Assembly (NCBI GenBank): GCA_028554795.2
Contig: CM068826.1
Span: forward strand, 102,612,346-102,676,345
Origin: Sinohyriopsis cumingii
Taxonomy: Eukaryota > Mollusca > Bivalvia > Unionida > Unionidae
Direction: 5' to 3'
Length of the DNA: 64,000 nt
Positions within the stretch are counted from its first letter, which is position 1. Every line of letters begins with the position of its first letter. Under the pieces are notes generated by a model, which had not been told where the DNA came from, did no database searches, and saw only the letters and a program-made list of their open reading frames with translations. This document shows, one piece after another, positions 1 through 64,000 of this stretch. A program made the position numbers and the translations under genes.

Positions 1-539
1 TTTAAAATTTAACTTATGGAATACTTTTAATTTCTAAGTTGATACTTCATTTCTTATACTTTCCTTCCTTTCATTTTTAAGGTCAAATGACACTATTGAG
101 ATCAACAACTGCAATTTCCCTGAAAGTCTGACTCATAATTGTATGCAAGTAGCTCAGAAATAAATAAATTAGTATGTCACCTGTCCACTTTTAAACATAA
201 TGTGGCAGCAGCTATAACTGGTCCAGAGACATTCGAAGAAAGTAACGGATGTATAAAATACAAGAGGCCCAAGCTAGACGTGAGATCACTCATTTTACTG
301 TTATTTAACAGCTAAATGCAGGGACAGCTGGCCAACCAGTTTGGGTCAGAGACAGGGTTTTACAGAAATTTCTTTCAATGCTTTTAATTGTATACATGAT
401 GAAAATAAGGCATGCCACAGGGTCACAAGAGTTTTTTGAAGGGACTGACACTCTACTGACTGAAAATAATTTTCAAGAATTCAAGGTAATTCCATATCTT
501 CCTTTCAACTGATAAATGTTGAAAAAATATCTGATATTC

Positions 540-1035
540 TTCACCAATAACAAGATTTTAAAATTATCCATTGTTGAGGGAAGACTGGCACCATCTTCTT
601 TTAGGACCAAAAAGACATAAGAAGTCTTCTGGTCAAAACTCCATGTGAATATGATTTCTGTTAACAAGATTTTAAATTTTAAGATGGATGCCAGGATGGC
701 CATATTGGATATTAGTTTAGCACCATTTTTATTTAGGACCAACTAAACATCATAAGAAGTATTCTGGTGAAAGTATGACTTCGATATGTGCAGCCATATA
801 CAAGAAGCAGCCATAACAAGTTTTCAAGATGGCCATTGTTGTGGTTATATTGAAAGCCAGCTCAGCAACATTTTCTTTCTGACCAACAAGAAATAAAAAG
901 AAGTCTTTCTGTGAAAACTTCATGCTGATATGACCATCAGAGTAGCAATAACAACAACATGGCTGCTACGGCAGCCATATTGAATGTCTAAGTGGCATCA
1001 TTTTGATTTAGGACCAAATAGACCATTGGATGAAT
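540..1035 (-). repeat. diverged tandem block of a dispersed repeat (copy 1)
   Basis: About four units of 130-150 bases, each with a TTTAGGACCAA-like word (at about 600, 730, 870, 1006) and a (A/G)ATGGCCAT(A/T)TTG-like word. The same words appear in the opposite orientation at 51150-51600. The short minus-strand open frame at 473-742 is part of it and I do not treat it as a gene. Confidence 0.6.
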
Positions 1036-1784
1036 GTGTGTGGATGTTTCATGGCAGTCTTTGAAGCAGCTTAGCTGCAGAAAAAACTAACTTGTGTTAA
1101 AGGATCAATGGACAATAAATGATGGCCCAATAAGGATCAATGGATAATGAATGACCATCCCATAAGCTCATCTGGCCAAAGACCAGTAGAGCATCCTCTC
1201 ACAATTTCATCCTTATTTGACACTGGACCTTCCGAGCCCTGAAATCACTGTACACATCAACAAATATGCTAATACCATATCACAAGACTGAAGTCTCCAT
1301 CATATATTACATACTGTGGAGTCATTAATTTTAGAGTTTTTCACAAATTTGTAGTTTTGTAAAAATGAAGTTTTCAGCTTTGCTTAAAATCTTTGTATAT
1401 AACTAATGAGAAAGGAATCCTACCATCTTTACATTACAAGCAGACTCTAGCTCACTGAGTCCTTGAAGCAAAAACCAAATTTAAAAAAGCTTTATACAAC
1501 AACAAAAAAAACCCAGTAAATTCACTCTGTAAGCACCTCAACTTTACAGCTGCATGGACTTTTCAGTGTTCACCAGTACAGACAGAATCACTACATACAC
1601 AGTAATGTTTTATAAAGGCCCTTCTAGAGTGTTCTTTTACTGGATTACATAAAATATTTTCAATCTGATTTTATTAGCTGCATATAGTTACTAACAATAT
1701 CCTGTTGAATAGAGCAACAACAATGAACTATGTTACCAATAGGTTTTATATAGGTTTTATATAAGCTTATTAATTCTTTACCAA

Positions 1785-4330
1785 AGGGCACCCCACCATA
1801 CCCCATCCATGAAAGTGACATAAAAAGTGATGGATACCCAACCATACTCCATCCATCAAAGTGACATAAGAAGTGATGGGCACCCCAACCATACCCCATC
1901 CATCAAAGTGATATAAGAAGTGATGGGCTTCCCACCATAGCCTATCCATCAAAGTGACATAAGAAGTGATGGGCACCCAACCATAATCCATTCATATAAG
2001 TGACATAAATGATGGGCACCCCAACCATACCCCATCCATCAAAGTGATATAAGAAGTGATAGGCACCCAACCATACTCCATCCATCAAAGTGACATAAGA
2101 AGTGATGGGTACCCAACCATACTCCATCCATCAAAGTGACGTAAGAAGTGAAGGGCACCCTACCATACTCCATCCATCAAAGTGACATAAGAAGTGATGG
2201 GCACCCCACCATACCCGATCCATCAAAGTGACATAAGAAGTGATGGGTACCCAACCACACTCCATCCAACAAAGTGACGTAAGAAGTGATGGGCACCCTA
2301 CCATACTCCATCCATCAAAGTGACATAAGAAGTGATGGACTACCCCACCATACCCCATCCATCAAAGTGACATAAGTGATAGGCACCCAACCATACCCCA
2401 TCCATCAAAGTGACATAAGAAGAGATGGACTACCCCACCATACCCCATCCATCAAGGTGACATAAGAAGTGATGGGTACCCATCATACCTCATACATCAA
2501 AGTGATATAAGAAGTGATGGACTACCCCACCATACCCCATCCATCAAAGTGACATAAGAAGTGATGGACTACCCCACCATACCCCATCCATCAAAGTGAC
2601 ATAAAAAGTGATGGACTACCCCACCATACTCCATCCATCAAGGTGACATAAGAAGTGATGGACTACCCCACCATACCCCATCCATGAAAGCGACATAACA
2701 AGTGATGGACCACCCCACCATACCCCATCCATCAAAGTGACATAAGAAGTGATGGACTACCCCACCATACCCCATCCATGAAAACGACATAACAAGTGAT
2801 GGACCACCCCACCATACCCCATCCATCAAATTGACATAAGAAGTGATGGACTACCCCACCATACCCCATCCATCAAGGTGACATAAGAAGTGATGGACTA
2901 TCAAACAAAAACCCATCCATCAAAGTGACATAACAAGTGATGGACCACCCCACCATACCCCATCCATCAAAGTGACATAAAAAGAGATGGACTACCCCAC
3001 CATACCCCATCCATCAAGGTGACATAAGAAGTGATAGACTACCCCACCATACCCCATCCATCAAAGTAACATAAGAAGTGATGGACTACCCCACCATACC
3101 CCATCCATCAAAGTGACATAAGAAGTGATGGACTATCCCACCATACCCCATCCATCAAGGTGACATAAGAAGTGATGGACTACCCCACCATACCCCATCC
3201 ATTAGAGTGACATAAGAAGTGATGGACTACCCCACCATACCCCATCCATCAAAGTGACATAACAAGTGATGGACTACCCCACCATACCCCATCCATCAAA
3301 GTGAGATAAGAAGTGATGGACTACCCCACCATACCCCATCCATCAAGGTGACATAAGAAGTGATGGACTATCCCACCATAACCCATCCATCAAAGTGACA
3401 TAAGAAGTGATGGACTATCCCACCATAACCCATCCATCAAAGTGACATAAGAAGTGATGGACTACCCCACCATACCCCATCCATCAAAGTGACATAAGAA
3501 GTGATGGACTACCCCACCATACCCCGTCCATCAAAGTGACATAAAAAGTGATGGACTACCCCACCATACCTCATCCATCAAGGTGACATAAGAAGTGATG
3601 GGTACCCATCATACCTCATCCATCAAAGTGATATAAGAAGTGATGGACTACCCCACCATACCCCATCCATCAAAGTGACATAAGAAGTGATGGACTACCC
3701 CATCATACCCCATCCATGAAAGTGACATAACAAGTGATGGACTACCCCACCATACCCCATCCATCAAAGTGAGATAAGAAGTGATGGACTACCCCACCAT
3801 ACCCCATCCATCAAAGTGAGATAAGAAGTGATGGACTACCCCATCATACCCCATCCATCAAGGTGACATAAGAAGTGATGGACTACCCCACCATACCCCA
3901 TCCATCAAAGTGATATAAGAAGTGATGGACTACCCCACAATACCCCATCCATCAAAGTGACATAAGATGTGATGGACTATCCCACCATAACCCATCCATC
4001 AAAGTGACATAAGAAGTGATGGACTACCCCACCATACCCCATCCATCAAGGTGACATAAGTGATGGGTACCCAACCATACTCCATCCAACAAAGTGACAT
4101 AACAAGTGATGGACTACCCCACCATACCCCATCCATCAAAGTGCTATAAGAAGTGATAGACTACCCCACCATACCCCATCCATCAAGGTGACATAAGAAG
4201 TGATGGGTACCCATCATACCTCATCCATCAAAGTGACATAAGAAGTGATGGACTATCCCACCATACCCCATCCATCAAAGTGACATATGAAGTGAAGGGC
4301 ACACCACCATACCCCATCCATCAAAGTGAC
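1785..4330. repeat. 47-bp minisatellite, about 54 copies
   Basis: Unit of about 47 bases containing CATCCATCAAAGTGACATAA, GAAGTGATGG and ACCCCACCATACCC. Two subtypes are visible: units with GGGCACCC dominate up to about 2340, units with GGACTACCCC dominate after. Single units carry short deletions (e.g. 2005, 2375, 4060). Since 47 is not a multiple of 3 the frame rotates, giving the repetitive short minus-strand open frames. It lies in DRG2 intron 13. Not CRISPR: there are no unique spacers. Confidence 0.97.
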
Positions 4331-4334
4331 TGTC

Positions 4335-5955
4335 CTGACTAGGTGCATCTCTGAATCTTCTGTGCAGCCTTAGGCTTTTTTCAAATTCAAAATTAATGTC
4401 TTTATAAACACTTTTCCATAAGACTCACTAGTTAAAATGGTTGATTTAATTTTTTTTAAACTGTTACAAACTGCTTAGAAGTGTGTTCAGTTTGTTTTGC
4501 TAACTTGGGCATTGATAACTTCAGTTTATTTTGATTATAAATGATCAAACTGTCATGTAACATCTTTACAATGAAATAAATGGCATATTGGCACTGCTGG
4601 CATTCAAGTATCATGATGAAAGGTGAAGAATTTTTCTCCAGTTTTCTTGACCTATGAATATTTGTTACATATATTATTCAAACAATGCACAGAAAGAAAT
4701 CAGTTTAATATACATGGAAGTTATCAATTTGATCTTTTTTAGTGTGATTCTTTATGCTGTGTTTTAAAAATAAGCCCACATTGTTTGACTTCTTTTTTCT
4801 TATATATTTTACTAAACCACTCCTTCGATAACTCGTGCCCAGAATACTCGTGAACCTGCTTTTAAGACGGGATCAGGCTTAGATCCCATTTCTTTTTTTC
4901 ACTTGAAAATACCCCCAAAATTGTTCCCTATTTTTGTTGAATATGAAGAAAATCACATTCAATAGTGGTAAATGAAATCTTGTATATCACTTGTTCCATT
5001 GTTGAAAACAGTGGTAAGCACTTGGAAATTTTAATCAATATCATTAAATTTTCAAATTAATATAACTAAACTACCTTAAATAAGCCTATTCATTCACAAA
5101 TGTGATCAAAAAGATAGCAGGGCAACCAAGTAAAATAAGTACTCGGCAAACAAACAAGCTTTTTTCCACAGATATAATTCATTTTGGTGTAGCAAGTTCC
5201 AGAGTTTGTAGTGAATTTAACACTCCTGAAATGGCTCCAAGAGATTTTCTCAGGGATAAGAAATTACACTATTACTTGCAATGAAATTGCAATAATAAAA
5301 ATTTACTAACATAACCAAAAGACAAAGAAAACATCATGTTTCGAAGTTGATAATTGTTTCAAGATATAAATATCCCTAGAATTTTGTCTTGTTATGAATG
5401 AACAACAAAAATCAGCGTTTTCACATACATATGATGACCGCTGAACCTCTTTGAAAACATGTAGACTCTAACAAAGTTGTGTATTTTAAAATGAAGGGTA
5501 ATTACTATATCAAAAGGCACCCAACTTGATTACAAAAACTCTTTATTGACAATTATTACCAATGTGATTATAAAATGAGTATTTAGCCATTAAAGATCAT
5601 TCTTATCCCACCGGCAGAGATGGGATCTCCTTAAATTGTTTAGGTCCGTCGGTCACTCATGATCTTCTTTATAATGCAGTCCATGTTCTTTTTACTCTGT
5701 TTTGCACAAGGATTTGAGGGAGAGGTGTATTTTACTTGACAGCTTACAAATTTATAAGAAAATAACACTGTCAATTTTTGGGAGGAATAATAAATATCTA
5801 TATGATCTCAAAACTCATGACAAGAGACTCACAAAATAGTACCAATATAGTAAGAAACATCCTTAACCACCAAACCGCTTTCCATAAAATCTTCTGGCTG
5901 GTACACTACTATAACTAACTTCTATGAATTATTTGCTGACCAAGCATCTACTTAC
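4335..5955. other. proximal part of DRG2 intron 13, nothing recognised
   Basis: AT-rich. Two more GC-rich blocks at 4820-4890 and 5605-5660 (with GGTCCGTCGGTCACTC) have no coding frame and are not assigned. The final DRG2 exon was searched for here and not found. Confidence 0.6.
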
Positions 5956-6009
5956 CCATACTAAGGCATATTTGAAATTGTCTACAAGAGTTCTGTGCAC
6001 TACATGACA
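5956..6009 (-). CDS. DRG2: DRG2 coding exon 13 (TGS domain)
   Basis: 18 codons: [18 protein letters not shown]. Acceptor TTTGACAG, donor TGG/GTAAG. FKYALVW is a DRG-family signature; the usual following segment, ending in IQIVKK, is not in 1-5955. Confidence 0.93.
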
Positions 6010-9000
6010 CTGTCAAAAAAAAGAGAACAAAATGAGTATTATTCTAAACTTTAACACAATAATACAAAGCAATTCATTTTCTCCTCGAATATTCTGTCAT
6101 AAAAAACCTAAACAGCATTACATAGGCCTCAATATTCTAACATATAGCAAAACATGTTATAACTGTTGTATGAAAATATTTGAGCAAGAGACATCATGCT
6201 GTTGGAATATTTTAAGACCCACCCATCTGAATGACCTGTCATAATTGTAACAATTTTGCTCCTTTTACAATTTGATGCTGTTACCACATATTACATTTTC
6301 TTTTGAACTGACTGTTACCATAATACTTAAAGTTGGATCCAACAAATCTGACCATGATCTGCCATCACATTATGCAACACTATGTTGTTTGCATTTGGAC
6401 CTGACTCTGAAGGAATTACATATGGTACTGATAAATACAATCTTCTCGAGCCACAGAATTTTCTCTGTGAGTAAATATAGCCTATCTGCAAATGTTTTAA
6501 GGAAAATTACTGACTTGAACAATGAAAACTGTGTGTAACATTGCATTATATACTAATAGTGTGCAAATTACTGTTTTTATTATTCATTAAAACTGAGACT
6601 TCAAGCACTGTGCATAGCACTTACAAGGTGTTAAAATATCACACTAACACTTACCACATGTTCCACTGTACAGCCTTTACGTAAAATTAGTCCACCTTCA
6701 AAATCGGGTCTCTCTGGAAGTACAAATTGAAATGCGTTATTTTAGTGATTTAAGTTTATACATAAAAAGGTTAAGTTTACACAAACAAGGATTCCACGGA
6801 ATGCTGAATCTAAACGTAAGGACTAAGATAAATGTCATGTCTATGACTTTTGATAGACAAAACTGTTGCAATTTGAAAAATGAGACCCATAGGTCTCAAA
6901 GGGTTACATATAGGGTTTAGTAAATTTGAGCATTGCCCCCCCCACCACCCCCGTTGAAAAATGGGGGTCAATATGGTCATATTTGTGGTTTCTCAATAGG
7001 TCATGAAAAAATAAGCAAAAGTGGGTTGTTTACAAGATAAAATCTGTTACTAAAATTATAACAAAGAACATTGTAAACATAATGTCCTTGACTGAGACCA
7101 AGATAATGATCCTAATATTTAACCCACACTCTTATAGAAATATTAGCTATGTATTATTTATTTACCAAAATGAAATACTGCTGAGGTAGACAATGACCTC
7201 AATTTTGGACAAGATCAAGTCCAAAACACAATTAATATAACACATAAAGAAGAAAAAAATAACAAATACAAATTAAATATACATAACAGTATAAACATAC
7301 TGTTGATAAAAATGTGTGCAATATTATGTTGTGCCTTATTGTTCTTATGGATTTCAAAAACATGGATAAAATGAAATCTGCCTTCAGAAGGAATCACACT
7401 TTTTAACAAAAGCTATATTCAAATGAAGGATTGATTTGAATAAGTATTAGATTTAATTTTCATACACTAGTATTTTTATCATTCTTACTTTCATTTTCAG
7501 AACCACTAGTATTTCAATACCATATGATTTTTTCTCTTCTCTCTATCCTTACTCATCTCACACCGATTTAAGGCATGAAGTGGAAATTACGGCCAGCAGA
7601 TAGCTTATCGATATGTTTACAATGAAACAATATAAAATGCTTTATAATTTTTTTCCAATATGTCAAAATAAAACAAAACATGTAAAAGCTAACATTTTAT
7701 TACTGGATTACAGTACTGATTTATCAAATACTAGTAGTTTTGTTAATCTCTATCAAAGATACACAGTAAGAAAATAGGTGGGGATGGATCCTTTTCATAT
7801 GTGGCTAATTTATTGCTGGTCTTTAAATTTGTGGTCCTGGGCAAAAACGAAATCCACGAGATTGATCCCCAATAAATTTTCTGATACCACAGAAATTTCT
7901 GGCTGACATGAAAGTCTCTCAGGAGATTAATAGCAAAATAAATCATGTACACAAGAAACTTCGGTCAATCTGAAAAAAGATTCTACAAAGGCACCACAAA
8001 ATTTTAAATAAATTTCATGTCTGTCTCTCTTACAGATACACACACAAACCCACACCAGCAGAGAAAAACAGTGATGCAATATTTAAAAATGGAGTAAATT
8101 ATAAGGGGTTTGATCTTAGAAATCACCAGTGGAATCAGTACAGGTCTCATCTCAATAACAAGCAATTTATCCAAGGCAGGGTTCACTGTGCACCCTACCT
8201 TTTGTAAACAAGAACAGCTCAACTTCAAAACTGCTGACAAGATCTGTCATCACATCACTACGGTAACCACTTTCCTACAATATATGACACTGACCATGAT
8301 ACATATGATTGCGGAGAATAACAATCAGTGCTTTTTAGCTCTATACCAACTGCATCAGCAAGGAGCTTGGATGTCAAATTGTCAGGGACATCTCACACAG
8401 AAGGTAGCCCATACTGACACTGTAACACAGCTTAGAGACAAATTGCTTTATTCCAGGCATGATCAAGTGCTTGCATTTTTCAAACTCTGTTGCCCACCAT
8501 TTCAATAGGTTGAAGAGTGAATGTAGCCATTTGTTAAAGAAAACTGAACCATTCGTTCAACCAAATTCAGCATTATTCAGCTACCATCTCTCTTCAACCA
8601 ACAGAGCCTGAAAAATGTAACCACTTGATTGTGCCTTGATTTACCTTGATAAGGAAAAAGGCAGAGTAAGCACAGTATAAACAAAGCTGAACCATACCCT
8701 AACTGCAGTTCAGCTTGTGACACATGACATGATTCCCTGGTCAACAATAGCAACACTGACTGTACAAATGCAAAATGGGTAATTTCTAAACTTCTTTCGA
8801 ATGAAACACACAATTCATGAAAATTTGCCCCAAATAGTTATTTTCAGAATTATTGTTTCTGCACATATTAAAAAATTGTGTGTAAAAGTTTAAATTATAG
8901 TGGAATTGTGACAAATGCACATCCTAATACAACCCTGCTATCTGTTAATACAAACAAATCAAAATTCTAACATTCTCTCTCCCCCTCTCTTCTGCTCGAT

Positions 9001-12000
9001 ATTTACATGGAATACAGAAGCCGACAAATTACATGCAATGGAATGGTCATTAAATCTTTCAAACACCATAAAGCAAGTATATGAAGCTGCTACCGCCATA
9101 ACAAAATGAAGCCAACTGATTAAATTCTGAAAAACTATTCACTCTGCATAGGGATATTTTACAAACTTTGCAGGTATTTTTCAACTCTGAACGTAACAAT
9201 CTACTAATGCTAATAAATGAAGAGAACTCTTTCCACAGCAATATGAATAAGATAACCTAATAAAATACATTCCATCTTTCAAATCTGAATTCCTAAGTTA
9301 GCTTAAAATATGTTCAAGGCTTATCAGCAATCAATCAAATTAATAAGAATACTTATGGCTTGGAAGATAGGAGAACATAACTCCAGAGTGCTACTTATGG
9401 TCCTTTGTTACTGCAATAAACAGATTCTTCTAAATAATCATTCAGTTATTAAAAATTCCTTTCTTTTTACATGTTACAATCAAATTTGTATTAACATTTA
9501 TAAACATCATTTGTGGTATTGCTGTGGTGATTTTCTATTAAAAGCATTTCCTATTATTTAGCATCACAGGAACGATATCGAAGTGAGAAAATTACTGTTG
9601 AAACTAATCAGTTACCTAAATGAGTTACCTCCCTTGAAACATAAATTGGACTTACAAAGACTGTTGAATACATTCTTTGTTATTATTTTAGTAAAGACCA
9701 TACACTTTATTACTAGTAATAAAACTATATTTGGTAGAAGAGAGCAGATAAAATGTCATAGAAATGGGAAGAAAAAAAGTGCACAAAGTTTCAGACATGG
9801 AAGAAAGCTTGTAAAAATTACACAAGATCTCAAAGCTATTGTTGTGCATGAAAAAGAGAAACCAAAATTCACTTTCAAATAAATGAAAACAAAAATAAAA
9901 AAATTTAAACATATTTATGTTACCCGAAACATAAGTGGACCCAAATAATGCCACTATATTATACTTTACCTCCCCTTTTCTTTGTGTACACTCTCACTAG
10001 AGAGAGATAGTCCCACATAACATCTAACAGGTACTCAAGATTTAACTTCATATTACAGCTGAAAGAACAAAAAAGAAATTATTTTTACAGTATTTTGACA
10101 GCTTCATAAAACTGTTTCTACATCTGGCACAGACAGGTAAGAATTAAAAAAAAAACCAATACGGTTTCAGAAAATAAACACACAGCTTGAAAAATGGTTC
10201 TTGCAAAAACCTGTTACTTGTTTACAAGAAGCTCACTTACACTTCTGTAAAGTACAAAGTTTATGGGTTTAATTTGATTTTATTAAACAAAACCATAATG
10301 TCCATAAAAAGTGAGACAGTAAAAGGTCAGCTCTAAATTTCACCAAATGCTTGAAGAAAAGAAATGCCGTTTGTTAAGTCATAAAGCATTTTGCTATTTA
10401 GATGACACATTCTTAAATTAAATTGGTAATGTAGTGCTTTTCTAGAACCTATTTCCAAAAGGAATCAGCACATTCTCTCAAAATCAAACAAATATCTTGA
10501 AACAAGAATTACACAGAATGTTACATCTCACCTTCTCTGCTAGTGAACTTGACACTTGATGTTTGTAAATACTAGCCCTCAAAATGAATTGGCGTATTAA
10601 GTTTTATCTGGGCATGTTTTGACCTCAAATTCTGTAGTATTTGGCCACGGCGATCTTTTGACAAAAAAATAAAAATAGGATTCTTCCTTACCCCAAGTTC
10701 AAGCCATCCAAAACGTTTTGTCCTGGTATGTGACATAGCACAAATGATACTGTATTAAACCATTTTTATTCTGTTGGGGCCCTGGGTGGAACAAGTACTC
10801 ACCTTTACTGACCACTGCCATCTCATCTCTGTCCTCATGGTTTTGAGTCTCAGACTCGGTTTATGTGGGCATGTGAAAAAGCTTGCCAGTAACTTCCCTT
10901 AGAATGGTGGATCTTCCTGAGATTTTTCCAGGTTCTTCCTCCAACAGTTATACTAGCCACCATATGTAGCCTATCATGTACTGAAAAATTGCGTTAAGCC
11001 CACAACATCATATTCTAACTCTAACTGCAAGGCATCCACAAAGTTTTGCAACCATATTCTTCCATAAACTAAGTGCAATCAGTCCACAGATATTTTTAAG
11101 TGTAGATGGTGGATAACTCAAGTTCTTGTGCAGAAACAATTTTTTAAAATTTCAGTCACTATGACACTGAACTTTCAGCTTTTATCTCCAAAATCAACAG
11201 GGTTCTTCTTTACCTAAGTGCAAGTCATCCACAAAGTTTGGTAACTGCTGCTGGAGGACATCTTGAGTTATATTACAAATGAAATTGGCAACAGACAGAA
11301 GAACAACAATAACATAATATACTCTACCTTAAGGCAGCCATATAAAAAGCCACACCCATGTCTCCCTATGATTTGCAGGCAAAATAAAAATGTATAGATC
11401 TGAATAAAAATTTTACCTGACCACAACTGAGTGGGGTTGTCGAGCTAATCTGTCTACTTCTTCCATTGAAATCTGGTCAATTTTGTTGTACACCTGAAAT
11501 AGAAGGTAAATATGTACAGAATAAAATGTTGATAAAGATGTAAATGAAATATATAGGTAATGATGCAAGACATTTTTATAACTACTTGCTGTGGCAATAT
11601 GGGCAATTTCATCTCTTCTCTTCTCATCCATTCTACTAATATTTGGCAACAAAATATCAACATGCAATTATAGTAAATAAAAAAATTAATTCTTCTTCAA
11701 GTGCAATAATTTCTTATTTCAAGCGAAAACTTCATGGAATAGAGTACACAAATAGAACAAATTGAGTTGCATAACTGAAACTTGAAAATATTTTAATGTT
11801 ACCATTTCTAAACAAGTATGTAAAATTGTATAGAACTATTCTATCAAATTTATGAACCATAATTTCTTAAGAATCTGGTAATGACATCTGGCACAACTTT
11901 TAACACCAGTCTTGCACAACAAGACGCTCTATGAATCAAGCTGTCTTGAAACCTCTAGATCATTCTTCATCTGGTAAATTCAGTGGCACCGAGTGGCCAA

Positions 12001-15000
12001 GTGGTCTAAAGTGCTCTCCATTACGGATCACTGCCATCTCACCTCTGTCTGCATGGGTTTGAGTCTAGGATTCGGCCAATGTGGGTATATGAGAAAGTTT
12101 GCCAGTAGCTTCTCGTGAGTCGGTGGTTCTTCCCGAGGTTTTCCTGGGTTCTTCCTCCACCATTAATACTTGCCACCATGCATAGCCTATCATGTGCTGA
12201 AAAATGTTGTTAAACCCCACAACAACAACATATGGTAAATTCCTTTGACAGGAGTTTCTAAAAAGCACGATACCCAGGATCTAAATATTAACAAATTTAC
12301 ATTTTTATTAGAGCAACAGTTTTCATTTGTCTTCCAATTCATTCAATGCTATGTTGTTATTATCAATCACTTTTTTCTTGGCAAGTCATTTTATTTTCAC
12401 AAATAGGAGTTGTGACTGAAATTAATTTTGCCATATGTTCTACAAGCTAACATAATTAGCCATGGTGGCTCCATGGTTAGCATGACAGACTTGTAGATTT
12501 TAAATGTACCATTGGATCTGCTAGGGTGTTTCCCTGAGCAACACACTTTAACTGCTTCAGAATCACAAAATTTTCATTTACAGCTGTACACATAAAACTC
12601 CAAACAAACACAAACTAATGTGACATTTTGCTAAAACCATTTCAAGCATCTTCATTTCAACTGGCAATTAACAAAGTTATTTTAAAATTAAAAGATGCCA
12701 GTTTCCTTCTGATGTCAAGTTTTCATATGTATTTGAATATATCATGTCCATCTTAAATGTCTTATATATGGTACCTATAGGACCAAAATATGCTATTTTC
12801 TAACAGTATTAAGTCACAATTTAGGTGCATCACCTGGTAATGCAATAGGGAAAGCTGGCAGGTAATTCCTCCTTAAATGATACTAATCAATGAACAAATG
12901 TGGAATGGATAAGTTTATTTTAAGCTGTGTTAGATTACGATATCCAATCAAACATAAAGTATCTGAATGACAAAACCAGATTGAATATTTTCAAAAAATT
13001 GCACAATTTATAAAACAATGGCTGATATTTCATCCTGAGGTTTAAATTACAAAGCTCAGTTTGTTTTTTATTTATAAGCAGTGTCAATGGGATTTTGGAT
13101 CAACACTTATATTTGATTCAGACTCCATTATGGATCACTGCCATCTCACCTCTATCTGTGTGGGTTGAGTCTCAGATTCGGCCAATGTGGGTATGTGAGA
13201 AAGTTTGCCAGTAGCATATCGTGGGTCAGTAGTCCTTTCCGGGATTTTCCTAGGTTCTTCCTCCACCATTAATAATGGCCGCCATGTATAGCCTATTGTG
13301 TGCTGAAAAATGGCGTTAAATCCCACAACAATAACAAATCTTTTTTCAATCATTCATTTAATTAACCGCATTATATCCTATCACCTTTATTGCTTGGAGC
13401 CAATTTTAGGAGACATAACAATAGACTTACCTGTGCAATGTTCTTACATGTCTGCACATTTATTCCTTAGCCCCAGTCAACCAGTCAAAAGGGACAAAGC
13501 TCTTACCTGTCTGCATATATATTTTAATGTTCTAATCAACTCTGAAGTTTTAAGTTTTTAACATACTAGTTTAAGTTGAAACTTAATATAAGCAAACCTG
13601 CCTCTTAAGACATCGAAAATTGATGCTTTTCAGGTTCCTTTCAGCTAGTTTACTGTAAAAGTTAAAATTCTATTATGAAACTGTCTTGTACGGTTAATTC
13701 TTTGTCTTCAGAAAGATTTGACTGTACCAGTATGTCACCATTGAAAGTGTGTGCACTGCCAATAAATAGTAACAACCAACTTCACATGCTCATTGCCTTT
13801 GATTAACAGAAAAGTAGAGTAGAATAAACAATCATTAAGCTTATAGTTTTTGAGAGAGAGAGAAACTTACATAGAGACAATTCATATACACCCTACTCCC
13901 AAGTAATACATCCACAAACTCATCTGTTGTGCAGTCATCACGAAACAAAACCTCAGCATTGAAAATTTATGACCAAAGTTAAGGAACAAAATACACACAT
14001 ATATTGTCAATCACAAAATATAAATGAGCACATATTTGCACATTTAGCAAACAAAGTTATTTTCAAAATAAAGATTATGCACATGAATTGGTCAAGTAGG
14101 GGAACTGAAAACTGTGAGCATTCCACCAGCCATATATGTCTTCTTCTCATGGCAACAGAGGGATGGCCAGAAACCATTCAAGCATAGCGTCAACAGCGTC
14201 ATCCACATGGGCTTTTACATTGATGGTACAGACAGGTTCGTCACAGGCCACAGAAAACAAATCCAACAGACACGACATTGATGGTCCAGTGGTGTTTGTT
14301 TAAGTTTCAGTTTTTCTTTTTGTGGTCAGTGGTTCCTCATGCTTGTCAGCTGATGCAACTATGATGCATTCTGCTCTAAACAATTCTTTGGATATGGTCA
14401 CAAGTAATTCTTTGCTGAATAGGCGATGTTTGAATCATGGATCGGAGATGGTGGCCAAGACAAGCTTCTTGTTGCTGGCAATGTCAGCAAAGCAAGTGTT
14501 CAGTGATGTCAACATGTCACAGCGCATTGTCTGAATACCATGACTCACTTCATGCTCTCGAGCCAGCAACATTCGAAGCATTTTCAGCATAGTTCAACAG
14601 CCACATGAGGCCTCATTGGCTGGATGGCTGCTGTGATTGGAATGAGTGCATGAATGGTATTGATAATTTGTTGTGTGCAGACAATCAGCGGTAGTTTACA
14701 GCAAGTGTGTTAAAAAGTATTTACTTTTAAGAATATATTGTCTTTCAATTAACACCCAAATCAAATATTTGTTTTTTAATTTCCTCTATTTAATTCTGAT
14801 TTCAAATTCAAAGCTACGTCAAGATGAATGTTATGACTGAATTCACATTTTGGAAATTTGTTTACATCGGCACCGATTATTTCTTCCGATACGAATTATA
14901 TCAATTGTTCTAATAATCGGCCCGATTATGAGTATTGCCGATTAATCGGTACAGCTTTACTAAAACTAGATTAGAATAGAAAACTTGACAGCATGTATCC

Positions 15001-18000
15001 AATCACAGCAGAAATCATACAGCAATATTATACTAGTTTTTGATATCATACACCAGACCAGCACATATTTAAATGCAGCTATAACAAAGGGAGGTGAAGA
15101 ATGCATTACCAAGGCAACCTAAGTGTGTGAGAATGGCAATGTGATCATACTGAGAAAAAAAAGAACTCTGTCATAAAAAAATTAAAGAAAAGTTGGAAAT
15201 TTATAGATGAAGTATATTTCCTGTTGAAAAGAACCTTTCTCCAACTTACTTTAAGGTGGAAAACGTTCAGAATACTTATATGTGGATTGTGAAGCCCTTT
15301 ATTTCTGCCTATAGTGTGATACTTAACATGAGCAAATGTAGTAACTAAAGTATTCAGTCTAAGAAGAATAACACTGCAAAAATGGTAACTGATTGTCATT
15401 CTGAAAATTGACTGAGATACTGAATTTAGCATCTACATATTTTTACATAGTGAATAGAATGTTGTAACCTATTTATGTGTGCCTCATTTATTACTCAAAA
15501 ATTACCAAAGGAATGAAATTGTGGCAAACACAGGTATAACTTATATTGATATAGGTTATCTGTGGTTTGATAATCCATTTATGTTGGATTAAGGAAATCA
15601 CATTTAATTTCTTTTATATCTACACAGAGTAGTTTGCAAACATGCAATACTTTTGCACAAACAGCATAAAACAATTAATGAACAAATTTATATAAGGATT
15701 TATAGAAGTTTTTAATAAAATAGGATCATTAACTCTGTCAAATTCTAAAAGAAAAAGGGAAAATTATCTGACCAGGTCTTCTTGCTATTCAACTGAATAT
15801 GATAAGACATTTAAATTTGACCCATAAAATCGTTCAAAGGCTTATTAAGCATAAATAACATTTTGATGTTGCCGACATAGTTCTGTCCATCAAAGGATAC
15901 TATAGTCGTGAAGGATCAGCTGCACCATCTTCTCACTTGTCTTTGTTAATGTTACAGTTGAGTTAAAAGAGATCCCACCTCCCTTCTTTGGCTGAAAAAG
16001 AAAACAATGAAACATTGGTAGCACCAGGAAAGAGCTTAACACCCTTCCGTCAACCTATTTTTCCAGGACTTGGTTCAATTCCCAGAGAGTGATGGTCAAA
16101 TGCAAAGTGAAATGACTATCCCATACTATAAACCATATGTCTGGCAAAGATCAAATGTAAGTGGAAGTGTTCTATAAAGTATTGGCCTGATTAAAGCTTC
16201 ATTTTTGCTTAGTTAACAATAAACAGAGAAAATTTAAGGTAATAAATTTTAACAAGTCTACTGTTTATATTTTATTTGTATAACTCAAGTTTTATACACA
16301 TTAAGTGTTGAGTGATGGTATGTACGGCCAGAATAATAAGGTTGATAAATGACATTAGCATTGTCTCGCCAGTCTGAGATGACAGATTCATGATAGCAGA
16401 AACCATACACTGATGGTCCAGGCAGCTGGAATGGTCAGCACTCAGTATAATGTGCAGTGAATGATGTATAACTTATGATCTGAAATGATCATCATTGTAA
16501 GAACATTTCTAGGTATCTTCACTGAGGGTGGGGATGGCATCTCGATGTCCCCAATAAAACTTGTAAACAATTCCAAATTTGGATGAATGCTTAATGCTTC
16601 GTATTCAGAATATTTAGTGCATGCCTTTTTGTGGCCCTTCAAATGCCAATTCAAGCCATTGGACCAAAATGTGAGGAAGAACATTTTGTGCGGGCAAGGC
16701 AGTTTTCATACTTGTCCTCTAAAACTTCAAAGCATCTGCACTTCCTGCACTTGACTGACATCGCTGTAAAGAATGAGAGATGAAAAAAGAACAAACAAGT
16801 ACTTACAACAAAAATAGAAATGGTTCAAATAGTTGGACTCTCATTACTATGATAAACCAAACTTTAGCAGTTCAATGCAATTACAATGGTGAAAATCTAA
16901 GTGTTTCCATTCAATATCACATGGACCAGTACTGCATAAACATGAATAAATTCACCTGGAATAATGAATATACACCAGGTATATCAACTTCTGACTTAAA
17001 ATATCAGTGAAAACAAATTTCAGATGGTCAACGTATTCTCCAAAGGCATTCTTTGCAGTTGTAATTTCAGTCTAAAATGGTATACATCAGGAATATTGGT
17101 GGCAGAGTAATGGGAACAGAGGAGTTAACTTGTTACAGTTACGTCTCTTGAACTATATGATACAGATAGAAAGATGTTATTTTTAATCTTTCATTGAAGT
17201 CTGGATTCGGAGGCAGCTGAGAATAATTTCCTAATGATAATATTATCTGACAGCTAATGTATCTGACAGAGAAAATCCATCGAGTTAAAAAATTATAATC
17301 AGGTGCAAAATCTTTTATGAAAACCATAACACAACTTTTCTATGTAACCTTGAATCCAAGGTCATAGGGGCAAATGAGCATGTTGTGGGATGAATTGTCT
17401 TCGGTTGACAACAATTCAAGCCAAATACGACGGGAATCTATTAAGGGGGTTAGAAATATATACTAATGAAAATTTTTAAACTAAATCATGTATAGCCCCA
17501 GAGAGTTGTTTGTCAATGAGGTTTCAAGTACTTCCAAAAACTTTCAAGTAGTATTGTTTCTAAAGGAAAGTGGACTTTTTGTATGTTACTTTGCTTAACA
17601 TGACATCAATGGATGCAAACAATGAAATAAATAACACAAATGTCCAAGTAACTAATTAGTGCACCATTAGATCAAAGTGATGCTATTAGCTGCCAATCAC
17701 ATTTATCATTTAAGACCACAGTCTGTTGTTGTTGTTTTGGGTTTAATGCCATTTTTCAGCATATTGATAGGCTATACATGGTGGCTCATATAACTGGTGG
17801 AGGAAGAAGCCATGAAAACCTTGGTAAGAACCACCAACCCATGGGAAGCAACTGGGAAGCTTCCTCATATATCCACACTGACTGAGCCAAAGACACCAAT
17901 CCACATAGATGTGCAATGGCAGTGATCAGTAAAGGTGAGCACTTTAGGCCACTTGGCCACCCTGGGCACCCATAACCACTGGTGGGACAGTGAAAATGTT

Positions 18001-21000
18001 GTCTGAATCAGAAGATACTGTAGTCTGTAAAGGTTATTATACAGTTTGAAATGGCCAAAAATGGACATAATAACTGAATTCCTATTTTAGGGGTGGTTGC
18101 AAGGTGAGGTTCTGCAAACTGTTATATCTATACATAAAACTAAGAAAAATAAGCTCTAAACTTTCCATTTACTCTAGCTAATATGTAACTCGATCTGAAA
18201 ATCTTTTGGCATGTCCTTTGTTTATAATTTTGTATCTGTAATCTGGTAGAAAAGTACCAGGAATTTCTTTTTTTTGAGGATGACTGTTTGCAATCTTCTC
18301 AAAATGCTGAATTTGTTATTGGGTATCTAATGAATATTGGTCATTAATTAAATGAAACCCACTAATATTCATAGTCAGGTGGAAATGTCAATTTATATGT
18401 GGAAATAACTTCACAAAATGGTACTAATTCCATTCAACACATGATTTATGCTACCTTGAATAGTAAAATATTGATTGTAATTTATTTCAGACTGAAAAAA
18501 GGCTTGTATCTGATACCTTAAAATATATGTGTGGCTTGGTTTTGTTGAGACGTATTCCTACACTTTCTAACTCACTTGTAAGTAGCTCTCTGAAAAGAAA
18601 GAAGAAAATTTAGGGAACTTTTTTAAACTTATTTATTCACCGTTTGACTCTGGAAAAGTCTTTCATTTTGTTTAGTAAGACAAACATCTGCTATGAGATG
18701 GGAAATAGAAATCAACAAAGGGGTTTACATGTAAAAGACAAATTACTCACACCAACAGAAGCACAATTGTAGTAGCTGATAATATAAAGACCATGGATTA
18801 ACACTGTGACATTTGGAGTTAAGTGCCTTGAATAGAGCTGCACCATGAGAACTGACAAAGGTTGGTCTCGACTGGATTCAAAACTGTTAACCACTGGTTT
18901 TGAGTCTAAGCTAACAAGTAAGTCATCATGGAGGCAGAAAATATTACTGGTCAAGTCTCAGCAAACAAGTAAGTCATCATGGAGGCAGGAAATATTACTG
19001 GTTATGTCTAAACTAAGAAGAAAGTCATCATGGAGGCAGAAAATATTACTGGTCAAGTCTAAGCTAACAAGTAAGTCATCATGGAGGCAGGAAATATTAC
19101 TGGTTAAGTCTAAGCTAACAAGTAAGTCGTTATGGAGGCAGGAAATATTACTGGTTATGTCTAAGCTAACAAGTAAGTCATCATGGAGGCAGGAAATATT
19201 ACTGGTCAAGTCCAAGCTAACAAGTAAGTCATCATGGAGGCAGGAAATATTACTGGTTAAGTCTAAGCTAACAAGTAAGTAATCATGGAGGCAGGAAATA
19301 TTACTGGTTAAGTCTAAGCTAACAAGTAAGTCATCATGGAGGCAGGAAATATTACTGGTTAAGTCTAAGCTAACAAGTAAGTCGTCATGGAGGCAGGAAA
19401 TATTACTGGTTATGTCTAAACTAAGAAGAAAGTCATCACGGAGGCAGAAAATATTACTGGTCAAGTCTAAGCTAACAAGTAATTCATCATGGAGGCAGGA
19501 AATATTACTGGTTAAGTCTAAGCTAACAAGTAAGTCGTCATGGAGGCAGGAAATATTACTGGTTATGTCTAAACTAAGAAGAAAGTCATCATGGAGGCAG
19601 AAAATATTACTGGTCAAGTCCAAGCTAACAAGTAAGTCATCATGGAGGCAGGAAATATTACTGGTTAAGTCTAAGCTAACAAGTAAGTCATCATGGAGGC
19701 AGAAAATATTACTGGTTAAGTCTAAGCTAACAAGTAAGTCATCATGGAGGCAGGAAATATTACTGGTTATGTCTAAACTAAGAAGTAAGTAATCATGGAG
19801 GCAGGAAATATTACTGGTTAAGTCTAAGCTAACAAATAAGTCATCATGGAGGCAGGAAATATTACTGGTTAAGTCTTAGCTAACAAATAAGTCATCATGG
19901 AGGCAGGAAATATTACTGGTTAAGTCTAAGCTAATAAGTAAGTCATCATGGAGGCAGGAAATATTACTGGTTAAGTCTAAGCTAACAAATAAGTCATCAT
20001 GGAGGCAGGAAATATTACTGGTCATGTCTAAACTAAGAAGTAAGTCATTGAGGCAGGAAATATTACTGGTTAAATCTAAGCTAACAAATAAGTCATCATG
20101 GAGGCAGGAAATATTACTGGTTAAGTCTAAGCTAATAAGTAAGTCATCATGGAGGCAGGAAATATTACTGGTTAAGTCTAAGCTAACAAATAAGTCATCA
20201 TGGAGGCAGGAAATATTACTGGTCATGTCTAAACTAAGAAGAAAGTCATTGAGGCAGGAAATATTACTGGTTAAATCTAAGCTAACAAATAAGTCATCAT
20301 GGAGGCAGGAAATATTACTGGTTAAGTCTAAGCTAACAAGTAAGTCATCATGGAGGCAGGAAATATTACTGGTTAAGTCTAAGCTAACAAATAAGTCATC
20401 ATGGAGGCAGGAAATATTACTGGTCATGTCTAAACTAAGAAGTAAGTCATTGAGGCAGGAAATATTACTGGTTAAGTCTAAGCTAACAAGTAAGTCATCA
20501 TGGAGGCAGGAAATATTACTGGTTAAGTCTAAGCTAACAAGTAAGTCATCATGGAGGCAGGAAATATTACTGGTTAAGTCTAAGCTAACAAGTAAGTCAT
20601 CATGGAGGCAGGAAATATTACTGGTTAAGTCTAAGCTAACAAGTAAGTCATCATGGAGGCAGGAAATATTACTGCAAATATATTATTCAAGAAGATGCCT
20701 CTACAAAGTTTCATTTATGTAGGATCAAAACAAAGTTTTATTAGATGCAATTGGGTTAAAAACAGAGGATATAACAAATGGATCACTCAACATATACAGG
20801 TTACCTGAGCATGAAAACACAGATTTACTCTAGAGTACAATAGATGTGGCTATGATCCCCGGGGTCACCCTTTGGAGCAAGCAGGTGTGAGTATAGATTC
20901 TAAAATAATACTTTAAAATGTGTGAAAAACATGGGAATTTGTTTTGGCAAGCCATTTATTTAATTCTATTCGTTCAAATAGCTTTTTTTTAAATTTTTTG

Positions 21001-24000
21001 GGCTCAATCTATTGATTTCAAATACTTTGCTAATATCCAGGAAAATATGTGCAAAGTGTGTTGTGTACATGAAGTTAAATAAAATATATAACAGAACAAG
21101 TTATATTTGATTTTGGAGGAACATTCTAATTAATATTTTATGCAAATTTCCATGTGTCAGGCATCTTACTTTTGTATTTCACCCTTTGTCGCATCCAGCA
21201 TCATCAGCACCAAATCAGCTGTCCTTGCAACGGCAATAACTTGCCTTCCTCTACCCTTTCCTGTATTAGAATAAATTATATTGATCATAGATCAAGATGA
21301 ATAGTCAAATCTACCTTAAAGGTCACCTCTATTAACAAACAACACATCTTTAAGAACATCTTCCTGTTAACAGCCCTTAATGAGTGTGTTTGTGATTTGG
21401 ATTTTTAACATAGCTTTAACGATTTTTCAGTCATATTGCTATGATGTCAACAGTGTGGCAGTTTATAGTGATGTCTAGCACTGAGGTAGCATCATGTTCC
21501 ACTGAGTCACATTATCCTGACACCAGGCCAACCAGTCCTAACCTCTTAATGCTTAGCACCTAGCATAGCAGTTGTCAGTACCATTTTTATAAGACTTTGG
21601 TATGACCACTTATTGACCTATATAATTGGCTGGTGCATCTGTGTCAGGTCAAAGGGGAAGAAAATACCTTGATCATATATTTTCTTCATGTGGTCAATAA
21701 TCTTTGATAGAAATTATAAAGAAGAGAAAATGAAATCTCTAATAGAAACTGTAAAGAAGAGAAAATGAAATCTCTAATAGAAACTGTAAAGAAGGGAAGA
21801 CGAAATCTCCAACAAAATCATTACTGCATTTATTTCCAAAGTTGCACAAAGATTGGACAACAATGGAGCCAACTGGCACCCTACATTTCAGAATGGAGGC
21901 AAATCGTTATCTCATAGCAGGCCAATCTCATAATAATAACATTTACACTGCCTATTTTACAGGTTATTACATGAACAACCAAATAGATAACAATCTTACT
22001 TATGCCTCCAACCATACTCTAAATCAGGTCAACAATTTTATACCTTGCCAACATTACTGTCATCAGACTTCATCAAGATTCGGCTTGAGAATGTTATGTT
22101 TCTCTTCTTTTTATTTGATATGGCATCCGATTCTTGTTGGAAGCTTAATTTTCTGTTTTGACTCTTTGTCTCGGTTTTTGTGGGTTTTACCAGCTTGGTC
22201 ACTAGAGTCAATCATACATGTGGCAATTTATATAGCTTGCACAATTTAGTGTGACACTGGAGTAAAGAAATTTTTTATCCGATGTTCCACATCTACTTCT
22301 TAGAGGAATTTTACTGTATATATAAATGACAAATGGTGATATATATGTCATTTCATGGCACTAAGCCTAACTTTTCCATTCCTGGAAAGAACACTGAAAT
22401 AATCTATAATTATACTTGTGAGACTGGAACTACTAACAAATCAAGGTACATGCTTTAAACACAGCAATATTCTAGCAATGTTTTAGCTGAATATGGCCAA
22501 TGATGTTGACTTTCAATAACTTCAACACATCACCATCTCACTCTGCTGTTGCGGCCATCACTGCCATAAAGATCTACATCGGGTACAGGTGAGAGAAAAA
22601 AAGGCCACATTCAGCAGCCTCATGGACAAATTTAAGGCCCTTACCTTGTGCTGCACCTTCAATGATTCCTGGCAAATCAAGGAGCTGAATGTTGGCACCA
22701 TTATGCTGAAAATGGATATAAAGTAAATTAGAGATATGTTTAGCCCATGGGTTTCACATAAATGCTAAAATGATTTAGAAAACACAATTACAATTCAGTA
22801 ATCTGCTTCTGCTGATACACATACTAAGTATTCATTATTTTCATGTGCATCTGTTCTTGTGGTTTTCCAAAATAAAATAATTTTGCAGGTACAGTGGAAC
22901 CCCGCTATAACGCGATGATCGGGGTCCATAAAATCGGATCGCGTTAAAAGCGGGGTCGCGTTAATGCGGGGTTTTACAATATTTAACTTTTTTCCGAGAA
23001 CATATACGTGTATACATGTACAATGATCAAAAGTCGGCTTATCATCAGATGAATATTAACTGGAATGCATTAATTAAGATATATTCAAAATAATCGATGG
23101 CTAATATATTTATAGGTTATTACTGTGCATTAAAAACATTTACTAATTTTTATTTGTTTGAACGATAATACAGATTGACCGATAATACCAGACTATCGCT
23201 ATATCATGAAAAGTGTATCAACACCGTATGCTACCATGCCGTCGTGGCATGCAGTTCATCCATAATGGATGTAATTTCATTGAAAATCGTACAGATTTAA
23301 AATATTCAATAATTTTGTAATAGTCTGAATTTGTCGTGTAAAATATAGGATGAACAAAATATTGAAACCATTTACTTGCCGTCTGATATCGTACGGTCAT
23401 TGCATGCAGCTATTCCCGGGTCTACATACGGTGTCTGTACAAATTTCATACCGCTAAAATTTTATCATATGCGACAACTGCAAGAATAATTAACAATCAA
23501 CGCATGATTTCAGCGTGCAAATAACTTTTATTTCAGATTTTGTGAACATCAAAAGAAACATGTGAAAACTGCTAAATTAATCGTTGCGCAAAGTGCAAAG
23601 TCAGTGTGGTTCCAAATTTAAATTTCATCATTTCTTGAAAAATATATCCAATGACGTTTGCTTCTTTGCCACGAACTGTTGGGTTCTAGCAAAGTCAAGA
23701 ATGTTTCTTAATTGAAGGACTTTGACGCTGTCAACATCTTGTGTTTCCAGCCACCTTAAACTTGCTTCTAAATGTACTACTGCTTCAGACACTTTTGGTG
23801 GGGGAGTTGGGGTGCCATCGTCATCGTTATCATTATCGTCACTGGTTTCAGGTTCTGATTGTGCAGCTTCATTCTTCCTGCTGACATTTGTAACAATTTC
23901 GTCATCTGATATGTGTTCGTATATAGGGCAGATGTCATCTACTGAATACCAGTTAAGGATATCATGATGACTGTGCTCGTATTTTTTGAGTGCTTCTTCT

Positions 24001-27000
24001 GCTAAACGTAAGTCGTCTTCAGTGAATCCTGTAAATTCAAGCTCATCGTTACTATCATTTTGTGTCGAGGGCGTAAAAGCTGGCCCAAGACCCTTTATCC
24101 AGCATCGTTCAATGCAGCGTGCAGTGATAGCATCCCAGGTTTTACCTCCAAGGTGACATACTTCTTTTAAGTTGAGTAATGCCAATGATGTGTCGACGGA
24201 TGCGTTATTATCTGCTACCATTCCCTTTATCATTTCACGGCGATAATTTTGTTTAAGTACGGAAATTATGCCTTGGTCAAGTGGCTGGATTTCTGACGTA
24301 GTGTTTTTCGGGAGGTACGAAACTTTGATCTTGCCATCACTGCTGACAAGATTTTCCGCTGGGGGGTGGGCAGGGCAATTATCCAGCAGGAGGAGAGCTT
24401 TTTCCTCCAGCTTGAGTTTTCATAAATAAGCCCGAACATCTGGAACGAATGTTTTGTGAAACCAGTCGTCAAATATGGAGCTATTCATCCAAGCATTCTT
24501 GCTGTTAGTGTACTGAAATGGAAGTGCCTTCATATTTACATGATGAAAACATCTGGGAGCTTTCGATTTTCCAATCATCAGAGGTCTGACTTTGTGGCTG
24601 CCAGACTTGTTAACACAAAATAAGAGAGTCACTCTGTCCTTCCTCTTCTTGAAACCTTCTCGTTTGTGACTGTCAGTCTTGGTTGCAAGGGTGCAATCGG
24701 GTAACATTTTATAACATAAACCAGTCTCATCGCAGTTGTAAACTTGGTCGGCTGTGTAGCAACCGTCCTCCAGCAACTTTTTAAGCCCAATCGGGTAGGA
24801 ATTGGCAGCTTCTTTGTCAGCGGAGCGGATTTCCCCAGACACAAGAACTTGGCTGATAGCGTGCCTTTTCTTGAATCTGTCTAGCCAGCCATTACTCGCC
24901 TTAAATTTGGAATCATCTCCATTGATACGGCAATCAAATTTCTCTGCTTGGGCTTTCAGAATTGGGCCAGAAATTGGAACACCTTCTGAGCGAGCTTGTA
25001 CAAACCATTGGTACAAAGCTGAATCTAGGACATTGTCATTAGCTAACTTAACCCTTTTACGCTGTAAACCAGTTTCCTCTTCAAGAATGTTGGGTAGACT
25101 ATGGAGCTTTCCTTCATCTGTTTTCCACCCTCGCAAAGTGGACTCGCCGATTCCTAGATCTCTGGCAAGCTGAGTTTGTTGTTTGCCCTTCTTTAGTTGA
25201 TCTAGGGCATACAGTTTCTCTTTAGCAGGAAACGACTTGCGTTTTTGAACTTGCTTTTCCATAACAGTAAAATATTTTTTTATATAAGCAAACAACGTAC
25301 ACAGATAAAGCTCGATAACTAAGTAATGAAGGCCTGCAATGGTTACAAATCACTTTTTATATAAAACAAAATTAAGCTGAACGGATGTACAATTTCATAC
25401 CCTTTTAATTTACAGATAATAAAGTGGATATTATTTACTTTCAACTGTTTGTTGTTTGATCACACCGCCAAGCACAGCATACATGTTGGCGGCTTTCGTC
25501 CTTTGATGTTTATTAAATTGTGCGACTCTTGTATCAACCACAGCTTTGTCTGCTGCTTGGCTGTGATTGCAGTTAAATAAGAAGCCCATGTCGGCTATTG
25601 TTTGAGCAACGACTGTATACAGAATTCATGGAAGACAATCACAAAGACGATTTACTGGCTTTACTCATGGATCCGTAATAAGTAACACTTCCGATAATGT
25701 TTACTTCGGCTTAACAATTCAAAAACCTAATGAAACCAGTTTTCTCTTCTAGAGTAGAATACGGAGCTTCACCACAACCTGTTCAAATTGATAAATTTCA
25801 GAAGCCAAGCGTTGTACACACTATTTCTCGTACGTTATATATATCGTATTATTTTAGAATTCATACACGATCACTTCTCCAAAATCACTTAAAGAACCTG
25901 GATAAATTGTTAAGTTCCGATCGTTTATTATTAAAAGTCATACGCGAATTCTTCCACCAAATTATAATAAACGTTTTACACACTATTTCTCGTACGTTAA
26001 ACAAATATTTTCACAGTCCGATAAAAATACACGTAAATGAATTTCAAATTTCAGGAACCATGCCACGATCATATTATTTTAAAAGTCACAACTAATCTCA
26101 TGCCCAAAATTAAGTTAATTTCTTGTTTTGTTTTTTTTACTTTTCTCCAAATTTTTTTTCTCCATGTGTGAATGAATATACAAAATTTCGGGAGCCATGC
26201 TACGACCGCGTTATATCCGAATTCGCGTTATGGCGGGGCGCATTATAGTGGGGTTCCACTGTACTTAAATGCATGGATATGCATACACTCCTATTATGAG
26301 ACAAGTATGAGTGATGTTAACACTCTTCAGGGTTTCCTTAGAAGTGATATATCTGTCAAACTCAACTTAGAGCAAACTGCAGATTTTTGGTCCAATCTAA
26401 AATCTTTAACTTTCAATCGTAATTAAACAAATTACATCTGACAGAATCTTTCTAGATTAAAAAGTTATCTTACTGGTGTCTGAATGGAAAGGTTGGATGA
26501 GCTGTCTGTAGGTCAGTAATGTATCACTTTTATGATGACTATCAAATTCAAACAAAATATACATGCAGTAAATAAACTGATCAAATAAATTATGTAGTCA
26601 TTATTGTTGACCGTCCTAACTTTGTGCCATCCTTGGTTCATGTGCAATGTTTCTCATGACCTCACATGCTTGTTTTAAGATCCTGATGTCATTAAATGGG
26701 TCAATGCCTTTCGTCAACAGCGACAGTAAAGTAAGTACTAATTGAGAAATTGTTCAACAAATAAAAGAAAGCACAATAGAAATGTCCAATTTAACTAATG
26801 CCATTTTTGCCTCAAGTCTGTGGCCCTGGAGCCAGTGTTAGCTGTTCAAGTCAGATCCACTGTTCACATTTTGGTTTACTGGACCTATTTATTAACATGA
26901 AACCCAAGACAGATATTTTTGTGACAGCAAAGGCAATGCAAAACCTTGGTTACCTTACATGCACTTCTTGTACCATGTTAGAAAAAATGAATGAAATGGA

Positions 27001-30000
27001 CAATGCAGAATTAAATGTTTCACTGAAATATTGAAAGATAAGGGGAAAAAATATTTCTTATTTAATAACATTGAGAAAAAAATCATCATATGTGTAAATA
27101 TGGTAATTTTATATAAAAATTTAAAGGAAATAAAAAAGTATCTTTTTTCTTTGACACTTTTCTCATGAATGTTTTAATGCAGTTTATATGAGTGTGAAAG
27201 AAATTAAATACATTACAAATGCAGGTATTTAATAATATAGGACATTATAAACAATCAAAAGAAAACTGAAAGAGCTTTCAAAACTATGGCTGAGGAAAAA
27301 ATATCTTCTTGCCATGCAATCAAAGCACATTCGCAACTCAAAATTGTGTACTTTCATAAAATTTGTACAAGTCAAATTTTAGTTCAATATCTTCATTGTA
27401 GGCCTCTGAATAACCCACTTGTACAAACTGCTGGTTTAATGAAGAAAACAATAACAATTAATGAAACAATGTATTAGTGATGTCACAAAATAAAGACTAG
27501 CACTGGAGTCCTAAGACCTTAGTCCCAAGCAAGTTTTTATACTAAAGGTGTTCTGGCATAAAATTACTGTTTGTTTTATTACTACTTACTGACACCTGGA
27601 ATACAGGTGAGAGAGGTTTTCTACTTTTGTCTTATTACTACTTACTTCTATGACACCTGGGATACAGGTGAGGGTGGTGAATTCATATGAAGCTGTCTCA
27701 CTGTGAGTATCTGTCAAGGTATTGAGCAAAGTGGACTACAATAAAAAAGGTGAAGAAAACATGAACAGATGACAACTAACTTTTAAAGATGTTCTGATCG
27801 TTTTTTTTAAATTCTAACTCAAGCTTTTTAATAAGCTCAACCTTTAAATTACCAAAGTCTGACAATTTTTCAGATAACCCCAATCCCAACTTTTCCAACC
27901 TTGCACCAGGCAGGCTCAAATGATTAATCAAGATCATTTATGATAAAATCCTGTATTCTGAACACATGCACTCTCCCCACCCACCCCGGGGGGAGAGGGG
28001 CTTGGGGATGTAGAATAATCACAATGTGCCTCCTGCATGTTGTCAGAGGCAGCAAATAAAGACAACCTTTCTGCTCTAGGAAATATTTTACTTTATTTTG
28101 CCATAATCTTTGGTTTCTATGTCTTTCGGGATACCTAACTTACTTGGTACTCTAACCAGAATTCTGCTGATGTGGCATTAAACAATACAAATATATAAAT
28201 ACATAAATACTTATAAATACTGCATAACAGGAAATTACTCAATCTGAGACATCAAATGCTAAAACAGACTTACGATTGAAAAGAACATTTCTGGATCCCA
28301 AACATTCCATTTTATATTTGTGTATATGTATTATGAAAATTAATTGTTAGGCTACACATATCCTCTTTAATGAATGATCAGTTTCTTTTGCAACACAGCG
28401 ACAATATATATTCTTTCGATACTTGAAACAACAACATAAAATGTCAGCTAAACATAATTCACGTGTCTTTATTAATACAATAAATTAAATACAGTTAATT
28501 CTTCACCACATGCATTGGAAAACTTTAGAAAACTTCATTTTCAGAGAGTATGGGTCATGAGTAAGAGTGGAAACTATGTTCTTAACCATTGACAAGCCAA
28601 TGTTCTTGATTACTCTGTTAAAGATGCAGAAAATTTGCCATGAATAAGATGAAAATGGCATTTTCAATCTATCTTATGCTAAATGTTTCCATTGTTTTCG
28701 AATCATGCAAAAGTTATGCAGCATATGATTTGGCATACTCCAAATGTCCTTAAAGTCCTGTTAAATATCAGCTACTGTGACCTCCTTTTGCTTCTTATGA
28801 GCAGTACCATCAATGATGAATATACAAATCAAGTTTCATGACTACACATGCAACAGTGTCAGAGAAAATGAGCTACATGTCAATGCAAACATTACATGCT
28901 TGCACCTACACTGGCCACTCTGGTGGGCTAAATAATAGCACATCTGCCTCGTTTGTGGGAGGTTACACATTTAAACCCTGGCCAAGTCATACCAAAGACA
29001 TAAAAATGGTACCAGCAGTTGCCTCACTTGGTGCTCTGCATTAAGAGGTTAGTTTTACGACTGGTCAGCCCTGTGTCAGGATAATGTGACTGGGTAGGAT
29101 ATGATGCTACATGTCTGTGGCGTGATGCCCCAGTGCTAGACATTTCTATAAACTGCCACACTGCAGATATTATAGCGATATGATGGGAAAAATTGTTAAA
29201 GTTATGGTAAAAATCCAAATCACACACACACCCCCCAACACTGGAGGGTGAAAGGGAAGTAATGGGTAAGAGTTTCTTCCCCTTGTCCATAGAAATGAAA
29301 ATGTTTTTGTGGGATAGCTAGATTCTAGCGATAGTGAAGCTTATATTCCTAATGTCATTGTGATTGGTGAACATATTCAAAATAGAAATGTGTTGTTTAG
29401 TCTAGCTAACAGCTTTCTTTGCCAACTGGCTTACCTTTCCTACTTTATGATGAATTTGATTATAATGCAGCTTTGGATATAACACGCTACCACTCCTGTG
29501 ACCAAAATTATAGAAACGTGTTTAATCTTGTCGAACATGCATAGCCAAATATCTTACCTTTCCCACGGATGGAAAACCTATTAGAGCCACCCTTGCATCA
29601 CCAGATTTCATCACATCAAAGCCTTCTCCCTAAAACAAACAGATACAAAACAATCAAATTCAAGAATGGCAAACAAACAATTTTCTATACAAAAGTTCTA
29701 TTCCATTTTCATCTGTAAAAAAGAAAAAAGATTAAAATAATATGCATATATTAAAATGGATACAATTAATTTCAAAGTCATGAAAGATGCATAATGTTTT
29801 GTATCATATACACACAAAAACATACATTAAAATGGGATACAATTACCTTTAAAGCCTTGAAAGATAGACAATGTTTTTATTACTGAAAGCAACTAAATAT
29901 TTCTCAAATTTGAAAAAGTCATTTTTACCAGTAATTTTGAATAAAATAAAGCGTACAGCTCCTGCTGATTTTAACAACATAATTCCAAGTATAACACAGT

Positions 30001-33000
30001 ACCACTATGGACCACGTAACCAAAATTATACAAATTTAAAGTTAAAAAATAAATTAATACAGAGCTTTTAACATCGATTAGCTGAATAATTTACGTGAGA
30101 AACATTGTTCCTTAACTAGTCCAACTAAACTCTTTTCATAAACATGGCTTCATATTTGACTGAATACTGTGGATAATGCATCCCAATAATATTAAAATGT
30201 TTTAGATTTTGAAGATGACTGGTCTGTTACAGGCTGGAAAGGTGAATCTTGCTAATTTTTAAAGCAAAGGACCATCATTAGTTCAGGTTTTTCTTTCCTT
30301 CCATACAAATTAGTATACTGTTTGCAATTCTTATACACAGTAATATGTTTTTATGTATACAATAAAAAAAACTTCTCTGTACCAAAATTTTGTAGACAAA
30401 ATGTTAGTTTAACTCTAAACCTGGGGTTTTAATTCAAATGAGTTCAAACCAGCAAGGATCCAATTTACCTCTCTTCTAAAAAGATTGAAAAAAACTGCAA
30501 ATAAGGAAAATAAACTTACAACACTCCCTCATTAAAATGTTGTAGCTGTGGGCCATAACTGCTGACATAGCAATATGTACCAAACAATTTTGCAACAGGT
30601 ATGAATGATGTGAACCACTGTATAGCCAGAGTCATCAAAATAATGTTTTAGAATGAAAAGAAAAATACAAAGGGCATTTGAAAAGTTATGAAAATTCTGA
30701 GACAACTTTTTTGTTTCCTGTAACCTGTCAAACACTTTAATGCATATTGACAGACAAAATAACATTCTATAAATAGATCTTCAGCTGCAAGTGCAACCTG
30801 CCATCATGTGAAATAACATTGGTAAATCACAGTGACATCAAAATGCTGAAGATGGAAATACAATTCAGCTACTGAGTAAAGAACATACTGTAAAATCCAG
30901 GTGCTCTTAGAATACTCTCCGATTGATACCAAGGCCAATCTGGATCAAGTTTTACAGATTTATATCCAACAAAAGGTATCGTTATTTTAAAGATGGAGGC
31001 AAATACATGGAAGATGACCTGCATTCCAGTACATTATAGTCCGCAAATGATGAGAATAAAGAAGCAGCTGTCGAGAAGGCAACTGATAATGAGGCATGAT
31101 ACACTGTCAAAAGTATTTCTATTACCATGGGAATTAATTTGTCAGCTGTTTTTGATATACTGAAGAATCATTTCACCATCTGGAATGTTTGTGCATGGTG
31201 GATCTGGCATTAGCAGACTCATGATAAAAAAACAGACTTGGGTTGGATCATCAAACAACTACTTGCCAAATATAAAAAAAGGTCATATGGAATGTTTGAA
31301 AGACAATATGGATTTACTTTTCTGAACCAAATTCAAGAGAAAATAGGTAAATATGGATTGGAAAAAAGAAGCATAGATTAAAAATCACTTGAAGTCAGAC
31401 TGTCAAGATTGTTTTATACACTGTATTTCTTGATGCAAAAGGCCCAGTCATCCTGGTACATGTGTCTTACTACACCACCAAGTGTTACAAAAAGTTGTGG
31501 AACACTACCGAACAATCATTCCACATAACAGTACCCAAATTATCCATCTAATCCATGACAGTGCACTGGCACATAAATCCACCACTTTGACAGACTTTAT
31601 GAAGGGCCACAAGACCCCAACTCTGCCACATCTCCATACAGCCCTGATTTACATCCAAGTGATTTTTGGCTGAATCATGTTATCACAGATTCATGGAGGG
31701 GCAGATGATCCAAAGCTGTGATATGTCTGGAAGTGGTTTTCCAGTGTGTAAACATAACAAAGAAATGAATACAAAATGGTATTTAATAACTGTATAATCA
31801 GAATGAGAAAGTGTGAAGAGGTATATGGGGCATACTTTGAGGAGATGCATTGATATACTGTTCACTGATAAAGGGACTTTACTGTACAGCTCACTAATAT
31901 TCAGAACTTTTTAAATATCCATCATTAAAAAAACAACTTAATTTTCTTCACTTGCCACCGATATTGTCAGAGCAGGACAAATACAACAGTTTAATATTTA
32001 GTCATGGGATTATGGATTACTTTTAGCTTTCATTTATTATACCAACAAACTTCAAATGAAGACACCACAGTGGTGGCTTAAGTGGTTGTGGGTTTGAACC
32101 CCAACCAAGTCATACCAAAGACATAAAATGGTACTAACAGAGTAGCTCTGCCTCTGCTCCAGTGTTAGACATCACTAAAAACTGCCACACTGCAGACATC
32201 ATAGCGATATTACTGAAAAATTGTTAAAGCTATGTTAAAATCTAAATCACACACAAACACACACTCAAATGTAGACAAATACTGACAATTCTGAGCTGAG
32301 ATCATAACATTTTACCTTGGCTCCCGATTTCCCTTGAGGCTCTAGTAGCTGCTGACGATACCTTGCTAGTTTGGCCTTCAGTAAGCCAAGATGGTATTCT
32401 GTGGCTATAAAAATAAAACGTAATGACAAAATAAAGCCAAAACTTACAAAATATTCCTCTTCTCAGATCATCCAATCTATTATGAAAATTAAAACCCTAA
32501 TATCCTCTTCTGTTCAGCATGACAATGACATTTCCAACAATGATGAGTGCATTAGATACATAATAATGTGCATTCTTGTAAATTCTGTGCTCTCGTGTTT
32601 GTTATTTGTTTTTGTCTTGAAACTGCCTCAGACAAAGACAACAATATTTTTTCTCTTAACAAAAGAAAGAACCAGGAACATACAGAAGCGTATTTTTTAC
32701 ATGAATAATCACCATTTACACTTTATCCCAGTTTCTTTGGGCATACAGTAGCTATACTTAGCAAAATGGAAAGTTTGGCTAAAGGTAGCATAACTCTGTT
32801 ATATTATGCAAATTAAGTCCAGAGTATTGTTGTATGAAAAGCATGTTACATGCCTGTCCTTTATTTAATGGTCATCTAACTTAAAATTTCTGAGTACAAA
32901 CCATTGTTTCTTCTTTCAGTCAGTCACCTTGGCCTTTGACCTTTAGATTCTAAAATCAATGCATGCCATACATACAGACTGGTTGAGGTATGTGATGTTA

Positions 33001-36000
33001 ATGTGCAGAAACCACCAGTATTCTTTTCAGTCACAGTGACCTTGACCATTGATCTTTTGAATACAAAATCAACAGGTTTCCATCCACAAAGTTTAGTAAC
33101 TGTATATGATGGAAAATTCAAGTTACTGTGCAGAAACCATTCTGCTTTCAGTCAGAATGACCTTAACCTTGAGCTTAAAATTAAAAAGTTACTTTCTTAT
33201 CCAATGTGAAGGCCATTCACAAAGCTTGATGACTGTAGATGGTAGAACTCCTTGTGCACAAATCTTCTTTCAGTAATAGTAAACTTGACTCTTAACCCTC
33301 TGACCCTGATATTAATAGGGTTCTCTTACCCAAGTGCAAGCCATCCAAAAGTTCTGGTAACTGTAGGTGCTGCAGACATGTTTTTCTTCTTTCAGTCACA
33401 CCAATCTTGACATTTTGGACCCCAGAATCAATAGGGTTTTTCCCTATTTTGGACCCCAAAATCAATAGGGTTTTTCCGTACCCCATGTTCAAGCTATCCA
33501 CAAATTTTACTACCTCATAGGAGCCAAGCTGGCCCAATTGGAAGAGTATCTGATTTGTAATCCAGGAGTCACAGGTTTGATACTCACCCAGGTGCTCTAG
33601 GGTCAGCTACCAAGGTGTCCTTGGGAAGGGTTCTTTGATCCAATTGTCTCGGCATGATGCAGCCAATAATGTGATCAAAATGCCATTAAAAAACAACAAA
33701 AACAAAACAAATTCCATGGTTGAGAACTCATGCTACTGAGCGGAAACTATTTTTCTTTTTTCAATTATAGTGTCCTTAACTTAAGAATTTTTCAGCCTGA
33801 AATTGATAGAGTTCTTTATTATCCCAAATGCAAGTCAACCACAGAGTTTGATTAGTTAAGATGATGACAACTCGATTTATTGTGCAGAACCAAATTGGTC
33901 ACCATATACTCTGACAGCATATAAAACCTACAGAACCAATCCTAACAACTGAGACTCCAACACCAGAATCTGACAGTCGAGAAGCAGGGACTCGCACAGC
34001 ACAGAAAAGAACTCTGGGCAAAAATTATTATGTGTATTTCTGCATACATTAGTCTTTGTACAGTTACAATGAGATCACATCAATAAAAAGGACATAACAA
34101 ATGGTGTTTGCGGAATAGATTTGACTTTGAAATATATTACCTAAATATCTAAACACTAAAACAGACCAAAAAAGGTGTCAGCAGCAGCAAAACAGCCTGA
34201 ATCACTAAAGTACAATTGGAAATCCTTAAAATCGAATTAAAAAACTCACAAAAATTTCCTTATAACACAACCATATGTCCATTATTTTATAGGTATCTGT
34301 ATTCAATGTCAGTAACACCTAAAAAGAGATGAATTACTGAAGTGGCATTAGAAAACATCAAAATATTGTTATAAAACATCTGTTATCTATTTGTAATGGT
34401 ATAATCCTGATATGAGGTCTGGAGCTGGAAATTAGTAGAAAAGAATCTAAAAACCCTCTGAAACAAAATCCAAATCAATGAATGGAATTATAAAACATCA
34501 ATTGTCCATTATTCTTTCACTATTTATCTTCAATTTCAGAGTCCCTGAAATGGAGTCTTTATGACATAAAGTAATCACTGAAATGGATCCAAAGTGAATC
34601 TCACTGAAAGTAAGCTGGAAATCACCCCAACAGAGGTATAAAATATATGTATGTCCCTGGGTGTTTTTTAGAAAGCATATTGCTTCCGTTTTCGTGAAAG
34701 TCCTAAAATCTTTATTTGTATTAATAGATTTGGGTTTTGTTGTATAAACAATATGTATCATATAAGTTCGATTTAATTTCCTTTTCTAGATTTAATTCCC
34801 AAGTGATATTTCTGAAGTTTTCTGGCAGTGAAAGTTGACAGATTATTCCTTCGCTTGCAAAGGCAGCAATCACTTTTTTAAGTTGACAATCTTTTGATAG
34901 GGCCACAAATTTAATACAAGTACTTGATCAATACCAAGCAGAGTTCAACATCTTCCAGTGAATGTTTGACCTTAATTCCTTAGCTTGTAAAGGAAACACC
35001 CTCCATGTTTTCCCATGTAACAACCCTTTGATCAAGCCACCAGTGCCAAGTAACAGAGGGTGGTAATTTGAACTTTTTGTCATCTTGCCAACAACTGATA
35101 TATGCTCATTTGCAACCTTTAATAAATTTCACAGACTGTATGATTAAAGTAGTAGTTTCTGAGCCCAAGCTCAGTCTCTGTGTAAGCGCATAGAGTCAAA
35201 CGATATTTATGGCTACCAGATGGTCATGGAGGATTTCAGAACAGAACTGACAGTGAATAAGAATTTTTGGATTTTATACCAGATGACATTAGTGACATTT
35301 ATAGGATACTGTGAATCACAAAAATGTGGACTTAACTTTCATTGTTTAGTTGTATAATGTTTGGAATTAACATAATACAGTATATTGCAAATCGGATCAT
35401 CCTGAACTATTTTTTTATACAGCTATGTAATCTGTAATTGAGTTCATGATTTATCATATCATTTAATACATCATATCAATGCATATCATATCAATGCATT
35501 TAAAATGTTTCACATTATGGACTTTAATAGATTTAATTGCAACAAATTATATGTTGTCAATTTATTTGTGACATATTCCACTCACTAACATAATTGTATT
35601 GCACACTAGTTTTATTCTGATCTATTTATCCACTCTGTCCTGTTTATTTTTCCAAAGTGCAAATCTGAATCACCTGTGGGTCAGTGGTTCTTCCTGGGGT
35701 TGTCTCAGGTTCTTCCTTGACCAGTTATACTGGCCATGATGTATATCCTATTTTGTGCTGAAAAATGGTGTTAAACCCCATAACAACAACAAACTGTTGG
35801 TTACAATATTTGTTTTGTGATTTCAATCTCCTTTTCAATGGTGATGATGAGACCAACATTCCATTTTGGTGATTTTGAACTCTCTACATTTTTTGGTTAA
35901 TATTGATATTCTGCTTCAGCATTTTGCAACTCTGATTCAGCGATATGGATCCATATAGTCATACTGGTTAAATGTTGTTGTTCAGTATTGATTATTTGAA

Positions 36001-38105
36001 TAATGAGTGTCATTTTTTAGAACTTGATTACACATACCTTTAAAAGGTGATTCTTTGCTTTACTTGATTCCTTATATACATGCCCATATTCCTTTGGAAG
36101 GTCAGTATTTACACACACCAAAAATACAGCAGAAATCAATATTAAAGTAGAATGACATTTTTGGACAAGGTCAACCTAATGGTGTGGTTCAGTACAAACT
36201 GGATTGAATGTTGTACACTGTGATTTCACAGTAAAAGCTGTGCCTGTTGAAACAAATGTGTACTAACGTTATTCGTTATGACAGACCTGACGTTCTCCAT
36301 TCTTTACCCAGGTTCAGGGATCCTGCACCAAAATGATTTTTATTTTCCAAGAGTTTTCCAGGAGAATTTATAGAGAAAATTCTAAGGTTTCAGGAGTCGT
36401 TTGTTTAGTCTGATACTTTTATCAGAGATACAATGCTGTATGCGTTATAAAAATCTCTTAGTTACCTGTGACTCAACCATGGCAAGTGACATAATATGAT
36501 GATCACTGCAAATTGTTCACCGCAAAGTTACAGCGGAAAAATAATGTATTTTCTCTAATAAAATGTTCAGTTCAGTTTTTTAATATAAAATTCCAGGACA
36601 TTTTATGACAACAAGTAATTTTCAAGGAGGCTTCCGGGGTATTTTAGTTCACAGGTGCTCGACGCGAGCTTGATGTTAAGAAAAAAAATAATAATCTAAA
36701 GGAAAAAAATCATACAGAGTGACAAAAATACCTTAGATTACCCCCATGACCCGTTCTGACATAGGACCCTCTCTATCATAATATATAAGAGAGAAGGTAC
36801 GGAACTTCCAAATACTTCGCTCCACCCATGACCCTCGATTTCCTTCTGCTATTTCCGTCTTTAAAGGCACATTTCAATACTATATGGCTTGTTTTACTTC
36901 TGAGATATTTTTCTATCCATCAAGCCATCATTGACTTTTCTGCGTTGTACCAAACTGAAGTTACGGGCTCCGAAACGTGCGACACTTGTGGACACTTCCA
37001 TGCTCATCTGAAAACCGGTGACAAGAGCGATATGGACAATGTTTTCAACTCTATGGTGCATCCCTTCTTGAATTACAGTACAGCGGTAGATGCAAAAGTA
37101 AGTTTTTTACTTACCATTAACTCGATACAACTTTAGGAATCCTGTTCCATGCAAGTATTATACATTGTCTTCTTCACTGCACAACACATCGTATACATGC
37201 ATCTCTATTTTCAAAACAGGCGGCACAAACGTCAACGCCGAAATATGATTGGCTCAAAAGGTTATTCTTAGTATCATAGGAGCACGGAAGTGTCCACAAT
37301 GGAGAACTTCGCGAAAATCGCACGTTTCGGAGCCCGTAACTTCAGTTTGGTACAACGCAGAAAAGTCAATGATGGCTTGATGGATAGAAAAATATCTCAG
37401 AAGTAAAACAAGCCATATAGTATGGTCGCATGCCTTTAAAGACGGAAATAGCAAAGGAAATCGAGGGTCATGGGTGGAGCGAAGTATTTGGAAGTTCTGT
37501 ACCTTCTCTCTTATATATCATGATAGAGAGGGTCCTATGTCAGAACGGGTCATGAGGGTATTTTTGTCACTCTGTATGATTATTTTCCTTTAGATTATTA
37601 ATTTTTTCTTAACATCAAGCTCGCGTCGAGCACCTGTGTTTTAGTTTGGATTCCAAGGTGTCCTTAAAATCTGGAGGGTACAGGAACCCTGAAGTTTAGA
37701 ACCAGGCCACCACTATAAATTCCACTATGACCAATAATTTTCTTCTGAAAATCTTCTTGATGAGTTGAAGGTATGTGTTAAAAAAAATCTCTTAGTTACC
37801 TGTGACTCAACCATGGCAAGTGACATAATATGATGATCACCATGGCAAGTGACATAATACGACAGTGCATTAAAAAAATAATTACAAATTAGACCATATG
37901 TATCTTAAATTTCAGAACGCTGAATAGTGAGTGAATGTTTTGGTGGTTCTGACATTCCGTTTCGCTGATTCGACTTAATTTCGGTGTTTAGTAAACCCTC
38001 ATCGAAATCACGTAACATATGTATTATAACACTTATCTTACCCTTGTTTTTCTGAGTACGGGAGATTTCCCTCTCGATTTCCTGAATTTTTTCCAAAATA
38101 CCCAT
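5956..38105 (-). CDS. DRG2: DRG2 GTPase gene, 13 of about 14 coding exons (3' end outside window)
   Basis: Developmentally regulated GTP-binding protein 2, a cytoplasmic OBG-family GTPase; in other animals it binds RWDD1/DFRP2 and is linked to translation and membrane trafficking. I joined exons 38042-38105, 32316-32404, 29558-29629, 27646-27735, 22645-22705, 21170-21260, 18517-18589, 15901-15991, 13871-13968, 11417-11493, 9970-10058, 6655-6713 and 5956-6009 (all minus). The phases agree and give 336 codons. Visible motifs: N-terminal MGILEKI and RTQKNK; G1 GFPSVGKS at about 69-76; G3 DLPG at 115-118; G4 NKID at 246-249; G5 SC at 269-270; then the TGS domain from about 288. DRG2 rather than DRG1 because of [18 protein letters not shown] and SFNSTVTLT. 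The family length of about 364 residues implies a missing last exon of about 28 codons, which I looked for in 1-5955 and did not find. Introns total about 31 kb. Confidence 0.96.
6655..6713 (-). CDS. DRG2: DRG2 coding exon 12 (TGS domain)
   Basis: Encodes (E)[19 protein letters not shown] of the TGS domain. Acceptor CTTCCAG, donor GTG/GTAAGT. Ends at phase 0 (codon 318). Confidence 0.94.
6714..9969. other. DRG2 intron 11, no gene recognised
   Basis: AT-rich. Holds an open frame of 132 codons at 8110-8508 without recognisable features, and a diverged inverted repeat (8456-8505 against 8580-8645, sharing ATCAAGTGCTTGCATTTTTC-like words). A C-run (GCCCCCCCCCACCACCC) is at 6935. Confidence 0.6.
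9970..10058 (-). CDS. DRG2: DRG2 coding exon 11 (G5 to TGS start)
   Basis: Encodes (S)[15 protein letters not shown] then [14 protein letters not shown] and the first base of codon 299. Acceptor CTTTCAG, donor G/GTAAAG. Confidence 0.95.
10555..10760 (+). repeat. GTGACCTTGACC-type dispersed repeat
   Basis: Has TTTTGACCTCAAATTC, AATAGGATTCTTCCTTACCC and CAAGTTCAAGCCATCCAAAA, words shared with the long cluster at 32890-33540. Similar repeats are widespread in marine bivalve genomes (family knowledge). DRG2 intron 10. Confidence 0.55.
10780..11010 (+). repeat. SINE family B copy
   Basis: Contains GACCACTGCCATCTCATCTC, GTTTTGAGTCTCAGACTCGG and TTCTTCCTCCAACAGTTATA. DRG2 intron 10. Confidence 0.75.
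11100..11262 (+). repeat. GTGACCTTGACC-type dispersed repeat
   Basis: Contains GTAGATGGTGGATAACTCAA, AGTCACTATGACACTGAAC, AAAATCAACAGGGTTCTTCT and AAGTGCAAGTCATCCACAAA. DRG2 intron 10. Confidence 0.55.
11417..11493 (-). CDS. DRG2: DRG2 coding exon 10 (G4)
   Basis: Encodes [17 protein letters not shown] then RQPHSVVV and the first two bases of the G5 Ser codon. NKID is the guanine-specificity motif. Acceptor ATTTCAG, donor AG/GTAAAA. Confidence 0.97.
11984..12236 (+). repeat. tRNA-derived SINE, family B, full-length
   Basis: Head GAGTGGCCAAGTGGTCTAAA (box A-like) and GGGTTTGAGTCT (box B-like), resembling Ser/Leu tRNA heads; body has GTGGTTCTTCCCGAGGTTTT, CTTCCTCCACCATTAATA and ends GTTAAACCCCACAACAACAA. 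DRG2 intron 9. Confidence 0.8.
12455..12600 (+). repeat. possible SINE family D copy
   Basis: tRNA-like opening GTGGCTCCATGGTTAGCATG, then AGGGTGTTTCCCTGAGCAAC and ACACTTTAACTGC, a layout seen also at 46870-47050 (TTTTGGGCAAAGCATTTTAC). Box B is weak. DRG2 intron 9. Confidence 0.45.
13122..13342 (+). repeat. SINE family B copy, 5' truncated
   Basis: Begins in the head at CTCCATTATGGATCACTGCC and ends AAATCCCACAACAATAACAA; otherwise colinear with 11984-12236. DRG2 intron 9. Confidence 0.8.
13871..13968 (-). CDS. DRG2: DRG2 coding exon 9 (3' end of U12-type intron)
   Basis: Encodes [17 protein letters not shown] then [16 protein letters not shown], colinear with DRG2 of other animals. The bases before the exon read TTGGTCAT, so there is no AG acceptor at the position demanded by protein conservation. 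Donor TAT/GTAAG, phase 0. Confidence 0.9.
14130..14710 (-). pseudogene. hAT/ZBED-type transposase relic in DRG2 intron 8
   Basis: Minus-strand reading gives [36 protein letters not shown] followed by SDP and FKHRLFSKE, and near the low-coordinate end [16 protein letters not shown]. This is the order of the hAT transposase C-terminal part: the ATLLDPRFK block, then the dimerisation segment. A stop after SDP and several others break the frame. It lies inside the U12-type intron. Confidence 0.7.
14865..14955. repeat. cluster of ATCGG/CCGAT palindromic words
   Basis: ACATCGGCACCGATTATTTC, AATAATCGGCCCGATTATGA and GCCGATTAATCGGTAC follow one another in 90 bases. It lies next to the hAT relic and may be its terminal or subterminal region. 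Confidence 0.5.
15901..15991 (-). CDS. DRG2: DRG2 coding exon 8 (followed by U12-type intron)
   Basis: Encodes [16 protein letters not shown] then [14 protein letters not shown] plus the first A of a Lys codon. Acceptor TTTTTCAG is U2-like. The donor GTATCCTTTG matches the U12-type consensus. Phase 1 at the end. Confidence 0.93.
16442..16755 (-). pseudogene. Cys-rich protein fragment, frameshifted, unidentified
   Basis: The minus strand first reads [20 protein letters not shown] then RTKC, and after a +1 shift [20 protein letters not shown]. The C-x2-C, C-x5-C and H-x3-H-x3-C spacing is reminiscent of a zinc-finger such as MYND or a small HNH-like zinc knuckle, but several ligands are uncertain. 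I cannot name it. DRG2 intron 7. Confidence 0.3.
17729..17973 (-). repeat. SINE family B copy, full-length
   Basis: Reverse-oriented from GTTGTTGTTTTGGGTTTAAT to TAGGCCACTTGGCCACCC, the box A complement. DRG2 intron 7. Confidence 0.8.
18517..18589 (-). CDS. DRG2: DRG2 coding exon 7
   Basis: Completes the codon from exon 6 and encodes [15 protein letters not shown] then KTKPHIYFK. Acceptor CTTTTCAG; the donor is GTATCA after AAG. Ends at phase 0 (codon 180). Confidence 0.93.
18905..20675. repeat. 51-bp minisatellite, about 35 copies, in DRG2 intron 6
   Basis: Unit of 51 bases containing TAAGTCTAAGCTAACAAG, TAAGTCATCATGGAGGCAGG and AAATATTACTGGT. Some units are 48 bases because TCATGG is shortened to TTG. 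Both lengths are multiples of 3, so open frames run through on both strands: plus peptide [17 protein letters not shown], minus peptide [18 protein letters not shown] higher-order repeat of 201 bases (three 51s and one 48) starts at 20021, 20222 and 20423. Scattered stops (e.g. at 19279 and 19791) and its intronic position argue against coding. Confidence 0.96.
21170..21260 (-). CDS. DRG2: DRG2 coding exon 6
   Basis: Encodes (G)[17 protein letters not shown] then [12 protein letters not shown] and two bases of a Lys/Arg codon. Acceptor AATACAG, donor AA/GTAAG. Confidence 0.94.
21384..21608 (-). repeat. SINE family A copy, head missing
   Basis: Reverse-oriented body with GTGTGGCAGTTTATAGTGAT, CACATTATCCTGACACCAGG and ACTTTGGTATGACC. 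The tRNA-like head is not present. DRG2 intron 5. Confidence 0.75.
21713..21812 (+). repeat. 35-bp tandem repeat, 3 copies
   Basis: GAAGAGAAAATGAAATCTCT followed by AATAGAAACTGTAAA repeats at 21721 and 21756, with a third, diverged unit after. In DRG2 intron 5. Confidence 0.85.
22645..22705 (-). CDS. DRG2: DRG2 coding exon 5 (G3)
   Basis: Encodes [20 protein letters not shown] and the first base of a Gly codon. DLPG is the G3 motif. Most DRG2 proteins have YK where this has HN at the exon boundary. Acceptor TTTTCAG, donor G/GTAAGG. Confidence 0.95.
22892..26261 (-). mobile_element. full-length Tigger/pogo-type DNA transposon, 3370 bp
   Basis: Terminal inverted repeats begin CAGTGGAACCCCGCTATAAC at 22892 and, read on the other strand, CAGTGGAACCCCACTATAAT from 26261. 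TA dinucleotides flank both sides (22890-22891 and 26262-26263), the expected Tc1/mariner-superfamily target duplication. It carries one transposase frame on the minus strand and lies in DRG2 intron 4, in the same orientation as the gene. The near-identical ends suggest fairly recent insertion. Confidence 0.93.
23628..25262 (-). pseudogene. Tigger/pogo transposase with one in-frame stop
   Basis: A single 545-codon frame from [16 protein letters not shown] to TSLDIFFKK, interrupted only by TGA at 24420-24422. Order of domains: N-terminal psq/CENP-B helix-turn-helix (about 5-55, [17 protein letters not shown]); second CENP-B-type HTH (about 75-145, [22 protein letters not shown]); DDE_1 catalytic core with [19 protein letters not shown] and IQPLDQGI, so all three acidic blocks are visible; then an acidic low-complexity stretch ([12 protein letters not shown]). 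The stop separates the first catalytic Asp from the other two, so the protein should be inactive as read here. An alternative start, MFAYIKKYF, lies 11 codons upstream. Confidence 0.93.
27575..27676 (-). repeat. short tandem duplication spanning the end of DRG2 exon 4
   Basis: 27631-27676 contains the true exon end and donor; 27575-27616 is a diverged copy that again reads CTCACCTGTATTCCAGGTGT and keeps a GTAAGTAGTAATAA donor. The copy lacks the bases for the last codons. Confidence 0.8.
27646..27735 (-). CDS. DRG2: DRG2 coding exon 4 (switch I)
   Basis: 30 codons: [18 protein letters not shown] then [12 protein letters not shown]. This holds the conserved switch I region [12 protein letters not shown]. 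Acceptor ATTGTAG, donor GAA/GTAAG. A diverged second copy of the exon end and donor lies 56 bases downstream (see findings). Confidence 0.95.
28918..29231 (+). repeat. SINE family A copy
   Basis: Shares CATACCAAAGACATAAAAAT, GTCAGGATAATGTGACTGGG, ACTGCCACACTGCAGA and the AATCACACACAC tail with the 49669 copy. DRG2 intron 3. Confidence 0.8.
29558..29629 (-). CDS. DRG2: DRG2 coding exon 3 (G1/P-loop)
   Basis: 24 codons reading [19 protein letters not shown] then PSVGK. The Walker A motif GFPSVGK ends the exon and the following S begins exon 4. Acceptor TTTTAG and donor AAG/GTAAG, both phase 0. Confidence 0.96.
30840..31860 (+). pseudogene. degraded mariner transposase in DRG2 intron 2
   Basis: Frameshifted and stop-ridden, but read in pieces it follows mariner order: [72 protein letters not shown], then HDSALAHKS at about 31557, [13 protein letters not shown] at about 31633-31672, and a C-terminal [15 protein letters not shown]. 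These correspond to the K.GR.S.EDD, ILG..R..A.WVP, HDNA.PH and YSPDLAP.DY.LF blocks of the family. Inverted repeats were not identified. Confidence 0.8.
32068..32265 (+). repeat. SINE family A copy, internally deleted
   Basis: Head GTGGCTTAAGTGGTTGTG directly precedes GGTTTGAACCCC; the middle is shortened; the body resumes at AAACTGCCACACTGCAGACA and ends in AATCACACACAAACACAC. Lies 50 bases from DRG2 exon 2. Confidence 0.75.
32316..32404 (-). CDS. DRG2: DRG2 coding exon 2
   Basis: Encodes [16 protein letters not shown] followed by [14 protein letters not shown], the basic helical region before the G domain. Acceptor TTTATAG and donor AAG/GTAAAA. Enters at phase 1 and ends at phase 0 (codon 51). 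Confidence 0.95.
32890..33540 (+). repeat. GTGACCTTGACC-type repeat, about five diverged tandem units
   Basis: CAGTCACAGTGACCTTGACC occurs at 33029; related words recur at about 32920, 33150, 33270 and 33395, alternating with ATCAATAGGGTTTTTCCCT-like and CCATCCACAAAGTTTAGTAA-like words. A nearly identical short duplication (TTTTGGACCCCA, AATCAATAGGGTTTTTCC) lies at 33412-33480. A further unit follows the family C SINE at 33720-33900. DRG2 intron 1. Confidence 0.65.
33526..33716 (+). repeat. tRNA-derived SINE, family C
   Basis: Head CTGGCCCAATTGGAAGAGTA with CACAGGTTTGATACTC as box B; tail half TCGGCATGATGCAGCCAATA then ATGCCATTAAAAAACAACAA. Its tail matches the copy at 55079-55256. DRG2 intron 1. 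Confidence 0.7.
33900..35670. other. middle of DRG2 intron 1, nothing recognised
   Basis: AT-rich sequence without repeats I could assign and without convincing coding frames; the overlapping 60-87 codon frames near 34500-34900 have no features. Confidence 0.6.
35671..35794 (+). repeat. SINE family B copy, 3' half only
   Basis: Starts GTGGGTCAGTGGTTCTTCCT and ends GTTAAACCCCATAACAACAA. DRG2 intron 1. Confidence 0.75.
36451..36506 (+). repeat. 56-bp direct repeat flanking the foldback element (left)
   Basis: AAATCTCTTAGTTACCTGTG to ATATGATGATCAC, repeated almost exactly at 37785-37840 on the other side of the foldback transposon. Confidence 0.9.
36650..37638. mobile_element. 989-bp foldback DNA transposon, probably non-autonomous hAT-like
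   Basis: The ends are a long inverted repeat starting CACAGGTGCTCGACGCGAGC at 36650 and mirrored at 37638; the arms extend about 350-380 bases around a spacer of about 230-280 bases. The 8-bp direct repeat TTTTAGTT flanks it at 36642-36649 and 37639-37646. An 8-bp duplication with a CA-starting terminus fits the hAT superfamily. No transposase; the open frames at 36828-37136 and 37254-37454 are the two arms read in mirror image. It lies in DRG2 intron 1, about 400 bp from exon 1. Confidence 0.85.
37785..37840 (+). repeat. 56-bp direct repeat flanking the foldback element (right)
   Basis: Second copy of 36451-36506. Part of it (CATGGCAAGTGACATAATA) is repeated once more at 37841-37859. It ends 200 bases from DRG2 exon 1. 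Confidence 0.9.
38042..38105 (-). CDS. DRG2: DRG2 coding exon 1
   Basis: Encodes residues 1-21, starting [11 protein letters not shown] and ending RTQKNK, plus the first base of codon 22. The initiator ATG is complementary to 38103-38105 and matches the conserved DRG2 N-terminus exactly. The donor reads G/GTAAG. Phase 1 at the end. Confidence 0.95.
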
Positions 38106-38260
38106 TTTTAGACTCTAAAACTATTACAGGCGGTTTTCTTGTTATAAGAGTTACTAAGTATTTGTGGGACACGTGGAAAATCTAGAAATTGTCACGAAAG
38201 TCTGCCATATTCGTCTCTAGTCTTATCTATCTAAAAATCAAAACAAATCTAAAATATGAG
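38106..38260 (-). promoter_or_regulatory. candidate DRG2 promoter
   Basis: The sequence directly upstream of the DRG2 start codon has an E-box CACGTG at 38170-38175 and an ATGGC core resembling YY1 sites at 38204-38208. No TATA box is convincing. Assigning these as functional sites is inference from position only. Confidence 0.35.
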
Positions 38261-40489
38261 AAAATGAAAATATTTACTAATTATGGTCTAAAAATTAAAT
38301 CAAATAATAAAAACAATGTAAAATGTTGATAGTGTTAACACAGTTCTCTTTAAATGTATGTTATTGTCAAAATATATGCATTCATCAGTTGGTTTGAAGA
38401 TTATTTTCAATATGTCTGCGCCCTTATGAAAGGTGTCCCTTGGTTTTATTTATAACGGTGTATGTTTTTATTATGCGTCATTCGTTGATGGCTGTGAGCA
38501 TTTTACATTAAGATAGCACACAGGACTGAAATTCAAAAGATAGTCTGTTAGGATAGCAGTAACGGGCTGATGTAGTCATTCAATGTAAGACAGCACGTTT
38601 TTTGTTTTAGAGCCTGACGCACAGGACATAAATATCAGCGTCGAGGTCTTACAAGTAGGACTACGGGCTGATGCAGCTGAGATTACGGGCTCTTTCGGAC
38701 CAAATGCCGGGCTGATTCGGACCATGTGAAATATTATTAAGTTTAATCCGGGATTTAAATATAACATCTACATGTGTTTAAATATGATATTCTCATTATT
38801 TCCCAAGTACGTGAAGCAGTTCAAATATGTATTTAATCAAACTAAACCCCGATAGTGCGCGTGATAATGGGGTTGTTATATATTATAAGGAAATGAAATA
38901 ACATAAGACTGTTTGTGCATCAGCAATGTAGTAGTGAAATATTTTTTAAGCAGCTTATTGACCTTATTGCAGAATTTAAATATTTTATTGAGAAATAATA
39001 ATTATTAACCCAATGAAAAATCGAGACATCAGGGCTCTTTATTACACATATTAGTCAGAATATATTAATGCTTTAATTAGATTTATCTACAATTAATATT
39101 TAGCGTGTATATTGTACTATATACTATTGATACACATGCTGCAAATTTGTGGACCTTATAAGATGAAATATAATTTAATTATTGTTTAAAGCACCATATG
39201 TTAATTTTTCTTCTCTAAATTAATTTTGTATCATTTAATGTTCTACAAACTACTCAAACTGAAAAAAATTCAATGCAGTTCATTTGTTTTCTTCTGTACA
39301 TTGGTTTCAGCATGCTAATGTTTTGGTGCCCCTATTTCTTTGTCTGAGCATGTTTCTGAATTTTTTAAAATCAGATTTATGTAGAATATTTCTTTATTCT
39401 AAATAAACCCTATTTTAAAAAACTGAGCACCATAAATGTTTTTCGTGAGTTGAATTTATAATGCATTAGTTAAATATATGCATATTATTATTGAAACTGG
39501 ATACTGTACAAACCACAGATAAAAAAGGATATTATTATTTAAAATAATGTCATTTATAATATAGAAATGGAGAAATTAACATGGCCCATAAATGCTGACA
39601 CATACTTTTACTAGCTGACTGGTTGAGGTCCATTTTTCAGCAATGTAATTCCACTGTGCCAACAGTTGTTCCTGGTGCTTCCTCATATGTGTGTATTGGT
39701 ATCTCAGGAGTGTACAATCAGATATCATCTTAACTTAAATTATCACCTTTTGTTTATTGTCTTTTTTTATCAGTGCATACTCAATTAATTCAATTGCAAA
39801 CACTAATAGTGGGATCCTCAGCCCATTCGACCAACACTGCTATAATTAAAGTACTTTTGGTGTCATTTGCAAAATTTACTGAAATTAACACCATTCTAGA
39901 GCACAAAACATAATGCAGACTTGAAATAATATTGTGATTATTGGTTACATGGAAATTTTATTATAATTAATATGTATTTATATACAAAAATATATACTCA
40001 CATTATTCAGAAATCAGTACTTAATTGTTTTAATATGTTCTTAAAATTAAATATTTTCAAATGTTTCTGAAAATAACCTTGGTTTTTTGGTTTAAAAGTT
40101 TACTTGAAAGACAACAATTTAATGATAACAGTAGATACAAATTGAATGATAACAGTGAAGTATGATAGACTATTGTTTTGCTCATCAACAACTCTTTATA
40201 CGTTTTTTTTTTTTTAAATACAATTTAAATAAAGCATTATTTATATGAGAAATCAGTAAATACATTGAGTTAGTGTATATGCTTTACTGTTTGATAGTGT
40301 TGATACTGGCCTGATTTATGAAAAGTTAACTTTATGTTTTCATTGTTGAAACATTTGAAAGTTCTTTGGGTTAAAAAATCTAAAAGGTCATAGCACATAC
40401 ATGTATCTGTTTTGTTCTGAGTTGGCTAGAAATTTGTTAATAACTATATGATGTAAATTTCAACATTTTCACATTCTCTTACTGTGCAC

Positions 40490-40712
40490 AGGGGTCACGC
40501 TACCAGGCAAAGTGGGCAAATGAGCCGCTTGACAAATGTAAACTTCGCCTTCTTCTGTTAGGAAAGCGAAAATGACTTTGCCCTGTGATTTTTTAAAATT
40601 CACAATCTATCAGTGGACTGTTGTAATGAAGCAAAGTGAGTGATTACACATTATGAAAACCCTCCTTCAATAAAATAGATGCACTCACATCTGTGTTCAT
40701 TTGGTTGGAAAG
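40490..40712 (+). repeat. dispersed repeat, one arm of a distant inverted pair
   Basis: CTTCTTCTGTTAGGAAAGCG and GATGCACTCACATCTGTGTT are found as reverse complements at 43690-43755 and 42885-42990 respectively. Confidence 0.7.
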
Positions 40713-41194
40713 AAACGGTTTAGTTCAAATACCGACTATAAAGGAGCCATGTCTGTAACTGTATGCATTTTAGTGTGCTATGTATGAATAGTTATGGTAA
40801 TGTTTTATCCGCAACAAAGAAATGAAGAACAGTATGATTTGAAGACACGTGTGCATTTTCCCTCATGTACAGGGTACAGGGAGTGTTTCAAACGCGTCTT
40901 GAAATCTTTAAAAGTGCCATTATTGTGAAAATATATTTGTAAAAAAATAAAGAAAATTTTAAACAAATTGATTAAGCATTTTTATGAACTTGCAGTTACA
41001 TACAATAATGTAATTTGGTTACACAGTTAAAATTTGTTACAATATAGTTTCTGTTATTCTCTTTTAGAGTCATATGGCCGAAATAACTCAGAAAATTTTT
41101 TACTTGAAAATAAAGTATTGCTTAAATGCAAATATGCATACTGCAAAATAGAGGGAATAATTCAAATAAGAGAACACACATGATATATATAAAA

Positions 41195-41197
<3 letters not shown>

Positions 41198-41225
<28 letters not shown>
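41198..41225. repeat. (TA)n microsatellite
   Basis: About 13 AT dinucleotides following TATATATAAAAAAAATT. Confidence 0.95.
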
Positions 41226-42779
41226 GAGGTATGTATATGGCATTTCTTGCATCACATCCACTTCTCCCTGTTCTGTCCAAAAGGGAGAAGTCACTTCTCC
41301 CTAAAATTCAAGTCTAGCTTGACCCCTGCGTGCATGCAGAAGAAAGTAATTCTGAAAGTAAATTAGGTTTGTGTATTCCATTGTTATTCTTGTAACATTT
41401 CACATGGTCTGAATCAGTCTGTCATTTGGGCCAAATCAACTTGTAATTTAGGCCAAAACAGCTACGGTCTGAATCAGCCATGATCAGAATCAGTCAGTAT
41501 TCAGCATAACTAGAATAAAAAAAATGATGTTGCAGGGTTATTAAGTGCTTTATTTTGACTCTAGTTTGTAAACACCCTATGTAGTACCATTTTACTACAC
41601 AACTAAAAGCTGACACTTGAGCCCAAACAGATGACATTGTACTCGTGTGGCAGGGCTCAAAATTAGAGATAGTCTGCTAGCCCAAAGTCTAGGAAATTTC
41701 CTGTTGGTCTGTTTCCAGCATTTTGTTGAAAGGACTAGTGAATATTTAATCTGAGTTTCCTTGTACCCTTCCCACCCCACTTTAGATTTTTTTTGACAAT
41801 CATGTTATTGGTATCGTGACCACCATGCTGACATGTGCTCTCTGCTTGATGATGCTGGCTTTCTCTAGGTTGCTGTGACTGCAACAGGTTTCTTGCCATT
41901 GTTCTCTGAATAAATATATTGAGAATTTGGTGTCCTTTTTTTTAAGAGACAATACATGACTTTCATTTAATATTTCAAAATGTTTTGTACAACAACATTG
42001 AGAAGGGGTGGGGTGTGGTTTGGTGTCATATGAGCATTGAACATCAGATTTGATGGACATGTAGGCTATAAGATTTGGTAGTCATGTGACTAGCAATGCA
42101 AATGGAGATTACCAGGTCAAATTTCATCAGGGCTGTAGTTTCATCTCATCTGACAGCAGATTAAAAACATAACAGATGCTATGCATTATAACAGCACTAT
42201 ATCACGCTTCGTTATAGCATAAATTCAGATGTAACACAATTGTGGCATAACTCCCAAAACTTCATATATTTGTATTTGTTTATTCTTGAAAAAATAATTC
42301 AACAGTTTGAAAACTAATGTGTAAAAAGTTAACTATCTTTTTGGTACGTGAATTTGGATATGACATGATTGGACTGTGGCCTTTCATCTTAGCTTAGTTG
42401 TGAAAGAAGGCAGCTCTTTAAAAAGCTGATTAGTGTTAACCTTATTATTATAGAACATTAAAAGCTAGTAAGTCTTTTCTGGTTTTCTTTAATAGATTCT
42501 GTGTACAGTTTTTGTAAAGATTTTGCTCTAAGGAAAGAAAAGAACCTCATCCGGATTTTTAATTGCAAGTGATCAATGTTAATCACTACTAAAGGTTCTT
42601 ACAATTATGGGGAAATGAATTAAAATTAAAAAAAGAGACAACAATGCTGCCAACACACGCACTTGACTTTGTGGTGTTATCAGTCAGCGAGAAGTCAAAT
42701 GACCAGTGAATACTATTCTGCATTTCCTATAAAAATTACCCCGTTGTTCCTTAACAATTATTCTTGCTGCAGAGGTCTC

Positions 42780-43000
42780 ACTAGGATTTTAAAACTAGGA
42801 GTCCAGAACTCCCACTTTGGTAAAAAATAGGAGTCCCACCATCAGAAGTTGCAGTCCCTTCTTTCCTACAGAATCAACAAAGATGTGAGTGCATCTATTT
42901 TTAGATGGAGAGGTTTTCATAATGTAATCACTCACTATAATATAGCTTCATTACAACAGTCTATGGACAGGATCACAAATTTATGGTTTATTTATTTGTA
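42780..43000 (-). repeat. dispersed repeat, inverted copy part 1
   Basis: GATGTGAGTGCATCTATTTT, TTTTCATAATGTAATCACTC and GCTTCATTACAACAGTCTAT complement 40600-40712. A third copy of the last word is at 63915-63945. Confidence 0.7.
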
Positions 43001-43682
43001 TATGTACTTGTAGTAATTCTAGACAAATAAATAGTATCTGATTTCCTGTTTTTTCCCGTATTTTTGCCACTACGTGTCAAGTCAGAAAACAGACCTTAAA
43101 GCGCATCTCGTGAATTCCACAACATAGCATTGTCCCATACGTTTCTGACCTACATAATTTGCATTTTAAAGTTAAATCTTTAATAAAATAATACCTAGGC
43201 TTTGGTTTCAATGATTTGTATATTTTTTCTGAATATATTTACCCGATGATTTAAGAAAACAGACAATCTAATAAGCTGGTACATCCCAGACTTAGCGAAG
43301 TCCGCCATTATTTTGTTAGGCCTACAGGTTCACTTACAGTTTCAAACTAATTTTATGACAAAATAGTGTATAAGAGGCAGTTAATATATATCCAGATCAC
43401 CGATTCTGATCTTAAAACACAAGTTTGTATGTTTTATCATCAGAGGATTGCATGCAGGAAATTTATAGTTGCTACCTTACTCGGAAAAGGGTTAATGGTC
43501 AATCAGCTATCAAAACATAATGCTTGTGAATGGGCAGGAGTTTGTCAACTAAGTTCATATAAAAGCTAGGCCTAGCTACTGATGCCTTGATGAATATATT
43601 TCGCTACAACACTAGAATAACCGGGCTAAGGCTAGAGGCATTTAACAAAAATATGGTATGGTCAGTCAGTGTACCTCTTAAA

Positions 43683-43765
43683 TAATCACAGGGCGAAGTC
43701 GTTTTCGCTTTCCTAACAGAAGAAGGCAAAGTTTACATTTTTAGGTGACTTGTCACACACTTACA
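43683..43765 (-). repeat. dispersed repeat, inverted copy part 2
   Basis: CACAGGGCGAAGTCGTTTTC and CCTAACAGAAGAAGGCAAAG complement 40535-40592. About 680 bases separate it from part 1, although the two parts are contiguous at 40490-40712. Confidence 0.7.
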
Positions 43766-45599
43766 AATGGCATTTTGTCTAAGTTTCAGCACGTGTTGAT
43801 TGTGAGGTCACATGCACTGCTTATTCTGCTACATTCAGAAATGAACACAATAACGAAAGCTAAAGTTGTTTATTTGATGTACTTTTATAAATGACCACAT
43901 GTACATCTCTGGGTCTTTCTGCCTCTGAATTCAATCACTGTAAATATCAGTACATTGCCTCCCGGCAGCCAATCAAAGCCTTTGAACTTGCTGTCCAGCT
44001 ATTGCATCATGTTCTTTTTTATGTACTGTTATAAAATGGTAACATGTATGTACATCAAGGGGTCTTTCAGTCACCGAATTCTGTCATTGTAAATATCAGC
44101 ACTGCTAACTGATCAGCACATTTTCCCATAAAGCAGGTGGCTAAAGCAGGACTGGCAAGTCTTTGAATATGCAGCATACCTATTACATTCGTACCATGGA
44201 CTCCCTCCTCAGTGATTTTCTGCATCTCAGATCAAAAGTTGGCATCCAGATATGCGTAATTAAGCATTTCCAAGATCTCTGTTGCTGTAGTTGTTAAAAC
44301 AAATTGAGGTGAAAGTGTTAATTGGTGAGCATTTACAACTGATAAGGGAGAATGGTCAACAAATATGAGAAGCTTGAATCCCTGGGAAGGATTAAGTCCA
44401 GAGTTAAACAAATATAATTAGCTTCAAGATTAGTGTTCACAAGTCAAACAAACAATGTGGTGGTCTAAAAAGCTTCTTAACTGAATTTAACAATCAATTA
44501 TTTTCCTTCCATTTGAAGCGAAAACAGTAGATTGTCGATGCCTGTTCAGTCATCTGTCATAAATACCAGAAACAATATAATGGAAGAAATTGTCAGCAGT
44601 TTTGGTCATTGCAGCACACATGTCAAAGAACCTCCATCCCTACCATCTTAACTCATTTTATTTTCTGGCATCAAATCATTCACATGTACACAGGAACTGT
44701 CCTTCTAGTGTCAGCGTCAGTTAGAACAAAACCGTTGAAGTTATAGTGGTGGATAGATTGGCAAATATAATCAAACTTTATACTCCCTGCTGCTCTGCAT
44801 TCAAGCAAAGTCATAGTTATAAAACAAATGCCTCAGTGAATACTGTGTTTATTTTAATTTTTTCCTCTGTCTTTTTGAGAATGACTCAACATTTTGTAAG
44901 GAACTTGCTCTGTACTCAAACTGAATGGTTTACTCCCAAACTGTTGTCAGGCGGTTTACATGTAACACACCTGGGAAGAGCATTTGACATTTTCAGATGA
45001 AGTATATGTAATATTGAAGCCTAAAGACATGTTCCTTTTTAGAAACTCTTAGTGTCTGAATTGTGCATTTTATTGATGGTCAGAAATCAGACCCTTTGGA
45101 CACGTCCAGCAAATATCAGTATTGTGGGTGGAAAAAACACCATTTTATAAATTTGTGTGAATGTTTTAGCAAGAAATTAAATGGATTTGAATGGACCTAG
45201 CAAATGTTTTTTGTTATAGAAAGTATGCTTCTTTATGCACATTTTTGATGGAATTATGGGGAAAATGATTCGACTGGTGAGAACATGTATGCAACTATTT
45301 ACGCTGATGTTGCAGATTTCATGTAGGTAGATAAAAATAATATGAAACAATGAACAACTGTTTTAAGTACTTGATTTTTATGGAACAAGTTGATATTTAT
45401 TATTCATAGATTTAAGATGGTAACTGTGCCAATGAAGCACATATTTTTGTGTCCACTTTCATTACTCCCCCCAACCACCACCACCATTTGCATCTTTCTT
45501 CAGCTAACTGACTTGGTTGGTTATAACATGGTTTAGTACATAATACGGTCATGTTTTTGGGACCCGAACCATGATTTTTATAGCAGGGTATCACTGTTC

Positions 45600-46869
45600 T
45601 TGTAATTTCTGAGAAAATAGATCATATTCCTGTTAATTTCATACAGGTATGGCTTTATGTACTGTCATTCAAGTTTGCTTGGCCCAGTAAGCAGCTACCT
45701 AATACTGATAGAGGTTGTGTCGGAGATGAATTCCTACTTTTCTTTATATAACGTACTCTGATCCTACACTCCAACATAAATGTTATAAATATCTAAAAAT
45801 GGGGAGGAAAATCAGACTTTCGAAGATTCAGCAGTACTAGTAAATTTTTAAATCAGCCAGTCCTTCTAGCTAGAAAGAAATTTATGCTAAATTCTAGGCC
45901 GGCATGGAAATAATTTCACTGACAGGCATAATGCGTAAAGTAACAGGTATATCCATGAATCTGATCCAGAAATTTTTTAATGATTTTGTGAAAGTCTAAA
46001 TTTAAATGGTGAAAGAAAATCACCGTTGAGAAAAATGATCATGTTCTTCGTTGTCTGGTGCACAAGAATCGTAAACTTGTAAACAGACTTCGGATGATCA
46101 TAAACTCATAAACAGACTGTGACTAATCTAATTGGAATTTGTTAATACAACACTAGTACATTTCTCAAAGCACTGTCAAAAAGAAATTAAGGTGTTTTGA
46201 ATTTAAAAGATACACATTTCAAAAGAGCACTGAAATCTCTAAAAGTAAAATCACCATTGACATATTTCACGGTTGTGTGAGCCACAATACAAAACTGTTC
46301 AGCAAAACTGATTCAGTATCATTTTCATTGATGAGATGATGGGTATGTTAGACCAGGATAATATGGCATTTGTTTGTGGCTAAAACATAAAGATGAATGG
46401 AAACTGGAATGCTTGGGAATGTACATTAGTCATTCTCCCCATACTGGCATCTGTTGAAGTATCACCAGTTCACAAAGGTACATAAATATGTTGGATTATT
46501 TGTTTGTTGTTGCTAAAAATATTCCCCAATGACATGGATGGTGTGTGGTTTATTCTTCAAATATGAAACAAACTAATGATTGCCATTTTTCTGACTGAAT
46601 CTGTTCATATTTAGATGTGTTTTCCTTCAACTTATTTATGATGATGAAAACACGAATAGGATGCAGTTAGATGCAACATTTTACATGCTGATAAAAAAAC
46701 AATTATGATGGTGGCCAATGCCTATTAAAGTCTAAAACAGCAAACTACAGTATATTAAAACTTTGAAAGAACATTATTGGCCAAAAATGTTGATATCATT
46801 AATGTTAAAAATGTTGTATTCAGTTGTAATGCACATTTGCCTGTAAGTTATTACATTTCTTTTGTATAA
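45600..46869. other. upstream region of COX11, nothing recognised
   Basis: AT-rich DNA without coding frames. The non-coding first exon implied by the acceptor at 47145 may lie here or further left, but I see no sequence that identifies it. Confidence 0.5.
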
Positions 46870-47050
46870 TAAAGGAGTGACAATGGTATGCTGCTGAACT
46901 TGCAAACAAAAGTGTATGGGTTTGAATCATACCATTAGATCACTCTGGGTTGGTTAAAATGGCATCTTTTGGGCAAAGCATTTTACTCCAGTCACAGTGG
47001 CACTGTATAACCTATCATTGTTGCTGTACTGTGAAACACCAAACCAAATG
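46870..47050 (+). repeat. possible SINE family D copy upstream of COX11
   Basis: GGTATGCTGCTGAACTTGCA, GGGTTTGAATCATACC (box B-like), then TTTTGGGCAAAGCATTTTAC. It ends about 95 bases before the COX11 acceptor at 47145. Confidence 0.45.
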
Positions 47051-47145
47051 ATACATGTACATAATAGAAAGCCCACTAATTTTTTAAAAATGAAATATTA
47101 CTGAAAATAATACTTACTGAGAAAATTATTTCATTTCTTTCACAG

Positions 47146-47674
47146 AATCTACCTGAGAAAGCATGTGGATTGACCAGTAATCGGAGATACTGTACTTGGA
47201 TTAATACATACAAGCAGAATGATGTTTCTTTGCCATGGAGTGTTGTGGGGACCATCTCTTGTTTGGAAGGTCATTAAGATAAACAGAATATTACCACTGG
47301 ACTTGATCAAACTGCATAGAGTGACTCAGTCAAGTCTGCACACGAGGCCAATAAACAGTGTGTCTGACAACTGCAAACTTTCAAGTCCACACTTTATTAA
47401 AAACATTTCATTTTCTGACAATATAAGAAATTTTGTGTCTACACGAACAACAATATTCAACATCAGAGGCTTGTCCACTCTTTCACGTAATAAGTCATAT
47501 TTTGAAAACCATTGGGTAAGGTTTGTACGTATCAGACTTCTGTCAGGAGGTAAAGGTACCCAGGATGCTGCGACCTACAGAAGAAGAACTGCATTGACAT
47601 ACATCATGGCTGGTTGTATATTCATGGTGGGAGCTTCTTACGCTGGCGTGCCACTATACAGAATGTTCTGTCAG
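47146..47674 (+). CDS. COX11: COX11 first coding exon with 5' leader
   Basis: A good acceptor (TTTCTTTCACAG) ends at 47145, so the exon probably begins at 47146 with a 73-base leader before the ATG at 47219. That implies an upstream non-coding exon that I could not locate. Codes for 152 residues ending YAGVPLYRMFCQ; donor CAG/GTCAGT. Confidence 0.85.
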
Positions 47675-50600
47675 GTCAGTATTGAGCATGCCATGATTCT
47701 TACTTGATGATGCCAGTTTTTATTACTTCACCTGGCTTTAAGGTCAGGTGAGCTTGTGGTATGGCCCTGCATATTGTTGTCTGACATCTGCATGTCACCA
47801 TTTGTTTGCTACCACTTTGGTAGCCATATTTGATCAAAATTGGAATGTTGCTTGATTTGATGAAGATATACAAATGAGGTGATCTTAAATGTAATAGCTA
47901 ATTACATGTACCACTTTGGAAGCCATATTTCTGATATATTTTTGATCACACTTGGAGTATATGCTTATATCTTCAACATCTAGTTGAAGTTTGATAAAGA
48001 GCATGATCTATGCATATTAATGAGGTGGGCTATGCATATTAATGAGGTGGGCTATGCATATTAATGAGATGGTCTGTGCATATTAATGAGGTGGGCTATG
48101 CGTATTAATGAGATGGTATTGCATCAGATTAGCTTATCTTATTACCACTCTGAACTCCACATTTCTGATATATTTTTAATTAGACTTGGAAAATGTGTCT
48201 GTATCATTAAGACCTCAGCCAAATTCGATAGCGAGTGAGATCTGTGCATGTTAATAAGGTGATACTGCATTACCACATTGGGGGCCATATTTTGATCAGA
48301 CTTTGAAATGGATGCTTTATATTGTCGTGATCTTGGACAAGATCAGTAAAGAGCAAGGTTATGCATAGTAATAAGGTGCTTTTGCATCAGAGTTTGTTAC
48401 CACTCTGAGGGTCATACTACAGATCCTGTGCTACCACTCTGGAAGCTGTATTATAGATCCTTTGTTACGGCTCTGGGGATGATATTAGAAATCCTGTGTT
48501 ACCACTCTGTGGGACATATTACAGATCATGTGTCTAGTACTGGGGCATCATGCCACAGACATGTAGCTTGATGTCCCACCCAGTCACATTATCCTGACAC
48601 TATGCTGACCAGTCCTGACACTAACCTCATAATGCTGAGCACTAAGCAAGGTAGCTGTTAGTACCATTTTTGTAAGTCTTTGGTATGACTCAGCTGGGGA
48701 TCAAACCCATGACCTCCTGCATCCAAGCAGATGCTCTAACCACTAGGCCACCAGAGCAGTCAATTTCTGACCAGATTTTGGTCAGATTTGGTAAATTGGT
48801 TATATCATTAAGTTGTTGTATGATTACAATTATGAGCAGGAACTGTGTTTATTAAAGAGGTGATCTTGTGTCTGACTAAAGGAGTTTTTTACCACTCAAG
48901 AGAACGTTTTCCGTCCCAATTTTCATTAGACCTTATAAAAAGGCCAATAACATCAAGATGTTTGATGAGTCTTACATGTGAGACCTATGCATATTAATGA
49001 GGTGATCTTGCATCTGATTGGCTGAGTCTTTCTATCACTCTAGAGATTTTAGATAGTATTTTGGTCAGACTTGGTAAATAGACTTGTATCATCAAGGTCT
49101 CAGATGAATATGATTATGTGCAAGAAAGATTTATCTTAATGAAGTCATCTTAATCTGATTGGTCGAGGCTGTCAGCATGCTAGCAAGTCTATTTCTAATC
49201 GGGTTTTGATCAAGCTTGTTGAATAATCTTATCTCTTACAAATGTTGGATAAATTTGATTATAAGCAATATATAGATCTCTGTGTGTGTGTGTGTGTGTG
49301 TGTTATTTGTTTAGGTAGTCTTGTATCTGAGTGGCTGCACTTTTTAGCACTGGAAACAAAATCACAGATTTATTTTCTCAGTTTGATAATAAAATGATTA
49401 TACTATGATCATAGTCCTAGGTTCTGTAATAAGTAAAATCTGTACTTATTGATAAAATGATTCCCATTTGATTGGCTAAGTTTATTACCTCTCTAGAGAT
49501 TGAAAATAAGTTTAAAACATCATGAACGTGGACAAGTTCAGTTATGACTGAGGTCTATATCTATTAATTATGTCTTTATCTTTAGAAAGAATTCTTATCA
49601 GACAATAGTATAATAGGTAAAATTGATATGATGTAATGGTTGGACTGTACTTTACATATAGTTACACCGCTCCGGTGGCCTAGTGGTTAGAGCGCCCACT
49701 TCCAATGCGGGAGGTCATGGGTTCGATCCCTGGCTGAGTCATACCAAAGACTTATGAAAATGGTAATATCAGCTGCCTTGCTTGGCACTCAGCATTAAGA
49801 GGTTAGTATTAGGACTGATCGGCCTGGTGTCAGGATAATGTGACTGGGTGAGACATCATACTTCATGTCTGTGACATGATGCCCTAGTACTAAACATCAC
49901 TATAAACTGCCACACTGCAGACATTGTAGCAATATGACTGAATTTCTTTTAAAGCTACGTTAAAAATCCAAATCACACACACACACATTTGGTTATGTTT
50001 CATCAATACTACATAAGCCTGCTTAGTCAAATGGACAACAGCTTTGTTAAGTAAGCCAGCTGAGCTCTATCAGGCCCACTTGTGCCTCATGTTGGTTTGA
50101 CTGCTGGAATTTCTCATGTTGGTTTCAGTCAAACTTAAGATTTGAACAGGTCAACTGCACCAAGTTTTTGTCACAGTTTCTGTACTATTCTGTTTTGTGC
50201 ATCTTGGGACAGTATACACATCTCTAATTTCAGTAAATCCATGCTTCTATGGTGGATATTCATTAAAACTGTCATGAACTAGATGTAGTGGTCATATCTG
50301 TGTCCACATTGTAGCTCCTAGTCAACAATTTCAGTTTTATTACCCACACTGGAAAATCACAGCACTATACTTGTAATTATGTAATGGTGGATGTCCACTT
50401 CATCTCGTGGAACTTACCTTCTGGCTGAGCTACAGTATACAGTGCAGAATGCTGTTTTAATATGTAACGACTCACCAACTAAAATAAATTAACATTCTAC
50501 TTATTAAACAAGGAAAAAATAAAAAAGCCCTCATAAGTATCAGCAGGTTGATAAGAGAAGGTGGATGACATTGAAACAGCATGTTGCTTGATTGCATAGA

Positions 50601-53600
50601 CTCGTCATTTAATAAGATAAGGAATCCACAAAATTTATTCCACCAACCACATTACAGTCTTTTGTTTAGAGTGTTCTCACACAATGAAATACACAAACCA
50701 ATACCCAAGATAGGAGCAGACCGTTCAGACTGTTTAATTTTGTAAGCAGTTCCTGGGATATTTTTTTAAATTTCTTGCCTCCAGATGGCTTGAAAAAATA
50801 TTCTTGCTTTGTTTGAAAAGAAAGGAAATATACATCATCAGCATCATTATCTACTAAAATTAAAGTAAAATTCCTACTACTATGAAATTTTTTAAAATGT
50901 GTTTTACTAATATATATATATATGATTTCTACTTTACAGATCGGTCTAAATTTAGTTTAAAAGCAACATATCTTCTTCCTTCCTGTGCTGTATTAGGCTA
51001 AACACATTACGTCCAGCTATAATGCCTTGTATATCACCAAATTACCTAGCTTTGTGTTAGTAACTTAGCAATCAGATCTAATCTAACATCAAAGTCGTCA
51101 CAATTTTGCATAAGCGTAAAGTTATAATGCTGTTGGGTTATCATCAGAAAATTTCTCATATCAAGTCGGCCTTTAATGACAATGGTGCTGATCTGATATC
51201 CAATATGGCCACTGTGGCAGCGATCTTGATTTTTTTTTTATTGTTACTCCTCCTGAATGAAAAGTCATATTTTGAAAATATTGTTGTCTCTACTTACATT
51301 CAAATGGAATGCTATATTGACATGGGTTTGCACCAGTAATACTTATGATATCTTGTTGGTCCTAAATGAAACATGCCAGTAATCCATTCAATATGGCTGC
51401 ATTGACAACTGTCCTAGAAGTCTTGGTGTCACTATCCAATGAATGGATCAAAATTTGGACGTGGGGTTTTCAGCATGACTTCTAATGATGTCTGTTTTGG
51501 CCTAAATGAAATTGGTGCCAATCTGACATTCAGTATGGCCACCACAGCAGCTAATTTGATGGTTTGAACACTCAACAATTGAAAGGTAGAAATGGTCATA
51601 TCTTGAATTCCTGGGAATTCATTTTTCACAGCAGTGCGTCAGTCCCTTTGAGGGACTTCTGTTGTACTTACATTGTTTTCTGTTAATATGTGGCTTCATG
51701 TTTTGGAATGTTTATACAACAGGTGCACCAGGGTGAACTTCTTTATCTGCTCTTAACAGGACATTGGGGAGGTTTTAGCTTTAGAAGTTGTAAATCCGAG
51801 TTATTTCCTATTTATTGTAAACCTTGTGTATTAATTCTAGAGCAATCACAAATATTGTTAGTGTGCTCATTTTCATTATTTTAGCAATATTGACTCATTT
51901 GACATTCAATCTATTACATTTTGAAGCTTTTAGTTATTTATGGTAATTGTGACTAAGTAGAACATAGGGCCAAATTGGAAATACATGTAAGAAGAAAGAA
52001 GTAAATTTTTTTTGTTGAAAATTCAAAGCTTAGCCCTGACTTGTTACCATTGTTGACTCAGGGTTATTGAATGAATTGAAGAAAGAATGTCAGTCCTTAG
52101 CTGGTGCCTGGTGATGTATTCCTGATGAAATTGATGAAAAAACAGTAATATTTTTCATGAAAATCAGTTTTTGGTTAATAGGGACATTTTTAGAGTATAG
52201 CTAGTAAACAAGTGTAAACATTTTCATGTATTTAAAAAAAGTATCATACTTTCAAATGAACAAAGCTATTTTATTCTAAGTTTATGGCTAAAGCACAGAA
52301 GAACTTTTTGTAGAATAGCTTATCTTTCTTATTATTGTGACAATGACACATTATTTTTACTGATTTGACTTTTGGGCAGAATTGTGACATACACTAAGTA
52401 TGTTCCGTATTTTTGTTCATACACGTGTGGTGTAAAATGTTGGTCTTTATTCATAGTGTTTTGTCATTGTTCTTTTTTTGTGTATTGCTTGCAATAATTT
52501 GTTCAAAGTGGGTTGTCTTGGATAGAGTATGGAAAATAAAGGAAAATTATGACAAATTTATAACCAGTACAACAGACACTTGTATGAAATTTCATTTATT
52601 AGAAAAAACATCAAAGCTGCCACTTGAGAACAAATAGAATGGAAATTCTTACATGTATATATAAATTGTAAATGATAGTTGATAAGCAGGGATGTACCTT
52701 GTAATTTGGTAATTTGCCTGATGTTTGCTCTCTCATGGGACATAGGTGGGTGTGATATCAAAGAAATGTAAAACATGGTATTCATTCTACATTATGCATT
52801 ATACATTTATCTGTGCATACAATAAGCTAGGAAATGACTTAGTACCACAAGAAATGTAACTAGGGTTAATGGACATCAACCAGATTGTCTGGACATCCCC
52901 ACATGTAATGGAAACAGAATCCCTTGCCTCCCAGTGTTTGTGTCCAGGGTATTGAGTGGGCAAAATATTTTTTAAATAAATTTTTACTTTATCATTTATG
53001 AATAATAATCAAAACATTTGTTTGAATGCTCACAATATAATCTGAACTCTGTCATCATCTTTTGATTACAAAATCATTTGTGATGTTCTAGTAAACATTT
53101 GAACATGCATGTAGAAAACTGTCTGATGCCAGTATATAAACCAAAGTGACCATTTATTGGAATCTTCATTAGGGCCTAGGTCATGGCAGTATAATGAGTT
53201 GCTTTATTTATTTTTTGAATGCTTGGCATGAGGAAGACATTACAATCATGCAGGATGCCAGTTCTTCATTTTTTTTTCACTACTTTAATTTACACTTGAT
53301 AATTTTTTATCAACTTTCTTCAAGTGAACTTTACTGTCATACGTGAATGTACTTCACATGGTATTATGATGTATGTTAGAGATTTTAGTTTTGTTTTTGC
53401 AGTTGTATCATTATTTAACAATTACACCTGATGGTAAATAATCGTGGATTTTATTCCAGGCGACCGGTTTGGGTGGGCAGGCTGGCCTTGAGACGAAAGG
53501 GCACAATACATCTAAGATTGAGACTATGAAGAAAGTAGAGGACAGGGTGATAAAAGTCAGGTTCAATGCTGATGTGTCAGCCAGCATGCGCTGGAACTTC

Positions 53601-55930
53601 AAACCACAGCAGCATGAAATTCAGGTAATATCATCATGTCCAAACATATAAAATTAAAGGTCTTGTTATGATTACTCTTCAGTGCCTCAGCCAGGAATTT
53701 TGAGTTCACCTCACTTCTGCCTCTTAACCTCTGTCCATGCATTCTGATGGCTCTACCATAGCTCCATGTGGGGAACTGTTTTGCACACCATGCTTTCCTG
53801 TGGATTCATATCAGCTGATCTTGTGCGATTTGAGCTGACATTGATCAGATTTGTGCGCTTAAAGGTTTATGACCTCAGCCAACATGTGCAAAATGTTTCA
53901 CTGAGAGAGAGAGAAAGAGGTGGGGGGGGGACAGTAGGGTACTGAATTATCTACATTATTGTCCATGTAAATTAGCTCAGTTTTTATTTTTCCAAATCAG
54001 ATTTTAGATAACATGAACATAATGCAATGAAGTTTGAATTTTATTAATACTATATATTTATTGATACTCGTATCTAAATTTGAGACATTTTTTAATCCTG
54101 TTAGAATCTACAGATGCATTCATGCACTTATTTCTCTTAAGCTCATGCAGTTACAAAAAAAAGGATCTTTCTGCACTGCTTGGGAAATATACAGACAGTA
54201 GTGACATCCAGTTAAGTTAATTATTGAATTAAATGTCAAGATTCTAGAAAGAAAAGATGCTGTTTCAAAATTGATCTAACGAAAGTTTCTCACATTGACT
54301 GTTTTAGCACATTGAAACTCAGCTCTTTGATTTTAGTTCAGTTCAAGAATTTCTTTTTAACTGTCCAGATTGTGGTGTTTCTTACTATTGACCAATAGTT
54401 ATAACAAGACGTTATCATAGATCAGTTCACTTGTAGAAGCTGAATGCTCATGTATGGGCTGGTTACATAAAGCACAGCAATCAATCTACTCATGTATGGA
54501 CTGGTTACATAAAGCACAGCAATCGCTCTGCTCATGTATGGACTGGTTATGTAAAGCAATGCAAATGCTCTTTCCATGTATGGACTTGTTACTTAAAGCA
54601 ATGCAAACACTCTTCCCATGTATGGACTTGTTACTTAAAGCAATGCAAAGTCTCTTCCCATGTATGGACTGGTTACATAAAGCAAAGCAAATGCTCTTCC
54701 CATGTATGGACTGATTACATAAAGCACAACAATCCACTATTCATGTATGGACTGGCTACATAAAGTGCAGCAATGCTTTACTGCTGGTTTGTTTTCTTTG
54801 AGACTGAGGTGTTAATTTATCCAATTTGGTGACGATAAACAGTGGACTCAAGGATGATTGAACAATATTTATTAGATTAAATGAGCATTTGACTGAATCA
54901 TATGACTACAGGCTGCTGCATCATTTGGCTGATGTAACAGAAAAATCAGTGAAAGAAAGAACAGTTTTTATTTATTCCATAAATAATTTACTTGTCCATA
55001 TTTTGTCCATAGCTCCTTTGTATCAATTTACCATTGAGACAATGAGGTGCATGTAGGCTGTGATATGGCTACTGTTGCAAAGAGTGTGTTTTGTTTTGTT
55101 GGCTTTAATGGCATGTTTAAATACATTACTGGCTATATCATGCCAAAGAAATGGGAGATAAGTGCCTTTCCCAGGGACGCACAGAAGCAGCTGGCCCAGG
55201 CTGGCCTGGTCAGGTATTGAACCCACAGCACTTGGATTATGAGCTAGACACTCCATGAAATGAGCATTTGCATTGCTTTAAGTAACCAGTCCATACATGG
55301 GAAGAGCATTTGCATTGCTTTATGTAACCAGTCCATACATGGGAAGAGCATTTGCATTGCTTTAAGTAAGAAAGTGAGAGAGAGAGAGGTGAGCAGTCAT
55401 GGAAAACTGCTGCATGGCTAAGTTACTCCCAAAAGTTATTTTCATTATTTTCATTATTTTAAATTTACCATGATAGGAGAAAATTAGACAGTTAAACCAT
55501 GAAAATAGCAAAATGGCAGGATTAATAGAGAAAGATAAGGATTAAGGAAGTGTGTCCATACTGTTGCAGCATAACATAAACTAGAATATTCATGGTTTGT
55601 ACAACTTTGAAAATTCCTTGATTTTCCAAATTGGTTGCTTTATCCTTGAAAAGACCTTTAATTAGTTGAAAATCGCCATGAATTTGCCAATCATGCTTTG
55701 AAATGATTCAATGTAATACAACATTTTAAAACAGAATAAAATGATCACTTTCTAAATTCAGAGTTTTTGTCATTTACATATTTTCCATGAATAGCAGGTA
55801 CAAATGAATTGTGAAAGAAAAAGATTAAAGAGTAAGTGTGTGCAGTCGCAAGTTCATGAATATCAAGAACTAGAGATTTCATTATCAGTTATGAGTCAGA
55901 TGAAAAAACAGTTTACCAGTTGCTCTAATT

Positions 55931-55970
<40 letters not shown>

Positions 55971-58260
55971 ATCTATTTAGAGAATTGTCACAGTTTAATG
56001 ACTACATGACTTGGCTTATTGTCACAAAAAACATTGGATGAAAGCTAAATATTACAATCCTGGATATCAGAAAGGACATTTTTTATTTGCCAAATTTAAA
56101 AAACTGCACACATTTTTGACATTCATTTGGCTTGGTTTGGTGTGGTTGTTTATGGCACAGCATAATATGTATTAAAAGTTCTTGCCGAGGAAACTTAAAA
56201 TGGTTGGTCCAGGTTAAAATCTATCTCTATTCCAAAACACTATAATTTTATACTAAAAAATGCAAGTTAGACATCATAATTGATAATTGTAGGGTTACTT
56301 AATGTTTGTTGAATAAACACAATCTCAAAAATATATGAGGTTGCAATGTATAATTATTGTACAGACAATTTTATAGAGGTATTGATCTTTGAATTATGAC
56401 AATTTTCCATTGTCTGCTGATACTGTAGTAATAGATTATGGTGAGTGCTTAGTACTTTACATTCAAAGAATATACTGTATCCATTTGAAAGTGCCTAACT
56501 AATTTAGTGACCATGAAAGTATAGTAATAAATTATGGTGTGTGTCCTTCACTTCCAAAGAACATGTTATGACTCTGTCTTATTCCATAATAATAAATTGC
56601 AGTATGTGTCCTTCTTTACATCTAATGAGCACATTACTGGTATATCCATTTGAAAGTGCTTTACTGCGTGTGTATGTGTGCTTTTGGATTGTTAACATAG
56701 CTTTAACAATTTTTCAGTCATATCGCTGTGATATGTGATGTGGCAGTTCTAGTTCTAGCACTGGGGCATCAAGCCGCAGGTATGTAGCACTATGTCTCCC
56801 ACAGTCACATTATCCTGACATAAGGCTGACAAGTCCTAACACTAACCTCTTAATGCTGACCACCAAGCAAGGCAGCTGCTAGCACCATTTTCATCAGACT
56901 TTGGTATGACTCTGTCATCAGTGTTTAGTACCTAATCTGTAATTGTCAAGAGTTTTTGTTTTGACACTGGTCTTTAAGAACAATGAAAAACTCATTATAG
57001 TCTTAATACATGTAGTGGAATTAAGCTAGTACATGCATGCTAAAGATTGTCTTGTTTGATTTAGATATCTAAAGTCATGCTACTAAATACAGCAGAAAGC
57101 ATTAAACTTATTTGCTTGAAAATGCATGGAAGTGAATGTCACTCAAAATTTTGCATGTTTTTTTCTTCTTCTTCTCCAATGAAAATCTGCAAAATTAAGT
57201 ACTTACAAATATACATTTTCTACCTAAACCAACAAATCTGATCTCCATGAAATTAAAGTCATTCACAGTACTTACTGCTCCACCATTGCAGTTAAACATG
57301 GAGCAAGCATAGAAGGGATTCAGTATCTCACTGCATTTGGTTAAGAAACCAAACATTGACTGCGCTTTACTGTAATTCCCATGTTGGTGTTAATACTGTC
57401 CTTGGCATCCATACATATAAAGGGATATACTGTGAAATCCCGCTATAACATGCTTCATTATAACAAGAATTCAGTTATAACATAGTTGGGACACATGATT
57501 CTTAATTTTTGCAGCTTTTTCACCTATGTCTCCCAACTGATCTTTGAATTGCTATAAACTTTTGCCAAAGTAAATTAATGAATAAAGATGTTAAAATGTT
57601 CTAATTTTCATTGTTCATTTCAGATCTGCATGCATATATAGTGAGATTATGTTTGTTACTGTTGAAAACATCAGCACTTTAAAAAAAAATGATTATTGTT
57701 TATCTAATTTGCTATTGAAAATTCCATTGATATGGGGATTTGTGTTTATAAGTAAACCTGCTCCTACTGGTGAGGGATTTGTTTTTATGAGTAATCATAC
57801 TCCTGCTGGTGAGGAGGTTTGTTTTTATGAGTAATCTTACTCCTGCTGGTGAGGAGGTTTGTTTTCATGAGTAAAAAAGCAAATGTGCTCCTCCTAGTGA
57901 TGGAATTTGCTTCAGTAAACATGCTTCTCCTGGTGAGGGGATTTTCATTTATGAGTAAATGTGCTCCTCCTGGTGGGGAGTAAATGTGCTCCTGGTGAGG
58001 GGATTTGTGTAAACTTGTGAGGAAATGCCTTTATAAATACATATAAGCAACCTAATTGTAATAAATATATTCAGATATTTACAGTAATTTCAAAACTACT
58101 TTAGACATTTATCAGGTAATTTCTTTCACAACAGGTGATACCTGGTGAGACAGCACTGGCTTTTTATACAGCCACAAACCCAACAGACAAGCCTGTAGTG
58201 GGCATATCAACTTACAATATCCTACCCTTTGAGGCAGGGCAGTACTTCAACAAAATTCAG
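47219..58260 (+). CDS. COX11: COX11 gene, first three coding exons (3' end outside window)
   Basis: Mitochondrial inner-membrane copper chaperone that delivers copper to the CuB site of cytochrome c oxidase subunit 1. Exons 47219-47674, 53460-53624 and 58135-58260, all phase 0, give 249 codons. Residues 1-120 form a poorly conserved, basic presequence; one transmembrane helix lies at about 124-145; the conserved periplasmic-type beta domain follows, with VPLYRMFCQ, ATGLGG, VRFNADV, VPGETALAFY-like and GISTYNILPFEAGQYF. The family then continues with a CFCF copper-ligand motif and about 60 residues, which I did not find in 58261-64000. An in-frame TGA at 47171 supports the ATG at 47219 (or the adjacent one at 47222). 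Divergently oriented to DRG2, with 9.1 kb between start codons. Confidence 0.95.
48012..48120 (+). repeat. 22-bp tandem subrepeat, about 5 copies
   Basis: ATGCATATTAATGAGGTGGG-type units in direct tandem, expanded from one word of the surrounding 140-bp array. Copies are nearly identical, so the expansion is younger than the array. Confidence 0.85.
48533..48759 (-). repeat. SINE family A copy
   Basis: Reverse-oriented, truncated at its 3' end; contains GGGATCAAACCCATGACC (box B complement) and CTAACCACTAGGCCACC (box A complement), joined to the family body CACATTATCCTGACAC. Inserted in the 140-bp array. Confidence 0.8.
49280..49303. repeat. (TG)n microsatellite
   Basis: About 11-12 TG dinucleotides inside the 140-bp array. 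Confidence 0.95.
49669..49988 (+). repeat. tRNA-derived SINE, family A, full-length copy
   Basis: Head GTGGCCTAGTGGTTAGAGCG resembles a pol III box A and GGTTCGATCCC a box B. The body has CATACCAAAGACTTATGAAAA, GTGTCAGGATAATGTGACTG and AAACTGCCACACTGCAGACA; the tail is AATCACACACACAC. The head does not fold into a tRNA with a paired acceptor stem. COX11 intron. Confidence 0.85.
51150..51600 (+). repeat. dispersed repeat (copy 2) in COX11 intron
   Basis: Two to three units with AATGGTGCTGATCTGATATC, CAATATGGCCAC and TTGG(T/C)CTAAATGAAA, the plus-strand counterpart of the block at 540-1035. The translated fragments DLISNMATVAAIL and KLISNMAILASIL show the relation, but stops and lack of an intact frame make coding unlikely. 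Confidence 0.55.
53460..53624 (+). CDS. COX11: COX11 second coding exon
   Basis: 55 codons beginning ATGLGGQAGLETKG and ending FKPQQHEIQ, with the conserved KVRFNADV strand. Acceptor TTATTCCAG, donor CAG/GTAATA. Phase 0 at both ends. Confidence 0.94.
54449..54775 (+). repeat. 42-bp tandem repeat, 8 copies
   Basis: Unit begins CATGTATGGACTGGTTACAT and continues AAAGCACAGCAAT; starts near 54449, 54491, 54533, 54575, 54617, 54659, 54701 and 54742. 42 is a multiple of 3, so both strands are open (86 and 83 codons). Lies in the COX11 intron between 53624 and 58135. Inverted copies are at 55253-55370. Confidence 0.9.
55079..55256 (-). repeat. SINE family C copy
   Basis: Reverse-oriented; the complement has GTGGGTTCAATACC (box B-like), CCTGGGAAAGGCACTT, GGCATGATATAGCCAGTAAT and ATGCCATTAAAGCCAACAAA. 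It sits between the inverted 42-bp arrays. Confidence 0.7.
55253..55370 (-). repeat. inverted partner of the 42-bp repeat, about 2.7 copies
   Basis: Reads GCATTTGCATTGCTTTAAGT then AACCAGTCCATACATGGGAA, the reverse complement of the array at 54449-54775. The two arrays could form a hairpin with a loop of about 480 bases that contains a SINE. Confidence 0.85.
55932..55969. repeat. (GA)n microsatellite
   Basis: About 18 uninterrupted AG dinucleotides in a COX11 intron. Confidence 0.95.
56664..56930 (-). repeat. SINE family A copy, head missing
   Basis: Reverse-oriented body: AACATAGCTTTAACAATTTT, CACATTATCCTGACATAAGG, AGACTTTGGTATGACTC. COX11 intron between 53624 and 58135. Confidence 0.75.
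57430..57590 (+). mobile_element. solo Tigger terminal fragment
   Basis: Starts CTGTGAAATCCCGCTATAAC at 57430 after a TA and continues with the sub-repeat GTTATAACA and TTGGGA, like the right terminus of the 22892 element read in reverse. No matching opposite end was found nearby in the right orientation. It lies 545 bases before COX11 exon 3. Confidence 0.55.
57735..58020 (+). repeat. 40-bp degenerate tandem repeat upstream of COX11 exon 3
   Basis: Units containing TTTATGAGTAATC, TACTCCTGCTGGTGAGGAGG and TTTG; two central copies are nearly identical, the outer ones degenerate. It ends about 115 bases before the exon-3 acceptor and repeats the donor-like word GGTGAG. Confidence 0.8.
58135..58260 (+). 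CDS. COX11: COX11 third coding exon
   Basis: 42 codons: VIPGETALAFYTATNPTD then KPVVGISTYNILPFEAGQYF and NKIQ. Very strong match to COX11. Acceptor TTTCACAACAG, donor CAG/GTAAGA. The next exon should start with the CFCF motif. Confidence 0.96.
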
Positions 58261-61100
58261 GTAAGAATGGCACAGATTTTAAAATAAAATTTGTTATGAT
58301 AAGAAACTGGAATATGCATTATTCCAGAATATGAGTTTCCATTTTCAAACTTTTTTTGATTCGTGATTCTAATTATGGAGGCTTCTTCAGGTTACTTCTA
58401 CAGACTGGTGAAATAATCAAAAATACCTAATGAAGGACAGTCAGTCAGTGTAACTTTTTAGGGGCATGCAATTGTTATGCTTTGGGGACTTTAACTGTAA
58501 TTTGATAAAGTGCAGAAAATTCATTGATGGCTTAATGAATAGAGAAATAAACTAGGAATAACATGAACCATAGGTTATGGTTAAGTGCCTTCTTGGACAC
58601 AAATAGCAGCTTGAGATCAAGGGTCAGGTGTTGAAGGGAGTGATTGGTGGAAGTTACTTACCTTGTCTCTTATATAGTATGATGGACATGGTTCGGTGTC
58701 AGTACAGATCATACAAGTAATCTGAAGAACTTCTGTCACTTGGTATGATTTTTATTTTCCCCTTCAAACTATTGATTGTTTTTTTCAACACGTACCTTGC
58801 TTCAGCCACCAGTATATGAAATATGACAAATAAAGTAATTTACTTGGCATGCACCTGTTGACAGGCATTTTAATTTCTCCCTGGCAAATTTCCTATATGA
58901 ATGTCCTGAATGTAATTGTTGCCTGCTTTAAGCAGTTACTGGTATCTACAGTGACTGATCAGTCAGTGCAGACTAATTGTTTACCTCATGAGACAGGCAT
59001 TAATGAGATAAAGGAATATCATTTGAATCATCATGCTAACATTTATTATCTTACATGTATTCACTATTTACATTGATAGTGTAAAATTCAGAGGTGTCCA
59101 TGCATGAAAGTGAGCCAGTTTTTACCATTAGGGCAGAGGATCAAGGTTGTTTGTTTGCTGGATGACGAGAAAAGTAACTGTGTTATTGCAGCGTAAATGG
59201 AATTTGTCTTTTGTGTCAATGTGACAGGTATAGTTTGATATCTTCATCGTTTTGCCTGTAAAGTAAAGATTGTCTTTCAGAAGAAATATGAGTTACATCC
59301 CTTTTCATTAGAGTCAGGGCTCATTTAGTGTTTAAAATTTGCCTGCTTCGGTTCATGGATCACAAAAGATAGCCATATATGATATCTGTTCATTTCCTAT
59401 TTATCATAGGCTTCTCAGTTAAGCTGACTGTGTTTTGATCTTGGCAAGTTGAGCAATTGGCTAATGCAAAATATTTTTTTGTATAGTCTGAACAACTGTT
59501 TTCAAGCCTAGCTAGTACAAGTTGGCCAATGAAAAAGTCAAAAATTGCTGCTTTTTCATCATGCACAAAACAAAGATCTGTGATTATTATAAGTCAGTGA
59601 TGATTTAATTTGTAGAATGGATTAAAGTGAGAACAGTAATCTTGTGTCAAACATGAATTTTTATACAACAATATGCATGCTTGTTTTATGATTTTGATGT
59701 ATAGTACACATAACCAATCTTGATTATGTAATAATAATAATAATAAAAATAATAATAATTAAGATCATGATTTTTGGTGCATGTTATATGTTCAGAAACC
59801 AATTTTAGAAGGTGAACTTTTATACAGAAGCCGAGTTAAGAATGCCAGCATGGGTTCCCATTTTGTGTTCAGAGGTCACCCATGTATAATGGCCAGTTTT
59901 GCTTTTTGCCACGGGTGGTTACTATTGATAGGTTGACTGTATGTATGCCCATGTGTAACTCAACATTAATTCAGTTACCGACGACACTAAATAGACTGAA
60001 CTGTACAATTCCAGAGACATCCATATGCAAGATTTATACACGTTTACCTGTGTATGCATTATAGCATGTATCTATTAACTAATTCATAAATTATTTAAGG
60101 CTTTTCTATGCATGATGTCTGAACACAGTAATAGTTGTAAATCAAATTTGTGTTCTGAGTAGCTCATATATCCACTGATTATTAATAGTCAACCCATTTC
60201 ATAATTATTGTGTAAAAATGTACAGGTATCTTTTTTTTTCAGATAGCAAGGTCACCTTATTTTGAAGGTGGTTATCTCCCTTTTACTAAAGAGATTTTTG
60301 TTTGCAGCAGTTTTACTTCCAGGATTCACCTCCCCTACTTTAAATCTGGATATTATATTGAAAATGTATGGAAACTACAAACTGATTCTATAACTCACTG
60401 CTGTTGGTTAATTAAGAGTCAAATCCAGTATTTTGCATCATTTTTTCATTTTTAGAGGGGAAAAATCCAAAATGTGACCAGATTACATTCATGCTGGCGG
60501 AAAGTGCTGTTGAGTGTAGTTTAGATTACTATGCCTGCAGTGTTCATTCTAAAGCTGTACTTCATTTACCATTTGTAAGTTAACCTCGACTGCACTTCAT
60601 GGGTGGATTCTACATGGTTAGTGTGTATTGTATCCCTGTATTCTGACTGGACTTAATGCAGGTTGTAACATCATATGCCGTAAATCGATTAAGTCTTTTA
60701 CTTGGCTGCACAGTGAAACTTGGAGCATTATTCTTCCTTAAATTTCGAAGATTTCACTGTGTAGTGGGGTGTGCTTAAGTGGAAAGTATACAAGCATGAT
60801 GAGTGGAAAATGGTCCATACACTGTACATGTACTGTATCAGAACTTTTTGCATCATAAAATATTAATGCCATGAATGTTTATACAGATAAACTAAAATAA
60901 GACTAATTAGGCAAGCACACATTGTTTCTTAATTAACTCATAAATGTAGTCATTGCTGTACACAGATTAGCTGATGCATCAACAAGACTCTTTGTGTCAA
61001 GCTAGAATTTAATTTGTAGGGAGATATATTTTCTTGTTTTGGACAGAATAGGGAGAAATGAGAGCTAAACAGAGAAGTTGGAGCATGGCAAGAAATGCAA
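58261..61100. other. COX11 intron 3, nothing recognised
   Basis: AT-rich, with an (AAT)n stretch near 59732-59758. I read it for the CFCF exon and did not find it, so that exon is placed beyond 64000. Confidence 0.6.
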
Positions 61101-61102
61101 TA

Positions 61103-63116
61103 CAGTGTATAACACGGTAGTTGGGAGCCATAGAACCCGACCGTGTTATAGACCGAACCGTGTAATAAGCAACCAGGTCATTTAGCTAAAGAAAATGATG
61201 CATGCACCCCAAAAAATTTGCGGGGTGGGGTGGGGTGGTGGTGTATGGGGGTAGAAAATAAATGCGGGCGGTAAATACATGCTTCATTGGCACAGTTACC
61301 TTCTTAAATCAATACATATTAAATGAGAAATACACCTGTAGTGAAAACAGAAAAGCGATATATAATAGTTTACTTTATTTAGAGAACCACGAATTGGTAC
61401 ATATACGTGAATCCTGTTTATATACAAATGTCAAATGTATAGTATGAATAGAGTATCAACACTGTGTACTCACCCACGAATCTCATCACATACACTGAGT
61501 CCACAATACAAGTGATTCCATCGAAAATATGGACACACAGATTTAAAATATTCAATAATTTTGTCACAGGTCATATTGGTCTGAATTCAGTGGATAAACA
61601 TAGCACAGTCATGTAATGACTGACAAAGCACATTTACTTTTCATTACATCCCAAGTCGGTAAAAGTTATTTTGTGTTTTAAGCCGCCATTGGTAGTGTTC
61701 GTAAGCATAAACTATTTCCCTGAAAAAAGGAAACTTTCATGACACAGTTAACATGTTCCAGTCACATTGGAAAATGCAAAAATCCATCAGATTCTATTTT
61801 GTTTAAGTTTGGTATGGACTTCTTTCAAGAAATGTTCTTGTTATTGAAAATTGTAATCAGCTTTCTTTGATGAAGGGTGCATGCGTTATTGAAGTCACCG
61901 CTAAAGGACAGCTTTGGAGAACCAAACAAATGCCCATGTCTTATTGTGGTGGCAACATCAAATAATTGTATTGCATAATTGAGACTGATTTTTTTTCTTC
62001 ATTTGCTGAGTACGTTTTCATAACAATCGGTGCTTCAAAGGTAACCTGTTTCCTTTGAAATTTTTGCAAACTATTTTATCTGGGCACATTTTTAAAAGGG
62101 AATTGGCCATCGTTTGGTCTATTCTAGTTACTGTTCCTCCCTGCCTATTGAATAAACCAATAAGTAAAATGTTTTTTCTTTTCTTTTCTGTTTTTTTTTT
62201 TTTGTTGAACATTTGTGGTAGCAACGTGTTGCTGCCTTCCACGCATGCATCAGAAATTTAACAAAGGGTCAACAGATGATATGTGTTCTGGACTGATGAC
62301 AGGGATTATTACAGAAAATGTGAGTGTTCTGAAGGATTTAATTCTGAGTGAAAAGAAGAGGAAATTTACTTACCATCCACATACAAATGTCAGTCTATGT
62401 AAATATATTAATTACTAGCTAGCGGCTGAAAATCTGACGACAGATAGATTACGAGATAATGCCTCATCCGGTTGATCTCCATTACCAAAAATGTCAACAA
62501 CAAAAAGCGGATATCTCACAACATATAGTACTCGTGCTAGATGTCAAGATGATATAATAATGCTCTATTTAGATGGTTTGTCAATATGGACAAAGAATTT
62601 GTTTATGTAACAATAGGTAAATTTCAGTGCATTTTATATTCAGTTTGCGGCTTCCTTTCATGGGGCCTCTGAATTTCTCTGCTCCAAACCAATGGTTGTA
62701 TATACAAGTTTAAACAGCCAACTATGTCGCCAATAAATAAAATTGCCAGATGGTATGTTTTGTCACCAATAAGGGAAAAAAATTCAAGTTTGCGACATTG
62801 GCGAAGCCCTACACAATCCCAGAATAAACTTTTCACCTTTTATTTTTTTGTTTTAAGAAGAAAAAACTACTTTTTCGTGTACGAGAAAATACATTTAAAA
62901 TTTCAGGAGCCACACCACGATCATCTTTTATTATTGATACACGATTCCTTCCCCAAAATGATAATAAACTTTTTACGTTTTTTTTTTGGTACTTTTAAGA
63001 AAGCATTTTTTGTGTACAAGAAAAATACATGTATATGAAATTTTGGGAGCCACACCACAACTGTGTTATATCCAAATTCGTGCTATAATGGAGCATGCTA
63101 TAGCAGGATCACACTG
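61103..63116 (-). mobile_element. internally rearranged Tigger relative, about 2.0 kb, no transposase
   Basis: The left end from 61103 (CAGTGTATAACACGG) tracks the left end of the 22892 element, including the CATAGAACC-like stretch and, at 61540-61590, the shared ACAGATTTAAAATATTCAAT. The right end to 63116 tracks its right end (GGGAGCCACACC, then GTTATATCC and CACTG). A TA precedes the left end; the right flank is TT. No transposase block is recognisable. It lies in the COX11 intron after 58260. Confidence 0.7.
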
Positions 63117-64000
63117 TTTATAGATATATATATATTGAGAGAGAGATTATCTAACGAATTTTGGTCTTGTGACTTTCAAAAAGTAGAAGAAAGTATACAT
63201 TGTAATTAAATTGAATTCACAAAAGTACCTAGATTACAGTTTTTAATTTCAGAAACATGCTAATACTTAATCAGCTGCTACTTGTACAATATATTTTTTT
63301 TCCTTCAGTTTTTACAAGTAACAACCTCTTTAACATGTATACAGTAGTACATGCACAGGTGTCCTCATGCCGTTATGTTCAGCTTATCCATTCAAACCAC
63401 ATGTGTCACTGATGTTATGGATTGAGTAGCTGGAACTACACAACTACCAGTTTAGGGAGTTAATTCAAAATTAAGTTTGAATCTGTTGGTGACATTTTTA
63501 AAAGTGGACAAATTAAATTGTTGTTCTAGTGGCATTTGATAAACTGTTTGACCTATTTGTAATTACATTAATGTAATCTAGCTGTCCCTATCAATCTATT
63601 CTTTCTAATGTGCTCATGCAAAGTCATGCAGCCAAAATTCATGGTGTAGACACCAAGGGCACATGAACCTTAATTTAGGGACCATTTTATGACGTCAGAA
63701 CTTTGACCTTTAATTTTATTGTTGCTGATAAAACATAACTGTAACTATTTGTTAATGATGAACTGATGCATTTTAGTGCATATATGAATAAACTGGATCT
63801 TTCTTCCCAAATGAATCGGCACACAGCAGAAACCAAATATGGTGCCATGCATACCATGTGTGTGCAGTGTATTTTTGGAAATGGATTTTCTTAATCTGGC
63901 CACTCACTTTCTAGCTTCATTACAACAATCCATAGATAGGATTTCAAATTTATCCTTTTAATATTTGTCTGGATTCTTGTAATAATATCATTCTTTGGTT
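63117..64000. other. end of window, COX11 intron continued
   Basis: No coding frame. Contains a fragment of the dispersed repeat seen at 42780-43000 (GCTTCATTACAACAATCCAT at about 63917). Confidence 0.55.

Follow-up and report, generated by a model that had tools for sequence, protein, structure and literature searches.

We identified, in the 64-kb window analyzed here (the whole 64,000-nucleotide stretch of Sinohyriopsis cumingii DNA), an intron of the DRG2 gene that, with a probability of roughly 0.8 on the evidence of its sequence, is a minor (U12-type) intron removed as GT-AT. Judging from its donor and branch site, this intron, the eighth of our gene model, almost certainly belongs to the minor class; the protein encoded across the exon 8/9 junction makes it likely that the intron ends in AT. 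The coordinates of the gene, the intron, and its putative splicing signals are collected in Table 1, and positions throughout are those of the window.

Table 1. Positions in the window of the DRG2 gene model, the exons flanking intron 8, and the predicted signals of this intron
Feature	Positions	Strand	Description
DRG2 gene model	5956..38105	-	13 coding exons; tblastn and exon assembly
DRG2 exon 8	15901..15991	-	30 residues and the first base of the K codon; TTTTTCAG directly before
DRG2 intron 8	13969..15900	-	1,932 nt; phase 1; predicted GT-AT ends; U12 type by sequence
DRG2 exon 9	13871..13968	-	Rest of the K codon and 32 residues; GTAAGT directly after
U12-type donor GTATCCTTT	15892..15900	-	9/9 match to RTATCCTTT
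U12-type branch site TTCCTTAAC	13978..13986	-	9/9 match to TTCCTTRAC; putative branch A at 13979
Terminal dinucleotide AT	13969..13970	-	Context GGTCAT; AG or AC expected

The DRG2 gene model and its surroundings

The DRG2 reading frame is open across the 13 exons and encodes 336 residues, ending in ...KYALVW on the minus strand. Exons 1 to 4 were placed by tblastn with a human DRG2 query, and a tblastn search of the 64-kb window did not find a coding part after ...KYALVW. The 231 residues encoded from exon 5 onward matched yeast Rbg2 with an E value of 3.5e-81 (query residues 2 to 231) and yeast Rbg1 with an E value of 1.2e-68 among the PDB matches, and the same part of the protein contains MMR_HSR1, MMR_HSR1_Xtn, and TGS domains, all three above the Pfam cutoff. 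NCBIfam recovered just general GTPase models for the DRG2 protein, below their cutoffs. The similarity of its encoded protein points to a DRG-family GTPase that is nearer to Rbg2 than to Rbg1, which we identify as DRG2; the PDB matches, the Pfam domains, and the tblastn exon model bear out both the name and the exon numbering used in the earlier note. A search of genome contigs for relatives recovered three archaeal homologs among 19 matched stretches, and these were used for the K column discussed below and for nothing else; a search of viral contigs returned three stretches with a pattern match, none of them a relative.

Several other features lie within or near this gene. One minisatellite (1790 to 4330; 54.6 copies of a 47-bp unit) lies past exon 13 and probably falls in the intron that follows, and a second (18903 to 20674; 34.9 copies of a 51-bp unit) is located inside intron 6. 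Intron 4 contains a transposase on the minus strand (23628 to 25349) with matches to the Pfam families HTH_Tnp_Tc5, CENP-B_N, HTH_Tnp_1, and DDE_1, encoded by two adjoining open stretches that share one frame and are split by a stop; we take it to be Pogo/Tigger-like. A repeated element spotted by eye occurs in introns 9 and 10 on the minus strand (13326 to 13250, 12220 to 12143, and 11003 to 10931) and has a layout of GTGGG..TTAAC, then TTTTTCAG(C/T)AC, then GGAGGAAGAACC; this is possibly a SINE. On the plus strand, opposite DRG2, an open frame at 47174 to 47707 contains ...YIMAGCIFMVGASYAGVPLYRMFCQ... and presumably represents an exon of COX11; a Pfam search of this frame returned no matches.

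U12-type signals of intron 8

We read the junctions of intron 8 again in the sequence, and every letter and coordinate given for them in the earlier note proved correct. On the minus strand, exon 8 ends with CACGACTATA at 15901 and the intron starts with GTATCCTTTG at 15900; the intron ends with CTTTGGTCAT at 13969, in a longer 3′ context that ends TTCCTTAACTTTGGTCAT, and exon 9 starts with AAATTTTCAA at 13968. The putative branch A is the second A of TTAAC, and a second count agreed with the 10 bases previously reported between it and the exon: 10 intron bases follow the A, and exon 9 begins with the 11th base. Among the 12 introns of the model, intron 8 is alone in matching both U12 consensus sequences at all nine positions, which upholds the original assignment of these signals to the U12 type: scored against the same consensus sequences, the donors of the other 11 introns match at 3 to 6 of nine positions and their branch sites at 5 to 7 of nine at best. 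The remaining 11 introns all have GT-AG ends, to which intron 8 is the exception. Minor introns are expected to lack a distinct polypyrimidine tract, and the pyrimidine fraction is a nonseparating measure in this gene, with 0.71 over 17 nt for intron 8 and 0.59 to 0.94 for the other 11 introns. An Rfam search of the 64-kb window recovered no families. The donor of the neighboring intron 7, GTATCAGATACA at 18516 on the minus strand, deviates from GTAAGT and matches the U12 donor at six of nine positions; at its other end, however, intron 7 has an unexceptional TTTTTCAG, and no candidate branch site in it matches at more than six of nine positions.

Taken singly, U12 motifs are unremarkable in 64 kb, and what is rare is the pair placed at a junction defined by homology. 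RTATCCTTT was found twice in the window against an expectation of 1.83, with at least two occurrences in 59 of 100 shuffles, and TTCCTTAAC was found three times against an expectation of 0.65, with at least three occurrences in 5 of 100 shuffles. We also noted ATATCCTTT at 39532 on the minus strand, which lies upstream of DRG2 exon 1, and discarded it as being at chance level. For the donor and branch matches jointly at the place where they occur in intron 8, a simple second-order Markov estimate with six allowed branch positions, a number of our choosing, gives a probability of ∼7e-9 per GT intron, or ∼9e-8 over 12 introns, and at the per-intron value we rejected chance as the source of these signals.

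The exon 8/9 junction and competing readings

To define the junction from the protein, we combined every exon 8 end between 15961 and 15871 with every exon 9 start between 14028 and 13899, retained the 1,631 donor/acceptor pairs that were open and in frame, and scored the resulting peptides against yeast Rbg2 and Rbg1. The GT-AT pair (15901/13968) had a score of 254 and ranked second; the first-ranked pair, with a score of 260, is a one-base shift that replaces K with R, as in yeast, and has TA-TA ends, which to our knowledge fit no known splice signal. For the U12 donor alone, the scanned range offered 24 acceptors that left the frame open, and the score of 254 for GT-AT was followed by 229 for GT-AA, with 113 for the only GT-AG. 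Joining at GT-AT brings together TATA + AAATTTTC and yields HDYKIFNAEV; because the bases on either side of the two splice sites differ, this junction would align without ambiguity. The lysine occupies a column that is ungapped in all five aligned relatives, and the Pfam Xtn score is 143.0 bits with this residue and 132.7 without it, a loss of 10.3 bits. Counting against the reading, the identity of the column is not kept beyond eukaryotes, with R in the two yeast proteins and G in the three archaeal ones. Moving the acceptor further upstream would add a stop codon, since TAA precedes the ATT (I) codon in the genomic reading frame of exon 9. The junction scan, the Pfam scores, and the ungapped column sustain the earlier claim that protein conservation fixes the GT-AT junction, which appears to be the best supported exon 8/9 junction, with GT-AA as a weak rival.

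The strongest competing explanation, though an improbable one, is that position 13969 carries an assembly error or a minority allele and that intron 8 is an ordinary GT-AG U12-type intron ending in TCAG. One substitution would suffice to restore the commonest ending of minor introns next to a donor and branch site that are otherwise consensus, and a survey, in the excerpt available, warns that noncanonical ends are hard to separate from annotation errors (PMC10639083). Against this stands the coding sequence of DRG2; because it is open over 13 exons, the assembly is not generally poor in this region.

We consider it quite unlikely that splicing relies on this U12 donor and branch site but ends the intron three bases later (CATAAA/TTTTC, the slash marking the splice), which would make intron 8 a GT-AA intron with an exon from 13965 and a DRG2 protein reading HDY-IFNAEV, one K fewer. 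This end is in frame and lies 13 nt after the branch A, inside the usual range, but it deletes a residue at the ungapped lysine column, costs the 10.3 Pfam bits given above together with 25 raw score points, and departs from the finding, in excerpts of a published study, that the partner of a first G is a final G or T (PMC4176328). Branch distance counts against GT-AT here: excerpts of the literature give an optimum of 11 to 13 nt between branch and 3′ splice site for minor introns (PMC3584512), and the 10 bases of GT-AT (11 to the exon) fall within this optimum at its short edge, depending on how the bases are counted, compared with 13 (14) for GT-AA.

Removal of intron 8 by the major spliceosome through other canonical ends, or alternative splicing of exon 9, is very unlikely: in-frame pairs do exist, such as an AT-AC pair whose exon starts at 13933, a GTGCAG donor joined to 13951, and the U12 donor joined to 13923, but the best canonical-ended pair ranks 415th of 1,631 with a score of 149, removes a net 11 residues from a conserved part of the protein, and offers no explanation for the two perfect U12 motifs found at the junction.

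The in-frame GT-AA and GT-AG alternatives at 13965 and 13923 are both missing from the earlier note; the GT-AG alternative entails a net loss of 15 residues, with its exon starting 56 nt beyond the branch A. The same note held that the next AG (exon from 13951) would shift the frame, and this acceptor is indeed absent from the open in-frame acceptors of the U12 donor; an intron 8 ending there was rejected as out of frame with that donor. A shifted AT-AA reading (exon 8 ...AGT/ATCC, exon from 13966) was discarded with its donor two bases off the U12 motif. Also rejected was a plus-strand intron with AT-AC ends, which are GT-AT read in reverse complement: it would start with ATGACCAAAG, which is no U12 donor, and the reading frame is on the minus strand. 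Finally, A-to-I editing as a rescue was set aside by reasoning only, the last base being T.

Probable GT-AT removal and its relation to known minor introns

Minor introns depend on U11, U12, U4atac, and U6atac for their removal. Under the favored GT-AT reading, and extrapolating from what is established for minor splicing, the U11 snRNP and later U6atac would read the donor GTATCCTTT, while U12 snRNA would read the branch site TTCCTTAAC. The second step would then be set at CAT/AAATTTTC by the short and constant spacing to the branch A and not by an AG or AC, giving HDY-K-IFNAEV. This ending likely arose when an ancestral minor intron with GT-AG ends underwent a single G-to-T change at its final position, turning TCAG into TCAT; the change may have been tolerated because the branch site weighs heavily in minor splicing and because a first G can be joined to a final T.

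Nonstandard ends of minor introns were described at the outset as known but rare, and excerpts of several papers agree in treating GT-AT as a natural and experimentally accepted ending: human G-type minor introns include GT-AT (PMC8280824), an intron with a 5′ G can end in G or T, G being preferred (PMC4176328, where the edited cases are GT-AA and AT-AG), and GU-AU is among the known rare minor termini (PMC8199999). The introns reported in these excerpts have the same terminal pair as DRG2 intron 8 and belong to the same class. Other terminal combinations are likewise said, in an excerpt, to be usable in minor splicing, though often at lower efficiency (PMC3584512), and in the part of the main text of PMC7072748 available to us we found no mention of GT-AT. 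Our literature search found no paper on DRG2 as a minor-intron gene; supplementary gene lists were outside this search and may list DRG2. A mutational study of U12 dinucleotides was reportedly carried out by Dietrich et al. in 2005.

Intron 8 resembles GT-AG U12-type introns in its G1 donor (R)TATCCTTT, its branch site TTCCTTAAC, and its short branch-to-3′ distance, and differs from them in its last base, which is T instead of G. The same terminal pair is found in GT-AT splices of Drosophila melanogaster, of which 14 are annotated and 11 have RNA-seq junction support; in the excerpt available these are tabulated apart from the U12-marked rows, and a similar alternative splice accompanies all 14 (PMC4528330), whereas for DRG2 intron 8 none of the canonical alternatives within the scanned range preserves the conserved protein. 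The same excerpt indicates that unstranded RNA-seq tends to call GT-AT splices as AT-AC, as in 8 of 10 cases (PMC4528330). CENATAC-dependent AT-AN minor introns share with intron 8 a variable last base, but as described in the excerpt they start with A, while intron 8 has a G in first position and would be classed as G-type; CENATAC depletion affected 24% of G-type minor introns (PMC8280824).

DRG2 intron 8 appears to be a well-supported addition to the already known, rare GT-AT minor subtype, and we claim no novelty for DRG2. Because none of the canonical acceptors scanned would preserve the DRG2 protein, we lean toward the view that it is an obligate, constitutive GT-AT minor intron, in which the first G and last U must carry nearly all splicing. 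It would add a clean, protein-anchored case to the small set of minor introns with a nonstandard last base, and gene predictors restricted to GT-AG, GC-AG, and AT-AC introns would miscall the DRG2 exon 8/9 junction. As a G-first, U-last intron with no usable canonical neighbor, it would be a good substrate for studies of how the minor spliceosome chooses the 3′ end. If GT-AT is fixed in this lineage, relatives with TCAG would provide a before-and-after test of last-base choice.
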